Shown in pieces: positions 1 to 64,000 of a stretch of 64,000 nt of DNA (within the stretch, counting starts at the first letter, position 1; each line of letters starts with the position of its first letter). A model generated the notes under the pieces. It ran no database searches. It was given only the letters and a program-made list of their open reading frames with translations, and was not told the DNA's origin. Origin of the DNA: Massilia putida. GTDB taxonomy: Bacteria > Pseudomonadota > Gammaproteobacteria > Burkholderiales > Burkholderiaceae_D. The stretch covers positions 248,001-312,000 of the forward strand of contig NZ_CP019038.1 in NCBI RefSeq assembly GCF_001941825.1, written 5' to 3'. Made by a program: the position numbers and the translations under genes.

Positions 1-393
1 ACGGAAGTTCAGGCCGCCGCCGGCCAGCTCATTCACTTTCAGGTCGAACGAGACCGTGCCCTTCGCCAGGTAGGGACGCAGGTCGAGCGGGGCGCTCTGC
101 ACGCGCAGGGTCGAGAACCAGGCGTCCTTCCAGCTCAGGCCGAGGGCGTCGCCGGGCGTCTCCCTGGTCGTGCGGCGCGCCTCGACGACGGCGTTCGGCT
201 GCTTGGGATCGTTGTCCATGCGGCCAGTCTCGGCCGTCAACGGTTGCTGGACGTCGAAGTCGCCGAACATCACGCTGCTCCCCGCGAGCGGCTGGGCGAC
301 GTACAGGGGCAGGGTGGACGCGGGCGGCGCGGCCGTCGCGACGGTGGCGGCCAGGGCGGACAGGACGAGAGTGGCGGAATGGTGGAGTTTCAT
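1..393 (-). CDS. Partial secreted protein (N-terminus only), possible ExoP-like sugar-binding domain
   Basis: The gene runs off the left edge; about 131 N-terminal residues are visible from the ATG at 391-393. The protein opens with a lysine, a hydrophobic core and small residues ending ATAA near residue 21, a typical Sec signal peptide. The exported part contains GDALGLSWKDAW and GTVSFDLKVNEL. This pattern reminds me of the galactose-binding-like (ExoP) domain found in exo-beta-glucosidases of glycoside hydrolase family 3, but the match is from memory and weak, and the catalytic part is not in the window. It lies downstream of the terminator that ends the parvulin gene, so it has its own transcript. 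Confidence 0.5.
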   Translation of the reverse strand, partial: MKLHHSATLVLSALAATVATAAPPASTLPLYVAQPLAGSSVMFGDFDVQQPLTAETGRMDNDPKQPNAVVEARRTTRETPGDALGLSWKDAWFSTLRVQSAPLDLRPYLAKGTVSFDLKVNELAGGGLNFR

Positions 394-432
394 GCGTGTC
401 TCAAGTTTGTTGTTTGGTCGAACAAATTGGTC

Positions 433-460
433 AAAAAAAAGCGCCCCGACGGAGCGCTTT
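433..460 (-). terminator. Rho-independent terminator after the first parvulin gene
   Basis: Read on the minus strand, the arms AAAGCGC and GCGCTTT flank a short loop and continue into a T-run (complement of the A-run at 433-440). It lies 16 bp past the stop of the parvulin gene at 477. Confidence 0.8.
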
Positions 461-476
461 CTCTTGCCGAGCCAGC

Positions 477-1256
477 TTACTGGATCTTGGCTTTCTTCAT
501 CAGCTCTTCGCGGAACGCAGCCAGCTTGCGCTGCTGCAGCGATTCCGCGACCTGCTGCTTGACTTCTTCCAGCGGCGGCACCTTGGCCGGACGGACGTCT
601 TCCAGCTTGATCACGTGCCAGCCGAACTGGGTGTGCACCGGGGTCTCGGTGATCTGACCTTTTTGCAGCGAGGTCATGGCCTTCGAGAATTCAGGCACGA
701 ACGAGGCCGGGCTAGCCCAGTCCAGGTCGCCGCCGTTCGGTGCCGAGCCCGGGTCTTTCGACTGCTTGGCCAGGTCTTCGAACTTGGCGCCGCCTTTCAG
801 CTTGGCGATGATCTGCTTGGCTTCGTCTTCCGTGCCGACCAGGATGTGACGGGCGTGGTATTCCTTGTCGCCGACCTGGGCCTTGTACTTGTCGTACTCG
901 GCCTTGATGTCCGCATCCTTGACCGGATTCTTCTTGATGTAATCGGCCAGCATCGCATTGATGATGATGCTCTGGCGGGCGTTGTCGATTGCGTTCTTGA
1001 CGTCCGGGCGGGTACCGACGCCTTGCTTGTCGGCTTCCTGGATCAGGACTTCGCGGCCGATCAGATCCTTCTTGATTGCCTCGCGCAGTTGCGGGGAATC
1101 GGTTGCCTTGCCCTGGGCGACGACCTGCTTGACCACCTGGTCAACCTTGGCCGCGGGGATGGGCTTGCCATTGACGGTCGCAACGTTCTGCGCGAACGAC
1201 GGCAGGGCTACCATCGCGGTCATGGCTAACAACAGGCGGGCTGGCTTCACAATCAT
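477..1256 (-). CDS. Periplasmic peptidylprolyl isomerase, parvulin (PpiC) type, copy 1
   Basis: A 259-residue cis-trans prolyl isomerase that should assist folding of exported and outer-membrane proteins in the periplasm. It starts with a signal peptide (cleavage expected after FAQ near residue 23) and continues with an N-terminal helical SurA/PrsA-like domain. A parvulin domain spans roughly residues 130-225, with the signatures YHARHIL, GGDLDW and HTQFGWHVIKLED. A lysine-rich helical tail closes the protein. It lies about 95 bp after a close paralogue (1353-2144) transcribed the same way. A terminator separates the two, so this copy probably has its own promoter in the 1257-1318 interval. 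Confidence 0.93.
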   Translation of the reverse strand: MIVKPARLLLAMTAMVALPSFAQNVATVNGKPIPAAKVDQVVKQVVAQGKATDSPQLREAIKKDLIGREVLIQEADKQGVGTRPDVKNAIDNARQSIIINAMLADYIKKNPVKDADIKAEYDKYKAQVGDKEYHARHILVGTEDEAKQIIAKLKGGAKFEDLAKQSKDPGSAPNGGDLDWASPASFVPEFSKAMTSLQKGQITETPVHTQFGWHVIKLEDVRPAKVPPLEEVKQQVAESLQQRKLAAFREELMKKAKIQ

Positions 1257-1318
1257 TTATTCGATCCTATCTAAAACCGGTGGTGGTCCGGTCAACACGA
1301 AAAGTCGCCAGGGCGACG

Positions 1319-1342
1319 AAAACCGGCGGCCAGGGCCGCCGG
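1319..1342 (-). terminator. Rho-independent terminator after the second parvulin gene
   Basis: The inverted repeat CCGGCGGC / GCCGCCGG at 1323-1342 is followed on the minus strand by TTTT (AAAA at 1319-1322). It sits 10 bp past the stop codon of the gene at 1353. Confidence 0.75.
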
Positions 1343-1352
1343 CGCTGCAATG

Positions 1353-2144
1353 TTACTGTACCTTTGCTTTTTTGACCATTTCTTCCTGGTACGCAGCCAG
1401 CTTTTGCTGGGTCAGCGCTTCGGAGATCTGCGGCTTGACTTCGTCCAGCGACGGCAGCTTGGCGGGGCGGACGTCGTCCAGCTTGATCACGTGATAGCCC
1501 ACCTGGGTCTTGACCGGGGTGTCGGTGATCGCGCCTTTCTGCAGATTGGTGAAGCCGGCAGCGAATTCCGGCGGGAACGACGACGGGCTCGCCCAATCCA
1601 GGTCGCCGCCGTTGTTGGCGGTGCCGGTGTCTTTCGATTGCTTGGCCAGGTCTTCGAACTTGGCGCCGCCTTTCAGCTTGGCGATCGCCGCCTTCGCTTC
1701 GTCTTCCGTCGCGAACAGGATATGACGCACGTGGTATTCCTTGTCGCCCGTCTGTTTCGCGAAGCGGTCGTATTCGGCTTTGACTTCGGCATCGGTAACC
1801 GGGTGCTTCGTGATGTAGTCGCGCGCGAGGGCGTTGATCACGATGGTCTGGCGGGCGTTCTCCAATGCCGCCTTGACTTCCGGATTCTTGTCGTAGCCCT
1901 GCTTGATCGCTTCCTGCATCATCACTTCGCGCGAGATCAGGTCCTTCTTGATCGCCTCACGCAGTTGCGGGCTGTCGGTGCCCTGGCCTTGTGCAACGAC
2001 CTGCTTGACGATGGCATCCGCACGCGACGACGGGATGGCCTTGCCATTCACCACGGCAAGGTTCTGAGCGAACGAAGGCGAGTATGCGAAGGATGCGGCG
2101 ATAGCGATCAGGGCTAACAGCAGCCGTGCTGGCTTAAAAGTCAT
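1353..2144 (-). CDS. Periplasmic peptidylprolyl isomerase, parvulin (PpiC) type, copy 2
   Basis: A 263-residue paralogue of the neighbouring isomerase with the same plan: a signal peptide ending near SFAQ (about residue 27), an N-terminal chaperone-like helical domain, and a parvulin domain with YHVRHILF, GGDLDW and KTQVGYHVIKLDD, then a charged helical tail. The pair are clearly a tandem duplication; most substitutions are conservative. It follows bolA by about 100 bp in the same direction, the usual Burkholderiales order yciB-bolA-parvulin. Role: folding of secreted and outer-membrane proteins in the periplasm. Confidence 0.93.
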   Translation of the reverse strand: MTFKPARLLLALIAIAASFAYSPSFAQNLAVVNGKAIPSSRADAIVKQVVAQGQGTDSPQLREAIKKDLISREVMMQEAIKQGYDKNPEVKAALENARQTIVINALARDYITKHPVTDAEVKAEYDRFAKQTGDKEYHVRHILFATEDEAKAAIAKLKGGAKFEDLAKQSKDTGTANNGGDLDWASPSSFPPEFAAGFTNLQKGAITDTPVKTQVGYHVIKLDDVRPAKLPSLDEVKPQISEALTQQKLAAYQEEMVKKAKVQ

Positions 2145-2247
2145 TTTGTTTCCTGTGAGGGGGTTGCTTGGACGAAGATTTGATTAGTTTTTGTATTGCG
2201 TAGCAGATTCTGGAGCAGCTTACTTAAAACTCCCTGAAGCCGCGCCG

Positions 2248-2520
2248 TCACGACTGTTCGGACGGTGCGAGGGCGGTGATCGCCAGGGCATGTATGTCGG
2301 AGTGCATCATACCTTGCACGGCATCATATACCAGTCGATGACGCATGACCAGCCTCAGTCCCTCGAAGCGTTCCGAAACGATTTTCACTCTGTAGTGACC
2401 CCCGCCGGAGGCCGCGCCGGCATGGCCCGCGTGCAGGTGCGAGTCGTCGCCGACTTCCAGTACGGACGGGCTCAACGCGGCAGAAAGAAGCTCGCGGATG
2501 CGTTCCACGCGGTCGACCAT
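2248..2520 (-). CDS. bolA: BolA family protein
   Basis: A 90-residue small alpha/beta protein of the BolA family, which with monothiol glutaredoxins acts in iron-sulfur trafficking and in envelope or stress regulation. Family hallmarks are visible: an N-terminal helix (DRVERIRELLSAAL), the DDSHLHAGH segment, HYRVKIVSERFEG, the RHRLVYD segment, and IHALAI near the end. The start is the ATG at 2518-2520, which overlaps the stop of yciB (TGATG), so the two genes are translationally coupled. Confidence 0.93.
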   Translation of the reverse strand: MVDRVERIRELLSAALSPSVLEVGDDSHLHAGHAGAASGGGHYRVKIVSERFEGLRLVMRHRLVYDAVQGMMHSDIHALAITALAPSEQS

Positions 2521-3170
2521 CACGCGTCTCCTTTGCCGGGCTGTTCCTGCTCTTCGATGTACTTCGACAGCATCAGCGTCTGGACGACGATGAACGCGAA
2601 GAAGATGCCCGTGATGCCGAACAGCTTGAAGTTCACCCACGCGCCGGTATTGCCCTTGAAGACGATGAACGCCATGACGAGGTTCAGCACGCCGATCGCG
2701 GCGAAGAACGTCATCCATGCGTAACCGACCTTGGCCCAGACGGCGTCCGGCAGCCTGATCTGCGCTTCCATCACCTTGCGCATCAGGTTGTTGCGGAAGC
2801 CGACCTGCGCGACGAACAGCGCGAGCGCGAAGGCCCAGTACAGGATCGTCGGCTTCCACTTGATGAAGCTTTCGTCGTGGAAGTAGATCGTGGCGCCGCC
2901 CGTCACGATGATGACGCCGAGGGACAGCCACAGCATGCCATCCACCTTGCGCCCGCGCGCCAGCAGGTACAGGATCTGCAGGACCGTCGCGACGATGCCC
3001 ACAAGCGAGGCCAGCATGATCGGCGCCTGCTCGGGCGTGACGTTGCCGCCCGAGATCAGGCCCCCCATGTACTGGACCGCGAGCGCGTGCGCCGCGTCCT
3101 GGTGGCCCTCCGCGAACTTGTAGACGATGAAAAAGAGAATGACCGGGAACAGGTCGAACAGGAATTTCAT
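2520..3170 (-). CDS. yciB: YciB / septation protein A family inner-membrane protein
   Basis: A 216-residue polytopic inner-membrane protein. It begins MKFLFDLFPVILFFIVYKF, typical of YciB (formerly IspZ or septation protein A), and has about six hydrophobic segments. YciB proteins are linked to envelope biogenesis and septation, but the biochemical activity is unsettled. It is coupled to bolA by overlapping stop and start codons, and msrB lies about 20 bp upstream, suggesting an msrB-yciB-bolA transcript. Confidence 0.93.
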   Translation of the reverse strand: MKFLFDLFPVILFFIVYKFAEGHQDAAHALAVQYMGGLISGGNVTPEQAPIMLASLVGIVATVLQILYLLARGRKVDGMLWLSLGVIIVTGGATIYFHDESFIKWKPTILYWAFALALFVAQVGFRNNLMRKVMEAQIRLPDAVWAKVGYAWMTFFAAIGVLNLVMAFIVFKGNTGAWVNFKLFGITGIFFAFIVVQTLMLSKYIEEQEQPGKGDA

Positions 3171-3189
3171 AGGCGGGCGTAGTCCTCGT

Positions 3190-3585
3190 TCAGACCGGCT
3201 CGAAGCGGAGCGCGGCCGAGTTGATGCAATAGCGCAGGCCGGTCGGCGGCGGGCCGTCCGGGAACACGTGGCCCAGGTGGGCGTCGCAGACGGCGCAGAT
3301 GATTTCCGTGCGGACCATGCCGTGGCTGCGGTCGACTTTCTCGATCACATTGTCCGGATCGAGGGCGCGGAAATAGCTGGGCCAGCCGCATCCGGAGTCG
3401 AACTTGGCGTCCGATTCGAACAGCGGCGTATCGCAGCAGACGCAGCGGTAGATGCCGTGTTCGTGGTGGTCCCAGTACTTGCCCGTGAACGCGCGTTCGG
3501 TGGCCGCGTGGCGGGTCACCTGGTATTCCATCGGGTCGAGCTGGGCGCGCCATTCGGCGTCGGTCTTCGTTACTTTGTCGGTCAT
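3190..3585 (-). CDS. msrB: Peptide-methionine (R)-S-oxide reductase
   Basis: A 131-residue MsrB that reduces methionine-R-sulfoxide in proteins. Two zinc-binding CxxC motifs (CVCC and CAVC), the GCGWPSY substrate-binding segment, and the catalytic cysteine in [11 protein letters not shown] are all present. Length is normal for the single-domain cytosolic form; no signal peptide is seen. It is followed 19 bp later by yciB. Confidence 0.96.
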
Positions 3586-3606
3586 GATTTTTCTGTCGTC
3601 ATGGAA

Positions 3607-5274
3607 TCAGGAAGAGCAGCTCACTTCGAGGTGGGATGCCCAGTCCGGCGGCAATGCCGCATAGGCTTCGTGTTCGGGCTGCTCGTCGAACGGACGCTCG
3701 AGCACCGCAAGCAGCCTGCGCACTTCTTCGAAATCGCCATTCTGCGCCTTTTCGATGGCCACTTGGGCGAGATAATTGCGCAGCACATATTTGGGGTTGA
3801 CGGCGTGCATCGCAACCCGGCGCTCGGCATCCACGCTGCCTTCCTGGCGCAGCCGCGCGCGGTATTGCGCGGCCCAGGCGTCGAAGGCGGGACGGTCGAG
3901 GAACAGGTCGCGCAGCGGCGCGTCGTCCCCGTCCAGCGTCAGATCGCCCAGGCGGCGGAAGAATAGTGTGAAGTCGACGTGGTTTTCCTGCATGAGCTTG
4001 AACATATCGTCGGCCAGCACGCGGTCGTTCTCGTGCACGGATTTGAGGCCAAGCTTGGCATGGATGAGTTCATCGAACTTTTCGCCATAAGCGTCGACAT
4101 ACACCTCGAGCGCGGCCTGGGCCGCTTCCGTGTCCCCGATCAGCGGCAGCAGGGCGTTCGCCAGCGCGTAGCAGTTCCAGTGGCCGACGGGCACCTGGTT
4201 CGCGTACGAATAGCGGCCGCCCTGGTCGGTATGGTTGCAGATGTGGTCGACGTCGAACGCTTCCATGAAGCCGAACGGGCCGTAATCGAGGGTGATCCCC
4301 AGGATCGACATATTGTCCGTGTTCATCACGCCATGCATGAAGCCGACGGCCTGCCAATGCGCGATCATGCGCGCCGTGCGGCGCGTGACTTCCTCGAGCA
4401 GGGCGAGATACCGGTTCGGGCTGCCTGCCAGTTCCGGATAAAACGTGTCGATGACGTAATCGGCCAGCGTGCGCAGCTCTTCCGGCTTGTCGCGGTAGCG
4501 CCAGTGTTCGAAGGACCCGAAGCGCACGAAGCTGGGCGCCATGCGGGTGACGACGGCGGCCGTCTCCATCGTCTCGCGGATCACGCCCTTGTTCGAGCCG
4601 GTCACCATCAGCGCGCGCGTCGTCGGGATGCCGAGGGCGGCCATCGCTTCCGAGCACAGGAATTCGCGGATCGACGAGCGCAGCACGGCACGGCCGTCGC
4701 CCATGCGGGAGTACGGCGTCATGCCGGCGCCCTTGAGCTGCAACTCCATCCGGCCTTCGGGACCGGCGAGGTCGCCCAGCAGGATCGCGCGGCCGTCGCC
4801 CAACTGGCCCGCCCAGTGACCGAACTGGTGGCCGGAATACACGGCGGCCAGCGGCTGCGAGCGGGGCGGTACCTGGTTGCCCGTGAAGACGGCGACGAAG
4901 TCGTCGTGTGTGAGGTCGGCGCCATCGAGCCCGACGAGCCGGGCCGCCGGCCCGCTGGCCGCGACGAAGTACGGCGCGGGCAGGGGCGTCGGCATCAGGC
5001 GCGTGTAGAACGCGGGCGGCAATTCGGCAAAGGAATTGTCGAACGGCAGGTCGTCGGCGGTACGGGGGCTGATAACGCTTCCTTGGTTACATGGTTGTTG
5101 TTGCGCGGATTTTACCGCACACGCGCGGATTCTATGGGCCGCAGGCGTGCGCGAACCATGCGGGTTACATTCCGTAACTCTTTTGTCATGTCGAGCTGGC
5201 GGTATTGCTGCATCGCAGCATCGATTTTCGTTGACGTTATCCGCACGATCGTTCGAAACTGAATATTCCGACAA
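3607..5274 (-). CDS. selO: Protein adenylyltransferase SelO (YdiU/UPF0061 family)
   Basis: SelO is a pseudokinase-fold enzyme that transfers AMP from ATP to protein hydroxyls, linked to redox stress. Visible features are the [11 protein letters not shown] opening, the GDGRA and [11 protein letters not shown] nucleotide-binding region, [10 protein letters not shown] (catalytic loop) and DYGPFGF (metal site). The carboxyl end is CSS, matching the redox cysteine often found near the SelO C-terminus. The start is a problem. The open frame reaches back to a TTG at 5274, but no ATG, GTG or TTG lies between it and the conserved opening at about 5040; an AAGGA at about 5080 precedes only an ATC. The first roughly 65 residues are therefore doubtful. 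Confidence 0.9.
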
Positions 5275-5291
5275 GATATCCGAGGAGACCG

Positions 5292-6956
5292 ATGACGAAC
5301 GTTCAGCCGCCGCTCATGGGCGCGATGATGGACCAGCCCCTGCTGATCTCCAGCATCATCCGGTTCGCCGCGCGGCATTACGGCGGCAGCGAGATCGTCT
5401 CGCGCCGCGTCGAGGGCGACGTGCACCGCTACACGGTCCGCGACTGCGAAGCGCGGGCGCGCCGGCTCGCCAACGTGCTGCAATCGCAGCAAATCGCGCC
5501 GGGCGACCGCGTCGGCACCCTGGCCTGGAACGGTTACCGGCACCTCGAGCTGTACTACGCCGTGTCCGGCTCGGGCGCCGTGCTGCACACGATCAATCCG
5601 CGCCTCCATCCGGACCAGATCGCGTACATCGTCAACCACGCCGAAGACCAGCTGCTGTTCTTCGACCTGACCTTCCTGCCGCTGATCGAGGCGATCGCGC
5701 CGCAGTGCCCGACCGTGAAAGCGTTCGTGCTGATGAGCGACCGCGCGCACATGCCGGCAAACAGCAAGATCGGCAACCTGCTGTGCTACGAAGACCTGAT
5801 CGATGCGGCGTCCCCTGACTACGCCTGGCCGGAGTTCGACGAGCGCGCGGCCGCGTCGCTGTGCTACACGTCCGGCACGACGGGCAATCCGAAAGGCGCG
5901 CTGTACTCGCATCGCTCGACCGTGCTGCACGCGTACGCGTCAAGCGTGCCCAATGCGCTGGACGTCGGGGCGGCCGACGTCGTCCTGCCCGTCGTGCCGA
6001 TGTTTCATGTGAACGCCTGGGGCTTGCCGTATTCCGTGCTGCTGTCCGGCGCCAAGCTGGTGCTGCCCGGCGCGGCACTCGACGGCAAGTCGCTGTACGA
6101 GCTGTTCGAGGCCGAGGGCGTGACGTTCTCCGCCGGCGTGCCGACCGTGTGGCTCGGCCTGATCAACTACGTGCTGCAGAACGGCCTCGCGTTCTCGACG
6201 TTCCGGCGCACGGTGATCGGCGGCGCCGCGTGCCCGCCCGCGATGATGGACACGCTGATCGACCGCCTGGACGTCAAGGTCATCCACGCCTGGGGCATGA
6301 CGGAGATGTCGCCCATCGGCACGACGGGCGGCCTGCTGGCGAAGCACCGCGACCTCCCCGTCGCCGAGCAGCGGGCCATCCTGCGCAAACAGGGCCATGC
6401 GGTCTACGGTGTGGACATGAAGATCGTCGACGACGACGGCCGCGAACTCCCGTGGGACGGCCACACGTTCGGGCACCTGCTCGTGAAAGGCCCGTGGATC
6501 ATCTCGCGCTACTTCCGCGACGAAGGCGGCGACGTCTTGCGGGACGGCTGGTTCCCGACGGGCGACGTGGCCACGATCGACCCGGACGGCTTCATGCAGA
6601 TCACGGACCGCAGCAAGGACGTGATCAAGTCGGGCGGCGAGTGGATCGGGTCGATCGACATCGAGAACATCGCGATGGCGCATCCGGCCGTGCTGCAGGC
6701 GGCGTGCATCGGCGTGCGCCATCCGAAATGGGACGAGCGTCCCGTGCTCGTGGTCGTGCGGCGCCCGGAAGCCGAGCTGACGCGCGACGAGATGCTGCGC
6801 TTCTTCGAGGGGAAGATCGCGAAGTTCTGGATGCCGGACGACGTCCTGTTCGTGGACGCGTTGCCGACCGGGGCGACGGGCAAGATCCAGAAGAACCGGC
6901 TGCGCGAACAGTTCCGGGATTACCGGCTGCCCGGCGTAAACGACGGCGCGTGCTAA
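5292..6956 (+). CDS. Fatty-acid--CoA ligase (AMP-forming, AlkK-like)
   Basis: A 554-residue member of the ANL adenylate-forming superfamily that activates a fatty acid to its acyl-CoA using ATP. The P-loop [11 protein letters not shown] is at about residues 192-202, the [10 protein letters not shown] core motif follows, then [12 protein letters not shown] and [14 protein letters not shown]. The C-terminal catalytic lysine lies in [15 protein letters not shown]. Length and motifs fit medium- or long-chain ligases of the AlkK type. AGGAG at 5283-5287 precedes the ATG. The next gene is a beta-oxidation multifunctional enzyme in the same direction, so the pair probably degrades fatty acids. Confidence 0.92.
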
Positions 6957-7026
6957 AAATAACACGACCGTTCTTTTGCGGGTTATATTGTCGCCACCCT
7001 CAATCACACAACACGCAAGGAGACCC

Positions 7027-9114
7027 ATGAGCGCCGACTACCAGGTCATCGACGACGTCGCCGTCATCACGCTGAACAACCCGCCCGTCAACGGCCTCGG
7101 CCTGGCGACGCGCACCGCCGCCGTCCAAGGCTTGCAGCGCGCGGCCGCCGATCCGGCCGTAAAGGCCATCGTCATCACGGGCGCCGGCAAGGCGTTTTCC
7201 GGCGGCGCGGACATCCGCGAATTCAATTCGCCGAAGGCGCTCACGGAACCGACGCTGCACACCTTGATCCGCACGGTCGAGAATTCGGACAAGCCGACCG
7301 TCGCGGCCATCCACACCGTGTGCATGGGCGGCGGCCTGGAACTGGCGCTGGGCGCCAACTACCGCGTCGCCTTGCCGGGCGCGCAGATCGCGCTGCCGGA
7401 AGTCAAACTGGGCCTGCTGCCGGGCGCCGGCGGCACGCAGCGCCTGCCGCGCGTCGTGGGCCTGGAAGCCGCGCTGAACATGATCGTGACGGGCACGCCC
7501 GTGCCGTCCGAAAAACTGGCCGGCACCCTGCTGTTCGATGAATTGCTGCCGGCGGAGAGCGACCTCGTGGCCGGCGCCGTCGCCTTCGCGCGCCGCGTCG
7601 CCGACGTGCGTCCGCTGCCCAAGGTGCGCGAGCGCCGAGTCGACCATCCGGATGCGGCAGCCTTCCTCGCGGCCGCGCGGGCGCGCGTGAAGGCCGAGGC
7701 GGGTCCGTTCCCGGCGCCTGTCGAATGCGTGGAGACGGTGGCCGCGTCCGTCGAAAAGCCGTTCGAGGACGGCCTGGCGTTCGAGCGCGAGCGCTTCATC
7801 CACCTCACGCAGACGACGGAATCGAAGGCGCTGCGCCACGCGTTCTTCGCCGAGCGCGCCGCCAGCAAGGTGCCGGACGTGCCGGTCGACACGCCCGTGC
7901 GCGCCATCCGCAGCGCGGCCGTTGTCGGCGCCGGCACGATGGGCGGCGGCATCGCGATGAACTTCGCGAACGCGGGCATCCCCGTCGCGATCCTGGAGAC
8001 GAAGCAGGACGCGCTGGACAAGGGCCTGGCCACCATCCGCAAGAACTACGAGAACACCGTCAAGAAGGGCAAGCTGGCGCCGGAGAAGGCCGAGCAGCGC
8101 CTCGGCCTGAGCCGCGGCACGCTGGACTATGCCGACATCGCCCAGGCCGACATCGTCATCGAAGCCGTATTCGAAGACATGGGCGTCAAAGAAACCGTGT
8201 TCCGCAAGCTGGACGAGGTGATGAAGCCGGGCGCGATCCTCGCGTCGAACACGTCGACCTTGGACCTGAACCGCATCGCGTCGTTCACGGCGCGCCCGCA
8301 GGACGTCATCGGCCTGCACTTCTTCAGTCCCGCCAACGTGATGAAACTGCTGGAGATCGTGCGCGGGGCGGCGACGGGCAAGGACGTGCTGGCGACGGCG
8401 CTGGCGCTGTCGAAGAAGATCAAGAAGACCGGCGTCGTGTCGGGCGTGTGCGACGGTTTCATCGGCAACCGCATGGTCGAGCAGTACGTCCGCCAGGCCG
8501 GCTTCCTGCTGGACGAGGGCGCGCTGCCGCAGCAGGTCGACCAGGCGATCGAACGGTTCGGCTTCGCCATGGGCCCGTTCCGCATGGGCGACCTGGCCGG
8601 CAACGACGTCGGCTGGTACATCCGCAAGCGCCGCGCCGTCGAGTCGCCCGACCTGAAGTACTCGAAGACGCCCGACCTGTTGTGCGAACAGGGCCGCTTC
8701 GGCCAGAAGACGGGCGCCGGCTGGTACGACTACCAGGCGGGCGACCGCACGCCGCGGCCCTCAAGCTGGGTCGACGAGATGATCGTCAAGCACTCGCAGG
8801 ACCTGGGCATCGCCCGCCGCGCGATCTCCGACGACGAGATCGTCGAGCGCCTCGTCTACGCGCTTGTCAACGAGGGCGCGCGGATCCTGGAGGAGGGCAT
8901 CGCGCTGCGCGCCTCGGACATCGACATGGTCTATCTGTCCGGCTACGGCTTCCCGCTGTTCCGCGGCGGCCCGATGTTCTACGCGGACACCGTCGGCCTG
9001 GCGAAGGTCCTGGAAGCCGTCGAGAAATATGCGCGCGGTTACCACGGCGAGGCGTGGACGCCGGCGCCGCTGCTCGTCCGGTTGGCGCAGGAAGGCAAGA
9101 CCTTCAACGGCTGA
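7027..9114 (+). CDS. Bifunctional enoyl-CoA hydratase / 3-hydroxyacyl-CoA dehydrogenase
   Basis: A 695-residue beta-oxidation enzyme. Residues about 1-190 are an enoyl-CoA hydratase/isomerase domain, with SGGADIREF forming the oxyanion region and ALPEVKLGLLPGAGG carrying a catalytic glutamate. From about residue 297 comes a 3-hydroxyacyl-CoA dehydrogenase NAD-binding domain (VVGAGTMGGGIA), HFFSPANVMKLLEIV, and two C-terminal 3HCDH repeats. The domain order and length match the FadB/FadJ/peroxisomal multifunctional type. The start is ATG 7027, with AAGGAGA at 7017-7023; an upstream in-frame TTG is less likely. It converts enoyl-CoA to 3-ketoacyl-CoA; no thiolase is next to it. Confidence 0.94.
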   Translation: MSADYQVIDDVAVITLNNPPVNGLGLATRTAAVQGLQRAAADPAVKAIVITGAGKAFSGGADIREFNSPKALTEPTLHTLIRTVENSDKPTVAAIHTVCMGGGLELALGANYRVALPGAQIALPEVKLGLLPGAGGTQRLPRVVGLEAALNMIVTGTPVPSEKLAGTLLFDELLPAESDLVAGAVAFARRVADVRPLPKVRERRVDHPDAAAFLAAARARVKAEAGPFPAPVECVETVAASVEKPFEDGLAFERERFIHLTQTTESKALRHAFFAERAASKVPDVPVDTPVRAIRSAAVVGAGTMGGGIAMNFANAGIPVAILETKQDALDKGLATIRKNYENTVKKGKLAPEKAEQRLGLSRGTLDYADIAQADIVIEAVFEDMGVKETVFRKLDEVMKPGAILASNTSTLDLNRIASFTARPQDVIGLHFFSPANVMKLLEIVRGAATGKDVLATALALSKKIKKTGVVSGVCDGFIGNRMVEQYVRQAGFLLDEGALPQQVDQAIERFGFAMGPFRMGDLAGNDVGWYIRKRRAVESPDLKYSKTPDLLCEQGRFGQKTGAGWYDYQAGDRTPRPSSWVDEMIVKHSQDLGIARRAISDDEIVERLVYALVNEGARILEEGIALRASDIDMVYLSGYGFPLFRGGPMFYADTVGLAKVLEAVEKYARGYHGEAWTPAPLLVRLAQEGKTFNG

Positions 9115-9183
9115 AGAATACCCTTGCTGCAAGGAGGGTGCGACCCATGCTAGGCTAGCCGTCAACACGACGACCGAGCCGAC

Positions 9184-10407
9184 ATGAAGAACGCCCTGCT
9201 GATCGCGACCGCCTGCCTGCTCGGACTCTTGTCCACGACGGGCGCGTCGCTGCCTTATCCCATCCTGCCGCCGCTGTTCGTGAACGGCGCACCGGACAGC
9301 CTGACGCACTTCCTCGGCCTGCCGCCGAAACTGTTGTTCGCGCTGGCGCTGATGGTCAATCCGGTCGGGTTGTTGCTGGGCACCGCGGTGCTCGGGTCGC
9401 TGTCCGACCGCTACGGCCGGCGTCCGCTGCTGCTCGTCACGGCCGTCGGCGCCGCCGTCGGCCACGTGCTCACCGCATGGGCGCTGGCGAGCCGCTCGTA
9501 TCCGCTGTTCCTCGTCGCGCGCTTCGGCACGGGCCTGCTGGAAGGCCATAGTGCGATCGTGCGCGCGATGCTCGCGGACCGGCTGCAAGGTCCGCTGCGC
9601 AATCACGCGCTGTCGTGGCTGAACGGTTCGCTGCACCTGGGCTGGTTGTTCGGTCCATTGCTGGCCGGGTTCACGATCGCGTGGGGCGTGACGGTGCCGT
9701 TCTATATCGCGGCCGGCGCGTTGCTGCTGGGCGCGATCCTCGTCGGCGTGGCGCTGGAGCGCAAGCCGCGCGCGGCGGGGCCGTCGTGGTGGAGCGTCGC
9801 GCGCGAACGGCATGCGTTCAACCTGCTGCGTCACGACGGCCTGCGTGCGCTGTTCGGCGTGCAGCTGGCCTACACCTGCGGCGTCACGGCGTTCTACGAG
9901 TTCTATCCGCTCTGGCTCGTCGAAGTGGGGCACTACGATACGCGCGCGATCGCCCTCGTCAACGTCGGCATGTGCGGCCTGATGACGTGTTCCGCGCTGT
10001 TCGCGGGCCGCGCCAGCCGCACGGAACCGATGCGCCGCGCCGCGTGGCTGGCCGCCTGCGTGGCGCTCGCGATCGGGTCGCTGGGCGTGGGGCACCTGTG
10101 GGTGGGGCTCGTCGGCATCATGGCTTTCGGCCTGCCGCATGCGTTCTACAACGCCGTCGTGCAGGCATGGGCCGCGGAGCGCTTCGGCGGCGGCCATGGA
10201 CAGGGTGCCGTCATGGGACTGCTGTCGACGACGTTCTGCCTCGCGAACATCCTGATGGCGGCGGCGGGCGCCGTACTGACGCTCATCGACACGCGGCTCG
10301 TCCTGCTGACCGGCGCGATCCTCACGGCGTGGGCGGCGAACCGCATGCGGACGTGGGGCACCCGGGCCATCGCGGAAGCAGCGGTGGAGCGCGTCAAGTC
10401 TCCTTGA
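9184..10407 (+). CDS. MFS transporter, drug/metabolite efflux type
   Basis: A 407-residue major facilitator protein with about 12 hydrophobic segments. The conserved loop after helix 2 reads GSLSDRYGRRPLLL, the DHA1/TetA-like signature. No substrate can be deduced. It starts at ATG 9184 with only a weak ribosome site. The neighbour at 10436-12136 is an unrelated symporter converging on it from the other strand. Confidence 0.88.
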   Translation: MKNALLIATACLLGLLSTTGASLPYPILPPLFVNGAPDSLTHFLGLPPKLLFALALMVNPVGLLLGTAVLGSLSDRYGRRPLLLVTAVGAAVGHVLTAWALASRSYPLFLVARFGTGLLEGHSAIVRAMLADRLQGPLRNHALSWLNGSLHLGWLFGPLLAGFTIAWGVTVPFYIAAGALLLGAILVGVALERKPRAAGPSWWSVARERHAFNLLRHDGLRALFGVQLAYTCGVTAFYEFYPLWLVEVGHYDTRAIALVNVGMCGLMTCSALFAGRASRTEPMRRAAWLAACVALAIGSLGVGHLWVGLVGIMAFGLPHAFYNAVVQAWAAERFGGGHGQGAVMGLLSTTFCLANILMAAAGAVLTLIDTRLVLLTGAILTAWAANRMRTWGTRAIAEAAVERVKSP

Positions 10408-10435
10408 GCCGCGGCGTCGCCTGCGGGTCGGCCGC

Positions 10436-12136
10436 TCAGTCGCCGGCGTAGATATTGGTGTCCTTCGTCTCGCGCACGAACAGCACGCCGATGACGACGG
10501 TCGCGATGGCGATCACGATGGGATACCACAGCCCGTAATAAATATTGCCGTTGGCCGCGACGAGGGCGAACGCGGTGGTTGGCAGCAGCCCGCCGAACCA
10601 GCCGTTGCCGATATGGTAGGGCAGCGACATCGACGTGTAGCGGATGCGGGTCGGGAACATTTCGACGAGCATCGCGGCCACGGGGCCGTACACCATCGTC
10701 ACGTACAGCACGAGCACGAACAGCAGCAGCACGAGCATCGGCTTGTTGATCTGCGTCGGATCGGCCTTGGCGGGGTAGCCGGCGGCCTTGATGGCGGCGC
10801 CCAGGCTCTTCTTCAGCGCGGCTTCCTGGTCCTTGCTGGCCTGGTCGAAGTTCAGGCCATCGGGCGTCATGGTGGCGTTGAACGACGGGTAGACCTTGTC
10901 GCCGACCTTGATGCTGGCGATGGTGCCCGCCGGCGCGTCCTGGCGCGTGTAGCTGACGGAAGCGGCCGTCAGCTGTGCGGTGGCGATGTCGCACGACGAC
11001 GGGAATTTCTTCGTGCCCGTGGCGTTGAACTGGAAGTGGCACGAGTCCGGATCGGCCACGACGACGACGGGCGAATTGTTCAGCGCCGTCTCCAGCGCCG
11101 GGTTGCCGAAGTGCGTGAGGCCCTTGAAGATCGGGAAGTACGTGAGCGCGGCGATCAGGCAGCCGGCCATGATGATGGTCTTGCGGCCGATGCGGTCCGA
11201 CAGCGCGCCGCAGATGATGAAGAACGGCGTGGCCAGCGCCAGGGCGACGGCGATCAATACGTTGGCGGTGGCGTCGTCGATCTTGAGCGTCTTGGTGAGG
11301 AAGTACAGGGCGTAGAACTGGCTCGTGTACCAGACGACGGCCTGGCCCATCACGACGCCCAGCAGCGCGAGCAGCGCGATCTTGCCGTTCTTCCAGGTCA
11401 GGAACGCTTCGCTGAGCGGCGCCTTCGACGTCCTGCCCTGGGCCTTCATGCGCGCGAACGCGGGTGATTCCGCCATCGACATCCGGATCCACACCGAGAC
11501 CGCGAGCAGCAGCACCGACACGAGGAACGGAATCCGCCAGCCCCACGCGTCGAAGGCGGCGGCGTCCATGCCGGCGCGCACGCCCGTGATCACGAGCAGC
11601 GACAGGAACAGGCCGAGCGTGGCCGTCGTCTGGATCCACGACGTGAAGTAGCCGCGCCGGCCGTCGGGCGCGTGCTCGGCGACGTAGGTGGCGGCGCCGC
11701 CGTATTCGCCGCCGAGCGCGAGGCCCTGCAGGATGCGCAGGGTGACGAGGACGATGGGCGCGACGATGCCGATCGCCGCGTAACCCGGCAACAGGCCGAC
11801 GATGAACGTGGAGCCGCCCATGATCAGGATGGTGACGAGGAAGGTGTGCTTACGGCCGATCATGTCGCCCAGGCGTCCGAACACGAGCGCGCCGAACGGC
11901 CGCACGATGAAGCCGGCCGCGAAGGCAAGCAGGGCGAAGATGAACGACGTGGTGGCGTCGCCGATGAAGAACTGCTTGGCGATGACGGTCGCCAGCGACC
12001 CGTACAGATAAAAATCGTACCACTCGAAGACGGTGCCGAGCGACGACGCGAAGATGACCTTGCGTTCTTCCTTCGTCAGCCCGACGCCCGATGGCGTGGA
12101 TTTGCCGCCCGCAGCCATGCCGGGTGTGAGTGCCAT
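10436..12136 (-). CDS. MFS transporter, metabolite:H+ symporter (MHS) family, with enlarged loop
   Basis: A 566-residue inner-membrane proton symporter of the MHS family (ProP/KgtP/ShiA relatives). It opens with SSLGTVFEWYDFYLYGSLA, and the helix 2-3 loop is FGRLGDMIGRKHTF. MHS proteins are usually about 430-500 residues. The extra length here is a hydrophilic insert of about 120 residues between two membrane helices of the second half (around 10790-11080), containing two cysteines (DSCHF and SSCDI). AGGAG precedes the ATG at 12136. The substrate is probably a small carboxylate or zwitterion but cannot be fixed. Confidence 0.9.
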   Translation of the reverse strand: MALTPGMAAGGKSTPSGVGLTKEERKVIFASSLGTVFEWYDFYLYGSLATVIAKQFFIGDATTSFIFALLAFAAGFIVRPFGALVFGRLGDMIGRKHTFLVTILIMGGSTFIVGLLPGYAAIGIVAPIVLVTLRILQGLALGGEYGGAATYVAEHAPDGRRGYFTSWIQTTATLGLFLSLLVITGVRAGMDAAAFDAWGWRIPFLVSVLLLAVSVWIRMSMAESPAFARMKAQGRTSKAPLSEAFLTWKNGKIALLALLGVVMGQAVVWYTSQFYALYFLTKTLKIDDATANVLIAVALALATPFFIICGALSDRIGRKTIIMAGCLIAALTYFPIFKGLTHFGNPALETALNNSPVVVVADPDSCHFQFNATGTKKFPSSCDIATAQLTAASVSYTRQDAPAGTIASIKVGDKVYPSFNATMTPDGLNFDQASKDQEAALKKSLGAAIKAAGYPAKADPTQINKPMLVLLLFVLVLYVTMVYGPVAAMLVEMFPTRIRYTSMSLPYHIGNGWFGGLLPTTAFALVAANGNIYYGLWYPIVIAIATVVIGVLFVRETKDTNIYAGD

Positions 12137-12232
12137 GGTGGTCTCCTGTCGTATTTATTGTGGTGCGCGGCCCGATGGCGCAGGCTACCGTCGACTGTGC
12201 GCCGGGAAGCTTACGGGACGCTTGCTGCAAAC

Positions 12233-13282
12233 TTACGTGGCGCTTACGTCGCCGCCCGCATCGTCTTCCGGCGGCTCGTGCAGACGCGCATACCGGTAGG
12301 CCTCCGTCGACCGTTCCAGCGCCAGGCCCAGCGCCGCCGTCAGCTCGCTGCGCGGCACGCCTTGCTCCAGTTGGTGGACGGCGAAGCTGTTGCGCAGCGT
12401 GCGTCCGCCCGCGCGTGCGACAGCGATGCCGGCCCGTTCGAACGTCGCGCGCGTCTGGCGGTAGACGGTCGCCTTGTGCAGCGGCTCGCCTTCCAGATTC
12501 GCGGGGAATACGAGGTCGCCGGGGATCTTGAGTTCCTCCCGTTCCTTGAGCCACGCCGTCAGCTCGACGACGCCGGCGCGCGGCAGGATCGTCGTATGTT
12601 CGTAGCTCGTGCGGTGCTTGGCTTCCGGCGTGATGTTCAATGCGATGCCGCCCTCGATGTCGGGCTGGCGGCCGACTTCCTCGACGAGCAGGCCGATGGC
12701 TTCCGCCACGCGCAGGCCGGACAGCGCCATCACGATCTGCATCGCGCGGTCGCGGCGGCGCTTCCAGCCCGCGTGGCCTTCCGTGTCGTCACTGCGGCCG
12801 GCGGGGAGGGCGGCCAGGAAGCGCTGCAGGTCGGAGGCAGCGAGCGCCGTCATCGGGGCATCCTCGGCCAGGTGGGCGCGATCCGTCGCGACGATCGCCT
12901 GCCGGGCCGGGTTCGGCGCGCGGCCCAGGTAGTCGAAGCAGCGCTCCAGCAGGCGCAGATAGCGGTAGGCGATCTTGCTGTTGAGGTCGCGCTGGCCGTC
13001 TTTCGACAGCTCGATGAAGCGGCGCAGGTCCGCCGCGTTCACCGTGGACATCCTGAGGCCGTGCTCGAGCATCCAGGTGGCGAACTTGCCGAACATGAAT
13101 TTGTAGATCGTCGCGGACTCCGCCGAGATAGGCAGGGGCACGGGGTCGCTCTGGCGGCTGGACGTCAGGACGAATTCGGGCGTCACGACGAACGCGGCGA
13201 AGGCATCGAAGGGACGCGTGTCCCATTCGGAGATGGCAGGTGGCTGGCGCATGGCAGTGGCGGAGTCGGTCGTTCTCATCAT
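12233..13282 (-). CDS. Solitary tyrosine-type recombinase/integrase with non-standard active site
   Basis: A 349-residue protein with an N-terminal SAM-like core-binding region (about residues 50-160) and a C-terminal catalytic domain. Visible catalytic residues are R191 in ALSGLRVAEAIGL, a possible K222 in the beta-hairpin, R297 in GGRTLRNSFA, and a tyrosine in STEAYRYARL (Y329 or Y331). The histidine of the usual H-x-x-R box is arginine (R294), and no second H/W is seen before the tyrosine. It may therefore be weakly active or act only as a DNA-binding protein. No att sites, phage genes or cargo surround it. Direct repeats lie immediately upstream. Confidence 0.85.
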   Translation of the reverse strand: MMRTTDSATAMRQPPAISEWDTRPFDAFAAFVVTPEFVLTSSRQSDPVPLPISAESATIYKFMFGKFATWMLEHGLRMSTVNAADLRRFIELSKDGQRDLNSKIAYRYLRLLERCFDYLGRAPNPARQAIVATDRAHLAEDAPMTALAASDLQRFLAALPAGRSDDTEGHAGWKRRRDRAMQIVMALSGLRVAEAIGLLVEEVGRQPDIEGGIALNITPEAKHRTSYEHTTILPRAGVVELTAWLKEREELKIPGDLVFPANLEGEPLHKATVYRQTRATFERAGIAVARAGGRTLRNSFAVHQLEQGVPRSELTAALGLALERSTEAYRYARLHEPPEDDAGGDVSAT

Positions 13283-13284
13283 AC

Positions 13285-13400
13285 TGCAACTAACCGATCA
13301 AGTTGGTCAAGGGTGCGACGGGCGGCCGTCGTTGTGGCATTATTTTGCAACTAACCGACAGGCGGCGCCAAAACAACCAAAACCGGCCACCAACCGGTCA
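13285..13400. repeat. Direct repeats upstream of the recombinase gene
   Basis: TGCAACTAACCGA occurs exactly at 13285-13297 and 13346-13358 (61 bp apart). A degenerate copy, CACCAACCGGTCA, is at 13388-13400. The first copy is only a few bases from the recombinase start codon. The third lies just upstream of the -10 box for the Dabb gene. They look like binding sites for a regulator or for the recombinase itself. Confidence 0.55.
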
Positions 13401-13423
13401 GGGCACCCGCGCCTTATCGCTCT

Positions 13424-13429
13424 TATAAT
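13424..13429 (+). promoter_or_regulatory. -10 box (TATAAT) of the Dabb-SDR-SDR promoter
   Basis: A perfect TATAAT lies 37 bp upstream of the ATG at 13466, in a locally AT-richer stretch. No good -35 is seen 16-18 bp upstream; instead the degenerate repeat at 13388-13400 is there, so an activator may be needed. Confidence 0.5.
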
Positions 13430-13465
13430 AGCCAACGCAGTCCATCAAACTTACCAAGGAAATCC

Positions 13466-13768
13466 ATGCTCAAGCACATCGTCATGTGGAAACTGAAAGA
13501 CCACGCCGAAGGCGCCGACCGCGCCGCCAACGCCATCGAGATGAAACGCCGCCTGGACGAGTGCGCCAACATCGTCCCCGGCCAGATCAAGTTCGAAGTC
13601 GTCATCGCCCAGCCCGGCCTGGAAGCCACGTACGACGTCGTGCTGTATTCCGAGTTCGAAGACAAGGCCGCGCTCGAGGCGTACGTGAAACATCCGGTGC
13701 ACCAGGCGGTCATCCCGTTCATCGGCGCGATCCGCGAGGGGCGTCAGTGCATGGACTACATCGTCTGA
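13466..13768 (+). CDS. Dabb family (stress-responsive alpha/beta-barrel) protein
   Basis: A 100-residue dimeric alpha/beta-barrel domain protein. It begins MLKHIVMWKLKD, and HPVHQAVIPFI near the end is characteristic of Dabb proteins. Family members are small cytosolic proteins of mostly unknown role, some acting as enzymes on small hydrophobic molecules. AAGGA precedes the ATG. It is 17 bp from the following dehydrogenase gene, so it is probably the first gene of a three-gene operon. Confidence 0.88.
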   Translation: MLKHIVMWKLKDHAEGADRAANAIEMKRRLDECANIVPGQIKFEVVIAQPGLEATYDVVLYSEFEDKAALEAYVKHPVHQAVIPFIGAIREGRQCMDYIV

Positions 13769-13785
13769 CGAGCGGGGAGGCCGCC

Positions 13786-14568
13786 ATGCATACAGTACAG
13801 GAATTGTTCTCGCTGCAAGGCCGCACCGCCATCGTCACGGGCGGCTCACGCGGCCTCGGCCTGCAGATGGCCGAGGCTCTCGGCGAGCTGGGCGCGCGCG
13901 TGCTCGTGGCGGCACGCAAGCGCGACGAGCTCGATGCCGCCGTGGCGCACCTGGCGACGCGCGACATCGAGGCCGTCGGCGTGACGGTCGACCTGGCCGA
14001 CGAGGCGGTGATCGCGCCGTTCGTCGACGAGGCGCTGGCACGGCTGGGCCGGATCGACGTCCTCGTCAACAATGCCGGTGCGACCTGGGGCGCGCCGGCC
14101 GAGGACTATCCGCTGGACGCGTGGGACAAGGTCATGAACCTGAACGTGCGCAGCGTGTTCCTGCTGGCGCAGGCCGTCGGCAAGCGCGCGATGATTCCCG
14201 CACGGTCGGGTCGCATCGTCAACATCGCGTCGATCGCCGGTCTGGCCGGCAATCCGCCCGGGACGATGCAGACCGTCGCGTACAACACGTCCAAGGCGGC
14301 CGTGATCAACCTCACGCGCACGCTCGCGGGCGAGTGGGGCCGCTACGGGATCACGGTCAACGCCATCGAGCCCGGTTTCTTCCCGTCGAAGATGACGAAG
14401 GGCCTGCTGGACGCGATCGGCGCCGACCGTCTCGCCAAGGACGCGCCGCTGGGGCGCCTGGGCGACGACGAAGACCTGAAAGGCGCTGTCGCGCTGTTCG
14501 CCTCGAGCGCCGGCAAACACATCACCGGCCAGGTGCTGGCCGTGGACGGCGGGGTGTCCGCCGTCTGA
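13786..14568 (+). CDS. SDR family oxidoreductase (first of two)
   Basis: A 260-residue short-chain dehydrogenase/reductase with the glycine-rich NAD(P) motif TGGSRGLG near residue 25, NNAG, the catalytic serine in NIASIAG, and YNTSKAA (Tyr/Lys). The GQVLAVDGG ending is typical of the classical SDR type that reduces or oxidises a hydroxyl/keto group. The ATG at 13786 follows GGGGAGG. Substrate unknown; it sits between a Dabb protein and a second SDR. Confidence 0.92.
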   Translation: MHTVQELFSLQGRTAIVTGGSRGLGLQMAEALGELGARVLVAARKRDELDAAVAHLATRDIEAVGVTVDLADEAVIAPFVDEALARLGRIDVLVNNAGATWGAPAEDYPLDAWDKVMNLNVRSVFLLAQAVGKRAMIPARSGRIVNIASIAGLAGNPPGTMQTVAYNTSKAAVINLTRTLAGEWGRYGITVNAIEPGFFPSKMTKGLLDAIGADRLAKDAPLGRLGDDEDLKGAVALFASSAGKHITGQVLAVDGGVSAV

Positions 14569-14595
14569 ACCCAACAACGTCCACAGGAGGACGCC

Positions 14596-15507
14596 ATGGA
14601 GAATTTTGCGGGACGGGTGGCCGTCATCACGGGCGCCGGCAGCGGATTCGGACGCGAGTTCGCCAATGAGGCGGCCAGGCTCGGCATGAAGCTGGTCCTG
14701 GCCGACGTCGACGCGCACGCGCTCGAACAGGTCAGCAGCGCCTTGCAGGCGGCAGGCGCCGACGTGCTGGCGATGGTCTGCGACGTGCGGAAGGCGGCGC
14801 ACGTGGAAGAACTGGCGGACGCCGCAATGATCCGCTTCCATGGCGTGCACCTGCTGTTCAACAATGCCGGCGTCGGTTCGGCAGGGCTGATCTGGGAAAG
14901 CACCGAGGCCGACTGGGACTGGGTGCTGGGCGTGAACCTGTGGGGCGTGATCCACGGCGTGCGTGTGTTCACCCCGCTGATGCTCGACGCCGCGCGGAAC
15001 GACCCGGGCTACGAAGGCCATATCGTGAACACGGCGTCGATGGCCGGGCTCCTCGCGCCGCCGGCGATGGGCGTCTACAACGCATCGAAGCATGCCGTCG
15101 TGGCCTTGTCGGAGACGCTGTATCACGACCTGCGCCTCGTCGGCACCCCGCTGAAGGCTTCCGTGCTGTGCCCGTATTTCGTCCCGACCGGCATCGCGCA
15201 TGCGGAAGAACACCGCCCCGCCGAAGTCCGCCACGACGCGGCGCCGACGCCCAGCCAGCGGGCGGCCCAGGCGCTGCTCGAGCAGGCCGTCGCGTCCGGC
15301 AAGCTGACGGCGGCGGACGTCGCCCGCATCACGTTCGACGGCATCCGGCGCGGCGACTTCTACATCTACACCCATCCGCAGGCGTTGCAGGCCGTCGCCG
15401 ACCGCATGGATGCCGTCCTGCACGGCAAGCCGCCGGCCGACGCCTATGCGGCGACGCCGCAGTTCACGGACATGCTGAAGGCGGCCGTTCAGGGCTCGGG
15501 AAAGTAA
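14596..15507 (+). CDS. SDR family oxidoreductase (second of two)
   Basis: A 303-residue short-chain dehydrogenase with TGAGSGFG (NAD(P) site), NNAGVG, NTASMAG (serine) and YNASKHAV (Tyr/Lys). The C-terminal extension of about 50 residues (FYIYTHPQALQAVADRMD) is common in SDRs that act on larger substrates. AGGAGG lies just upstream. Its last 19 bp overlap the 3' end of the convergent amidohydrolase gene. Confidence 0.92.
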   Translation: MENFAGRVAVITGAGSGFGREFANEAARLGMKLVLADVDAHALEQVSSALQAAGADVLAMVCDVRKAAHVEELADAAMIRFHGVHLLFNNAGVGSAGLIWESTEADWDWVLGVNLWGVIHGVRVFTPLMLDAARNDPGYEGHIVNTASMAGLLAPPAMGVYNASKHAVVALSETLYHDLRLVGTPLKASVLCPYFVPTGIAHAEEHRPAEVRHDAAPTPSQRAAQALLEQAVASGKLTAADVARITFDGIRRGDFYIYTHPQALQAVADRMDAVLHGKPPADAYAATPQFTDMLKAAVQGSGK

Positions 15508-16454
15508 GGCGGCACGTTCGCCGCGATGTGCGCGAATTCCGCGGGCGACAGCGGCAGCTTCCGGAACGCGGCCCACGATTCGCGCGGCCGCAGGTTGGCG
15601 CCTTGCGCGGAATCCGTCCCGTACAGCACGCGGCCGACGCCGACCTGGCGGATGAACTTGGTCACCAGAGCCGCCGTCGCAGGACCGATGTCGCGATCGA
15701 CGATGGACGCGACGTCGAACCACAGATTGCCCGCGTGCGGATCGTGGTCCTCGACGGCGTCGGCCAGCACGGCCATCGCCGCCTGCGCGGCCGGATCGTC
15801 GTAGCCGGGACCGGAACCGGCGAAATGCGCGATCTGCACCGGCACGTCCGGCGCAGCGGGCATCACCTGGTCGAGGAAGATGCGGGCCTGCGCGGCGCCG
15901 TACGGCCGCTTCCTGCCGATATTGGCGCGCAGGTGGACGACGATGGCCATGCCGTGCGCGTTCGCGGCGGCGAACACCTGGCGCAGGCGCGCGACGTGGG
16001 TCGGGTCGTCGAGCCGCACGTCCGAGTTCCCGAAATGCAGTTTGATCCCGTGGTCCAGTCCCGGCTTGCCCGCGCACCGTTCGAGTTCCGTGAGCGCGTA
16101 GTCCTTGAGCGGATTGAAGCTGCAAAAGGCGATCAGCCGGCCCGGATGGCGCGCGGCCTGCGCCGCCGTCCAATCGTTTTCCATCCGCACCTTCGCGTAT
16201 TCGTCGTCGACCGCGCGCGCCGGGCTGCCGAACATGTAGGCGACGGACAGCAGCACGGCCTTGCGGATGCCGGCCGCGTCGAGCAAGGCGAGCAGCTGGT
16301 CGGCGTCCAGCGCGACGAGGCCGGACGACGGGCCGGCGAGTGCGATGTCGGCCGCACTGAACACGTGCTGGTGGAAGTCGCCCGCGGGGACGGTCTGGGC
16401 GTGCGCCGCCCCCGCGAACAACAGGGCGGCAATGGCGGCGCGGAGGGCAGGCAT
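15489..16454 (-). CDS. Secreted amidohydrolase family protein
   Basis: A 321-residue TIM-barrel metal-dependent hydrolase of the amidohydrolase_2 type. A signal peptide (LRAAIAALLFAGAAHA) is followed by the metal motif DFHQHVF. KLHFGNSD, VQIAHFAG and a late aspartate in LYGTDSAQG complete the expected metal and active-site set. I chose ATG 16454 because GAAGGGA precedes it; an in-frame ATG at 16472 would add six residues. The substrate is unknown. Export is unusual for this superfamily, which is mostly cytosolic. Confidence 0.85.
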   Translation of the reverse strand: MPALRAAIAALLFAGAAHAQTVPAGDFHQHVFSAADIALAGPSSGLVALDADQLLALLDAAGIRKAVLLSVAYMFGSPARAVDDEYAKVRMENDWTAAQAARHPGRLIAFCSFNPLKDYALTELERCAGKPGLDHGIKLHFGNSDVRLDDPTHVARLRQVFAAANAHGMAIVVHLRANIGRKRPYGAAQARIFLDQVMPAAPDVPVQIAHFAGSGPGYDDPAAQAAMAVLADAVEDHDPHAGNLWFDVASIVDRDIGPATAALVTKFIRQVGVGRVLYGTDSAQGANLRPRESWAAFRKLPLSPAEFAHIAANVPPYFPEP

Positions 16455-16691
16455 ACGGGTCCCTTCAGGCATGGAACCGGCCCAGTGTACATCAACGGCT
16501 CGCGCACCATCCCGCGTCGTCATTGGTGCCGCCGGCCGCCCGATCGCGGTTCCGGCCGGGTCCCGCCGGGTGCATGGTGGTCGCGTCGTCGTGTACTTGC
16601 CGTTCCACAGGCAGGTCAATGTCCCCTCGACGTCCGGCACGTCGACGGTCCAGCCGGCCACCTTCACGGCCCCGCGGGAGGGGGTATCCGA

Positions 16692-17450
16692 TCAGGCCGG
16701 GACCGGGTCGCAGGGCTTGAGGATGCGTTCGTGCAGTTCCGGCTCGGCGTCGCTGTACAGCTTGACGACGGTCGACGTACGGGTGCCGTAGCCGGGAATC
16801 TCGATGCAGACGGCGGACAGCTGGCGTTCCAGGTCGAGGGGCACGCCGGTGTCGGGCAAGCGCATGTCCGGCGCGCGCGTCGTGTCGGCCAGCATCTCGA
16901 AATACGCTTCTTCCGGCGCGCCTTGCAGCAGCAGGCTTGCGAACGTGGCTTTGGTGCGGACGACCTTCGGCCAGGGCGCATCGAGCAGGCCGTTGGAAAC
17001 GCCATAAATGCCGGGTTCGAGCGCCTTGCCGTTGCGCGGGTCGGCGCCGGCGCGGTTCGAGAACCAGTACATCCCGGCGGCGTCGCCCAGGATCAGGTTG
17101 AAGCCGTTGTACGCGTCGGCATCCGGTGCGATGCGTGCCAGGTAGGCCGGCGCATCGACGTCGTCCTTGAGGAAGTCGGCGACGAGGGCGCCGCGCGTGG
17201 GCGCGTCCGTGCGCCAGTCGCTGGGGGCGCGGATGTTTGTGAGCGCGGCGAATTTCGGTCCGTGCGGACCGGTCTTCGTCACGCCCATCCAGCTGCCGCC
17301 GCCGCGCAGGTCGCGGCCGGCGATGATGTGGGGCGCGTCCGGCCACGGGCCGGCCGGGGTGGCGGGACGGTCGTAGTACTCGTCGCGGTTGGCGCAGGCG
17401 ACCAGCGGCAGACCGGGGATCACGCGCCAGGCAAAAACGATCAGGCACAT
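16692..17450 (-). CDS. NRDE (TANGO2-like) family protein
   Basis: A 252-residue member of the NRDE/TANGO2 family, named for the N-terminal ANRDE motif (residues about 20-24, preceded by MCLIVFAW). The GGGSWMGV and ALTNIRAP segments are also typical. The family has an Ntn-hydrolase-like layout with an N-terminal cysteine, but its reaction is not established; the eukaryotic relative is linked to heme or lipid handling. It overlaps the preceding DUF4936 gene by 10 bp, so they are co-transcribed. Confidence 0.9.
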   Translation of the reverse strand: MCLIVFAWRVIPGLPLVACANRDEYYDRPATPAGPWPDAPHIIAGRDLRGGGSWMGVTKTGPHGPKFAALTNIRAPSDWRTDAPTRGALVADFLKDDVDAPAYLARIAPDADAYNGFNLILGDAAGMYWFSNRAGADPRNGKALEPGIYGVSNGLLDAPWPKVVRTKATFASLLLQGAPEEAYFEMLADTTRAPDMRLPDTGVPLDLERQLSAVCIEIPGYGTRTSTVVKLYSDAEPELHERILKPCDPVPA

Positions 17451-17719
17451 GTTGGGAGATCCGTAAAGATTTCGGCGCGGCGGGGGCCGACGATCAGGGC
17501 TTCCAGGCCGGCGGCGCGGGCGGCATCAATCAGCCGCGCGGGAAAACCGTCGTCCACGCCGGGATAGACTTCCATCCAGGTCTGCAGGCCGGCGCTGGCG
17601 TCGGGCCGGCGTTTCAACTGCGACGGCACGCCGATGCCCGCCTGCAGTGCCCGCACGCGCGGCGCCAGCGCGGCGGCGTCAAGCTCGCGCACCTTGTAAT
17701 AGACGTACAGGTCGATCAT
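17441..17719 (-). CDS. DUF4936 family protein
   Basis: A 92-residue protein found in Burkholderiales (MIDLYVYYKV start, QTWMEVYP in the middle). Its function is unknown; the fold looks like a small alpha/beta domain. The start codon overlaps the stop of ygfZ (ATGA) and its end overlaps the NRDE gene. This places it in a tightly coupled ygfZ-DUF4936-NRDE operon. Confidence 0.85.
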   Translation of the reverse strand: MIDLYVYYKVRELDAAALAPRVRALQAGIGVPSQLKRRPDASAGLQTWMEVYPGVDDGFPARLIDAARAAGLEALIVGPRRAEIFTDLPTCA

Positions 17720-18774
17720 GCTTCGAGCGCGTCGAGCGGATACGGCAGCGGCAGGAAGTCGAGCTTCGTGCCGCCGGCGGAGCCGTGGCGGACCTCGCCG
17801 TCCAGCGCGGCGAGCTTGATCTCGACGAGCGCGTCGGCGCCGCCGGCGCCGTTCGGCGCCGCGTTGACGATCATGCCGGACGGCTGGTCCGGATCGGCGA
17901 CGGAATAGACTTCATCGCCGGGACGCGCGGCCGCGTCAAGCAGCGTGGCCAGCGCCATGCGGCGCTTCAACTTGCCGAGGTACTGGCTGCGGGCAACGAT
18001 TTCCTGGCCCGGATAGCAGCCCTTCTTGAAATTGACGCCGCCGAGCAGCTCGTAGTTGATCATCTGCGGGACGAACTGTTCCTGCGTGGCCTGCCCGATC
18101 TGCGGCACGCCCGCGTGGATCGACGCGAGGTGCCACGCGGCGTTGCCGCCCAGCGCGAGCGTCGCGCGCAATGCGGGCAGGGCCTTGATGGCATCGTCGG
18201 CCGTCGTCAGCCACAGGTAGCGGGGCTGGTTGAAGGCGTCGGCCAGGCGGATCACGGTGCCGAAATCGCCGTCGATCTTCGCATACGGCGCATCGGGCAG
18301 CGTGCCGACGTGCGTACGCAGGGCCTCGCCCGCCGCGGCCCCGCCCAGCCCGAGGACGGCCGCGTAGCGCGCCTCGTCGGTGGCATCGCGCAGCTTCGCT
18401 TTCGAACGCAGCACGAACATCGAGAGTCGCTTCTGCAGCGGCGCCTGGATGGCGCGCGGCAGCTGCAGGTAGACCGCTTCCGCATCGCGCCACATCAGGA
18501 AGGTGGCCTGCAGGCGGCCTTTCGGCGTGCAATAACCGGCCAGGCGCGCTTCCGTGGTCCCGAGGTGCGCGACGTCGTTGGTGAGCTGGTTGTGCAGGAA
18601 GCTGGCGGCGTCCTCGCCGGCGACGGCGATCAGGCCCAGGTCGGTGACGGCGGCGACGAAGCCCTGTTCGAGGGCGGTCGTGCCGAGCACGCGGCCGAAG
18701 TCGTCGACCTGCGTCGGGCTATCGGGGTGGAAACGGGCGCCCAGGGTGGCGAGATGTTCGATCCAATGGTTCAT
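17716..18774 (-). CDS. ygfZ: Folate-binding protein YgfZ (Fe-S cluster maintenance)
   Basis: A 352-residue GcvT-like folate-binding protein that supports iron-sulfur enzymes such as MiaB. The diagnostic KGCYPGQE motif with the conserved cysteine is present (KKGCYPGQEIVAR), together with the N-terminal FLHNQLTNDV segment. The start is ATG 18774 (a GTG codon lies just before it). It is divergent from mltG, the usual arrangement in this group. Confidence 0.94.
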   Translation of the reverse strand: MNHWIEHLATLGARFHPDSPTQVDDFGRVLGTTALEQGFVAAVTDLGLIAVAGEDAASFLHNQLTNDVAHLGTTEARLAGYCTPKGRLQATFLMWRDAEAVYLQLPRAIQAPLQKRLSMFVLRSKAKLRDATDEARYAAVLGLGGAAAGEALRTHVGTLPDAPYAKIDGDFGTVIRLADAFNQPRYLWLTTADDAIKALPALRATLALGGNAAWHLASIHAGVPQIGQATQEQFVPQMINYELLGGVNFKKGCYPGQEIVARSQYLGKLKRRMALATLLDAAARPGDEVYSVADPDQPSGMIVNAAPNGAGGADALVEIKLAALDGEVRHGSAGGTKLDFLPLPYPLDALEA

Positions 18775-18876
18775 CACGAATTATTTCCGGTTTAGCAGTA
18801 TCGGCTTTATGATTACGGCCTCATTATAAGTTCGCCTTCAAAAACGCGCCGACGACGGCGAAAAACCGAAACCAGC

Positions 18877-19881
18877 ATGGCATTGATAAGAAAACTCATC
18901 GTCACGGGCGTCATCGCGCTTGCCGCCGCCGGCAGCGCCTTCCAGTGGTGGAGCAAGCAGCCGATCACGCCGAAGGATGCTGCCGTCATCCCGTTCGCCA
19001 TCGCGCAGGGCAGCGGTGTGGCCGGCGCGGCGCAGCAGATGGCGACGTCCGGCGTGCCCGTCAACCCTTTCCTGTTCGGCGTGCTCGCGCGCATTACGGG
19101 CAAGGCCGGACAGATCAAGGCGGGCAGCTACGAGCTCAAACCGGATACCAGCCCGCGGCGCCTCCTGTCCCAGCTCGTGCGCGGCGAGTTCGCGCAGGAA
19201 TCGCTGACGATCATCGAAGGCTGGACGTTCCGCCAGATGCGCCAGGCGGTCGACGCCGCGCCGAACCTGAAGCACGACACGGCCAAGCTGTCCGACCGGG
19301 AACTGCTGGCGAAGGTGGCGCCCGAGTACAAGGCGCCGGAAGGCCTGTTCTTCCCCGATACGTATTTGTTCGCGAAGGGCGCGAGCGACTTGTCGATCTA
19401 TAAGCAGGCGCACGAGATGATGATGAAGCGCCTCAAGGCCGCGTGGGAGAAGCGCGACCCCGGCCTGCCGTACACCGATCCGTACCAGGCCTTGATCATG
19501 GCGTCGCTGGTGGAAAAGGAAACGGGCCAGAAGAGCGAGCGCGCCATGATCGCCGGGGTGTTCGTGAACCGTTTGAAAGCCGGCATGCTGCTGCAGACCG
19601 ACCCCACCGTCATCTACGGCATGGGCGACAAATACGACGGCAAGATCCGCAAGAAGGACCTCGAGACCGACACCCCGTACAATACGTATACGCGCGCCGG
19701 CCTGCCGCCGACGCCGATCGCACTGCCGGGCGTGCAATCGCTCGCCGCCGCGACGGCGCCCGCGAAGACGGACGCCCTGTATTTCGTCTCGCGCGGCGAC
19801 GGCACGAGCCACTTCTCGGTCAACCTGAACGAGCATAACAAGGCCGTCAACCAGTACCAGCGCAACCAGGCGTCCCAGTAA
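18877..19881 (+). CDS. mltG: Endolytic murein transglycosylase MltG
   Basis: A 334-residue inner-membrane-anchored lytic transglycosylase that cuts nascent peptidoglycan glycan strands and sets their length. One N-terminal transmembrane segment (residues about 5-22) is followed by a LysM-like region and the YceG catalytic domain. The catalytic glutamate is E213 in ASLVEKET. LQTDPTVIYG and YNTYTRAGLPPTPI are further family signatures. It heads the mltG-tmk-holB-pilZ cluster; tmk starts 6 bp after it. Confidence 0.95.
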   Translation: MALIRKLIVTGVIALAAAGSAFQWWSKQPITPKDAAVIPFAIAQGSGVAGAAQQMATSGVPVNPFLFGVLARITGKAGQIKAGSYELKPDTSPRRLLSQLVRGEFAQESLTIIEGWTFRQMRQAVDAAPNLKHDTAKLSDRELLAKVAPEYKAPEGLFFPDTYLFAKGASDLSIYKQAHEMMMKRLKAAWEKRDPGLPYTDPYQALIMASLVEKETGQKSERAMIAGVFVNRLKAGMLLQTDPTVIYGMGDKYDGKIRKKDLETDTPYNTYTRAGLPPTPIALPGVQSLAAATAPAKTDALYFVSRGDGTSHFSVNLNEHNKAVNQYQRNQASQ

Positions 19882-19887
19882 ATACGA

Positions 19888-20523
19888 ATGAATGCAATGA
19901 ATCATAACGATGCCGCCCGCGGGCGCTTCATCACCTTCGAAGGCATCGACGGTGCGGGCAAGTCGACGCACATCGGCTACGTCACCTCGCTGCTGAAAGG
20001 CGCGGGCAAGACGGTCGTCTCGACCCGCGAGCCGGGCGGCACGCCGCTGGGCGAAAAGGTGCGCGACCTGGTGCTGCACGAAAAAATGGACCTGGAGACG
20101 GAAGCGCTGCTGATGTTCGCCAGCCGGCGCGAGCACGTGGCGCAGGTCATCGAACCGGCGATCGCGCGCGGCGACTGGGTCCTGTCCGATCGTTTCACGG
20201 ACGCGAGCTTCGCCTACCAGGGCGGCGGCCGCGGTCTCGATCGCGCCAAGCTCGAAGCGCTGGAACGATGGGTGCATCCGCACCTGCAGCCCGACCTGAC
20301 CCTGTTGTTCGACGTCCCGCTGGACGTCGCGCGCGCGCGCCTGTCCGCGACGCGCACCCTCGACAAATTCGAGATGGAACGCTCCGATTTCTTCGCGCGC
20401 GTACGCGACGAATACCTGCGCCGCGCCGCGGAATCGGACGGGCGCATCGTCGTCATCGATTCCACGCAATCGATCGACGGCGTGCGCGCGGCGCTGCAAG
20501 CCGCACTGGAGCCATGGCTGTGA
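19888..20523 (+). CDS. tmk: Thymidylate kinase
   Basis: A 211-residue dTMP kinase making dTDP for DNA synthesis. The P-loop GIDGAGKST is at residues 19-27, then [11 protein letters not shown], the [16 protein letters not shown] dTMP-binding region, and the lid. It overlaps holB by about 10 bp, so the two are translationally coupled. The exact start (ATG 19888 or ATG 19897) is uncertain because no clear ribosome site is present. Confidence 0.96.
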
Positions 20524-21548
20524 GCATGTATCCCTGGCAGCAGGACGCGTGGACGCGGCTGCAGGCGATGCGCGCCCGCCTGCCGCACGCGATTCTCTTC
20601 TACGGCCCGGCCGGCATCGGCAAGGCCGACTTCATCGAAGCGTTTGCCCAGGCGCTGCTGTGCGAAAACGTGAAGCCGGACGGCCATGCCTGCGGCGCAT
20701 GCGCGTCGTGCGGCTGGTTTGCGCAAGGTAACCACCCCGACTACCGCCGCGTGCGTCCGGAAGCGCTGGAAGACGACGTGCCGGCTGCCGAAGGCGAGGA
20801 CGCGCCGGCCGAGGAAAAGAAGTCCAAGTCGAAGACGGCGTCGAAAGACATCAAGATCGAGCAGGTGCGCGCGCTGGCCGACTTCATGAACATCTCGACG
20901 CACCGTCAGGGCTTGCGCGTCGTCGTGCTGTATCCGGCGGAAAGCCTGAACATGCCGGCGTCCAACGCGCTGCTGAAGACGCTCGAGGAACCGCCGCCGG
21001 GCACCGTGTTCCTGCTGGCATCGAACGGCCTGGACCGACTGCTGCCCACGATCCTGTCGCGCTGCCGCAAGTTTGCGATGCCCATGCCGGAACACGCCGA
21101 GGCCCTCGCCTGGCTGGAGGCGCAGGGGGTGACGGACGCCGACGGCTGGCTGCGGGAGCAGGGCGGCGCGCCGCTGGCGGCGCTGACCCAGGCCGAGACG
21201 GGCAGCCGCGAAGAACTCGACGGCCTGCTGCAAGTGCTGGCCCAGCCGAGCGTGGACGCCGCGTTGCGCAGTGCCGACAAATTGAGCAAGGCGCCGCTGG
21301 CATCCCTCGTCGCGTGGCAGCAGCGGTGGCTGTATGACGTGTTTTCGTACAAGCTGTCCGGCGTGATCCGGTATTATCCAAGGTATCAACGGGAATTGGC
21401 GGCCCTTGCCGGGCGTGTGCACGTGGCTAATTTGATGCAGGCAATCAAGTCCACGAACGAGCGCCGCGCGGTGGCCGATCACCCCCTGTCTCCGAAATTA
21501 TTTGTCGAAGACATGTTGCTTGATTACACTGCCCGCTGCGGCCCATGA
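20514..21548 (+). CDS. holB: DNA polymerase III subunit delta-prime
   Basis: A 344-residue clamp-loader subunit. The P-loop-like [10 protein letters not shown] is followed by the zinc-binding cysteine cluster [23 protein letters not shown] and [10 protein letters not shown], all classic delta-prime motifs. A charged linker (residues about 93-115, rich in E, A and K) separates the zinc module from the rest of the ATPase domain and is longer than usual. The start is uncertain: ATG 20514, GTG 20520 or ATG 20526. GGAG at 20508-20511 spaces best to 20520. Confidence 0.93.
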
Positions 21549-21561
21549 TGAAAGGACGATG

Positions 21562-21963
21562 ATGAGTGTTTCGCAGAACGGACCGATCAGTGGCCTGCCC
21601 ACCGATCCGAACGCGCCGCAGCCCGCGCGGCCGTCCGTGCTGTCGCTCGCCATCAAGGAAAAAGCCGCGCTGTACGCGGCCTACATGCCGTTCCTGAAAA
21701 ACGGCGGCATGTTCGTGCCGACCAATAAGCCGTACAAGATCGGCGACGAGATCTATCTGATCCTGTCGCTGATGGACGATCCGAACAAATACCCGATTGC
21801 CGGCAAGGTCGCGTGGATCACGCCGGCCGGCGCGAACAACAACAAGGCGCAGGGCATCGGCGTGCACTTCCCGGCCGATGAAACGGGCCAGCGCGCCCGC
21901 CTGCGCATCGAAGAAATCCTCGGCGCCGCGCTGCGCTCCTCGCGCGCGACCCATACTTTGTAA
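21562..21963 (+). CDS. pilZ: PilZ domain protein (type IV pilus assembly)
   Basis: A 133-residue single-domain PilZ protein. The position directly after holB and close to tatD is the classical pilZ locus. The usual c-di-GMP motif RxxxR is not seen before the domain, as in the canonical pilus-assembly PilZ that does not bind c-di-GMP. NGGMFVPT and GKVAWITP are typical. AAAGGA at 21551-21556 favours the second of two adjacent ATG codons (21562). Confidence 0.9.
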   Translation: MSVSQNGPISGLPTDPNAPQPARPSVLSLAIKEKAALYAAYMPFLKNGGMFVPTNKPYKIGDEIYLILSLMDDPNKYPIAGKVAWITPAGANNNKAQGIGVHFPADETGQRARLRIEEILGAALRSSRATHTL

Positions 21964-21979
21964 TCATTCAGTGTCAAGC

Positions 21980-22498
21980 ATGCCGTCCTACGTACACCGC
22001 CTCGCCCGCATCGAAGATCTGCCCGTCATCGTCGACATCTACAATTCCACCATCGCCTCGCGCGAAGTCACGGCCGACACGGAACCGGTCACCGTCGCGT
22101 CGCGCGAAGGCTGGTTCCACGAGCACACGCCGGAACGCCGGCCGCTGTGGGTGATCCACGATGCGGCGGACACGTCGGACAATCCGGCGGTGATCGGCTG
22201 GTGCTCGTACTCGAACTTCTATGGCCGCCCGGCGTATTCCGGTACGGCCGAGCTGTCGATCTATATCGCGGAAAGCTGGCGCGGCAAGGGTGTGGGGCGT
22301 TACTGCCTGGAACAGGCGATGGCGTTCGCGCCGAACGTCAAGGTACATACCTTGCTCGGGTTTATCTTCGGACACAATGCGCCGAGCCTGGCCTTGTTCC
22401 GCAAGTACGGGTTCGAGACGTGGGCGAATTTTCCGCGTGTGGCCAATCTGGATGGGATCGAGCGCGACCTGATCATTCTCGGCAAGCGCGTCGCGTAA
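21980..22498 (+). CDS. GNAT family N-acetyltransferase (phosphinothricin-acetyltransferase-like)
   Basis: A 172-residue acetyltransferase. The acetyl-CoA pyrophosphate-binding segment WRGKGVGRYCLEQA and the later HNAPSLALFRKYGFE match the Pat/Bar/MddA-like subgroup that acetylates phosphinothricin, methionine sulfoximine or similar amino compounds; the true substrate is unknown. An in-frame GTG at 21971 is an alternative start. It sits between pilZ and tatD in the same direction. Confidence 0.88.
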   Translation: MPSYVHRLARIEDLPVIVDIYNSTIASREVTADTEPVTVASREGWFHEHTPERRPLWVIHDAADTSDNPAVIGWCSYSNFYGRPAYSGTAELSIYIAESWRGKGVGRYCLEQAMAFAPNVKVHTLLGFIFGHNAPSLALFRKYGFETWANFPRVANLDGIERDLIILGKRVA

Positions 22499-22500
22499 AT

Positions 22501-22532
22501 GCCGTCATTCCCGCTTCCGCGGGAATGACGGC
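22501..22532. repeat. Perfect palindromic repeat (dRS3/REP-like)
   Basis: Arms of 14 bp (GCCGTCATTCCCGC and its complement) flank the loop TTCC. The TCATTCCCGC core is a common dispersed palindrome in beta- and gammaproteobacteria. It begins 2 bp after the GNAT stop codon and may also act as a 3' transcript stabiliser or terminator, although no T-run follows. Confidence 0.7.
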
Positions 22533-22579
22533 AGGTGGCAGCGTCGGCGCCCGCTTCACGCCTCGCGTACAATATCGGG

Positions 22580-23362
22580 ATGTACATCGATTCCCACTGC
22601 CATATCAATTTCCCCGAGCTTGCCGCCCGCATGCCGGAGATCCTGGCCAACATGGCCGAGAACAAGGTCTCGCACGCGCTGTGCGTGTCCGTCGACCTGC
22701 CTGACTTCCCCAGCGTGCTCGCCCTGGCCGAGCAATACCCGCACATCTATGCCTCCGTCGGCGTGCACCCCGACTACGAGGACACACCGGAACCCACCGT
22801 CGCGCAACTGGTCGAACTGGCCGATCACCCGAAGGTCATCGCGATCGGTGAGACGGGCCTCGATTATTACCGACTGGAAGGCGACCTGGAATGGCAGCGC
22901 GAGCGCTTCCGCACGCACATCCGCGCGTCGCGCGAGACCCGCAAGCCGCTGATCATCCACACGCGCGCCGCCAGCGCGGACACGATCCGCATCATGCAGG
23001 AAGAGGGCGCCGGCACGGACAAGGGCGGCGTCGCCGGTGTGATGCACTGCTTCACGGAGTCGCTGGAAGTGGCCCTGGCCGCCATCGAGATGGGCTTCTA
23101 CATCTCGTTTTCCGGCATCGTCACGTTCAAGAGCGCGAAGGATTTGCAGGCGGTGGCGCAGGCGCTGCCGCTGGACCGCATCCTCATCGAGACGGATTCG
23201 CCCTACCTGGCGCCCGTGCCTTACCGCGGCAAGATGAACGAGCCCGGTTATGTGCCGCACGTGGCCGAATTCCTGGCGACGCTCAAGGGCGTGCCGTTGC
23301 GCGAGATCGCCGACCGCACCACCGACAATTTCTTCAACCTGTTCAAGGCCGCGAGGACCTGA
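22580..23362 (+). CDS. tatD: TatD family metal-dependent hydrolase (3'-5' nuclease)
   Basis: A 260-residue TIM-barrel nuclease or hydrolase. The metal ligands are visible: DSHCH at residues 5-9, GETGLDYYR (glutamate), IIHTR and HCF histidines, and ETDSPYLAP (aspartate). Family members degrade DNA and act in repair. There is no Shine-Dalgarno sequence. A TACAAT box lies only 6 bp before the ATG, so translation may start on a nearly leaderless transcript. Confidence 0.92.
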   Translation: MYIDSHCHINFPELAARMPEILANMAENKVSHALCVSVDLPDFPSVLALAEQYPHIYASVGVHPDYEDTPEPTVAQLVELADHPKVIAIGETGLDYYRLEGDLEWQRERFRTHIRASRETRKPLIIHTRAASADTIRIMQEEGAGTDKGGVAGVMHCFTESLEVALAAIEMGFYISFSGIVTFKSAKDLQAVAQALPLDRILIETDSPYLAPVPYRGKMNEPGYVPHVAEFLATLKGVPLREIADRTTDNFFNLFKAART

Positions 23363-23365
23363 CCC

Positions 23366-24061
23366 ATGATGCCTGCCAGCCCGTTGCGCCGTACCGTTCT
23401 CCGTTCGTTCGTGCTCGCCGCCGCGATGGCGGCCGCGGCCGGCATGCATCCCGCGCAAGCCGCGCCCACGCCGGCGCAGATCGCCGATTTCTTCCGCGCC
23501 GTGCAGATGGACGATGCCGGCACGGTGCGCTCGCTGCTGGGCAAGGTCGATCCCAATGACGTCAATCCGATCGGCGGCGAACCGGCCCTGGTGCTCGCCG
23601 TGCGCGAAGGGTCGATGCAGGTGTTCGACGCGCTGCTGCGCTACCCCGGTACCAACGTCGATACGCCCGCGATGAACGGCAACACGGCGCTGATGATGGC
23701 CGCGTTCAAGCACAACCAGCCCGCCGCCGAGGCCCTGATCGCGAAAGGCGCGGCCGTGAACCGGCCCGGCTGGACGCCGCTGCACTACGCGGCCGCCAGC
23801 GGCGACAATGACATCGCGCGCCTGCTTCTGGCGCACGGCGCCCGCGTCGACGCGCAGTCGCCGCCGGCCAGCGGCAAGTACACGCCGCTCATGATGGCGG
23901 CGCGCGAAGGCCATCAGGACAGTGCGCTGTTCCTGCTTAGCCAGGGCGCCGATCCGCAGCTGAAGAATAGCGAAGGACTGACGGCGGCCCAGATCGCGCA
24001 GCGGGCCGACCACGGCGCCATCGCGGCGGCGATCGAACAGCGCGTCAAGTCCGGCCGCTGA
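23366..24061 (+). CDS. Secreted ankyrin-repeat protein
   Basis: A 231-residue protein with a signal peptide (cleavage expected near HPAQA, about residue 32) and four to five ankyrin repeats across residues about 60-225 (for example GWTPLHYAAASGDNDIARLL and KYTPLMMAAREGHQDSALFL). It is probably periplasmic, with an unknown binding partner. It starts 3 bp after tatD. Its 3' end overlaps the convergent diguanylate cyclase gene by 17 bp. Confidence 0.9.
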   Translation: MMPASPLRRTVLRSFVLAAAMAAAAGMHPAQAAPTPAQIADFFRAVQMDDAGTVRSLLGKVDPNDVNPIGGEPALVLAVREGSMQVFDALLRYPGTNVDTPAMNGNTALMMAAFKHNQPAAEALIAKGAAVNRPGWTPLHYAAASGDNDIARLLLAHGARVDAQSPPASGKYTPLMMAAREGHQDSALFLLSQGADPQLKNSEGLTAAQIAQRADHGAIAAAIEQRVKSGR

Positions 24062-25385
24062 CCGGACCGGCGCCGTTCGCGCCGCACTTTTGCGCGCGCT
24101 TTTTCGCATACATGCGTGCGTCCGCATGCATCAGCAGCGTCTCGACCTGGTCCGCATGTTCCGGGAACAATGCGATGCCGACGCTGACGCTGATGACCAG
24201 CGGCGCGCACTGCGTCGGCACCGGCTGCGCCAGCGCGGCGCGGATCTTGTCGGCGCACCGGTCGGCGTCCTCGGGCGACTGCAGGTCTTCCAGCAGCAGG
24301 ACGAATTCGTCGCCGCCGAGGCGCGCCACCGTGTCGGTCTGGCGCGCGCACTCCACCAGCCGCGCCGCCACCTCGCGCAACAGCGTGTCGCCGGTGGCAT
24401 GGCCATGGCGGTCGTTGACCTGCTTGAAGTCGTCGACGTCCACGTACAGCAGGCCGAGCCGCGACTGGCTGCGGCGTGCCCGGGCGACAGCGGTGCGGAT
24501 GCGGTCGAAGAACAGGCGCCGGTTCGGCAATCCCGTCAACTCGTCGTGACAGGCCGAGCGCATCAGGTCCTCGTGCAGGCGCTTGCGTTCCAGCGCCAGC
24601 CCGACCTGGGCCGCGACGAAGTGCAGCAGGCCGCGGTCGGCGGGGGAATAGCCGGTGCCGGCCCGGTCGCGCAGCAGCAGCGCGCCGATCGTGCCGGCCG
24701 GGCCCCCCAGTTCGAGCATGAGCCAGGTGTTCAGACGGCTGCCGGCGACGTGGCGGACGGCGTCGGGCGCGAGCGCGTCCGGATTCGACGCGCTCCCGCG
24801 CCAGCGCGCGAGGCAGGCGCGCGACGGCAAACGGCTTTTTTCGCCGTGATCGCGCTGGTAGACGACCTTGAAACCCTGTTGCGGCGTCGGGTCCGTGACG
24901 ACGACCATGCCGGGCGCGCCGACCAGCCGGTCGAGGATGCCGTGGATGACCTGGCACAGTCCCGCCAGGTCGCCGGACTGGAAGGCAGCCTCGGAAATGG
25001 CGTAGGTCGCGGCCTGGCGCCGCTCGGCGCGTTTGCGCAGGCTGATGTCCCGCGCGACGCTCAGGCGCAGGCCCTGGTCGGCGATCCAGCGCGCCGACCA
25101 CATGAGGTCGATCGAGCGGCCGTCCTTGTGCAGGTAGCGGTTCTCGAAGCCGATGCGGTCCTGGCCGGCCAGGACGCGCGCCCCTTCGGCGAGGGTCATG
25201 TCGCGGTCTTCGGGGACGACGAAATCGAGCATGTATTGCCCGATCAGCTCGGTCGCGCGGTAGCCGAGCATGCGTTCGCACCCGGCGCTGACGTCGACGA
25301 TAATGCCGCGCCGGTCCACCAGGAAAAGCACGTCCAATAACAGATCGGCAATATTCGCCGAAAGGGAACGGATCGAATGAACCAT
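24045..25385 (-). CDS. PAS-GAF-like-GGDEF diguanylate cyclase
   Basis: A protein of about 446 residues. An N-terminal PAS domain (LFLVDRRGIIVDVSAGCERMLGY) has a PAC segment, then comes a GAF-like domain (about residues 120-270), then a GGDEF domain. The catalytic motif is intact (GGDEFVLLLED), as is DDFKQVNDRHGHATGD, so it should make c-di-GMP in the cytoplasm in response to a ligand bound by PAS or GAF. An RxxD inhibitory site is not obvious. I chose ATG 25385; an upstream ATG at 25427 is possible, and neither has a good ribosome site. Confidence 0.88.
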   Translation of the reverse strand: MVHSIRSLSANIADLLLDVLFLVDRRGIIVDVSAGCERMLGYRATELIGQYMLDFVVPEDRDMTLAEGARVLAGQDRIGFENRYLHKDGRSIDLMWSARWIADQGLRLSVARDISLRKRAERRQAATYAISEAAFQSGDLAGLCQVIHGILDRLVGAPGMVVVTDPTPQQGFKVVYQRDHGEKSRLPSRACLARWRGSASNPDALAPDAVRHVAGSRLNTWLMLELGGPAGTIGALLLRDRAGTGYSPADRGLLHFVAAQVGLALERKRLHEDLMRSACHDELTGLPNRRLFFDRIRTAVARARRSQSRLGLLYVDVDDFKQVNDRHGHATGDTLLREVAARLVECARQTDTVARLGGDEFVLLLEDLQSPEDADRCADKIRAALAQPVPTQCAPLVISVSVGIALFPEHADQVETLLMHADARMYAKKRAQKCGANGAGPVSGRT

Positions 25386-25607
25386 GGCGGCCAGGTGCGG
25401 TGGCGGACGATGGGAAAATCCTAACATTCCCTTACGGCAAACAGCCAATGTTATTTATCGACTGGGCCGCGATGTTCCATCGATCCGACAAACTGGCCGG
25501 CAAATCCCTATCAGCTCGACGCATCAGTTGCTTCTCGGCATGGACATAATTCAACCTGAGATCAACCATGGCGCCGGCAGGACCGCGGGCCCGACAACGA
25601 GGACAGA

Positions 25608-26531
25608 ATGCTGAACGAACGCGAAATCGAGAGCTGCTACCTGGGGCAGTTCATCCCGGTCCACTACCACCACAATATGCTGATGGACCACAATCGCATG
25701 CACAGCTTCAAGTCGGCGATCTACCACGCCGTCAAGCCTGGTATGAAGGTGCTGGAACTGGGTGGCGGCACCGGCGTCCTGTCGTTCTTCGCGGCGCAGA
25801 ATGCGGCGCAAGTCTATTGCGTCGAGTTCAATCCGGACATGGTGCGCGAGGCGCGCCGCTTCCTCGCCATGAATCCGAACGGCCACAAGGTCGAGGTCGT
25901 GCATGCGGACGCGTTCGACTACTTGCCGCCGGAACCGGTCGACATCGTCATCTGCGAAATGATCCACGTGGGCATGCTGCGCGAAAAGCAGGTCGAGGTG
26001 ATCGAATCGTTCAAGCGCCGCTACCTGGCCCGTTTCGGCGGTCCGCTGCCGATCTTCATGCCGGAAGCCGTCATCATGGCCGCGCAGCCGCTGCAGCTGG
26101 AGTACGACTTCGAAGGCTTTTATGCGCCGATCGTCCAGTTCCAGCCGACCAATGTGATCTATCCGGGCACCATCGAACTGGCGCAGCCGGGCGTGTATTC
26201 GATCATGGACTTCAGCCAACCCGTGGGCGACGCGATCGCGTGGGAAGGCCAGTTCCGCATGGAGCAGGGCGGCCGCCTGAACGCGCTGCGCTTCATCACC
26301 AAGAACGTGCTGACCATCATCGAGGAGCGCGGCACGACCATCGACTGGCTGAACCATTACATGATGCTGCCGCTGGCCACGCCGCTGGACGTGCAGGCGG
26401 GCGATATCGTGCAGGTGAGCTTCGCCTACCGCGCGGGCGGGTCGATCCCGTCGCTGGAAGCGTCGATGCGGGCCGAGGTCGTCGTGCGCGCGGGCGAGCC
26501 GATGCACGTGCGCGAGACCGCGCTGGCCTGA
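25608..26531 (+). CDS. Class I SAM-dependent methyltransferase, PRMT-like fold
   Basis: A 307-residue methyltransferase. SAM motif I is VLELGGGTGVLSFFAA at about residues 47-62. The post-motif regions are YCVEFNPDMV and VEVVHADAFDYLPP. The following CEMIHVGMLREKQVEV resembles the double-glutamate loop of protein arginine methyltransferases, and the C-terminal beta-rich part (about residues 160-300) would be the PRMT-type barrel. Bacterial PRMT-like proteins are uncommon and this one may methylate a protein or a small molecule. GAGGACAG precedes the ATG. It stands alone. Confidence 0.8.
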   Translation: MLNEREIESCYLGQFIPVHYHHNMLMDHNRMHSFKSAIYHAVKPGMKVLELGGGTGVLSFFAAQNAAQVYCVEFNPDMVREARRFLAMNPNGHKVEVVHADAFDYLPPEPVDIVICEMIHVGMLREKQVEVIESFKRRYLARFGGPLPIFMPEAVIMAAQPLQLEYDFEGFYAPIVQFQPTNVIYPGTIELAQPGVYSIMDFSQPVGDAIAWEGQFRMEQGGRLNALRFITKNVLTIIEERGTTIDWLNHYMMLPLATPLDVQAGDIVQVSFAYRAGGSIPSLEASMRAEVVVRAGEPMHVRETALA

Positions 26532-26548
26532 CCGTCGCGCAAGAACGT

Positions 26549-26622
26549 CATTCCCGCGCAGGCGGGCACCCATACCGAGCTTCCGGAGTTCGTCCGTCCG
26601 GAATCCGGTTACTCGGTATGGG
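26549..26622. repeat. Nested palindromic repeat element
   Basis: A TCATTCCCGCGCAGGCGGG half-element (26549-26567) is joined to a nested palindrome: CCCATACCGAG at 26569-26579 pairs with CTCGGTATGGG at 26612-26622, and TTCCGGA at 26581-26587 pairs with TCCGGAA at 26597-26603. It is the same repeat family as the one at 22501-22532 and sits downstream of the methyltransferase gene. Confidence 0.65.
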
Positions 26623-26774
26623 CCCCGCTGTCGCGAAGGCGACCGCTTGAACCCTCCCATTCACCTCCGCTTTTCCCCCGTCCATCCGCCCGCGCCCGCC
26701 GTCCATCGCAGAAACATTGCGCATTGGCGTCCATACAACTACAGTCACATCATCTCGGACCGATGGAGCTGGCG

Positions 26775-26975
26775 ATGCTGGGTTTTCTCATGTGGTTGCT
26801 GTTACTATTCCTGTGCTGGCCGCTCGCGCTGCTGGCGCTCGTGATGTATCCGCTCGTCTGGCTCGTGCTGCTGCCGTTCCGGCTGCTCGGAGTCGGCGTG
26901 GAGGCGGTGTTCGAGCTCTTGCGCGCGGTCGTCATGCTGCCGGCGCGCGTGCTCGGGGGCGGGGCCGGGCGCTGA
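26775..26975 (+). CDS. Small hydrophobic membrane protein (66 aa)
   Basis: A 66-residue protein that is almost entirely two hydrophobic helices (residues about 2-42), followed by an amphipathic segment and a glycine-rich tail. GGAG at 26765-26768 spaces well to the ATG at 26775. Upstream in-frame ATGs at 26763 and 26724 are alternatives. I do not recognise the family. Confidence 0.6.
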   Translation: MLGFLMWLLLLFLCWPLALLALVMYPLVWLVLLPFRLLGVGVEAVFELLRAVVMLPARVLGGGAGR

Positions 26976-27086
26976 ACATGGGCGGGAGGGCAGTGTGCGC
27001 CGATTAACAGACGGACACGAACCGTTCGCCTATCGTCCCATACTGATGGCTTTCATCCGACAGCCATGCTTTTAAAGGATATGACT

Positions 27087-27314
27087 ATGCGCCTGGACAT
27101 CTACCGCAGAGCCGAACACGACGGCAAGTTTTCCTACCTGGCCGTCCCCGAGACCCGTAACATCCCCGAGGAAGCCACGAATACCGACTGGGAAGTCGAA
27201 GCACGGGCCTTCGAAGTCGACGACGAAGCCGGCGACCTGCCGGACTATGATATCCAGAACCTGACCGGCCAGCTGGCCGAAAAAGGATACGCCGTCACGT
27301 CGTCGATGCACTGA
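27087..27314 (+). CDS. Small conserved protein, probably DUF6139 family
   Basis: A 75-residue hydrophilic protein (start MRLDIYRRAEHDGKF, internal EEATNTDWEVEARAF, end KGYAVTSSMH). I associate this with DUF6139, a small family of Oxalobacteraceae with no known role; this assignment is from memory. The start is ATG 27087, with AAAGGA at 27074-27079. Two in-frame ATGs lie upstream. Confidence 0.7.
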   Translation: MRLDIYRRAEHDGKFSYLAVPETRNIPEEATNTDWEVEARAFEVDDEAGDLPDYDIQNLTGQLAEKGYAVTSSMH

Positions 27315-27347
27315 CCGTCGCGCTGTCGCGACACGTCGATCGACATT

Positions 27348-27401
27348 CGCGGCCGTACGCCATCCGTCCCGACCAGCCGGGGTGGATGGCGTACGGCCGC
27401 G
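27348..27401. repeat. Long perfect inverted repeat (18-bp arms)
   Basis: Arms at 27348-27365 and 27384-27401 are exactly complementary (CGCGGCCGTACGCCATCC and its complement) around an 18-base loop. The loop itself can pair CCCG with CGGG. It lies between the small protein gene and the LpxO-like gene. There is no T-run, so it is a factor-dependent terminator, an attenuator or a 3' end stabiliser. Confidence 0.7.
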
Positions 27402-27444
27402 TATCGCATATGGTATCCTTGCGCCTCGTTTTGTCGGAGGCGTC

Positions 27445-28344
27445 ATGAAGTGGTTCGTTGTCGGTTTTCTCGTGCTGTCGGTCCTGCACATCCATTTCCG
27501 CGGCAAGGTGCGGCTGCCGTTCGGCCGCCAGCTGTTCGACCATTCGTCGTTCATGGCGCCGATCAATATGTTCATGCACCTGTTCTCAAAGGTGCCGAGC
27601 ACGCCGTACATCCCCGTGCGCGAATTCCCCGAACTGTCCGTGCTGCAGGAAAACTGGCCGACGATCCGCGAAGAAGGCCTGCGCCTCATCGAGCTTAAAA
27701 AGATCAAGGCCTCCGAGCAGAACAACGACGCCGGCTTCAATTCCTTCTTCAAGACGGGCTGGAAGCGTTTTTACCTCAAGTGGTACGACGCGAGCCACCC
27801 GTCGGCCGAACGCATGTGCCCCAAGACCTACGCGCTGCTGCAGGGCATCCCGTCCGTTAAGGCCGCGATGTTCGCCGAGCTGCCGCCGGGCGCCAAGCTG
27901 AACCCGCACCGCGACCCGTTCGCCGGCTCGATGCGTTACCACCTCGGCCTGGCGACGCCGAACGACGACCGCTGCTTCATCGAAGTCGACGGCCAGCGCT
28001 ACAGCTGGCGCGACGGCCAGGGCGTCATCTTCGACGAGACCTATATCCACTGGGCCGAAAACGCGAGCGACAGCGACCGCCTGATCCTGTTCTGCGACGT
28101 CGAGCGCCCGATGCGCTTCCGCTGGATGCAGGCCGTCAACCGCTGGCTGGGCCGCACGATGATGACGGCGGCCGCGTCGCCGAACGAGAGCGGCGACCAG
28201 ACGGGTCTCGTCAGCAAGCTGTTCCGCATCTCTTACGTGATGGGTCAGTACCGCCGCCGCTACAAGGCCTGGAACAAGACGGCGTACAAGGCGACAAAGG
28301 TCGCGCTGATCGTGGCGCTGGCGGCGCTGGTGTATTACATCTGA
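27445..28344 (+). CDS. Aspartyl/asparaginyl beta-hydroxylase family protein, LpxO-like
   Basis: A 299-residue non-heme iron, 2-oxoglutarate oxygenase. A hydrophobic N-terminal segment (residues 1-15) and a C-terminal one (about 280-299) suggest membrane anchoring at both ends, as in LpxO, which hydroxylates lipid A acyl chains. Iron-binding HRD (H near residue 154) and the distal H in IHWAENASDSDR are present. GMARY-like SMRYHLGLATP fits 2-oxoglutarate binding. CGGAGG precedes the ATG. The substrate assignment is by family resemblance. Confidence 0.85.
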   Translation: MKWFVVGFLVLSVLHIHFRGKVRLPFGRQLFDHSSFMAPINMFMHLFSKVPSTPYIPVREFPELSVLQENWPTIREEGLRLIELKKIKASEQNNDAGFNSFFKTGWKRFYLKWYDASHPSAERMCPKTYALLQGIPSVKAAMFAELPPGAKLNPHRDPFAGSMRYHLGLATPNDDRCFIEVDGQRYSWRDGQGVIFDETYIHWAENASDSDRLILFCDVERPMRFRWMQAVNRWLGRTMMTAAASPNESGDQTGLVSKLFRISYVMGQYRRRYKAWNKTAYKATKVALIVALAALVYYI

Positions 28345-28395
28345 CCCGGATGGCCGCGCGGGCCCGGGGAGTCCGCCGGACCGGCCGCGCCGGAC

Positions 28396-28424
28396 AAAAA
28401 AGGGCCGCAAGTGCGGCCCTTTTC
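28396..28424. terminator. Bidirectional rho-independent terminator
   Basis: GGGCCGC / GCGGCCC with loop AAGT is flanked by a T-run on the plus strand and an A-run on the minus strand. It therefore serves both the LpxO-like gene (plus) and the beta-barrel gene that ends at 28457 (minus). Confidence 0.85.
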
Positions 28425-28456
28425 GTTGAGCCGCGCCTTGCGGCCAAAGGGGATGC

Positions 28457-29812
28457 TCAGAAAGTGAAGGGCATCCTGACCATCAGCGTGACGTCCGGCG
28501 TGTCGCGTGTGAGGCCGGCGCCGACGGAGACGCTCAGCGTGCGGTTGTTCTTCATCCGGTAGGAGTAGCCCAGCAGGAGGGTGCCGAGCTGCACCCGGAC
28601 CGAGCCGGGGATCACGACGCCGTTCTGGTGCATGCGCCCGACGGAGTTGTGGTCGTAGCCGATGCTGAACGACGCCCGCTCGTTCAGCGCCAGTCCCATG
28701 CCGAAGTTGAAGCCGAACACGTCGCCCGGATCGACCTGCCCCAGAAATTCCCGTCCGCCGTTCAGCACCGTCCGGTAGATGTTGTTGCGCTTGAAGTTCT
28801 TCGTGTAGCTGAAGCCGCCGAAGAAGATCGCGGGGTCGGACGGCAACAGCCAGGTCACGCTCGGCTGGATCGAGTAGAAGCCGGAGCCGGTGGGCAGGTC
28901 GAGCGGCAGGCCGGTGCCCGTCACGTTCTGGCCCACGCAGCGGGTCTGGCAATCGGTGACGACCTGGAACGGGTCGCGGCCCGTGCGTGACTTGAAGCGC
29001 AGGCCGGCGATGTAGTACGGTGTGTCGACGCCGCCGTCGTTCAGCTGGTAGCGCCATCCCAGCTCGATGTCGCCGATGCCCTTGCCGCTCGTCTCGAACG
29101 CGCGCTCGGCCGCCGTGCCGGTGAACAGCTCGCGGCTGACGGTCGAGTCGCTGCGGTAGACGTAGGGGATCTTCGCTTCCAGTTCGAGACGGTTGTCGAA
29201 GCCGTAGCGGAACGTGGCGGTGCCCGTCGTCGTGTTGCGTTTGACCTCGCGCACGTCCAGCAGGCCGATCAGCAGGGCCGGGATCACCGTGTAGCCGACC
29301 AGTGCCACGCGGTTGCTGGACGAATAGCCATACTGGACGGACGGTTCGAACACGAGTTTGCCCCGCGGCGTCAGCACGCCCGGGGTCTCGAAGATCGGCG
29401 CCACTTCCGGTGCGCGCGGCGCGGGCGGACGGCCGACGGCATCGCCGGCGGATGTCTGGCCCGCGTCGGCGAGTGCGCCGCCCGTGCCGCGCAGCGGGGC
29501 CAGGCGGCCCGGATACACGGGTTGCGCGAGCGGAACCGCGGGCGCGGCCTGGACCTGGAGCGGATCCTGCGGCTGCGGCGCCGACAGATTGCCGGTCCCG
29601 CGCATCTTGTCGAGCTGCGCCGGCGCCGCCGCGACGCCGCTCGCGCGCAACTGGCGTTCGAGTTCGTCGACGCGCGCCCGCTGCTCTTCCAGCTGTTGTC
29701 GCATGATCTTGAGCTGCTCGAGGAGGTCAGGACCGGACTGGGCGCCGGCCGGGATGGCCGCCAGGGCCACGCTGACACCAATCACGCTGTACAGCGCTGG
29801 AATTTTTTGCAT
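28457..29812 (-). CDS. Unit A: coiled-coil plus outer-membrane beta-barrel exporter (FapF-like)
   Basis: A 451-residue secreted protein. The signal peptide ends near PAGA (residue 24). Residues about 25-55 form a coiled coil (LLEQLKIMRQQLEEQRARVD). A Pro/Ala-rich linker runs to about 130, then a beta-barrel of alternating strands ends in ...MPFTF, the aromatic C-terminus typical of outer-membrane proteins. A conserved cysteine pair (CQTRC) probably forms a loop disulfide. The coiled coil plus barrel layout matches FapF, the pore that exports Pseudomonas Fap amyloid subunits. It is the last gene of the unit A operon, ended by the terminator at 28396-28424. It is a close paralogue of 35701-36915. 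Confidence 0.8.
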   Translation of the reverse strand: MQKIPALYSVIGVSVALAAIPAGAQSGPDLLEQLKIMRQQLEEQRARVDELERQLRASGVAAAPAQLDKMRGTGNLSAPQPQDPLQVQAAPAVPLAQPVYPGRLAPLRGTGGALADAGQTSAGDAVGRPPAPRAPEVAPIFETPGVLTPRGKLVFEPSVQYGYSSSNRVALVGYTVIPALLIGLLDVREVKRNTTTGTATFRYGFDNRLELEAKIPYVYRSDSTVSRELFTGTAAERAFETSGKGIGDIELGWRYQLNDGGVDTPYYIAGLRFKSRTGRDPFQVVTDCQTRCVGQNVTGTGLPLDLPTGSGFYSIQPSVTWLLPSDPAIFFGGFSYTKNFKRNNIYRTVLNGGREFLGQVDPGDVFGFNFGMGLALNERASFSIGYDHNSVGRMHQNGVVIPGSVRVQLGTLLLGYSYRMKNNRTLSVSVGAGLTRDTPDVTLMVRMPFTF

Positions 29813-29837
29813 AAGTTTTCTCCAGGTTAAAAATCCG

Positions 29838-30341
29838 TCACCTGCCGGTGGCGGCGGTATTGAGCGCGTTCGCCAGGCTGGACTGGAAATTCATGGCTTG
29901 CAGCAGTCCGCGCGCGTTCACGCTTGCATTGATGATGGTCTGGTTGTTGATCAACTGGTTGTTCAGGCTGTTCTGGATGACGGTGCCGCCCAGCGTGGTG
30001 TCGCCCATCTGGACGTTGAACGTGCCGCCGCCATTCTGGATCAGGCGGACCTGATTCGCCGTGTCGGCGGTCAACGAGCTCTGGCCGCTCGTCAGGCGGC
30101 CGAGGTCGCCGAAGTCGAGCTGGCTGCGTTCCGCCACATTGCCATTGATCGTGACGATGCGCTCGATGCCGAGCGACACCGCGAGGCCGTTGTCGGTGAC
30201 GAAACCGCCGCGGTAGGCGTCCAGCTCGCTCGACGCCACGGCGTTGTCGCTGCTGAACGGATTGTCCGGGCCGCCGGCGAAGCCCTGCGTCGCGATCGCG
30301 GCGCTGGCCAGCACGAGGCCGATCTGGACGGGAATGCGCAT
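29838..30341 (-). CDS. Unit A: small secreted protein with RGG site and Gln/Asn motif
   Basis: A 167-residue exported protein. After a signal peptide (ending near GFAG, about residue 24) comes SSELDAYRGGF, in which L at -7 and E at -8 relative to the GG match a double-glycine processing site. A conserved block follows (GLAVSLGIERIVTING). The C-terminal part carries VIQNSLNNQLINNQTIIN, related to the motif of the other small protein of the unit. Start ATG 30341 has AGGAGA just upstream; it begins 11 bp after the C39 peptidase gene. Function unknown; I infer a minor subunit or export adaptor. Confidence 0.75.
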   Translation of the reverse strand: MRIPVQIGLVLASAAIATQGFAGGPDNPFSSDNAVASSELDAYRGGFVTDNGLAVSLGIERIVTINGNVAERSQLDFGDLGRLTSGQSSLTADTANQVRLIQNGGGTFNVQMGDTTLGGTVIQNSLNNQLINNQTIINASVNARGLLQAMNFQSSLANALNTAATGR

Positions 30342-30352
30342 GGGGTCTCCTG

Positions 30353-31042
30353 TCAAAAATCTCCGGGACCGAATTTCGGCAGCGTCGTCATGTCGATCGC
30401 GGTCCGGGTGACGCCCTCGGCCAGCGGCGCGCGCGGTGCGGCCGCCCAGTCGAGTTCGGCATTGAACGAAGGCTTGCCCGGTGCGTCGTGGATCACGAAC
30501 AGCAGCCGGGTCGGCCAGATGGATTCGAAGTGCTCGCGCGTGATCGACCGGGTGCCACTGGACGGATCGCCCAGCAGGATGCGCCCGTCGTCCGCGCCCT
30601 TGATGACGACGAAGTGGTTATAGCCTTTTTCCGAGATCAGCACGATGGCGGGCAGTTTGCTGTCGAACAGTTTCTGCAACGGCACCTGGAAGCCGTCCGC
30701 CTTGAAGCCGATCTTGGCGAGGTAGCGCTGCATGTCGAGCAGCGAAAAGCCTTCGCGACGGATCTTGGCCTGGTCGCCGATCTCCCACATTTCCTTGAAC
30801 GCGTCGGTTTCGCTGACCGGGTGGCCGTAGTGATAGGTCAGCAGCGTCGCCACCGCGGCCGAGCCGCAGCTGAAGTCGTATTGCTGGCGGGTCGTCGAGG
30901 TGAAGCGGAGCTCCCGCATGCTCTTGACCGGCACGTTGAAGCGGGCGCCGCCCGCGATCGGCAGGTCGGCCGCTTGTGCGCAGGCGGCGCCCAGCAAGGT
31001 GCCGAGCAATGAGCACAGGAGGGGCAGGGCGCCGTACTTCAT
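30353..31042 (-). CDS. Unit A: secreted C39 family cysteine peptidase (FapD-like)
   Basis: A 229-residue papain-fold peptidase with a signal peptide (ending near CAQA). The catalytic cysteine and oxyanion glutamine lie in RQQYDFSCGSAAVATLL, the histidine in YNHFVVIKG, and the aspartate in LLGDPSSGTRS, all as in the peptidase C39 domain that cleaves after Gly-Gly. Unlike bacteriocin exporters there is no ABC transporter; the enzyme is a stand-alone periplasmic protein, as FapD is in the Fap system. Its start overlaps the stop of the preceding gene (ATGA). Likely substrates are the two small proteins of the unit, which carry R-G-G sites. Confidence 0.87.
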   Translation of the reverse strand: MKYGALPLLCSLLGTLLGAACAQAADLPIAGGARFNVPVKSMRELRFTSTTRQQYDFSCGSAAVATLLTYHYGHPVSETDAFKEMWEIGDQAKIRREGFSLLDMQRYLAKIGFKADGFQVPLQKLFDSKLPAIVLISEKGYNHFVVIKGADDGRILLGDPSSGTRSITREHFESIWPTRLLFVIHDAPGKPSFNAELDWAAAPRAPLAEGVTRTAIDMTTLPKFGPGDF

Positions 31043-31464
31043 TTGAACTGCAGGTTGACGATGGTGGCGTTCTGGATCAGGACGTTCGCGCCGCTGTTCT
31101 GGATCACCACCGGTATGCCCGACATGTTGGCGAACGCCCCGGCGTCGATCGTGTTCGACCCTGTGACGACGCTTACCGCGCTGTTGCCGGTCACGACGCC
31201 GCTGAGATTCGCGTTGTTATTGGTCGTGAACGTGTCCGTACCGCCGCGCGAATGTTCCAGCTTGCCCAGGTCGGCGGCCGGCCCGAATCCGAGCGCGTCC
31301 GGCTTTGCCGCCTTGTCCGCACCCGTGACCGGCTGGCCGGCCGGCGCGTTGTCCTGGACGGGGACCGCGAGTTCCGGTCCTGCTAGGGCCGCGGATGCGC
31401 AGGCCGCGAGCACAGCGAAGCTGCACACGCGGCGGCTAGCATGACTCTTGAGTGATGACTGCAT
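31039..31464 (-). CDS. Unit A: small secreted protein ending in a Gln/Asn beta-motif
   Basis: A 141-residue exported protein: a signal peptide to about residue 28, a Pro/Ala-rich region, then LGKLEHSRGGT, a candidate C39 cleavage site (L at -7, GG). The last about 60 residues are Asn/Gln/Ser/Val-rich and end VIQNSGANVLIQNATIVN, then LQFK. Alternating hydrophobic and Gln/Asn residues suggest a cross-beta or beta-solenoid fold. The C-terminal half aligns by eye with the conserved ends of the Gly-rich protein encoded just upstream. I infer a structural subunit or nucleator of the same fibre. Confidence 0.75.
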   Translation of the reverse strand: MQSSLKSHASRRVCSFAVLAACASAALAGPELAVPVQDNAPAGQPVTGADKAAKPDALGFGPAADLGKLEHSRGGTDTFTTNNNANLSGVVTGNSAVSVVTGSNTIDAGAFANMSGIPVVIQNSGANVLIQNATIVNLQFK

Positions 31465-31489
31465 TGTCTACCCCCGGTTGCTTCGTAAA

Positions 31490-31515
31490 ACCGCCGTGCC
31501 CGCGGGCACGGCGGT
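31490..31515 (-). promoter_or_regulatory. Unit A: 26-bp perfect palindrome after the Gly-rich gene
   Basis: ACCGCCGTGCCCG followed by its exact complement lies 8 bp past the stop of the Gly-rich gene and before the next gene. Unit B has a near-identical palindrome at the same place. No T-run follows, so I read it as an intercistronic hairpin that raises the level of the major-subunit message over the downstream genes. Confidence 0.65.
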
Positions 31516-31523
31516 ACGCCGCC

Positions 31524-33674
31524 TTACTTGCCGACAGCCAGATTGCTCTGGACGTTCACGCTCTGCTGGATCAGCGAGGAGAAGCCGTTGTTCTGGCTGA
31601 CCACCATCACGCCCGCAGCCGACTGGCCGACACCGCTCATGGTGTTGGACATGTCGAAGGTGCCGGCATTGACGGTGTTCGTGCCGCCGGCGCCGCCGGT
31701 GCCGGCGCCGCCCATGCCGCCGGTACCGATGCCTGCCGTGACGTTGGCGAGAGCGCCGCCGGCGCCGCCGGTGGTCGAGCCGCCGTTGCCGCCATTGCCG
31801 CCGTTGCCGGCCGTTGCGTTACCCACGGTGGCCGCACCGGTCGTCGCCGCACCGCTGGTGGCCGCGCCGGTGGTGGCGCCGCCGCTGGTGGCTGCACCGC
31901 CGGCCGCGCCTGCGCCGCCCGTGTTCGATGCCATACCGCTGGCTGCACCCGCACCGCCCGCTGCGCCGGCACCTGCCGCGCCCGAGCTTGCCGTACCTGC
32001 GGCGCCGGCACCGCCCGCGCCCGAGCTTGCCGTACCTGCCGCACCCGCGCCGCCCGCGCCGCCTGCGCCGCCCGTGTTGGCCGCGCCGCTACCCGCCGTC
32101 GAGGTCAGGGCACCGCCGGCACCGCCGGCTGCGCCGGTCGCGGCACCACCTGCTGCGCCGGCACCGCCGGTGTTCGAGGCCATGGCGCCCGCGCCGCCAG
32201 CACCGCCAGCCGCGCCGGCCGCACCCGAGCCGCCTGCACCGCCTGCCGCGCCGGCCGCACCCGAACCGCCCGCGCCGCCAGCCGCACCGGCGGCGCCAGC
32301 GCCGCCGGCGCCGCCAGTGCCGAGGCCGGCGGTCGAGGTCGAGCCGGCGCCCGTCGTCGCGCCGCTCGTGGCCGTCGACGTGCCCGCGTTGGCGCTGCCG
32401 CTGCCGCTGAGGCCACCGGCACCGGACGTGGCCGTGTGGGTGCCGTTGCTGTCCGAGCTGCCGGCGGTCGGGCTGGTCGCCGACGAGCTGCCACCGGTAC
32501 CTGCGCCGGCCAGGCCGCCTGCGCCGCCAAAGCCGCCGGCGCCGCCCGCTGCACCGGCACCGCCCGCACCGCCGGCCGCACCCGCTGCACCCGCGCCGCC
32601 TGCGCCGCCGGCCGCACCCGCGCCGCCTGCGCCACCGGTGGCTGCACCCGTGCCGCCGCCCATGCCGCCCATGCCGGCGGTGGTGGGGCCGCTGGCGCCG
32701 CCGTTACCGCCGGTCGTGGCGCCCGTGGCGCCGCCGTTGCCGCCCGAAGCCAGGCCGCCTGCGCCGCCGGCCGCGCCCGCACCGCCCGCTGCGGTCGCGC
32801 CACCGCTCAAGCCGCCTGCGCCGCCTGCGGCGCTGGCCGTGCCGGTGGAGCCGCCGAAGCCGCCTGCGGCGCCCGCGCCGCCGGCACCACTCGACGCACC
32901 CGAGGCAATGCCGCCCGCGCCGCCCGCGCCGGCGGTCGCGCCGCCGGTGGTTGCCGCACCGGCGCTGGCGGCGCCGGTGGTGGCGGCGCCTGCGCTGGCG
33001 CTGCCGTTGGTGGCCGTACCGCCCGCGGCGCCCGCGGCGCCGTGTGCACTGCCGGAGCCGCCGCCCGCGCCGGTGCTGGCCGTGACGCTGCCGCCCGTGC
33101 CTGCAGCGCCGGCGCCGGCCGTACCGGCAGCGCCGTTGGCGCCACCGCTATTGGTGGCCACGTTGCCGATGCCCGAGATCGTGTTGCCGGAGACGCTGCC
33201 GCTCAGGTTCGCGGTGGCGTTGGCCGTCGAGTTGTTGAAGCTGTTCGAGAAGGTCGACGTGGCCGTGCCGCCATTGTTGGCCGCGACGCCGCCGACGGCG
33301 GATGCGGTTGCATCGCCGGAGCTGCGGTTGCTGTTGTCCGTGCTCGTGGTGGTATTCGTGGTGGTACTCGTGGTCGTATTGGTGCTGCGGTTGCTGCTGT
33401 CGTGGGTGCTGTTGTCCGTGTTCGTGGTCGTGCTGACGCTGCGGTTGCTGCTGTCGTGGGTGCTGTTGTCCGTGTTCGTCGTATTCGTCGTGTTGTTCGT
33501 CGTCGCGGTGCTGTTATTCGTGCTGCGGTTGCTGTTGTCGTGCGTGCTGTTGTCCGTCGTACGGGTCGTGGTCTGCGTGGCCGTGCTGCCGCCGCCCGCG
33601 CTGTTCGTATCCTGGGCTTGTGCGCTCAACGAGAAAGCCAGCGAAATTGCCGTCACGAGCAAGGTCTTGTTCAT
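31524..33674 (-). CDS. Unit A: large secreted Gly/Ala-rich repeat protein (putative major fibre subunit)
   Basis: A 716-residue protein. A signal peptide (cleavage after SAQA, residue 20) is followed by a Thr/Asn/Ser-rich region with repeats of DNSTHDSSNRS (about 21-135). Next comes a conserved LSGSVSGNTISGIGN block (about 157-171), then about 490 residues of GGAGGAGAAGGAG-type repeats with almost no charge and no Cys. A conserved C-terminal block (about 664-716) contains NTVNAGTF and QSAAGVMVVSQN. ATG 33674 follows GGGGAA. It resembles mycobacterial PGRS sequences only in composition. A sigma-54 promoter lies 64 bp upstream. I infer a surface fibre or matrix protein; no enzyme motif is present. 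Confidence 0.82.
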   Translation of the reverse strand: MNKTLLVTAISLAFSLSAQAQDTNSAGGGSTATQTTTRTTDNSTHDNSNRSTNNSTATTNNTTNTTNTDNSTHDSSNRSVSTTTNTDNSTHDSSNRSTNTTTSTTTNTTTSTDNSNRSSGDATASAVGGVAANNGGTATSTFSNSFNNSTANATANLSGSVSGNTISGIGNVATNSGGANGAAGTAGAGAAGTGGSVTASTGAGGGSGSAHGAAGAAGGTATNGSASAGAATTGAASAGAATTGGATAGAGGAGGIASGASSGAGGAGAAGGFGGSTGTASAAGGAGGLSGGATAAGGAGAAGGAGGLASGGNGGATGATTGGNGGASGPTTAGMGGMGGGTGAATGGAGGAGAAGGAGGAGAAGAAGGAGGAGAAGGAGGFGGAGGLAGAGTGGSSSATSPTAGSSDSNGTHTATSGAGGLSGSGSANAGTSTATSGATTGAGSTSTAGLGTGGAGGAGAAGAAGGAGGSGAAGAAGGAGGSGAAGAAGGAGGAGAMASNTGGAGAAGGAATGAAGGAGGALTSTAGSGAANTGGAGGAGGAGAAGTASSGAGGAGAAGTASSGAAGAGAAGGAGAASGMASNTGGAGAAGGAATSGGATTGAATSGAATTGAATVGNATAGNGGNGGNGGSTTGGAGGALANVTAGIGTGGMGGAGTGGAGGTNTVNAGTFDMSNTMSGVGQSAAGVMVVSQNNGFSSLIQQSVNVQSNLAVGK
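33385..33560. repeat. Tandem coding repeats in the Thr/Asn/Ser region of the unit A Gly-rich gene
   Basis: Copies of a unit of about 40 bp begin at 33385, 33439 and 33523; the first two are nearly identical and 54 bp (18 codons) apart. They encode the repeated DNSTHDSSNRS segment. Such repeats allow length change by recombination or slippage. Confidence 0.7.
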
Positions 33675-33737
33675 TCGAGTTCCCCTCGGGTTTGATGGTT
33701 GGTGATGGGTCGGCTGTAGCGCCGACTTCCATCTCTT

Positions 33738-33753
33738 TGCACTTTCAGTGCCA
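33738..33753 (-). promoter_or_regulatory. Unit A: sigma-54 (RpoN) promoter of the Gly-rich operon
   Basis: On the minus strand the site reads TGGCACTGAAAGTGCA, against the consensus TGGCAC-N5-TTGCA; only one base of the -12 element differs. It is 64 bp from the ATG at 33674, exactly the distance found for the corresponding site of unit B. A sigma-54 activator gene lies directly upstream. Confidence 0.8.
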
Positions 33754-33772
33754 GCCATACTGTCGAGTTCGC

Positions 33773-33785
33773 TAACCCATTGTTT
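33773..33785 (-). promoter_or_regulatory. Unit A: IHF-like site upstream of the sigma-54 promoter
   Basis: The minus strand reads AAACAATGGGTTA, one mismatch from the IHF consensus WATCAA-N4-TTR. It lies 20 bp upstream of the sigma-54 site, as in unit B where the match is perfect. IHF commonly bends DNA to bring a bound activator to sigma-54 polymerase. Confidence 0.6.
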
Positions 33786-33908
33786 TTGTTGACTTTGTGC
33801 GGATTTTCCTACACGGTCGTCAGTGAAAATCCGGCACGATTTACCGAAAATATCGAAAAAGTGTTTCACTTCCGGTACAACTGTGTCCACGCTTGTGCCG
33901 AAACACAC

Positions 33909-33935
33909 AAAAAAAAGTGGACACCTTGTCCACTT
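33909..33935 (-). terminator. Rho-independent terminator after the unit A activator gene
   Basis: A 9-bp perfect stem (AAGTGGACA / TGTCCACTT) with a 3-base loop is followed on the minus strand by a run of eight T. It is 22 bp past the activator stop codon, separating the activator transcript from the sigma-54-driven operon. Confidence 0.85.
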
Positions 33936-33957
33936 CTGCACCACCCCGCGCGCGCGC

Positions 33958-35295
<1,338 letters not shown>

Positions 35296-35700
35296 CCATC
35301 CTCCATCGGGTAATCGGCCGGTCCTCGCTATGGCGGCAGACGAATGGGAGAACCGGCATGTATCTCTTGACAAGTGTAACGGTACGTAACCTCGGCTGCT
35401 GTTCTGTAGCCTGTTAGCAATTCCACACTGTAAGTTAATCTTTGTTTAACATTATGCCGCCCGCAGAAGATTTGTGGCGGACGATAGCGTATCGGCCGTC
35501 GGTTACAATTAGTCACAATCCTGTAACCATTCTTCATAAGGGTCAAGCGAATACGGGTGCCCGTGTGGCTTTTTGCTGATTCGGGCGCGCGAACACCCCA
35601 CCGGTGGGGAATCGCGATGCGCGGAGGGTAGGCAGAAACACGGTGGGGATCGTGCCGGCGATAATGCCGGCACGCCCCGTATTGGAAGACGGCTTTTGCT
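35296..35700. other. Gene-free interval between unit B and unit A
   Basis: 405 bp with no supportable gene. It holds the 3' hairpin of the unit B beta-barrel gene: GTGCCGGC at 35652-35659 and GCCGGCAC at 35666-35673, a perfect stem without a T-run. It also holds the 14-bp palindrome CCCCACCGGTGGGG at 35598-35611. The AT-rich stretch around 35380-35530 should contain the unit A activator promoter, but I cannot assign clear boxes. Confidence 0.6.
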
Positions 35701-36915
35701 TCAGAAAGCGAACGGCACCCGCACGGTCAGCGTGACGTCGGGCGTGTCGCGCGTGAGCCCGGCGCCCACCGACACGTTCACGGTGCGGCCCCGGTCGAGC
35801 CGGTACGATGCGCCGATCAGCAGCGTGCCCAATTGGATGCGCACGGAGCCCGGGATCACCTGGCCGTTCTGGCGCGTACGGTCGACGGCGCTGTGGTCGT
35901 AGCCGATGCTCAGCGACGCCTTGTCGTTCAGGGCGAGCCCCATGCCGAGATTGAATCCGAACACGTCGCCCGCCTTGATCGTGCCCAGCGGCTCGCGTTT
36001 GCCGTCGAGGACGGTGCGGTAGACGTTGCGCCGTTCCGTATTGCGCGTGTAGCTGAAGCTGCCGAAGAACACGGCCGGGTCGGACGGCAGCAGCCACGTC
36101 AGGCTGGGCTGCAGCGAGCGGAACCCGGAACCCGTGGGCAGCGACAGCGGCAGGCCGGTGCCCGTGACGTTCTCGCCCACGCACCGGGTCTGGCAGTCGG
36201 TGACGACCTCGAACGGGTCGCGCCCCGTGCGCGACTTGTAGCGCAGGCCCGCGATCCAGTATGCACGGTCGGGGCCGCCGTCGTTGAGCTGGTAGCGCAT
36301 GGCGGCCTCGACGTCGCCGATCGCCTTGCCGCTCGTGTCGAACGCGCGCTCGGACGCGGTGCCGGTAAAAATTTCCCGGCTGACCGTCGAGTCGGTGCGG
36401 TACACATACGGGATCTTCGCTTCCACTTCCAGGCGGTTGCCGACGCCATAACGGAACGCGGCGGCGGCCGTCGTCGTGTTGCGTTTCACCTCGCGCACGT
36501 CCAGCAGGCCGATCAGCAGCGCGGGGATCACCGTATAGCCGACCAGCGCCACGCGGTTGCTGGACGAGTAGCCGTACTGGACGGACGGCTCGAAGACGAA
36601 GCGCCCGCGCGGCGTCAGCACGCCCGGGCTCTCGAAGAGGGGCGCCACCTCCGGCGCCTTCGCGGGCGCTTGCGGCGCCGGCCCGACCGCGACCGGGGCA
36701 GGGTCGGCGGCGGGCCCCCGCCCGCGCAGGTCGTCCAGGCGGGACGGCGCCGCCCCGAGTTGCCGTTCGAGCGCGTCGATGCGGGCGCGTTGCTGGTCAA
36801 GTTGTTGCCGCATGGCCTGCAGCTGCGTTATCAGATCGGCGCCGGAGTCGGCCGTCGCCGGGGTGCAGGACAGCGCCAGGCCGAGGCTGAGCGCGCCGGG
36901 CAGTATTCGCTTCAT
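35701..36915 (-). CDS. Unit B: coiled-coil plus outer-membrane beta-barrel exporter (FapF-like)
   Basis: A 404-residue paralogue of the unit A barrel protein (28457-29812). Signal peptide to about residue 22 (TPATA), a coiled coil (LITQLQAMRQQLDQQRARID), a shorter Pro/Ala linker, then the barrel with the same CQTRC pair and the aromatic end VRVPFAF. The barrel region is nearly colinear with its paralogue, while the linker is about 40 residues shorter. Start ATG 36915 has GGAGA at the same spacing as the other genes of the unit. An ATG at 36939 overlapping the previous stop is an alternative. Confidence 0.8.
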   Translation of the reverse strand: MKRILPGALSLGLALSCTPATADSGADLITQLQAMRQQLDQQRARIDALERQLGAAPSRLDDLRGRGPAADPAPVAVGPAPQAPAKAPEVAPLFESPGVLTPRGRFVFEPSVQYGYSSSNRVALVGYTVIPALLIGLLDVREVKRNTTTAAAAFRYGVGNRLEVEAKIPYVYRTDSTVSREIFTGTASERAFDTSGKAIGDVEAAMRYQLNDGGPDRAYWIAGLRYKSRTGRDPFEVVTDCQTRCVGENVTGTGLPLSLPTGSGFRSLQPSLTWLLPSDPAVFFGSFSYTRNTERRNVYRTVLDGKREPLGTIKAGDVFGFNLGMGLALNDKASLSIGYDHSAVDRTRQNGQVIPGSVRIQLGTLLIGASYRLDRGRTVNVSVGAGLTRDTPDVTLTVRVPFAF

Positions 36916-36935
36916 GGGGTCTCCGCGGTGGGTCG

Positions 36936-37382
36936 TCATTTGCCGGTGGCGGCCGCGTTGAGCGCGTTCGCCAGCGTCGTCTGGAAATGCATGGCTTGCA
37001 TCAGGCCCTGTGTGCCCACGCTGGCCTGGATGATCGTGGCGGTGCTTATCGTCCGGTCGTTCAGCCCGTTCTGGACGACGGTGCCGCCCGTCAGCTGCGC
37101 CAGCTGGCCGGCCGCCTGCGCGGACAGGTGCGACGTGCCGCCGACGAGCCCGCCGAGGTCGCCCAAGCGCAGTTCGCTGCGCGCGGCGACCTGGCCGTCG
37201 ACCGTCACGATGCGTTCGATGCCCAGGGACACGACGAGCCCGGACGTCGTCGTGAAGCCCCCGCGGCAGCCGTCCAGCACGGCGGGGGCGACGGCAGCGG
37301 AAGGTGTGAACGGCGGCGCAGCCTGCACGCTCGTCCCGGCGAGGGCGAGGGTCAACGTCAAAGGCGTCAAAGATAATCGCAT
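36936..37382 (-). CDS. Unit B: small secreted protein with RGG site and Gln/Asn motif
   Basis: A 148-residue paralogue of 29838-30341. Signal peptide to about residue 22 (SVQA), then VLDGCRGGF (L at -7 from Gly-Gly), the conserved GLVVSLGIERIVT block, and a C-terminal segment GGTVVQNGLNDRTISTATII followed by QAMHFQTTLANALN. It is 10 bp after the C39 gene, with AAGGAGA before the ATG. Inferred to be processed by the adjacent C39 peptidase; function otherwise unknown. Confidence 0.75.
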   Translation of the reverse strand: MRLSLTPLTLTLALAGTSVQAAPPFTPSAAVAPAVLDGCRGGFTTTSGLVVSLGIERIVTVDGQVAARSELRLGDLGGLVGGTSHLSAQAAGQLAQLTGGTVVQNGLNDRTISTATIIQASVGTQGLMQAMHFQTTLANALNAAATGK

Positions 37383-37392
37383 GGGGTCTCCT

Positions 37393-38067
37393 TCAAAAAT
37401 CGCCCGGGCCGAATTTGGGCAGGTCGACGCCGCCTCGCGCCGTCCGCGCCACCGCGTCGGCCAGCGGCGCGTGCGGCGCCGCGCGCCAGTCGTCGGCCAG
37501 GTTGAACATGGGTTGCGTGGGCGCCGTGTGGATCACGAACAGCAGCCGCGTCGGCCACAGGGCTTCGAAACGCTCGCGGGACAGCGAGCGTGTGCCGCTG
37601 GACGGGTCGCCGAGCAGGATGCGGCCATCGGCTGCGCCCTTGATGACGACGAAGTGGTTGTAGCCGGCCTCCGTGATGAGGACGATGGCCGGCAGCCCGG
37701 CCTCCACGAGCTTGTCCAGCGGCAGCCGGAAGCCGTCGGCCTGGAAGCCGATCGACGCGAGGTAGCGCTGCATGTCGAGCAGCGAAAAGCCTTCGCGCCG
37801 GATCTTGGGCTGGTCGCCCTGCGCCCACATGGCGGCGAACACCGTGCTCTCGCTGACGGGGTAGCCGTAGTGATGAGTCAGCAGTGTGGCGAGCGCGGCC
37901 GAGCCGCAGCTGAAGTCGTACTGCTGGCGCAGCGTCGAGGCGAAGCGCAACGTCTTCATGCTGCGCACGGCCACGTTGTATGTGCCGCCGCCCGCGACCG
38001 GAAAGTCGGCCGCGCCGACGGTACCGGCCGCCAGCGCGGTCGCCAGGAAAACAGGCAGGCGTTTCAT
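37393..38067 (-). CDS. Unit B: secreted C39 family cysteine peptidase (FapD-like)
   Basis: A 224-residue paralogue of the unit A peptidase with all catalytic elements: RQQYDFSCGSAALATLL (Gln and Cys), YNHFVVIKG (His) and LLGDPSSGTRS (Asp). A signal peptide ends near VGAA. The start overlaps the stop of the preceding small gene (ATGA). There is no transporter domain, so it acts alone, presumably in the periplasm, on Gly-Gly sites of the co-encoded secreted proteins. Confidence 0.87.
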   Translation of the reverse strand: MKRLPVFLATALAAGTVGAADFPVAGGGTYNVAVRSMKTLRFASTLRQQYDFSCGSAALATLLTHHYGYPVSESTVFAAMWAQGDQPKIRREGFSLLDMQRYLASIGFQADGFRLPLDKLVEAGLPAIVLITEAGYNHFVVIKGAADGRILLGDPSSGTRSLSRERFEALWPTRLLFVIHTAPTQPMFNLADDWRAAPHAPLADAVARTARGGVDLPKFGPGDF

Positions 38068-38444
38068 TTGAACTGCAGGTTGATGATGGTGGCGTTCTGG
38101 ATCAGCACGTTCGCGCCGCTGTTCTGGATCACGACCGGGATGCCGGCCATATTGGCGAACGAGCCGGCATCGATGCTGTTGTTGCCGGTGACGACGTGAA
38201 CGGCCGTGTTGGCGGCCACCGCGCCGTCGATGCGCGCGTCGTTGCGGGTGTCCGTGCCGCCGCGCTGCCGCGCGAGGTCCGCCGGCCCGGGGACCCGCGC
38301 ACCGATCGCATTCTCGGGCCGGAACAGCGCCCGGGCGGCGGCGCGCGTGTCCGCGTCCGGGCCGGCCCACGCCGCCGACGCGACGGATGCCAGCGCGGCC
38401 ATGGCGCACGCGCGCAGGATGATGATGCGAATGAAGGGGTGCAT
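38064..38444 (-). CDS. Unit B: small secreted protein ending in a Gln/Asn beta-motif
   Basis: A 126-residue paralogue of 31039-31464. After a signal peptide (to about residue 26, SAAWA) comes PADLARQRGGT, the candidate C39 site, then a conserved C-terminal half: VVTGNNSIDAGSFANM followed by VIQNSGANVLIQNATIIN. The last about 40 residues are almost identical in the two units while the N-terminal half diverges, which points to selection on the C-terminal motif. ATG 38444 follows GGAG. Confidence 0.75.
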   Translation of the reverse strand: MHPFIRIIILRACAMAALASVASAAWAGPDADTRAAARALFRPENAIGARVPGPADLARQRGGTDTRNDARIDGAVAANTAVHVVTGNNSIDAGSFANMAGIPVVIQNSGANVLIQNATIINLQFK

Positions 38445-38466
38445 GCTCGACTCCGCTCGTGGCAGA

Positions 38467-38492
38467 GCTGCCGTGCCCGCGGGCACGGCAGC
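38467..38492 (-). promoter_or_regulatory. Unit B: 26-bp perfect palindrome after the Gly-rich gene
   Basis: GCTGCCGTGCCCG followed by its complement, 8 bp after the stop of the Gly-rich gene. The central GCCGTGCCCGCGGGCACGGC is identical to the palindrome of unit A, in the same position. Confidence 0.65.
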
Positions 38493-38500
38493 CCCGTCGA

Positions 38501-39847
38501 TCAGTGACCCAGCGCCAGGTTGGCCTGGACGTTCACGCTCTGCTGCACGAGCGACGAGAGACCGGAGTTCTGGCTGATCACCAGCACGCCGGCGGCCGAT
38601 TGGCCCGTGCCGCTCATGTTGTTCGACATGTCGAACGTGCCGGCATGGACGGTGTTCGTGCCGCCGTTGCCGCCGGTGCCGTTGCCGCCCGCGCCGCCGA
38701 CGCCGTAGCCGGCCGTGATCGACGCCAGCGAGCCGCCGGCGCCGCCGGTGTTCGCGCCGCCGCTGCCGCCCTTGCCGCCCGCACCGCCGGTCGCGTCGCC
38801 GACGGTGGCCGGGCCGTTCGAGGCCGCACCCGCCGTCGCGGCGCCGCCATAGGCACCGTCGCCGGCGTAGTTGTTCGCATTGCCGCTGGCACCGCCCTTG
38901 CCGCCCGCGCCGCCATAGCCGCCGCCGCCGCTGGTCGCGGTGCCTGCGCCGCCGCTGCCGCCACCGCCACCCGCGCCGCCAGTGTTCGACGCGCCATTAC
39001 CCGCGGTGCTGGTCAGGGTGCCGCCGTTGCCGGCGTGGCTGCCGCTGGCACCGCCTCCGTAGGCGCCGTTGCCCGCCTTCGTGCTAGCGCTGGCACCGGC
39101 GCCGCCGGCGCCGCCGATGCCGAGGATGCCGTCACCGCCGCTGCCGCCCGCGCCGCCCGTGGCCGGGCCGCCGGTGCCGCCCGATCCGCCGATGCCCCCG
39201 AACGTGCCGCCGCCGGGCCCCCCGTTCGCGCCCGTCTGCGTGCCGCCAGCGCCGCCGTTGCCGCCCGAGGCATTGCCGCCGGCGCCGCCAAGGCCGCCGG
39301 CGCCGCCCGCGGACGCCGCCACGCTCGCGCCGCCCGCAGCGCCTGCGCCGCCTGCGCCGCCTGGGCCGCTGGCGGCACCGGCCGCGATGCCGCCCGAACC
39401 GCCGGCGCCGCCCGTCGCGAAGCCACCGAATGCCGGGCCGTTGCCGGCACTGCCGTTGGTCGCGTTGCCGCCCGCCGCGCCGGCCGCCCCGTTGGCGCCG
39501 GCGGCCGTGCCGCCGAAGCCGCCCACCGCGGTCACCGAGCCGCCGGTGCCGTTGCCGCCGTTGCCGCCCGTACCGGCCGCGCCGTCGGCGCTACCGATGT
39601 TGGCGGCCGAGTTGCCGACACCGAGGATGGTGTTGCCGCTGACGCTGCCGCTCAGCGAGCTGATGGCGTTGGCCGTCGAAATGTTCGTCGTGGTGTTCGT
39701 GGTCGAGGAGAAATGCAGGCTGTCGTCGTTTTGGGTGACGGTCGATGTGGAGTGGTCGTACGTCGTGTTCGTGCTCGTGTTGGGCCCGGCGTATGCGCTC
39801 AGGGAGAAGGCGAGCGACAGGGCGCTGGCAATCAAAGTCTTCTTCAT
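38501..39847 (-). CDS. Unit B: secreted Gly/Ala-rich repeat protein (putative major fibre subunit)
   Basis: A 448-residue paralogue of the unit A Gly-rich protein. Signal peptide to residue 20 (SAYA), a short Thr/Ser/Asn region, the conserved LSGSVSGNTILGVGN block (about 65-79), a Gly/Asn/Ala-rich middle shorter than in unit A, and the conserved C-terminal block (about 397-448: NTVHAGTF, QSAAGVLVISQN, VQQSVNVQANL). Ends are strongly conserved between units while the middle differs in length (about 490 versus 320 residues) and in Asn content. GAGGAAC precedes the ATG. Likely extracellular; no enzymatic motif. Confidence 0.82.
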   Translation of the reverse strand: MKKTLIASALSLAFSLSAYAGPNTSTNTTYDHSTSTVTQNDDSLHFSSTTNTTTNISTANAISSLSGSVSGNTILGVGNSAANIGSADGAAGTGGNGGNGTGGSVTAVGGFGGTAAGANGAAGAAGGNATNGSAGNGPAFGGFATGGAGGSGGIAAGAASGPGGAGGAGAAGGASVAASAGGAGGLGGAGGNASGGNGGAGGTQTGANGGPGGGTFGGIGGSGGTGGPATGGAGGSGGDGILGIGGAGGAGASASTKAGNGAYGGGASGSHAGNGGTLTSTAGNGASNTGGAGGGGGSGGAGTATSGGGGYGGAGGKGGASGNANNYAGDGAYGGAATAGAASNGPATVGDATGGAGGKGGSGGANTGGAGGSLASITAGYGVGGAGGNGTGGNGGTNTVHAGTFDMSNNMSGTGQSAAGVLVISQNSGLSSLVQQSVNVQANLALGH

Positions 39848-39910
39848 TCGGTGTTCCTCTTTGGTTTTGGGTCGGTGACGTGCCGGTGTGTGGACCGGTA
39901 CCCATCCATT

Positions 39911-39926
39911 CGCAGGAACGGTGCCA
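39911..39926 (-). promoter_or_regulatory. Unit B: sigma-54 (RpoN) promoter of the Gly-rich operon
   Basis: The minus strand reads TGGCACCGTTCCTGCG, with a perfect -24 element and CTGC at -12. It is 64 bp upstream of the ATG at 39847, the same distance as in unit A, although the sequence between differs. Confidence 0.78.
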
Positions 39927-39944
39927 GGCCCCGGACTCGCGGCC

Positions 39945-39957
39945 TAAGCCATTGATT
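39945..39957 (-). promoter_or_regulatory. Unit B: IHF-like site upstream of the sigma-54 promoter
   Basis: The minus strand reads AATCAATGGCTTA, a perfect match to WATCAA-N4-TTR. It is 19 bp upstream of the sigma-54 site. The flanking CAACAAAAA is also shared with unit A. Confidence 0.65.
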
Positions 39958-40039
39958 TTTGTTGGGCCTGTAGTAACTTTCTGAAGGGCTCATCGGAATC
40001 CTGGTCAGGGCGGCTGGCGCCGCCTGCCGATAGGCTGTG

Positions 40040-40086
40040 CCTCGTGCGTTACAGGTGCGTCACCCGACCGTTTGCCACGCACGAGG
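40040..40086. promoter_or_regulatory. Unit B: inverted repeat at enhancer distance
   Basis: CCTCGTGCG at 40040-40048 pairs with CGCACGAGG at 40078-40086, centred about 145 bp upstream of the sigma-54 promoter. Between the arms, GTGCGT-pyrimidine-AC is directly repeated. Unit A has a different inverted repeat (GTGTTTC at 33861-33867 and GAAACAC at 33900-33906) centred about 138 bp upstream of its own promoter. These are candidate activator binding sites. Confidence 0.4.
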
Positions 40087-40126
40087 CCGTGTGGACACCG
40101 TCCTGCGCCGGCAGGGGCGCGGGCGC

Positions 40127-41449
40127 TCACCGCTGCATGCCGTGCTTGCTCAGGAGCCGGTACATGGTGGTCCGCGACACGCCCAGGTCGCGCGCGGCGC
40201 GGCTGACGTTCTGCCCGTTGCGCTGGAGGCATTCGCGCAGGGCCAGCCGTTCGGTACGGGCGCGCACGTCGTCGAGGGCGGCCGTCGCGGCGAGCGGCGC
40301 GTCGAGGCCGAGGTCCTGCGGGGTGATCAGGCGCCCGTCCGCCATCACGAGCGCGCGTCGCACCCGGTTGATGAGTTCGCGCACATTGCCCGGCCAGTCA
40401 TGGTCGAGCAGGGCCGCGACGGCGCGGCTGGAAAACCCCGTCAGCCGCGGCGACCGCTCGTCGGCGTACAGGTGGTAGAAGTGCTCCGCCAGCGTGACGA
40501 CGTCGTCGCGCCGTTCGCGCAGCGCCGGCACGGTCACGGGCAGCACGGCGAGCCGGTAGTACAGGTCTTCGCGGAAGGTGCCGGCGGCAACGGCACGCTG
40601 CAGTTGCACGTGCGACGCGGCGATCACGCGCACGTCGACGTGGATGTCGCGCGTGCTGCCCACGCGGCAGATCGTCTTTTCCTGCAAAAAGCGCAGCAGG
40701 TTCGCCTGCAGGTCGCGGGGCAGGTCGCCGATCTCGTCCAGGAATAGCGTGCCGCCGTGCGCCGATTCGATCAGGCCGGCTTTGGCGCGCGTGGCGCCCG
40801 TGAAGGCGCCCCGTTCATGACCGAACAGTTCGGACTGGATCAGGTTGGGCGGGATCGCGCCGCAATTGATCGGCACGAAACGCCGGCTCGCGCGCGGCGA
40901 TTGCGCGTGAATGGACTGGGCCGTCAACTCCTTCCCGCTGCCGCTCTCGCCCCAGATCAGCACGGGCGCGTCGACCCGCGCCACGCGCCCGACCTGCGCG
41001 CGCAGGCGGACCATGGCGTCGGCCCGGCCGACCAGCAGGCTCGCGCCAGGTTCGGCGTCGGCGGGTGTGGCTGGACGGCGCAGCATTGCCCAGCCATGCG
41101 CGTGGCCGAGCGTGTACGCCAGCCGGCGCGGATCGACGGGGTCGGTGTGGTAGTCGCACAAGTGTTCCACGACGAGGTCGCGGCAGGCCCTGTTGTCGAG
41201 GTCGTGCGGGCGGAATACGCCGATCCATTGCGTGTCGCGGTGGCGGCGCAGGAAGCCGTCGAGATCGGTGGTCCGGTGCAGGGCCCGCGCCCGCATCAGG
41301 AGGCCGACCCGGTAGCCGCCGCTGCGCAGCTCGCGTGCCGCATCGCCGAGGCCGGACACGCAACAGAGCTCCCAGTCGCGCATCGCGTCGTTCATGAGCG
41401 CGACGGGATAGGCGTCGTCGGGGGCGATGCAAAGCAGGCGTTTGCGCAT
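40127..41449 (-). CDS. Unit B: sigma-54-dependent transcriptional activator with degenerate receiver
   Basis: A 440-residue paralogue of the unit A activator. The AAA+ domain is intact ([22 protein letters not shown]), as is the Fis-type helix-turn-helix ([20 protein letters not shown], identical to unit A). The receiver-like N-terminus has alanine (A54, in LLMRAR) where unit A has the candidate aspartate, so this protein is unlikely to be phosphorylated there. Because the DNA-binding helices are identical, the two activators may cross-regulate both units. ATG 41449 follows GGAG at good spacing. Confidence 0.9.
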
Positions 41450-41612
41450 GTCCGTCTCCAGGAGGGAGTGGTCGCACGGCGCGCGAGCGGCGCGCCGCTC
41501 ATGTCTCCTGTGCGGCATGTCGGTGTACTGCCGCCGCTGAACCCATCTTATCCGGACTGCCGCGCGCACCGCAGGCGGGCGCATCGCGGAAGCAACAATT
41601 CGTCAAAGCGGC

Positions 41613-42029
41613 TCAGCGGATGCGGCGGACCTTCGGCGATGCGTTGGTGCCCTCGATTTCCAGGAACATCGTGCCGAACAGATTGCGCACGATTCTCACC
41701 GGCGGATCGTTCACGGGCTGCAGGTCGGCCTGGCTGCCGTCGACGATTTTCCACACCTGGCCGTTGGCGAGCGTGACGAGCGTGGCCGGGCCCCAGCCGG
41801 AGAAGGTGCCGACGATGTTGCTCTGGACGGATGCGGGCGGCGCCTCCGGTTTCTTCTGCTCGAGACCGAAGGATTGCTCGCGCGCGCCGGCAGGAATCGC
41901 ATCGTAGCAGGCCAGGCGGGCGGCGGATTCCGTCAGTGCGCGGCAGGCCAGCAGGGCGGCGTCGTCGGCCAGCGCGGCGCCTGCCGCGCCCAGCAGCAGC
42001 GCGGAAAGCAAGGTGGCGCGGACGGTCAT
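41613..42029 (-). CDS. Secreted hypothetical protein
   Basis: A 138-residue protein with a signal peptide (to about residue 21, GAALA). It has an N-terminal two-cysteine motif (LLACRALTESAARLACYDAI) like that of several periplasmic Burkholderiales proteins, and a beta-rich C-terminal half (GQVWKIVDGSQADLQ). Basic residues close the protein. It ends 4 bp before the rlhA gene region starts on the same strand, so it may be co-transcribed as the gene after rlhA. Function unknown. Confidence 0.75.
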   Translation of the reverse strand: MTVRATLLSALLLGAAGAALADDAALLACRALTESAARLACYDAIPAGAREQSFGLEQKKPEAPPASVQSNIVGTFSGWGPATLVTLANGQVWKIVDGSQADLQPVNDPPVRIVRNLFGTMFLEIEGTNASPKVRRIR

Positions 42030-42033
42030 CGGG

Positions 42034-44004
42034 TCAGGCGCGCGGACGCTGGCGGTGGAAGACCAGCGGGCTGTACGGAATGGCGGACGGCGGCGGCGAA
42101 TTCAGGATGCCGGGCTTCATCGCGCCGATCACGTGCATCTCGCACGGCTTGCAGTCGAATTTCAGCGTGTAGCGTTCGTCGCCGCTGACGAGGGTCATCG
42201 GCTCGGCGCGGACCTGGCCCTGCACGCCCTGCACACCCTTCGCTTGTTTCGGACACAGGTTAAACGAGAAACGCAGACAGTGCTTGGTGATCATCAGCGA
42301 CACTTCGCCCGGCTCTTCATGCGACTCGTACGCGGCCGCGATCAGTTGCACGCCATGCTTGTGATAGAACGCCCGCGCCTTGTCGTTGTAGACGTTCGCC
42401 AGGTAGCTGAGCTGCGTCTCCGGATACGCGGCCGGCGGTTCCACCGCTCGCGCGCGCTGCGGACGCTGCCAGGCGGCCAGGCGCGCCGCTTCCTGGGCGG
42501 CGACGGCGTCGCGGCGCAGGCCGTTGATCGCGCTGGCCGGCACGAACCACGGCTGCGACAGGGCGACGTCGATCGTGCCCGCCGCGAACATCGTGTTCCC
42601 GAGCTTGCCCAGGCTTGCGCGCAGGCCCGCGACCGCCTGCTCGGCTTGCTGGGCCGGCTGCAGGGCCAGCGCCGCCTCGGTCGTCGTCGTGATGCCGTCT
42701 TCGTCCGTGACGGTGAGGCGCAGGCCGCCTTCGACGTCTTCCAGGCGCAGGTCCGCGCGCACCTTGCGTTCAGACGATTTCTTCGTGAGCGCGGCTTCCC
42801 ACTGGTGGTCGCGGTTGCGGTGGATGACGGTGCCGACTTTCAGGCCGGCCAGCGTGCCGACCGCCTCGTTCGGAAACACGCGCCAGCGCTGGCCGTCCGC
42901 GTCCTCGCCGAGCTTTTGCACGGTATTGGCCTGGATGCCGACCGTGTCGCGCTTGTGCATGTAGTTCAAGCCGTCGCCGTTGGCCATCGCGTCGTGCGTG
43001 AGGAGATCGAAATTGTCGCCGCCGATGCGCACGACCGTGCCCAGTTCCACGCCGACGTACTTCGGCGAGTCGAAGGCGCCGATGGTCTGCTGGCGGCCCT
43101 GGGCAAAATAATCCGTGTGGCCGCGGTGGAAATTCTTGTCGACGTCCGGCGTGAACATGATCTCGGTCCGGCCGCTCGACGCGCGCGCCAGTTCCGGACG
43201 GCGTTCCAGGATCTCGTCCAGCAGCAGGCGGTAGTGGGCCGTGATGTTCTTCACGTACCCCATGTCCTTGTAGCGGCCTTCGATCTTGAAGGAGCGGATG
43301 CCGGCGTCGACGAGCGCTTCCAGGTTCCGGCTCTGGTCGTTGTCCTTCATCGACAGCAGGTGCTTTTCGTAGGCGACGACGCGGCCCTGGCCGTCCGACA
43401 GCGTGTACGGCAGGCGGCATGCCTGCGAGCAGTCGCCGCGGTTGGCGCTGCGGCCCGTGTCCGCGTGCGAGATATAGCACTGGCCGGAGAACGCGACGCA
43501 CAGCGCGCCGTGGACGAAGTATTCGAGCGGGGTGTCGACCTGGGCGCGGATCGCGCGGATCTGTTCGATGGTCAGCTCGCGCGCCAGCACCAACTGCGAA
43601 AAGCCCACCTGCGACAGGAATTTCGCCTTCGGGACCGTGCGGATGTCGCACTGCGTGCTGGCGTGCAGCTGGATCGGCGGCAGGTCCATTTCCAGCATCG
43701 CCATGTCCTGGACGATCAGCGCGTCGACGCCGGCGTCGTACAGTTGATGGATCTGGCTGCGGGCCGTTTCCAGCTCTGCGTCGTGCAGGATCGTGTTCAT
43801 CGTCACGAAAATGCGCGCGCGGTAGCGGTGCGCGAATTCGACGAGGCCCGCGATGTCTTCCAGCGTATTGCTCGCGTTATGGCGCGCGCCGAACGCGGGG
43901 CCGCCGATGTAAACCGCGTCGGCGCCGTGCAGGATGGCTTCGCGGCCGATCTCGGCGGTTTTGGCGGGGGACAGCAGTTCGAGCTGGTGGGCGAGCAGTG
44001 ACAT
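42034..44004 (-). CDS. rlhA: U32 family peptidase homologue; 23S rRNA 5-hydroxycytidine synthase
   Basis: A 656-residue U32 protein. The N-terminal TIM-barrel part (LELLSPAKTAEIGREAILHGADAVYIGG) and the conserved cysteine region (CVAFSGQCYISH, GDCSQACRLPY) match the RlhA/YdcP type that hydroxylates C2501 of 23S rRNA using prephenate-dependent chemistry. Its length of about 650 residues separates it from the shorter TrhP and UbiU/UbiV relatives. ATG 44004 has AGGA upstream. Confidence 0.85.
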   Translation of the reverse strand: MSLLAHQLELLSPAKTAEIGREAILHGADAVYIGGPAFGARHNASNTLEDIAGLVEFAHRYRARIFVTMNTILHDAELETARSQIHQLYDAGVDALIVQDMAMLEMDLPPIQLHASTQCDIRTVPKAKFLSQVGFSQLVLARELTIEQIRAIRAQVDTPLEYFVHGALCVAFSGQCYISHADTGRSANRGDCSQACRLPYTLSDGQGRVVAYEKHLLSMKDNDQSRNLEALVDAGIRSFKIEGRYKDMGYVKNITAHYRLLLDEILERRPELARASSGRTEIMFTPDVDKNFHRGHTDYFAQGRQQTIGAFDSPKYVGVELGTVVRIGGDNFDLLTHDAMANGDGLNYMHKRDTVGIQANTVQKLGEDADGQRWRVFPNEAVGTLAGLKVGTVIHRNRDHQWEAALTKKSSERKVRADLRLEDVEGGLRLTVTDEDGITTTTEAALALQPAQQAEQAVAGLRASLGKLGNTMFAAGTIDVALSQPWFVPASAINGLRRDAVAAQEAARLAAWQRPQRARAVEPPAAYPETQLSYLANVYNDKARAFYHKHGVQLIAAAYESHEEPGEVSLMITKHCLRFSFNLCPKQAKGVQGVQGQVRAEPMTLVSGDERYTLKFDCKPCEMHVIGAMKPGILNSPPPSAIPYSPLVFHRQRPRA

Positions 44005-44124
44005 GGCGGTAATTCCTGGCTGGCGAAGGAGGGCATGAGAAAACCGTCGCGAGCGCCAGCGCAACGCGCAGCAGGTATTCTCGTCCCCGAAAGGCCGAAA
44101 TTATAGCCAGATCAAGGGTTTATG

Positions 44125-44751
44125 TCACCGCTCCGCGTACGCCTCGCCATGCAGGGCCGCTTCGACGGCGGCCCGCAGCGCGTCCGGCGCGACCGGTTTC
44201 GGCAGTACCGGGATGTCCTCCGGCAATCCCATCGCCCGGATCGTCGCCGGATCGAGTCCGCTGATCACGACGATGGCCATGTCCCGGTACGCCGGACTCG
44301 CGCGCAACGTGCGGATCATGCGCAGGCCGTCCACGCCTGGCATGCTGAGGTCGCCCACGAGCAGGTGCGGCCGCGTTTCGCCGATGCGGAGCAATGCCTC
44401 GAAGCCGTTGCCGGCCCGGACGACGTCGAGCGGCATGTCCCGGCCGGAGATCGCCGCCTCGTACAGCGCCAGCATCGCCGCGTCGTCGTCCACGAGCAAC
44501 ACCTTGTAGCGGGCCGGCGCCGCCCGGTTGACCATCGCCTGGTGGCGGCGCGCGATGTGGCGTTCGATCGACGCGAGGGCGATGCGGCGGTGTCCGCCGG
44601 CCGTTTTCCACGCCTCGAGCGTGCCGCTTTCCACCCACAGTTGCACGGTGCGGTGCGATACGCCGAGCAGGGCCGCCGCCTGCCGGGTGGAGCAGTATGC
44701 GGCGGCATCGAAATCCTGGTCGGCAAAGGTTGGGCTGTGGGGTGATGTCAT
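44125..44751 (-). CDS. Response regulator with N-terminal excisionase-like DNA-binding domain
   Basis: A 208-residue protein with reversed domain order. Residues about 15-70 form a winged-helix/MerR-like (excisionase-type) DNA-binding domain (STRQAAALLGVSHRTVQLWV, GHRRI). Residues about 85-205 form a receiver with the acidic pair VDDD, phospho-acceptor aspartate in VGDLSMPG, and lysine in PVLPKPV. It is cytosolic; no sensor kinase is adjacent. Start ATG 44751; an in-frame GTG at 44763 is possible. Confidence 0.85.
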   Translation of the reverse strand: MTSPHSPTFADQDFDAAAYCSTRQAAALLGVSHRTVQLWVESGTLEAWKTAGGHRRIALASIERHIARRHQAMVNRAAPARYKVLLVDDDAAMLALYEAAISGRDMPLDVVRAGNGFEALLRIGETRPHLLVGDLSMPGVDGLRMIRTLRASPAYRDMAIVVISGLDPATIRAMGLPEDIPVLPKPVAPDALRAAVEAALHGEAYAER

Positions 44752-44850
44752 GGCTGTCGTCACGTTGCGATGATTGATTCTCGTGATGCATGCAGGAATC
44801 TATCAAATAATCACAACGTGTGACAGCAATATTTACGAAACGCTATGTGA

Positions 44851-47178
44851 TCAGTGCAGCGGCCGCTTCGGACCGCCCGTGCGTTCGATGCGGATGGCGA
44901 TCGATTTCGCGGCCGGCACCTTGCTTTCCTTCGCGTAGTGCCACAGCGGGATCAGCGGATTGCACTCCGGGTAATAGCCCGCAACGCAGCCTTGCGGCAC
45001 GCCGTATTCCATCACGGTCAAGCCCTCCACCTTGCGCTCGATGCCGTCGTCCACGGCCGTGCTGGCCGTCACGACGTCGCCGTCGGCGAGGCCCATGCGG
45101 GCCATGTCGGCGCCGGCCATCAGCAGGACCATGCGATCGCGCGTGCCGCGGAAGCGGTCTTCCAGACTGTAGATCGTCGTATTGAACTGGCCGTCGCTGC
45201 GTACCGTGAACAGGCGCAGGGCGTCGGCCGGGACGGGCATGTCCGGATCGGTCGACAAGGTGTCCGGCACCGTGAAATTGGCCTTGCCGGTCGGCGTCTT
45301 CCACTCGCGTTTCGATGCGGCCACGGGCTTGCGGAAGCCGCCCGGCGTCCACATGCGCGCATCGAAGTCGTGGAAGATCTCCGGGTACGTCGCGGCGATG
45401 GCCTCGCGCACCTTGGCGTAGTCGGCCACCCAGGCATCCCAGTCGACTTTCGGATTCGCATCCAGCGTCGCCTTGGCGATGCGGGCCACGATGGCCGGTT
45501 CCGACAGCAGCGTGTCCGCCGCCGGCTCCGCGCGCCCGCGCGAGCCGTGCATGCACCCGGTCGAATCCTCCATCGACACCGATTGCTCGCCGCTTGCCTG
45601 GCGGTCGATCTCGATGCGGCCCAGGCACGGCAGGATGTACGCCGTCCGGCCATGTACGAGATGGCTGCGGTTCAGCTTGGTCGAGATCTGGACGGTGAGA
45701 GGGATCTTGCGCCAAGCGGCGTCCATCAGGCCGTGTTCCGGCACGGCACGCACGAGATTGCCGCCAAGGCTGATCAGCGCCTGCACCTTGCCGTCGCGGA
45801 TCGCCTCGCAGGCCTCGACCGTGTTCATGCCCTTGTCGCGCGGCGGCTCGAACCCGTACAACGCCTTCAGTTTGTCCAGCGGCGCCAGTTCCGGCTTTTC
45901 CGTGATGCCGACCGTGCGCTGGCCCTGCACGTTCGAGTGGCCGCGCACGGGACAGATGCCCGCGCCCGGCTTGCCGATATTCCCGCGCAGCAGGAGCAGG
46001 TTCACGAGCATCTGCACGTTCTGCACGCCGTTGCGGTGCTGCGTGAGGCCCATGCCGTACACGCCGATGACGGTCTTCGCGTGGATGTACGTGCCGGCCG
46101 CCTGTTCGATCTGGCCGCGCGTCAGGCCCGCTTCGCGCTCGATCTCGTCCCAGCCGCACGCGCGCACGGCGGCCGCGAATTCGTCGAAGCCGTGGCAGTG
46201 CTCGGCGATGAACGCGGCGTCGATCGCGCGCGGACCGCCTTCCTTGACGGCGCGGTCGTCCGCTTCTAGCACGGCCTTGCACAGGCCCATCAGCGCGGCC
46301 GTGTCGCCGCCGGCTTTGACCTGGTGGTACTGGGTGCTGATCACCGTCTCGTGGCCGCTCAGCATTTCGGTGGGCGATTGCGGGTTGACGAAGCTGACGA
46401 GGCCCCGCTCGCGCAGCGGATTGAACGTGACGATGGGCACGCCGCGCTTGCGCGCCTCCTGCAACTGGTGCAGCATGCGCGGGCTGTTCACGCCCACGTT
46501 CTGGCCGAAGAAGAACAGGCAGTCGGTCTGGTCGAAGTCGTCCAGCACGACGGTCCCGATCGGCACGCCGATGGTCTTGGGCAGCGCCACCGACGTGCTT
46601 TCGTGGCACATGTTCGAGCTGTCCGGCAGATTGTTGTTGCCATACATGCGCGCCAGCAACTGGTACATGTACGACGTCTCCAGCGAGGCCCGGCCGGAGC
46701 TGTAGAACACGACGCTTTTCGGGTCCATCTTGCGCAGCTCGGCACCGATTTCGGCGAAGGCACGGTCCCAGGTGATTTCCACGTAGCGGTCGAGGGCGCC
46801 GTCGTAGCGCATGGGGACGGTCAGCCGGCCCGCTTGTTCCAGTTCGTGGTCGTGCCAGCCCTCCAGCTCGCGCAAGGTGTGGCGCTTGAAGAAGTCCGCG
46901 CCGATCTGCTTGCTCGTCACTTCCCACGCCGTCGCCTTGGCGCCGCTCTCGCAGAACTCGGCCGGGTGCGGATGCGCGGGCTTGGCCCAGGAGCAGCTGA
47001 CGCACATGAAACCGTCCGGCTTGTTCTGGTGCACCAGCAATTGCGCCCCCTCGAACGGGACACGTTCCTTGAGCAGGATCGTGCTGACCTCCTTCAGCGA
47101 GCCCCAGCCGCCGGCCGGGATCTGCGGTTCATTGGGTTCGCCGGTCTGGCCGGGGGCCTTGCCGCCTTGCTTGCTCAT
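44851..47178 (-). CDS. FdhF/YdeP family molybdopterin oxidoreductase
   Basis: A 775-residue molybdopterin-dependent oxidoreductase of the YdeP (formate dehydrogenase alpha-like) family. The N-terminal cysteines (FMCVSCSW and later EFCESG) fit a 4Fe-4S site. SSNMCHESTSVALPK and FFFGQNVGVNSPRM mark the cofactor-binding core, and the C-terminal molybdopterin-binding domain contains TVRSDGQFNTTIY. There is no twin-arginine signal, so it is cytoplasmic. The physiological substrate of YdeP proteins is not established; E. coli YdeP is linked to acid resistance. It is divergent from fdhD, whose product supplies sulfur to the molybdenum cofactor of such enzymes. Confidence 0.9.
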   Translation of the reverse strand: MSKQGGKAPGQTGEPNEPQIPAGGWGSLKEVSTILLKERVPFEGAQLLVHQNKPDGFMCVSCSWAKPAHPHPAEFCESGAKATAWEVTSKQIGADFFKRHTLRELEGWHDHELEQAGRLTVPMRYDGALDRYVEITWDRAFAEIGAELRKMDPKSVVFYSSGRASLETSYMYQLLARMYGNNNLPDSSNMCHESTSVALPKTIGVPIGTVVLDDFDQTDCLFFFGQNVGVNSPRMLHQLQEARKRGVPIVTFNPLRERGLVSFVNPQSPTEMLSGHETVISTQYHQVKAGGDTAALMGLCKAVLEADDRAVKEGGPRAIDAAFIAEHCHGFDEFAAAVRACGWDEIEREAGLTRGQIEQAAGTYIHAKTVIGVYGMGLTQHRNGVQNVQMLVNLLLLRGNIGKPGAGICPVRGHSNVQGQRTVGITEKPELAPLDKLKALYGFEPPRDKGMNTVEACEAIRDGKVQALISLGGNLVRAVPEHGLMDAAWRKIPLTVQISTKLNRSHLVHGRTAYILPCLGRIEIDRQASGEQSVSMEDSTGCMHGSRGRAEPAADTLLSEPAIVARIAKATLDANPKVDWDAWVADYAKVREAIAATYPEIFHDFDARMWTPGGFRKPVAASKREWKTPTGKANFTVPDTLSTDPDMPVPADALRLFTVRSDGQFNTTIYSLEDRFRGTRDRMVLLMAGADMARMGLADGDVVTASTAVDDGIERKVEGLTVMEYGVPQGCVAGYYPECNPLIPLWHYAKESKVPAAKSIAIRIERTGGPKRPLH

Positions 47179-47344
47179 ATCATGACTCCGTGTCGTTCAA
47201 GAGACGTATTGGCTCAATAGTTTTTAGCTTGATCCCGGCATGCGGCCGTGTCTGTTCGACAGCGCACACGCGGTTCCGGCAAATCCCGGCGGCTTGCAGG
47301 GTCTGATATGATCGGCCATCGCTTTTTCCGCATGGCTAGAATCG

Positions 47345-48178
47345 ATGACCGCCCCAGATAGTCCGGACGACACCGTCTTACCCCCGCCGGCGCAAAGCCG
47401 CCACGTGCTGCGCATGCGCGCGGGCGCGCTCGCGCGGGTGGACGACATGCTCGTCGACGAGGTGCCGATCGCGCTCGTCTACAACGGCATCTCGCACGCC
47501 GTCATGATGGCCACGCCCACCCACCTGGAAGAATTCGCCCTCGGCTTTTCGCTGTCCGAAGGGATCATTACGGGACCGGCCCAATGCTACGGGATCGAAG
47601 CCGGGCGGGACGCCGGCGGCATCGCCGTCCAGATCGACATCGCGAGCGGCGCCTTCATGGCGCTCAAGGAGCGGCGCCGCAGCCTGGCCGGGCGCACGGG
47701 GTGCGGGCTGTGCGGCGTCGACAGCCTCGACCAGGTTTGCCGTCCCTTGCCGACGCTCGCGCCGGCGCAAGGTTTTCACGCGGCCGGCGTGCGCCGCGCG
47801 CTGGGTGCGATCGGCGCCGAACAGGCACTCACCCGCATGACGGGCGCCGCCCACGCGGCCGCCTGGTGCGGCATGGACGGGACCATCGCCATCGTGCGCG
47901 AGGACGTCGGCCGCCACAATGCGCTCGACAAGGTGGTCGGCGCGATGGCGCGCGGCGGGATCGACCCCGCCGCCGGCTTCCTCTTGATTACCAGCCGGGT
48001 CAGTTTCGAGATGGCGCAGAAGGCGGCAGTCGCCGGCGTGCCGGCGCTGGTCGGCATGTCGGCGCCGACCCTGGCGGCGGTCGACCTGGCCGAGCAGGCC
48101 GGCATGACCCTGCTCGCCTTCGCGCGCGGGCAGGACTTCGTCTGCTACACCCACGCCGACCGGCTGGAACTCGATTAG
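47345..48178 (+). CDS. fdhD: Formate dehydrogenase accessory sulfurtransferase FdhD
   Basis: A 277-residue FdhD, which passes sulfur from IscS to the molybdopterin cofactor of formate dehydrogenase-type enzymes. The essential CxxC is in TGCGLCGVDSL. Other conserved segments are EEFALGFSLSEGII, VREDVGRHNALDK and LLITSRVSFEMAQKA. It is divergent from the YdeP-type oxidoreductase gene with a 166-bp shared intergenic region, suggesting they are partners. Confidence 0.95.
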   Translation: MTAPDSPDDTVLPPPAQSRHVLRMRAGALARVDDMLVDEVPIALVYNGISHAVMMATPTHLEEFALGFSLSEGIITGPAQCYGIEAGRDAGGIAVQIDIASGAFMALKERRRSLAGRTGCGLCGVDSLDQVCRPLPTLAPAQGFHAAGVRRALGAIGAEQALTRMTGAAHAAAWCGMDGTIAIVREDVGRHNALDKVVGAMARGGIDPAAGFLLITSRVSFEMAQKAAVAGVPALVGMSAPTLAAVDLAEQAGMTLLAFARGQDFVCYTHADRLELD

Positions 48179-48186
48179 CCGGTGGA

Positions 48187-48537
48187 TCAGCCGGAGACGA
48201 GCGCGAGCAGCGCCGCGCGGTCCGCCGCCTGCTGGCGCTGGGCCGTGACGCGGTCCCACAGCAGGAACATGCCGTACGCCCACTGCGTCACCAATTCCGC
48301 CTCCCCGGCCGGCCGCGCCGCGGCGCCGCCCAGCAGGCGTTCGATTTCCGCGCGGGCGAGCGCCGTCACCTGGTCATAGTTCCAGGCGCCTTTCGGCAAC
48401 ATCTTCTGGCGCGCACGGTAGCGGCGGGCCCGCTCCGCGTCGCTCATCTTGTCGTCCTTGGGCGGACGGCCGCGTTTTTTCGCCAGCGCCGCATCCAGCG
48501 GCAATTCGATCGTGCTGAGGTCTTCCGGTTGCTTCAT
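48187..48537 (-). CDS. Small conserved protein with an AT-hook-like basic motif
   Basis: A 116-residue protein with AKKRGRPPKDDK (residues about 18-30), an AT-hook-like DNA minor-groove motif, followed by MSDAERARRYRARQK and a helical C-terminal half. Similar small proteins of unknown role are common in Burkholderiales. Its 3' end is 8 bp from the end of fdhD on the other strand. The start ATG 48537 is chosen by the motif position; no good ribosome site is seen. Confidence 0.7.
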   Translation of the reverse strand: MKQPEDLSTIELPLDAALAKKRGRPPKDDKMSDAERARRYRARQKMLPKGAWNYDQVTALARAEIERLLGGAAARPAGEAELVTQWAYGMFLLWDRVTAQRQQAADRAALLALVSG

Positions 48538-48695
48538 GGTGCGGTCGAGAGTGGGCCTGCCGCCATTATTCGTGACGCATTTCAATAAAGCAATAGAAAG
48601 CAAATGCGATCCGATGCCGGCCCAGCCGGGAACCTGCCGGGCCGCCTCCTGCCTAAGGGTGCGGGAGGCATCAACGCGGCCGTCAAGGAGGTCAT

Positions 48696-50621
48696 ATGGC
48701 AACGAACCACATCGCAATCGCCTGCCAGGGCGGCGGCAGCCACGCCGCCTACACGGGCGGCGTCCTTCCCGTCCTGCTGGAAGAATTCGACAACCTGCCG
48801 CCGGCCCGTGCCGACGACGAGCTCGGCACCGACCGCAAGGCGCTGGTCGCCATCAGCGGGACGTCGGGCGGGGCCATCAGCGCGCTGCTCGGCTGGTATG
48901 GCTTCATCACGGGCGGCGCGCCCGAGGCCGGACGCCGGCTGGACGCCTTTTGGAAGGGCAATTCCGCGCTCGGCGTCGTCGAGGCGTCCGTCAACCAATT
49001 CTGCCGCGGCCTGGCCGACCTGGCATCGATGGGCGGCTGGGACATCAAGTCGAGCCCGTACGTGCTGCCGCTGGCCGGCATCGAATGGTGGAACGCGACC
49101 GTCTGGCCTGCCGTCGCCCGCCTGTTCGGGCCGGACAACGCATGGATGCGTCCCGATTTCTTTTCCCTGCCGGCGCAGCTCGCGCCCGGCGTGGACTGGC
49201 CGCTCGTCGCCTTGCTGGGCGAGTTCGCCAGCATCCCGCTCGAGGTCGAACGGTGGCTGCGCAGCGATCTGGAAGCGGCCATGTTCCCGCCCGGCGCGCC
49301 GTGCCAGGGGCGTTACCGCGCCGAGCGCGAGACCGTCGAAAGCCGGATCATGGACAAGCTCGGCGCCGCGGACCGCCTGCGCGCGCGCATGGCCAATCTG
49401 GGCATCGCCGAGGGCACGCTGCTGCACGCGGCGGTGGACGGCTGGCATCCGCCCGCCCTGCGCTTCGACGCGGACGCGCTGGGCCAGCTGGCCGACAGCG
49501 TGCGCCAGGCCTTGCGGCCGATTCCGCGCCTGTTGCTGGGTGCCGTGGAATTGCACGAGGGCGAATTCGTCGCGTTCAGCTCCGAGCGGGCGCCGGGCGA
49601 CGGCGGCATTTCGATGGATGCCGTGCTGGCCTCGGCCGCCGTGCCCTGGCTGTTTCGCGCGCACGAGATGCGCGGCACCGACGAATCGACCTTGGCGCCG
49701 CGCCAACTGACCTTGTGGGACGGCCTGTTCTCGCAGAATCCGCCGATCCGTAACTTTCTGTCGGGCGTGACGGACGACGAGCGCAAGCCGGACGAGATCT
49801 GGGTCGTGCAGATCAATCCGACCCAGGCCAAGTCAGAGGCGGGCGGGCCGAACGCGCTGTCCCGCATCGCATTCTCGGGCAGCGACATCTGGGATTTGCG
49901 CAATGCGCTGGCGGGCAATCTCGCGCTGAACCAGGAACTGGGCTTCGTCGATGCGATCAACCGCCGCATGGAGACGGCGCGCGGCGGCGACGACGCGCCG
50001 GCCAGCGCGGCCGCCCAGCGGCGCGACAAGCTCGTCCAGGTCGACCGCATCGTCATGGACGGCAATGCCGTCGAGGCCGCGGCTCGCATGCCGCTGGGGG
50101 CGAATTCCAAGCTGGACCGCGACCCCGGCCTGCGCATCGCCCTGTGGGAGCACGGCGTCGTGCAGGCGCGCCGCTACCTGGCGCTGCGCCGCGACGTCGA
50201 CAAGCTGTTCGCCGGCCTGGACGGTGCCTTGGCGGGCGCCTGCGCCTGTACCGGCGGACTGCCGCCGGACGACGCGGGTGGCGGTTTCCGGCCGGACGGC
50301 GCGGCCCGGCTCGGCGAACTCGTCGTCGATGGGGCCACCCTGCACGGCGTCTCGCCGTACGACCCGGGCGTGCCGCAGGCGCTCGTGCAATGGCGCTCGG
50401 CGCATACCCGCATCAACGGCCGGCCCGTGCGCATCGAAGGCCGGACGGAGCTCGCCATGGGCGACGGCGTTGATGCCGGCTGGCACTTGAAGGACGTGCA
50501 AATCACCGCTGTCGTGCCGACCGTGCCCGCGCAACCGGCGCCGACGCCGGCTCGCGTGCGGGCACGCCGCCAGGCCGGGCAGCCCGTGCCGGTGCGGCCG
50601 CCGTCGGAGGTGCGGCATTGA
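48696..50621 (+). CDS. Patatin-like phospholipase family protein
   Basis: A 641-residue patatin-family serine lipase. The oxyanion motif ACQGGGSHAAYTGG is near residues 9-22, the nucleophile serine in GTSGGAISALLG near residue 53, and the catalytic aspartate probably in LWDGLFSQNP near residue 347. Here the usual DGG/DGA reads DGL. There is no signal peptide. The C-terminal about 200 residues have no family I recognise. AAGGAGG before the ATG is strong. Confidence 0.87.
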   Translation: MATNHIAIACQGGGSHAAYTGGVLPVLLEEFDNLPPARADDELGTDRKALVAISGTSGGAISALLGWYGFITGGAPEAGRRLDAFWKGNSALGVVEASVNQFCRGLADLASMGGWDIKSSPYVLPLAGIEWWNATVWPAVARLFGPDNAWMRPDFFSLPAQLAPGVDWPLVALLGEFASIPLEVERWLRSDLEAAMFPPGAPCQGRYRAERETVESRIMDKLGAADRLRARMANLGIAEGTLLHAAVDGWHPPALRFDADALGQLADSVRQALRPIPRLLLGAVELHEGEFVAFSSERAPGDGGISMDAVLASAAVPWLFRAHEMRGTDESTLAPRQLTLWDGLFSQNPPIRNFLSGVTDDERKPDEIWVVQINPTQAKSEAGGPNALSRIAFSGSDIWDLRNALAGNLALNQELGFVDAINRRMETARGGDDAPASAAAQRRDKLVQVDRIVMDGNAVEAAARMPLGANSKLDRDPGLRIALWEHGVVQARRYLALRRDVDKLFAGLDGALAGACACTGGLPPDDAGGGFRPDGAARLGELVVDGATLHGVSPYDPGVPQALVQWRSAHTRINGRPVRIEGRTELAMGDGVDAGWHLKDVQITAVVPTVPAQPAPTPARVRARRQAGQPVPVRPPSEVRH

Positions 50622-50705
50622 GCATGCATCGGTAGGCATGTCGCGACGATAGGGCTAGAATGACAAGATTGCGTCTTCGTTAATTCTTGCCGCGAGTCCG
50701 GAATC

Positions 50706-52495
50706 GTGGCGTTACCATTCAACAGGACGGCGGCGGCCATCGCCGCCGTCTGCTTGCTGGCGGGCGCCGCCTGCGTGGCGCAGGAGGCGGGTCCGCAGAG
50801 TATCGTCGTTACGGGCCAGCGCGGCACATCGTCGTGGATACGGGCCGAGAGCGCCCACGTGATCGTCCTGTCCGACGCGCCGCGCCAGGACGTCGGCCGG
50901 CTCGTCGAGCACCTCGAACGCCTCGACAACCTGCTGCGCGTCTACACCGACGATTATCGGGCGGCGGGCGCGGAATCGAAACTGCACCTGGTCTATCTGA
51001 ACGATGTGCGCGACCTGGACCGCGTCGGCGCGGACCGGCCGGCGGACGGCATCGCGCTGTTCCGCGACTGCGCGGACGGCGGCCAGGGTTTCCTGGTGCG
51101 CACGGCGCCGCTGGCAGCCATCGAGGACGACACACTGGCCAAGGCGCCGTTGGACGAGGGCCTGTCGTACGTGTCCGAAGCCTACGCGCGCCACTTCCTG
51201 TACCGGCACACGGACGTCCGCGGTCCGTCGGCCTGGATCGAAGGCTTCGCGAATTATTTCGCGGGCGTGCGGTTCGGCGCCACGCAGATGGCAATCGGCC
51301 GTACGCCGCCCGGCGTCGGCCGTTACTTCGCCTACCTCGACCAGGGCCATCGCCACCACCTCGACTACAACGACGTCCTGGGACCGCGCCCGCTGGGGAA
51401 TTTCTCCGGGTCGCGCGCCGTGGCGGCGGGCATGGAATTCCAGGCGCGCTCGTGGATCCTCGCGCACTACATTCTCGGTGCCGGTGAACGGCGCCAGCGG
51501 CTCGGGACGTTCCTGAACGCCGTGCACAAGGGGGGCGACCCCGCCGCCGCGCTGCACGACGTCTTCGGCCTGGACGCGGGCGAGGCGTCGATGGCGCTGT
51601 GGCGCTACCGGTTGCGCGCGGCCGAGGTCATGCGCGTGGAGCAGCCGCCGGGCCCGCGGCCGGAGATCGCCTTCACGACCATGTCCGCGACGTCCGGCGG
51701 CTTCCTGCTGGCCGACGCCACGCTCAAGGCCTGTCCCACGCGGGCCCAGGGGGAAGGGCTGCTGCGCACGTTGACCACGGAGGCCGGCGCGTTGCCGAAC
51801 GTCGACGCCGCCCAACTGGCGCTGAGCCGCGCCCGCGTCGACTGGGGCGATCCGGCCGCCGCGCTGCCCTGGCTCGGGCGCGTGGCGCGCGGCGCGGACG
51901 CCGGCGCCGACGTGCTCCTGCTGCTGGCGCGGGCCAACCTGAAACTGGCCGCCCGGATGGATGCCGGCGCGCGCGGGCCTTACCTCGACGCCGCGCGCGC
52001 CAGCCTCGCGCGGGCGCGCGGGCGCGACCCCGGCTCGGGCGCCGTCGCGCTGGCGCAGCTCGACTTGTCCCTGCTGGCGGACGGCGCACCCAGCCGCGCC
52101 GCCCTGGACGACGTGCTGGCCGCCTGGCGCACGGCGCGCGATTCGGCGGCGCTGGCGCGGGCCGCGGTCCTGGCGTACTGCTACCTCGTCGATGCGCCTC
52201 ACGCCGAACACATCCGCGCACGCTGGCGAACGATACCCGCGATCCGGCCACGGCCGCGTGGGCCGCGCAATTCCAGCGGCGCCTGGACCGCGGCCTCACG
52301 CTCGCCGACATCCAGGCGGAGATGCGCGTCGTCTCGTCCGGCGCCGGCGTCAGCGAATGGACGATGGACCAGCTGAGCGTGATGCGCGACGTCGAATACA
52401 ATGCCGGGCTGGAGGACGCCCAGGGCATCATCAACGGGCTGATGCAGAATCCCGACGCGGCGAAGGCGCTGACGAATGCGCCTGTGCGCAGGTGA
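50706..52495 (+). pseudogene. Exported TPR-like protein interrupted by a frameshift
   Basis: From GTG 50706 the frame encodes a signal peptide (LLAGAACVAQE), a peptidase-MA-like region (EGLSYVSEAYARHFLYRH, WIEGFANYFAG), and an alanine-rich helical, TPR-like part. At about 52220-52224 the frame shifts by one base. The sensible C-terminus (LANDTRDPATAAWAAQFQ ... WTMDQLSVMRDVEYNAGLE) continues in the other frame to a stop at 52495, while the original frame turns into Arg/Ser-rich nonsense ending at 52376. One missing base would restore about 595 residues. This is either a real mutation or a sequencing error. Function unknown. Confidence 0.7.
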
Positions 52496-52577
52496 CGGTG
52501 AAGAAGCTGGAACTTTAACGGGGTGTCGCGGGAATACCGGTGAAGCACCCGGCATTCACGACAACCCGATTCCACCG

Positions 52578-54896
52578 ATGATTCTTACTACGTACGCCGC
52601 CCGCGATGCGCTGGCGCTGAAAGTCCTGCCCGCATTACTCCTGAGTTGTTTCGCCGCGCAGCCGCTGTTCGCGCAGACGGCCGCGCCTGCTCCCACGGAC
52701 CGCCCGGCGGCGACAGGCGCCGGGGCCGGCGACGGCGTCGCGACCGTGGAAGTGGTCGCGTCTCGTCCGACCAACAAGGTCGACCGCGACGTGTACGATC
52801 TCAAGAACGACATCAGCGTCAGCAATGCGTCCGCCGCCGATATCTTGAACAACGTCCCGTCCGTCACCGTCGACCAGGACGGCAACGTGGCGCTGCGCGG
52901 CAACCAGAACGTGCAGATCATGGTCAACGGCAAGCGCGACGCGCAATTCCAGGGTCAGAACCGCGGCGACGCGTTGAACGCGTTCCCGGCGGAGGCCATC
53001 GAATCCGTCGAAGTGATCAACGTGCCGGGCGCCGAATTCGGCAACGAGGGCGGCAACGGCCCGATCATCAACCTGGTCCTCAAGCGCAACCGCAAGGCCG
53101 GTTCGCGCGCCAATCTCAGCGCCAACAAGGGAACGGAAGGGCGCGGCAACGCCTTCCTCAACGGCGAGCATGCGGAGGGCCCGTATTCAATCAGCGGCAA
53201 CGTCGGCGTGGCCGAGCGGGTGCGCAACAGCGACAGCGAGTCGCGGCGCCAGGACCTCGACCCCGCGACGGGCGCCGTCAGGGACGCGCAGAACACGGTG
53301 GGCAACCGGCAGATCCGCTCGAAGTCGCTGAACATGTCGTCGACGTTCACGTACAACGTCGGCGAACGGGACCAGGCTGGCGCGACGGCCAGCTATTCGC
53401 GGATCAGGAACGAGACGGACGGTACCGCCTCGACGCAGCGCTACGCCGCGGACATGGCGCCGCTGGCCGATTACACGAGCCGCTCGCGCAGCCGGTCGCC
53501 GGCCGAGAACTTCGGCATCGGCGCGTCGTACGACCACAAGAGCGGCGCACCGGGCGAAGACCTCAAGTTCGACCTGCGCTACACGGGCCAGAACAGCAGT
53601 CCCGATTCCGACGTCGTCTACGATTACCGGCTGCGCCCGACGTCGTTCATCGCGAACAGCCGGCGCTCGTCCGACCCGCGCAACCGCATCCTCGACATCT
53701 CCGTCGACTATGAGCGCAATCTGTGGGACACCTGGCACCTGAAGGCCGGGGCCAAGGTCGCGGACAGCAAGAACAGCAACCCCACCGATTACCTCGCCCA
53801 GGACCCCGTGACCGGCGACTACGTGCCGGTGGCGAGCCGCATCAGCGATTTCGAGTCGAACGACCGCAACGCGGCCCTCTACGGCATCCTGAGCACCAAG
53901 CTGTTCACGAACCTCAGCCTGCAGGGCGGCCTGCGCGGCGAGTACACGGCGCTCGACGTGCGCCAGCCGCTGCTGAACGAGGACGACAAGTATCACTACA
54001 TGAACTGGCTGCCGAGCTTTTACGCGACCCGCGACATCGGCAAGGACGGCATGCTGCAGCTGCGCGCGGCGCGGCGCATCGCGCGGCCGAACGAGCGCGA
54101 CCTGAACCCGAACCTCGTCTACCTGAACGACGTCAGCGCGCGCCAGGGCAATCCGCATCTGCAGCCCGTGAACAACGACCTCGTCGAGCTGGCGTAACGC
54201 GACCGCCTCTTCGGCGTCGACAGCAGCTTCGTGCTGTTCAAGCGGCGCGAGTCGCCCGTGATCGGCAACCGCAGTTATGCGCTGGCTTCCGATCCGAACG
54301 TGATCGTCACGTCGCCCATCAACTTCGGCGCCAACGACTCGGTGGGCGTCGACCTGAATTTCAACGTGCGGCAGCTGTTCCTGCCCGGCCTGTCCGCGAA
54401 TCTGGGCGCGACGCTCGCGAACGAACAACGCCAGCGCATCTCCAATTTCACGTCCGGCGCGACGGGCGTGCAATCGAACCACCGGGAAAACGTCAAATTG
54501 CGGCTCGCCTACCAGGTGGGCATGGAAGCGCTGCAGCTGAGCGTGAACCGCAACGGCGCGTCGTTGAACGGGCAGGGCATCAACAGCGCTGTCACGATGA
54601 CGAATTTCACGTGGCGCCACAACATCAGCCAGCGCCTGTCGCTGAACCTGAACGTGAACAACGTGTTCCACACCGGGAATATGGAAAGCGACGTCGAGAA
54701 CGAGGTGCTGCGCCTGCACACGCTGAACGCCGGCCAGCCGCGCGTCGTGCAGATCGGCCTGCGCTATCAATGGGGCGGCGTGACGGGCGACGACCGCATC
54801 CGCAACGGCGGGCGCGGCATGTTCCGCGGCGGCCAGGGCGAGCGGGGCGAAGGTGGCGGCGGCTTCGGCAATCGCGGAGGCGCGGGCGGCTTCTGA
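52578..54896 (+). pseudogene. TonB-dependent outer-membrane receptor with an in-frame stop
   Basis: The intact reading would be 772 residues: signal peptide (LLLSCFAAQPLFAQ), plug domain (SNASAADILNNVPSVTVDQD, VNVPGAEFGNEGG-like ring segment) and a long beta-barrel ending ...RNGGRGMFRGG and a Gly-rich tail. The frame is broken only by TAA at 54195-54197 (GCG TAA CGC), inside a barrel strand. The same frame resumes immediately as RDRLFGVDSSFVLFKR and runs to 54896. A TAC or TAT tyrosine codon is the likely original. It belongs to the outer-membrane beta-barrel/TonB receptor class lacking an obvious substrate. It is unclear whether a shortened protein is made. Confidence 0.75.
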
Positions 54897-54898
54897 TG

Positions 54899-56118
54899 TC
54901 ATGCGCCGGCGCCATGCGGGGCGGCCGCCGCCGGGCGCGCCGCGAGCAGCATGTACGCGCCGGCGATGATGACGGCGCCCGCGACGTAGGGCGCGGCCGG
55001 ATGGCGCTCGTACAGGTACGCGGCACACAGGGGCGCGAGCACGCGTCCGACGGCTTGCCGGCCCTGGTTCGCCCCTTGCACCTGTCCACGCTCCCGTTCG
55101 GGGGCAGCGTTTGCGATCATGCCGCTCATGGCGGGCTGGAACAGTCCATCGCCAAGCGTGAAGACCGCGATCGCGGCGAACAGGAAAGCGATGGACGGCA
55201 CGAACGGAATGGCCGCGATCATCAGGAAGCCGCATGCGTTGAGCGCCAGGCCTGCGCGCGCGAGCCCGTGTTCGCCCATCCTTGGGAGCAGCAGGCGGGT
55301 GGCGATCCCCTGGCTCAGGACATCCATGACGCCGACCGCGAACAGCACCATGCCGATATGCGCCGGGTCGAATTGTTTGACGTCCTTGAGAAACACGGAC
55401 ACGTTCGCCTGCAGCATGGTGCCCGCAAGGTAGAACAGCAGCGTCGTGGCCAGCGCCCGGCGTAGCGCCGGGGCGCCGCGTGCACGCGGGGCGGATGCGG
55501 CGTGGCCGATGCCGCCGGCCTGGGGATCACGCGGTCTGCCTGCACCGCGACGACCACCCACGCCGCGTTCGTCAACGCCAGTGCGGCCGCGAGAAACAAT
55601 GGCGCGCGCGGCGACCACGACGTGGCCGTGCCGCCGATGACGGGACCGAGCATGAAGCCCAGGCCGCCCGCCGCGCCGAGCAAGCCGTACACCCGGCTGC
55701 GCTCGCCCGGTGGCGTGACGTCGGCCGCATACGCGCACATCGTTCCGACGCCGCCCGCCGTCAGTCCGCCGAGGATTCGCCCGAGCCACAGTGTCGGCAA
55801 CGAGTCGCCGAGCCCGACGACGAGATACCCGAGCGCGGCGCCCACCAGGGACGCCAGCAGGACGGGCCGCCGCCCGTAGCGGTCGCTCCACGCGCCGAGT
55901 ACGGGAGCCGCCACGCATTCGCACAGCGAGTAGGCCGACATGATGAGACCAACGGCGAGGGCGACCCCGGCATCGCCCGTGTAGCGGCTGACGAGAAACG
56001 GCATGACCGGATCGATCAGGGTGAAGCCTGCGGCATTCAGGAAGACGGAAACGAACAGCCCGCCGATGCGGACATGCGATGACGTGAGAGGTGAGACGCG
56101 ACGGCCCGTGGTATCCAT
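54899..56118 (-). pseudogene. MFS transporter interrupted by a frameshift
   Basis: The N-terminal half (ATG 56118, SD GGAG; VFLNAAGFTLIDPVMPFLV, GAWSDRYGRRPVLL) and the C-terminal half (ALATTLLFYLAGTMLQANVS ... down to 54899) of a TetA-like 12-helix transporter are in different frames. The switch lies between about 55450 and 55520, in the Pro/Ala-rich central loop. A one-base change would restore a protein of about 405 residues. It is the third disrupted gene in a row. It is convergent with the TonB receptor gene. Confidence 0.72.
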
Positions 56119-56363
56119 GCGGTGGCTCCGATCCTTCAATGAGGATTCATCCGGAGCGGCGTTTTCACGAGCACCACGGACGAATCCAGACGCGATTGCG
56201 ACGGAATCGTCGGGGGATCTCATGCATGGCACGGAACAGAACTTCCTGAGCGGAAGGGCTTGGGCCTACCCAGACCAAGCCTGCCTTTTTCGACCTGCGG
56301 AGTATGGAAGGGCGTCCTCGGGTTTGTCAAGGATGCTATGGCGACGGCCGCAGCGCGATGCCG

Positions 56364-56395
56364 TGTTCGAACAGGCAGCCACGCTTGTTCGAACA
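56364..56395. promoter_or_regulatory. Tandem TGTTCGAACA palindromes
   Basis: The 10-bp palindrome TGTTCGAACA occurs at 56364-56373 and 56386-56395, centres 22 bp apart (two helical turns). They lie in the 517-bp gene-free interval between the MFS gene and the TonB receptor gene. The arrangement suggests two dimers of a repressor or activator. The rest of the interval holds the Fur box and no gene that I can support. Confidence 0.45.
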
Positions 56396-56554
56396 GCCGG
56401 CGAAAGCCGAGATTCGTCGGATGTATTTCGTTGGGCCAGTCACCTATTGTGCACTGGCCGGCATCACGGCGGCGCATCGATGTGCCACGAGCTTTTATTT
56501 TTGTGATGCGTCACGGGATCGATCCGACCAGCGCCAACGGCGACTATTTGTTGT

Positions 56555-56573
56555 ATTAATGCGAATCATTCTC
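56555..56573 (+). promoter_or_regulatory. Fur box upstream of the TonB-dependent receptor
   Basis: ATTAATGCGAATCATTCTC matches 14 of 19 positions of the Fur consensus GATAATGATAATCATTATC, including the full AATCATT half. It is 63 bp before the receptor start codon. Iron-bound Fur would repress the receptor. Confidence 0.7.
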
Positions 56574-56635
56574 ATTCTGATTTACGACAAAATTGACCTG
56601 CGGTAAGATTCGGGTTTTCTTTCTACTAACATTCA

Positions 56636-58666
56636 ATGATGGTTTTCCGTAAGAAGACGGTTGTCCTCGCCGTAGGCATGTGTTTTGGCCTGTCGGTCGA
56701 CGCGCAGGACATGGCCGAAAGCACCGCGACGCCCGCGATGACGGTGGGCGTGGTGAAGGTGGTGGGGCGGACGACGGGGCCGCTCGGCACGCGCAACGTG
56801 CTGACGTCGGTCGATGTCCTGGATGAGAGCAGGATCGCGACTCAGGCCGTGAACCACAACTGGCAGCTGTTCGGCCAGCTCCCTGGCGTCATGCTGACGC
56901 AATATGGTCAGGGCACGACGTCCGGCAAGATTTCGATCCGCGGCTTCACCGGCGAAGGCGAGATCAATGCCGTCAAGCTGTTGATCGACGGGGTGCCCAG
57001 CAACAGCAATGACGGGATGATGCCGTACCTCGACCTGGTGCCGCTGCTGGACATACGCGCCGTCGAGCTCGTACGCGGCACGAACGATCCGCGCTACGGC
57101 CTGCACAACATCGCCGGCAACGCGAACGTCATGACCAAGGTCGGCGGCAATTACGGGGCGGCCCGCTTCGGCTACGGCAGCTTCGACACGCGCGATGCAC
57201 AGGCGGCGCTGGGTATCGACCGGAACGGCTTTTCCCAGAACTATGCCGTCGGCTATCAACAGACCGGGGGCTACCGCGCCCACTCGGATGCGGAGAAGTC
57301 CAGCTTCTCCGGGAAATGGTTTTATTCGCCCGACAATGGTACGAGCCGATACGGCTTGATCGTCCGGCATCATGAGGTCCGCGCCGACGAACCGGGCTTT
57401 CTGACGTATGCGCAAGCCCGCGCGAACCGGGAACAGTCGATGCCGCACAATGCCACCGACGGCGGCACCCGCCGGATGAACCAGGCCGCCTTGCAGGCCG
57501 AGACTGATCTCGGCAGCCAAGTGTTCTGGACCGCGCAGATCTATCGCAATGAACTGAACGACCACCGCTACGTGACGTTTTCCGCCGCGGTGCGCCAGCA
57601 GGAACGGACGATCGTGGAAAACCACACCGGCGCGTCCACGACATTGACGTGGCGTCCGGCGGCAACGCCGATCGGCCAGTTGAGAGTGGTAGGCGGATTG
57701 GACACGGAACGCCAGGACAACGCGAGCCAGCGCTACTTCACGTTGAACCGGGCGCGGCAATCGCAAACCCGGGACCAGCAATTCGACCTGAACACCGCAG
57801 GCGGCTTCGTCCAGGCGATCTACAAGCCGTTTGCCGACCTGACCATTACGCCGGCTTTACGCGTCGACAAGCTGTCCGGCAGCTACACCAACTTGCTGAA
57901 CGGTCGTGTCTACGGCATCAATCATTACGGATTGATCCGGCAACCGAAACTGTCCGCCGTATATCGGCTCGACGACGCATACTCGGTTTATGGCAACTTC
58001 GGCCGCACGTTCCAGGTCGGTATCGGCACCGCGACCTATAAAGTCAACCAGAGCAGCGACCTCGCGCCCTCGATCAACGACGGCTGGGAGACTGGCGTCA
58101 AATTCCGGCCGGTGCACGGCATCGAAGGGCGCGTGGCGGTGTGGCAGCAGTATGCGTCGAACGAAGCCCGGCGAAAGATGAACGATCCGGGCAACGACGC
58201 GGAGAATATCGGAGAAACGCGGCGCCGCGGCGTGGACCTGCAAGTGAACATGCAGCCGACGTCGCGTCTGGGCGTCTGGATGGGCGCCGCCGTCCAACGC
58301 GCGCTCATCGTCAAGGCCGACGCCGCGTCGCTTGCCACGCAGGGGAACGAGATCGATCATACGCCCCATTTGTTGTACAACGTCGGCGCCGATTACACGG
58401 CCAGCGACGTGCTGCGGCTGTCCGGATCGATCAACGGCCAGAGCAGCTATTTTCTGGACCGGACCAACACGACCGGGAAGTTCGGCGCGCATTCGATCGT
58501 GAACGTCTCGGCCACGTACAGTGTCGGGAAACATCTGGATGTCGAGCTTCAGGTGCGCAACCTGGCGAACCGATACTACGAATACGTGTGGCACGACGGA
58601 ACGCAGTCGCTTCATGCACCCGGCAATCCGCGTAGCGTCGACCTCATGCTGACCAGCCGCTTCTAG
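56636..58666 (+). CDS. TonB-dependent receptor, probably for ferric siderophore
   Basis: A 676-residue outer-membrane receptor. Signal peptide to about residue 23 (LSVDA), a short TonB box region (VVKVVGRTT), a plug domain with LFGQLPGVMLTQYG, KISIRGF and AVELVRGTNDPRYGLHNIAGN, and a barrel ending NPRSVDLMLTSRF with the C-terminal phenylalanine. The frame is intact, unlike the receptor at 52578. The Fur box just upstream indicates iron-regulated uptake. No clear ribosome site precedes the two adjacent ATGs. Confidence 0.9.
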   Translation: MMVFRKKTVVLAVGMCFGLSVDAQDMAESTATPAMTVGVVKVVGRTTGPLGTRNVLTSVDVLDESRIATQAVNHNWQLFGQLPGVMLTQYGQGTTSGKISIRGFTGEGEINAVKLLIDGVPSNSNDGMMPYLDLVPLLDIRAVELVRGTNDPRYGLHNIAGNANVMTKVGGNYGAARFGYGSFDTRDAQAALGIDRNGFSQNYAVGYQQTGGYRAHSDAEKSSFSGKWFYSPDNGTSRYGLIVRHHEVRADEPGFLTYAQARANREQSMPHNATDGGTRRMNQAALQAETDLGSQVFWTAQIYRNELNDHRYVTFSAAVRQQERTIVENHTGASTTLTWRPAATPIGQLRVVGGLDTERQDNASQRYFTLNRARQSQTRDQQFDLNTAGGFVQAIYKPFADLTITPALRVDKLSGSYTNLLNGRVYGINHYGLIRQPKLSAVYRLDDAYSVYGNFGRTFQVGIGTATYKVNQSSDLAPSINDGWETGVKFRPVHGIEGRVAVWQQYASNEARRKMNDPGNDAENIGETRRRGVDLQVNMQPTSRLGVWMGAAVQRALIVKADAASLATQGNEIDHTPHLLYNVGADYTASDVLRLSGSINGQSSYFLDRTNTTGKFGAHSIVNVSATYSVGKHLDVELQVRNLANRYYEYVWHDGTQSLHAPGNPRSVDLMLTSRF

Positions 58667-59029
58667 GCAGAGCATGCGCTCTCGGAAGTCATGTTGTTAG
58701 ACGCGTACATGGGACCTCATCGGAGATGCAACGTCTAGGTGCGCTGCATCCAACGGTTTTACTTCCGGAATGTGTAAGCAAAACTGTCGGATGGCAGTCA
58801 TTCAAGCGAATCTGTTACTTCGGTGGGGAAGGATGCACGTGGGACGGTGCCCGACCTTGGCGCGCACGCTGGCCATGGCCTTCTTCCTTCGGCGGACCCG
58901 AATCAAGCGCCGTTTCTATCGTGCAATCCATATCGATGGGATTTGATATCGTGCTCATCAGTACGCGGGAGGGTGAACCGGGCGGAACGGGTCTGCCTGG
59001 CCTGCCTGCGCGCCACAGGAGAAAACGTG
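58667..59029. other. Gene-free interval
   Basis: 363 bp between the TonB receptor and the BNR/CARDB gene. No gene, terminator or clear promoter box is supportable; the frames through it lack coding character. The promoter of the downstream secreted protein should lie here. Confidence 0.5.
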
Positions 59030-61102
59030 ATGAGAACGAAGTGGTCTGTTTTGCCGCTGACCCTGGCGGTGCTGTACTCCGGGCTGCCCGGCCTCGCCGG
59101 CGCGGCGACGCCGGCGGCGGGCACGGTCACCGACCGTAACACGTCGACGACGTACGCGGCCGGTCCTTTCCTGGTGCCGAATACCAGCGGTCTGGCCGGC
59201 CCCGTCACTTGCAACGCCGTCCTGCCTTGCGACGACTTCAAGCTGACGGTGGACGTCCCGGCCGCGTACGCGGCGGACCATAACCTGACCGTGCGCGTGC
59301 AATGGGCCAACAGCACCGCCGACTTCGATCTCTATGTGCTGGACGAGGGCGGCAACGTCGTCGGCTCGGCCGCGTCGTCGAGCGATCCCGAGGTGGCCGT
59401 GCTGCCCGCGATCGCCGGCACCTACACCGTGCGCGTGGTCCCGTACGCCCCTCTGGGCGACAGCATCGCCGCCGCCATCGAACTCACGCCGAAGCCCGTG
59501 CCGGCCACGCCGGGCAGCGGCACGCCTCCCAGCTATACGAGCTACCAGCCGCCGGCCGGCAGCGGCCTCGGAACGACGGCGGGCGAACCTTCCATCGGCG
59601 CGAACTGGAAGAGCGGCAAGGTGATGTTCCAGTCGAACACCCAGACCTTGCGCGTCACGTTCAACGATAGCGTCAGTCCGGCCAGCGCCGTCTGGGAAGC
59701 CAAGAGCGCCGCACCGCCCGCGTGCACGGCGGTCACCGGACTCGACCCGATCCTGTGGACGGACTCCAAGCTGGGACGCACCATCGAATCCCAGCTGCTG
59801 GCCAACCCGCTGGTCAACAGCCTGTCCTGCTATACCGACGACGACGCCGAAACATGGACCCCGACCCAGGGTGGCGGCGTGGGACAGGGCGTCGACCACC
59901 AGAGCATCGGCGGCGGCCCCTACGTGAGCGGCATGGCGCCGGTGCTGGCCACCTTCCCGCACGCGGTCTATTACTGCTCGCAAAGCATCGCGCTGGCGAC
60001 CTGCGCGCGCAGCGACAACGGCGGCCTGACCTATGGTCCGTCGATGCCCGTCTACACGATCGAGCAATGCGGCGGCCTGCACGGCCACGTCAAGGTGGCG
60101 CCGGACGGCACGGTCTACCTGCCGAACAAGAGCTGCGGCGGGCGCCAGGGCGTCGCCGTGTCGACCGACAACGGCATGATCTGGACCCTGCGCACGATCC
60201 CGAACAGCACGGCGGGCGAAAGCGACCCATCGGTCGGCATCGGCAGTGACGGCACCGTTTATTTCGGCTACCAGAACGGCGACGGCCATCCGCGCGTCGC
60301 GGTGTCGCGCGACCGCGGTGCCACGTGGACGGACGACCAGGACATCAGCGCCCCATTCGGCGTGCAGAACGTCGCCTTCCCGGCCGTGGTGGCGGGCGAC
60401 GGCGACCGCGCCGCGTTCGCCTACTTGGGCACCACGACCGCGGGCAATTACCAGGACGCCGGCTTCAGCGGTCTTTGGCACCTGTATGTCGCCCATACCT
60501 ACGATGGCGGCAAGAGCTGGATCACCACGGACGCCACGCCATCCGATCCGGTGCAGGCGGGCTGCATTTGGCTGGGCGGCGGCTCGAACCCCTGCCGTAA
60601 CCTGCTCGACTTCATGGACGCCACCGTGGACGCCCAGGGCAGGGTGCTGGTCGGCTATGCGGACGGCTGCACGCAGGCTTGCGCCACCAACCCGTCGCCC
60701 AACGACGATCCGGCGAACGGCTATCACTCGGAACTGGCCACGATCGCCCGCCAAGCGGACGGCAAGCGGATGTTCGCACGCTTCGACCAGCCCGACCTCG
60801 TCGTGACGAGCGTTCGGTCGAGCCAGCTGAACTCGAAGGCGATCCTGAGCGCGACCGTGGCCAACAAAGGCACGAGCGCGGCCAACGGCACCGTCGTGCA
60901 GTTCATGGAAGACACCTCGATCGTCGGCAGCAGTGCGCCGGTGAACCTGGAGCCTGGCGCCAGCACCGAGGTCAGCATCGTCTGGCCGACGACGCGCACC
61001 CGCGGCACCCACGTGATCACGGCGATCGCGGACCCGGGCAACACGGTGTCCGAGTCGGACGAGTCGAACAACAAGACCCAGGCCAGCGTCTACTTCAAGT
61101 AA
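59030..61102 (+). CDS. Secreted sialidase-like (BNR) protein with C-terminal CARDB domain
   Basis: A 690-residue exported protein. Signal peptide to about residue 22 (GLPGLAGA), an N-terminal pre-peptidase-like beta-sandwich (LTVRVQWANSTADFDLYVLD, residues about 75-140), then a beta-propeller region with Asp-box-like repeats (SRDRGATWTDD, TYDGGKSWITT, STDNGMIWTLR). A CARDB domain closes the protein (DLVVTSVRSSQLNSKAILSA ... NTVSESDESNNKTQA, residues about 590-690). Several cysteine pairs suggest an extracytoplasmic location. Catalytic residues of sialidases are not evident, so it may be a binding protein. GGAG precedes ATG 59030. Confidence 0.85.
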   Translation: MRTKWSVLPLTLAVLYSGLPGLAGAATPAAGTVTDRNTSTTYAAGPFLVPNTSGLAGPVTCNAVLPCDDFKLTVDVPAAYAADHNLTVRVQWANSTADFDLYVLDEGGNVVGSAASSSDPEVAVLPAIAGTYTVRVVPYAPLGDSIAAAIELTPKPVPATPGSGTPPSYTSYQPPAGSGLGTTAGEPSIGANWKSGKVMFQSNTQTLRVTFNDSVSPASAVWEAKSAAPPACTAVTGLDPILWTDSKLGRTIESQLLANPLVNSLSCYTDDDAETWTPTQGGGVGQGVDHQSIGGGPYVSGMAPVLATFPHAVYYCSQSIALATCARSDNGGLTYGPSMPVYTIEQCGGLHGHVKVAPDGTVYLPNKSCGGRQGVAVSTDNGMIWTLRTIPNSTAGESDPSVGIGSDGTVYFGYQNGDGHPRVAVSRDRGATWTDDQDISAPFGVQNVAFPAVVAGDGDRAAFAYLGTTTAGNYQDAGFSGLWHLYVAHTYDGGKSWITTDATPSDPVQAGCIWLGGGSNPCRNLLDFMDATVDAQGRVLVGYADGCTQACATNPSPNDDPANGYHSELATIARQADGKRMFARFDQPDLVVTSVRSSQLNSKAILSATVANKGTSAANGTVVQFMEDTSIVGSSAPVNLEPGASTEVSIVWPTTRTRGTHVITAIADPGNTVSESDESNNKTQASVYFK

Positions 61103-61162
61103 GTGCCCGGGTGACGCCGCGGCCCTGCGCAAGCGCTGGCGGCATTCCGTGACGGGTCACGA

Positions 61163-61204
61163 AATGGCCGGCGCCGCCATGCGCGCGCCGGCCATTTTTT
61201 TTAT
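61163..61204 (+). terminator. Rho-independent terminator after the BNR/CARDB gene
   Basis: A perfect 12-bp stem (AATGGCCGGCGC / GCGCCGGCCATT) with a 10-base loop is followed by a T-run. It is about 60 bp past the stop codon. Confidence 0.9.
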
Positions 61205-61819
61205 TTCCGCTTGCAGTGGCAGCACGATCGGTGCGGGAGGCAGGTGATCACCTTGATCTCGAAGTCGCATCCGTAGAGCCATGTGACGCCGACCGCCGTG
61301 ACGTTCGGGCAAGGCGCCTCACCCCAGTACTTCTGGGCCACGCTCGTCTCAGCCGCCAGGCGAGCGATGGAACGTAGGCCCATGGCGGGTAGATCGCGAT
61401 CTGCGCAATGCCGACCGGACCTGCAGGGAAAACTGCGTGGCAAAGTTCATGGATGCCGCCGGCCTCAAGGTCAGGCATAACCGGCACCGCGCACCCGGGC
61501 AATTGGAGTGCGTGTCGTTTCGGCGCATGGAGTGACATCAAGCCTGCGCGGCGCTCGAGAGCTTACTGCGCTCGTCTGTATGCGAAAAACTGTTCCTCGT
61601 CGCTTACCTCCGTAGGCGGCTAAGTTTGGAACAAAATCACGCGTAGATCGTGTACGTAAATTTGTGTCCGAACCGACGGACCTCACCCTGGTGCACCAGC
61701 TGGACGCTTTCGCGTGAAGTCGCGCCGTGGATGAACCGTCACGACCGACCGCTTCGACCCCGGGCGGTCTGTCATGTGCATACGGTACTTGGGGGTAGCT
61801 TATGAAAACGGCCCGGTCC
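61205..61819. other. Gene-poor interval with possible gene remnants
   Basis: About 615 bp without a gene I can support. One plus-strand frame around 61398-61530 (reading DLRNADRTCRENCVAKFMD and ending in ECVSFRRME) has a coding look but lacks a start, and may be the end of a decayed gene. A minus-strand frame of 80 codons at 61201-61443 is Cys-rich and unrecognised. GC is lower and more even than in the preceding regions. Confidence 0.4.
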
Positions 61820-62944
61820 TCAGGGCGCTGCTACCAACTTGCCGTCCTTGACGATCTGTACGATCGCGCCGTAGTAGGGCTTGCGGTTGGTCTGGTTCCA
61901 CAGGCCCGAGCCGCCGAGGATGGGCACGTCGCGCAGCTTGAAGTAGGCGTCACGAACCTTTTCGCGTGTCGGGTTTGGACCCGCTTCGCGCAAGGTGGCG
62001 AGGGCGACTTGCGCCAAAGTGTAGCCAGTCGCGGCCCACGAGTCAGGCTCGACGCCATAGCGGGCCTTGTAGGCTGCCTCGAACGATTTGTTCAGTGGGC
62101 GGTTGATTCCCGGCATATAGTCGCCGACAGTAATCGTGCCTTCAGCCGCCTTGCCGGCCAGGGAAATGAACTTAGGCGATGCCAGCGTGATGGTGCCGAT
62201 GAAGCGCACCGATTCGGGAACGCCTGCCTGGCGCAGCTGCTGGATGATGTTGGCGGCCTGATCGGTATAGGTGCCCAGATAGACGGCATCCACTTGCTGC
62301 GCCTTGAGCTTGGTGGCCAGCGGCAGGAAGTTGGAGTCGCTGCTGACGACAGCCTCCTCGGAGGTGATGACGCCGCCGCCGGCCTTGAACGGGTCGCGGA
62401 AAAAGGTCTTGGACTCGATCAGAGCCTCGTTGGTGCGGTCGAAGACGATGGCTACCCGTTTGATGCGCGTCTTTTCCAGTACGTACTTGGCGATCAGCGG
62501 ATTGATGACCGAAGGTGACTGCTGCATCTTGAGGGACCAGGGGCCAGCGTTGAGTACCGCATCCGAAGTGGCAAAGCTCAAGTTGGGTGTCTTCCGATCG
62601 TTAAAGATCGGCGCGCTCGCAACGGCATTGGCGGTGGAGGAGGGGCCAAGCACCAGTACCGCGCGATCGCGGTCGACAGCCTGGTTGGCAAGGTTGATCG
62701 TCTGGCCCTTGTCGCTCGCATCGTCGCGCTCCATCAGCTTGATTTTTTGGCCTTGGACGCCGCCCTTGGCGTTGAATTCATCCACTGCCAAGCGGATCGC
62801 GTTTTGATAAGCGACGCCGGAGAATGCCCCAACGCCGGTTGCGTGTTGAATGGACGAGACAGGAATGTCCTGCGCCTGGGCCTCGGTTCCAAGCGACAGA
62901 AGCATCGCTGCTAAAAAAACGAGGGGGTGTTTGATTAGTTTCAT
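61820..62944 (-). CDS. ABC transporter periplasmic binding protein, branched-chain amino-acid (LivK) type
   Basis: A 374-residue periplasmic type I binding protein. Signal peptide to about residue 24 (GTEAQA), then SIQHATGVGAFSGVAYQNAI, NAKGGVQGQKIKLMERDDAS, LVLGPSSTANAVASAPIF and YNIA-like KSFEAAYKARYGVEPDSWA. This family binds branched-chain or aromatic amino acids or small organic acids. No permease or ATPase gene is next to it. GGGAGA precedes the ATG. Codon use and GC are lower than in the core genes of the window. Confidence 0.9.
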   Translation of the reverse strand: MKLIKHPLVFLAAMLLSLGTEAQAQDIPVSSIQHATGVGAFSGVAYQNAIRLAVDEFNAKGGVQGQKIKLMERDDASDKGQTINLANQAVDRDRAVLVLGPSSTANAVASAPIFNDRKTPNLSFATSDAVLNAGPWSLKMQQSPSVINPLIAKYVLEKTRIKRVAIVFDRTNEALIESKTFFRDPFKAGGGVITSEEAVVSSDSNFLPLATKLKAQQVDAVYLGTYTDQAANIIQQLRQAGVPESVRFIGTITLASPKFISLAGKAAEGTITVGDYMPGINRPLNKSFEAAYKARYGVEPDSWAATGYTLAQVALATLREAGPNPTREKVRDAYFKLRDVPILGGSGLWNQTNRKPYYGAIVQIVKDGKLVAAP

Positions 62945-63278
62945 GGATGTCTCCCTTTAAGAATGAGTGGATCACGGCGCCTTGACGAGCGCGTCGTCGT
63001 TTATATAGACCACGAGTCCACCAACATTCGGACTGCGATCAGCGACTTTAAAGCTCGGTGCCAACGATAACTGGTAAGCCATGCAGCTTCTGGTGGGTGT
63101 CACGATCTTTTGCCCCGGGTCGCGCCCCCTCTTTGATTGTCGTAAGTGCCGCTTGGACCAGCGAGCGACGTTGGCGGTCGATAATCGGGATGATGTACGT
63201 AATGATCTTTTCTGGTTATGCGGAACAAATCAGCCCGCACGTATTCGGATAATCGCGGAAGGCCGCTTTGACTCGAAT
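62945..63278. other. Interval with a decayed reading frame
   Basis: 334 bp between the binding protein and the truncated dehydrogenase. A minus-strand frame ending at 62972 reads SFKVADRSPNVGGLVVYIND and looks like a protein C-terminus without a start. I cannot name it. No promoter or terminator is clear. Confidence 0.35.
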
Positions 63279-63770
63279 TCAAAACAGGAAAACGTTCCTG
63301 TCACCGGACTGGGCGCCCAACGTGCGGTAGGTCCGCTCGGTCTGTTCCAGCTTTCGGTGGTCGGTACACACCTTGTTCATTTCCGCGCCGTGGTCGGCTA
63401 TGAAGGTGAACCGGATCTTGCCTTCGATGAAGGGCTTAATGTACTTTTCCTTTTGTGCTCGCGTGCCAAACTTGGCGATATTCATCGCAGTAAAAGTGGG
63501 GACAAGGATGGCAGCAGCAAAGTCGAAGCCAAACTTTCCCAAGCCTTCGGCCATCAGTGTGTAGTCAAAAATATTGCCGCCGGCGCCGCCTTCTTCTTCA
63601 CTGAACAGCAGTCCCAACCAGCCTTGCTTGGCTATCTTTTCATAAGCTTCGTAAGGATAGTCGCGATTCATGTCGCATTTACGGATGTACTCGACGGTAA
63701 TTTCGTTATCCATGTACCGGTTCACGCTATCGAGCCACATCTGCTGCGATTCATTCAGGAAATTTGCCAT
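63279..63770 (-). pseudogene. Truncated acyl-CoA dehydrogenase
   Basis: The first about 125 residues are the helical N-terminal domain of an acyl-CoA dehydrogenase (MANFLNESQQMWLDSVNRYM, WLGLLFSEEEGGAGG, KEKYIKPFIEGKIRFTF). After KIRFTF the sequence departs from the family (no SEPNAGSD-type middle domain) and ends at 163 residues; intact enzymes have about 380. The flavin- and base-bearing parts are missing, so it cannot be a working dehydrogenase. The break suggests a deletion or insertion; other remnants lie downstream. Confidence 0.75.
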
Positions 63771-64000
63771 ATTAGATTACTCCAGGTTGCGGTGAGTGCG
63801 CCTGTCAGTCGGCGCGTGTTGGATATCACAGGTTGGTAGATTATGGAAAGCCGATGCACAATCCAAGTCGGAAATTTCGAAATCCGAGTTCGAAGAAGGC
63901 GAAGTTCAGTCGTTCCCTATCCGATTCGGTGTTCGCGAATCCCGACTTCGGAAATTTGCAGCTAGACGTATTCAAGGGTCCGGTAAAATTGGGCGCAGGC
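63771..64000. other. Right-edge interval, possible start of a gene
   Basis: A plus-strand frame from ATG 63854 stays open for about 49 codons to the window end (MHNPSRKFRNPSSKKAKFSR onward), with no ribosome site and no recognisable family. The interval also has the palindrome ATTTCGAAAT at 63874-63883 and two copies of TCGGAAATTT. Evidence is too weak for a gene call. Confidence 0.3.

Follow-up and report, generated by a model that had tools for sequence, protein, structure and literature searches.

In Pseudomonas, secretion requires the activity of FapD, the C39 peptidase of the Fap amyloid system, and FapD itself requires its catalytic Cys (PMC5557850). The substrate of FapD was reported as undetermined in 2017 (PMC5557850) and likewise in a 2018 study (PMC6173800), FapE (with its GG/GA motifs) and the FapF linker having been proposed as possible targets (PMC5557850). 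A 2025 review describes the FapE N-terminus and the periplasmic part of FapF as presumed targets of FapD (PMC12822426). By mass spectrometry in Pseudomonas, FapE was found without N-terminal peptides, and the gap extends to about residue 70 (PMC5557850). It has also been noted that fapA is often absent from Fap and that fapD and fapF homologues are co-located in further phyla (PMC6173800). The published consensus for C39 leaders is L(-12)xxxE(-8)L(-7)xxxxG(-2)G(-1) (PMC6959990, PMC6363468).

By analyzing a window of 64,000 nucleotides from Massilia putida, two adjacent six-gene units were characterized, each of which is probably a complete FapD/FapF-type export and assembly system, forming a sister branch of Fap and not Fap itself. 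What is added to PMC5557850 and PMC6173800 is the predicted site, the logic of its leader and the cargo. Among the titles and abstract openings listed for open-access articles, none gives an account of the six-gene system or of an RGK/RGR site in FapE.

Two adjacent units and their control

The tandem of six-gene units described in an earlier note on this DNA was borne out (Table 1): both run on the minus strand in the order activator, Gly-rich secreted protein, small protein 1, C39 peptidase, small protein 2 and coiled-coil barrel, with open reading frames for 12/12 genes. All six A/B pairs are paralogous, as the note had held, with pairwise identities of 75% (activators), 73% (barrels), 69% (C39 peptidases), 61% (small proteins 1), 53% (small proteins 2) and 68% for the Gly-rich pair, the last over aligned columns only, which are mostly low-complexity.

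Table 1. Positions of the two units and their features in the window.
Feature	Position	Strand	Description
Unit A	28457-35295	minus	six genes
Barrel A	28457..29812	minus	451 aa; signal peptide, coiled coil, linker, FapF-type barrel
Barrel A second linker motif LAPLRGT	29483-29503	minus	sequence
Barrel A linker motif LDKMRGT	29594..29614	minus	sequence
Small protein 2 A	29838..30341	minus	FapE relative by profile comparison, 167 aa; corrected start 30341
Predicted C39 leader motif LDAYRGG, small protein 2 A	30204..30224	minus	residues 40-46
Secreted C39 peptidase A	30353..31042	minus	FapD-like, 229 aa; Q53 C59 H143 D159
Small protein 1 A	31039..31464	minus	141 aa; C-terminal QN segment, modest likeness to Fap repeat
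Predicted C39 leader motif LEHSRGG, small protein 1 A	31240..31260	minus	residues 69-75
Attenuator-like hairpin, unit A	31491..31514	minus	between Gly-rich gene and small protein 1
Gly/Ala-rich secreted protein A	31524..33674	minus	716 aa, 30% Gly; corrected start 33674
Sigma-54 promoter-like site, unit A	33738..33753	minus	TGGCACTGAAAGTGCA at 33753-33738, about 80 bases before Gly-rich gene
IHF-like site, unit A	33773..33785	minus	one mismatch
VpsR-like sigma-54 activator A	33958..35295	minus	445 aa, GAFTGA at 217
Unit B	35701-41449	minus	six genes
Barrel B	35701..36915	minus	404 aa; linker motif LDDLRGR at 36718-36738
Small protein 2 B	36936..37382	minus	predicted leader motif LDGCRGG at 37257-37277
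Secreted C39 peptidase B	37393..38067	minus	224 aa; Q48 C54 H138 D154
Small protein 1 B	38064..38444	minus	predicted leader motif LARQRGG at 38256-38276
Attenuator-like hairpin, unit B	38467..38492	minus	hairpin conserved in intergenic regions
Gly-rich secreted protein B	38501..39847	minus	448 aa, 34% Gly
Sigma-54 promoter-like site, unit B	39911..39926	minus	TGGCACCGTTCCTGCG at 39926-39911, about 80 bases before Gly-rich gene
IHF consensus site, unit B	39945..39957	minus	sequence match
VpsR-like sigma-54 activator B	40127..41449	minus	440 aa, GAFTGA at 214

The tandem pair is common to five genomes (that of the window and four other Massilia), and the nearest relatives without it have a single unit at the same genomic place. 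In the tree of barrels, B joins those of two other loci, L014 and L063 (support 92/90). A non-sister origin of A and B was considered and set aside, the constraint joining them not being rejected (p-AU 0.128). The second unit of the window is probably old.

The unit is a conserved system present in Alpha-, Beta- and Gammaproteobacteria, and its genes co-occur in other genomes, the full set of parts being found together in 51 of the 52 named loci whose flanks are complete. It occurs in Massilia, Janthinobacterium, Pseudoduganella and Variovorax, among other genera, where it would represent a conserved export route for Gly-rich surface proteins. In a Croceicoccus record, the gene table over the locus annotates the parts as C39 family peptidase, transporter and hypothetical proteins.

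Sigma-54 control, as previously proposed, is supported by the promoter-like sites ahead of both Gly-rich genes; both activators keep GAFTGA. Matching the consensus in at least 9 of its 12 letters, such a site occurs in 65/69 upstream regions at related loci, counted before dereplication (mean 3.6 and maximum 8 in single-base shuffles), and in 41/45 regions after dereplication, the window's two having been included before that step. The dedicated VpsR-like activators had been counted as a departure from Fap, which does not hold, since activators matching this system's activator profile also sit at many Fap-type loci. The attenuator-like hairpin was detected in 69/82 intergenic regions, compared with 5.9 in shuffles. 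A palindrome, GTGGACA-AGG-TGTCCAC (33934-33909), was rejected as an activator site; the T run behind it makes it the probable terminator of the activator gene.

Relationship of the parts to Fap proteins

The likeness of barrel and peptidase to FapF and FapD was confirmed by profile searches as homology, yet at scores far below both curated cut-offs. The barrel profile matched FapF crystal structures at E 9e-55, and barrels A and B reached 150.8 and 140 bits (the latter in a genome search) against the FapF equivalog NF058560, whose cut-off is 700. Both C39 peptidases retain Q/C/H/D and exceed the cut-off of 22 for PF03412 (85.2 and 74.6 bits, catalytic C/H/D present); they match the FapD and FilB models, with 138.9 (unit A) and 135.7 bits against the FapD equivalog NF058616, below its cut-off of 330.

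As judged by profile-profile comparison, small protein 2 is a relative of FapE (hhalign score 46.9, shuffled maximum 18.5), and the alignment spans the RG motif. The curated FapE model NF058559 (cut-off 250) matched 1/55 small proteins 2, at E 0.048, and none of the window's; neither FapB nor FapE models matched the window's small proteins. The tail of small protein 1 showed a modest likeness to the Fap repeat (22.1, shuffled maximum 15.1), and this protein is perhaps FapB-like. Structure prediction, which the earlier note had suggested for the small proteins and Gly-rich ends, was run and gave no confident fold for small protein 2 (pLDDT 69) or the Gly-rich protein (AlphaFold2, pLDDT 37.5), and when the small protein 2 model was compared with PDB folds, nothing matched at or below E 0.001.

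Glycine recurs with a period of three in the Gly-rich protein (lag-3 autocorrelation 0.25-0.27, shuffle sd 0.05); such a period could reflect a polyglycine-II bundle, but AlphaFold2 gave no structure. A Gly-rich centre is not universal, Gly content being below 20% in 5/82 of these proteins.

These homologies, together with the similar gene order, the shared type of activator and the absence of fapA, which is the commonest Fap variant (PMC6173800), would also agree with a simply divergent Fap operon (FapB-F without FapA) in which the Gly-rich protein is FapC. This appears unlikely, since the barrels of this system form a separate clade in the tree (60 rows, 100/98; the eight Fap rows, 98/90), FapD and FapF scores are far under the cut-offs, the small proteins lack FapB or FapE model matches, and the Gly-rich tail scored no better against the Fap repeat than shuffled columns (16.1, maximum 16.6). 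Moreover, one genome (G268) holds this six-gene system and a Fap-type locus (L031) within 20 kb. The earlier note's view, two diverged copies of a system related to Fap yet distinct from it, is upheld by the structure matches, the sub-cut-off scores, the separate clade and the co-occurrence elsewhere.

The RGG motif and the proposed export route

Both small proteins have a leader-type pattern, hydrophobic(-12)..L(-7)xxxRGG, located between the Sec signal and the mature part. Small protein 2 shows L/M/I-xxxRGG at 91/92 loci, the remaining one being a 67-residue fragment, and small protein 1 shows L/M-xxx(R/T/S)G(G/K/R/Q/A) at 91/92 loci, with TGK, SGK or TGQ forms at some and with L027 as the exception. 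In 70/70 dereplicated small proteins 2, position -12 is V, L, A or I (mostly V) and -7 is L; the GG arose by selection of the sequences, in which -12 played no part. Small protein 1 (n=66) has V, A, L or I at -12 in 86% and G at -1 in 77%, and FapE has L, V or I at -12 in 22/22 dereplicated sequences. Glu at -8 is rare in small proteins 2 (10%) and 1 (12%), compared with 50% in FapE. Among 55 small proteins 2, drawn from the 90/92 having both motif and start, L, R, G and G are four of the seven invariant columns. Because the spacing to the hydrophobic -12 and Leu -7 fits the C39 consensus, the RGG looks like, and is best read as, a predicted double-glycine-type C39 leader. The motif that the earlier note had recognised stands, and its meaning as a mark of departure from Fap gives way to a putative leader with a counterpart in FapE. 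A leader in the Gly-rich protein was sought and rejected, L/M/I-xxx-RG(G/K/R) occurring in 1/82 only.

At the same place, FapE carries (L/M)xxx(R/T)G(K/R)(Y/F) at 35/35 Fap-type loci where FapD was found, ending in GK or GR with GG absent; two barrel-only loci (L041 and L043) were left out because neither FapE nor FapD was found in the stretches searched. The FapE proteins of the alignment (A7) matched the NCBIfam FapE model in 20/20 cases, and the Pseudomonas-type FapE of L166 scored 345.5 (cut-off 250). The plain RGG at the homologous place in the sister system points to the exact site in FapE, and predicts that FapD cuts after residue 40 in L166. This site is about 30 residues short of the end of the peptide gap, which counts against it. 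In the related barrels, LxxxRG (usually RGT) occurs in 59/78 periplasmic linkers (shuffled mean 6.3) and in 0/9 FapF tested.

The GK/GR of FapE and the linker motif might instead indicate that RGG is a conserved docking or folding element and no cleavage site, with the peptidase acting on the barrel linker, FapF cleavage having been raised by PMC5557850, or as a chaperone, a role raised by PMC6173800. This, too, seems rather improbable, given the fit of the spacing to the leader consensus, the position of the motif between Sec signal and mature part and the necessity of the catalytic Cys for FapD (PMC5557850). That the small proteins are secreted antimicrobial or signalling peptides, as GG leaders on small secreted proteins adjoining a C39 peptidase could suggest, is very improbable, for the units have Sec signals, a FapF-type barrel and no spare gene for an ABC exporter or immunity protein, and a Gly-rich partner (detected by its tail profile) is present in 52/52 full-flank loci.

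For a FapD/FapF-type export system, we infer cleavage, the order of steps and a fibre, with a fibre or adhesin role, from the computed gene set, homologies, conserved motifs, promoter, hairpin and phylogeny. The sigma-54 activator would turn on the operon. The first gene would give the Gly-rich protein, probably the most plentiful product, and the hairpin that follows would reduce expression of the genes behind it. Every product would reach the periplasm via Sec, where the free C39 peptidase would recognise the helical leader (hydrophobic -12, Leu -7, RGG at -3 to -1), cut small proteins 1 and 2 after GG and probably also cut LxxxRG in the barrel linker. Cleavage may prepare the small subunits (FapE-like in the case of 2, perhaps FapB-like in that of 1) and activate or gate the coiled-coil barrel. 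The Gly-rich protein would exit unfolded through this barrel, and at the surface it would be nucleated and held in place, serving as a fibre or a matrix protein.

More broadly, we tentatively propose, at somewhat less than even confidence, that Fap, Fil and this system are branches of one secretion pathway. Its C39 peptidase, free in the periplasm, would read a leader common to the clients exported by Sec, possibly hydrophobic(-12)..L(-7)xxx(R/T/S)G(G/K/R/Q/T). These clients would be FapE in Fap, perhaps FilA-like proteins in Fil and, in the present system, subunits of E type and B type together with the linker of its own barrel. If true, one protease matures cargo and severs the coiled coil from the pore in this branch, and the question of what FapD cuts is answered in a form testable by single-residue changes. 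The plain RGG of the sister system likewise points to a recognition rule shared by periplasmic C39 proteases, a class that has been little studied.

Comparison with described systems

Fap (FapA-F, in Pseudomonas and others) shares with the units the FapF-type coiled-coil barrel, the secreted C39 peptidase, a FapE-like small protein with a leader-like motif, a similar gene order and, at many loci, a similar sigma-54 activator nearby. In contrast to Fap, the units have no FapA and hold no further gene, their main protein is Gly-rich with no detectable FapC repeats, the motif is RGG instead of RGK/RGR, small protein 1 has a putative leader too, and the barrels form their own clade with a linker motif that the tested FapF lack.

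The Acinetobacter Fil system (FilA-F, 'putative pilus') resembles the units in its pair of C39 peptidase (FilB) and barrel (FilC), and this analysis also recognised a leader-like motif, LSAATGQ, in FilA (DUF6160). It differs in its DUF6160 and FadL-type partners, which had no match in the ten proteins scanned here, and a profile search of Fil found no Gly-rich or FapE-like protein. The C39 peptidases scored 127.4 and 133.3 against FilB (cut-off 475) and the barrel 49.8 against FilC (cut-off 630). A Fil-type locus (L012) is present in the same genome as the window. Peptidase-containing ABC transporters have the C39 fold and the leader positions -12, -7, -4 and -2 in common with the units, whereas here, in units without an ABC transporter, the peptidase is free in the periplasm behind Sec.

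Two adjacent units and the origin of the second

Two six-gene export units (A and B) lie side by side in this 7.5 Mb genome. The proposal of an earlier note that they share one gene order (activator, Gly-rich secreted protein, small protein 1, C39 peptidase, small protein 2 and coiled-coil barrel) and are paralogous throughout was borne out, with 53-75% identity for all six gene pairs in pairwise comparison. Moreover, both units have open reading frames throughout and retain their catalytic residues and GAFTGA motifs.

Positions of the two units and of other features observed in the window and in fetched loci
Feature	Location	Strand	Remark
Unit A	window 28457-35295	minus	
Unit B	window 35701-41449	minus	adjoins unit A
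Tandem pair of similar secreted proteins	window 477-2144		presumably PpiC/SurA-like peptidyl-prolyl isomerases
Two consecutive ORFs	window 52578-54896		resemble what we take to be parts of one TonB-dependent receptor
Fil-like locus L012 (own genome, C3:5366000-5384000)	2442-11702		adjoins flagellar-looking genes
Minimal locus L013 (own genome, C3:2096000-2114000)	8552-10341		C39 plus barrel; a uvrB-like gene immediately precedes it
Orphan barrel of this family, L015 (genome G056)	9397-10443		
L181 (gammaproteobacterial genome)	3921-8367		small protein 1, C39 and small protein 2 twice, near-identical tandem copies

In the barrel tree (75 rows), the closest named relatives of the window's barrels are from Massilia, and both here and in a second tree on peptidase plus barrel (27 rows), A and B fall into two separate, well supported groups. 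Five genomes make up group B. Besides the window's own, they are four named Massilia (L054, L055, L057 and L058), and all four carry A as well. Three loci (L056, L059 and L060) have A alone, flanked as the window's pair is by a U32 peptidase on one side and a hydroxylase on the other; the hydroxylase flank is common to L054, L055 and L058, whose fetched stretches end inside unit B. The same neighbours in the former three and the shared hydroxylase side in the latter three therefore indicate a conserved place. Unit B arose either by tandem duplication followed by divergence or by a second acquisition, and a single clade for A and B was not rejected in a tree test (p-AU 0.128).

Distribution, regulation and the Gly-rich protein

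The order was surveyed in 300 genomes: 39 had a barrel-profile hit (E 1e-5), and 22, all of them within the 39, a hit to the small protein 2 profile (E 1e-3); G026, one of the 22, has small protein 2 on one contig and a weak barrel fragment on another. Forty places were fetched, leaving out the matches of G026, G073 and G082. At 24 loci, the barrel scored at least 300 bits; these contained C39 (22), small protein 2 (23), small protein 1 (22), the C-terminal profile of the Gly-rich protein, or Gly-rich tail (17), and the activator (18), some missing genes reflecting contig ends (L023 and L037). The Gly-rich gene of L025 was missed by the tail profile and found by a single-sequence search. One further locus with missing genes is the orphan barrel (L015), for which no peptidase or small proteins were found in a 19.5 kb stretch.

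A scan of named genomes gave 535 barrel relatives, the best 80 of which represent 76 distinct loci, with C39 in 69, small protein 2 in 69, small protein 1 in 70, the Gly-rich tail in 69 and the activator in 58. At the 52 loci with full flanks from these best 80, C39 and small protein 2 were each found in 51, and small protein 1, the tail and the activator in all 52. In a phylum survey of 398 genomes, 37 gave a barrel match (E 1e-10) and 15 a match to small protein 2 (E 1e-3). The barrel reached at least 340 bits in 15 genomes; small protein 2 was detected alongside it in 14 of these, and that of the fifteenth (G1004) was seen on closer look.

Cupriavidus metallidurans CH34 carries the five structural genes, and so does Photobacterium, where two short proteins bear the tail. 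Croceicoccus (Alphaproteobacteria) and one Vibrio plasmid have the small proteins, C39 and barrel, with no match to the Gly-rich tail profile; the plasmid C39 frame is split in two pieces, and the Croceicoccus annotation lists a C39 family peptidase, a transporter and hypothetical proteins for these genes. Two consecutive Gly-rich genes were observed upstream of small protein 1 at L085, L086, L088, L112 and L022.

A sigma-54 site lies 73-97 bases upstream of most Gly-rich genes (farther at L018 and L101), scoring at least 9/12 in 65 of 69 regions. An IHF-like site, allowing one mismatch, occurs in 30/41 regions after dereplication (2.4 on average and at most 6 in shuffles). The unit A activator matches VpsR (PF20161) and sigma-54 domains. 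Of 82 intergenic regions 3' of the Gly-rich gene, in a redundant set, 69 contain a hairpin with arms of at least 8 (shuffled 5.9), in keeping with the Gly-rich protein as the major product. Gly accounts for 30-34% of the window's two Gly-rich proteins, and for less than 20% in five of a set of 82 that includes them; the AlphaFold2 model of the unit B protein is unstructured. We infer fibre formation and a role for the Gly-rich middle.

A predicted C39 leader in the small proteins and FapE

Both small proteins carry, behind the Sec signal, a predicted C39 site with a hydrophobic residue at -12 and L(-7)xxxRGG. In small protein 2, L/M/I-xxx-RGG was present at 91 of 92 loci, the exception (L031) being a 67-residue fragment; in small protein 1, the motif was placed by script at 90 of 92, reads LDDLRGG at one more (L126) and is absent at L027. 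After dereplication, every small protein 2 (n=70) carries V/L/A/I at -12 together with L at -7, and P'1 is F in 91%; in small protein 1 (n=66), 86% show R at -3, and the -1 residue is G in 77% and R/K/Q/A in the others. The AlphaFold2 model of small protein 2 (mean pLDDT 69) has a short helix at residues 37-44, immediately before GG 45-46.

FapE carries its own form of the motif in 35/35 Fap-type loci with a FapD; dereplicated members (n=22) have L/V/I at -12 and L/M at -7, while -3 is R or T, -2 is G and -1 is R or K, followed by Y or F. Nine of the 35 were placed by position and then confirmed by profile, 11 were found by profile, and 15 are not independent because they came from a motif search beside FapD (197-284 bits in those loci, under cut-off). 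The NCBIfam FapE model recognises each of the 20 sequences in the FapE alignment at E 0.001, with the first scoring 70.8 bits, under the cut-off of 250.

According to PMC6959990, the C39 leader consensus is L(-12)xxxE(-8)L(-7)xxxxG(-2)G(-1), and PMC6363468 has -4, -7 and -12 filling hydrophobic pockets of the protease. In PMC5557850, the FapD target is called unclear, canonical C39 sequences are described as absent from Fap proteins, C38A abolished secretion, and FapE yielded no peptides from roughly its first 70 residues. In one Pseudomonas-type FapE (L166), the predicted site follows residue 40; thus, the MS gap of ~70 residues (PMC5557850) is wider than the prediction needs, and trypsin too cuts there. 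Leader-like motifs occur at a similar place in FilA of L165 (LSAATGQ) and in one L012 protein (LSSVSGR). Cleavage, as well as the order of steps, is what we infer.

Cleavage of the FapF linker has already been raised in PMC5557850. Linkers could be delimited by script in 78 of the 113 barrels above 300 bits, and LxxxRG was found in 59 versus a shuffled mean of 6.3 (maximum 10), a contrast inflated by shared descent, the shuffles overstating independence because related sequences inherit LxxxRG. After dereplication, 43/58 linkers contain it; the -1 residue is then T in 70% and the one behind it G in 81%. LxxxRG occurs in none of nine Fap-type linkers delimited likewise (shuffled mean 0.2).

Relation to Fap and Fil

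Profile comparison of small protein 2 with FapE scored 46.9 versus a column-shuffled maximum of 18.5 (n=60) and 10.3 for reversed profiles, in an alignment spanning the RG motif; the curated FapE model finds 1 of 55 small proteins 2, at E 0.048. A C-terminal QN segment is common to small protein 1 and the Gly-rich tail (34.4 vs 18.5) and to the two small proteins (36.1 vs 22.2). Against a Fap repeat set of 10 segments, small protein 1 shows modest likeness (22.1 vs 15.1) and the tail none above the shuffled maximum (16.1 vs 16.6).

Two further peptidase-barrel loci are present in the same genome. The Fil-like one (L012) contains five secreted-looking proteins in a row, a C39 peptidase, a barrel and a FadL-type protein, the first secreted protein scoring above the DUF6160 cut-off and the other one tested just below; the minimal one (L013) also holds a small CCCPP-containing protein with an LDEVVAG motif.

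Other survey loci are Fap-type, judged by eye from FapB- and FapC-like repeats plus FapE. The curated FapD cut-off was passed by no genome of the class survey; proteins of L166, L173 and L168 pass it, those of L166 and L173 pass that of FapF (L168 just under), and those of L166 pass those of FapE and FapB. For the present system, the curated FapF, FapD, FilB and FilC models scored far below cut-offs, and the only PDB sequences matched by the barrel profile at E 0.01 were FapF (5o65, 5o67 and 5o68). Seven barrel-tree rows are marked Fil, with L013 and L050 among them placed elsewhere on long branches. In that tree, 60 barrels of this system form one clade (100/98) and eight Fap barrels another (98/90).
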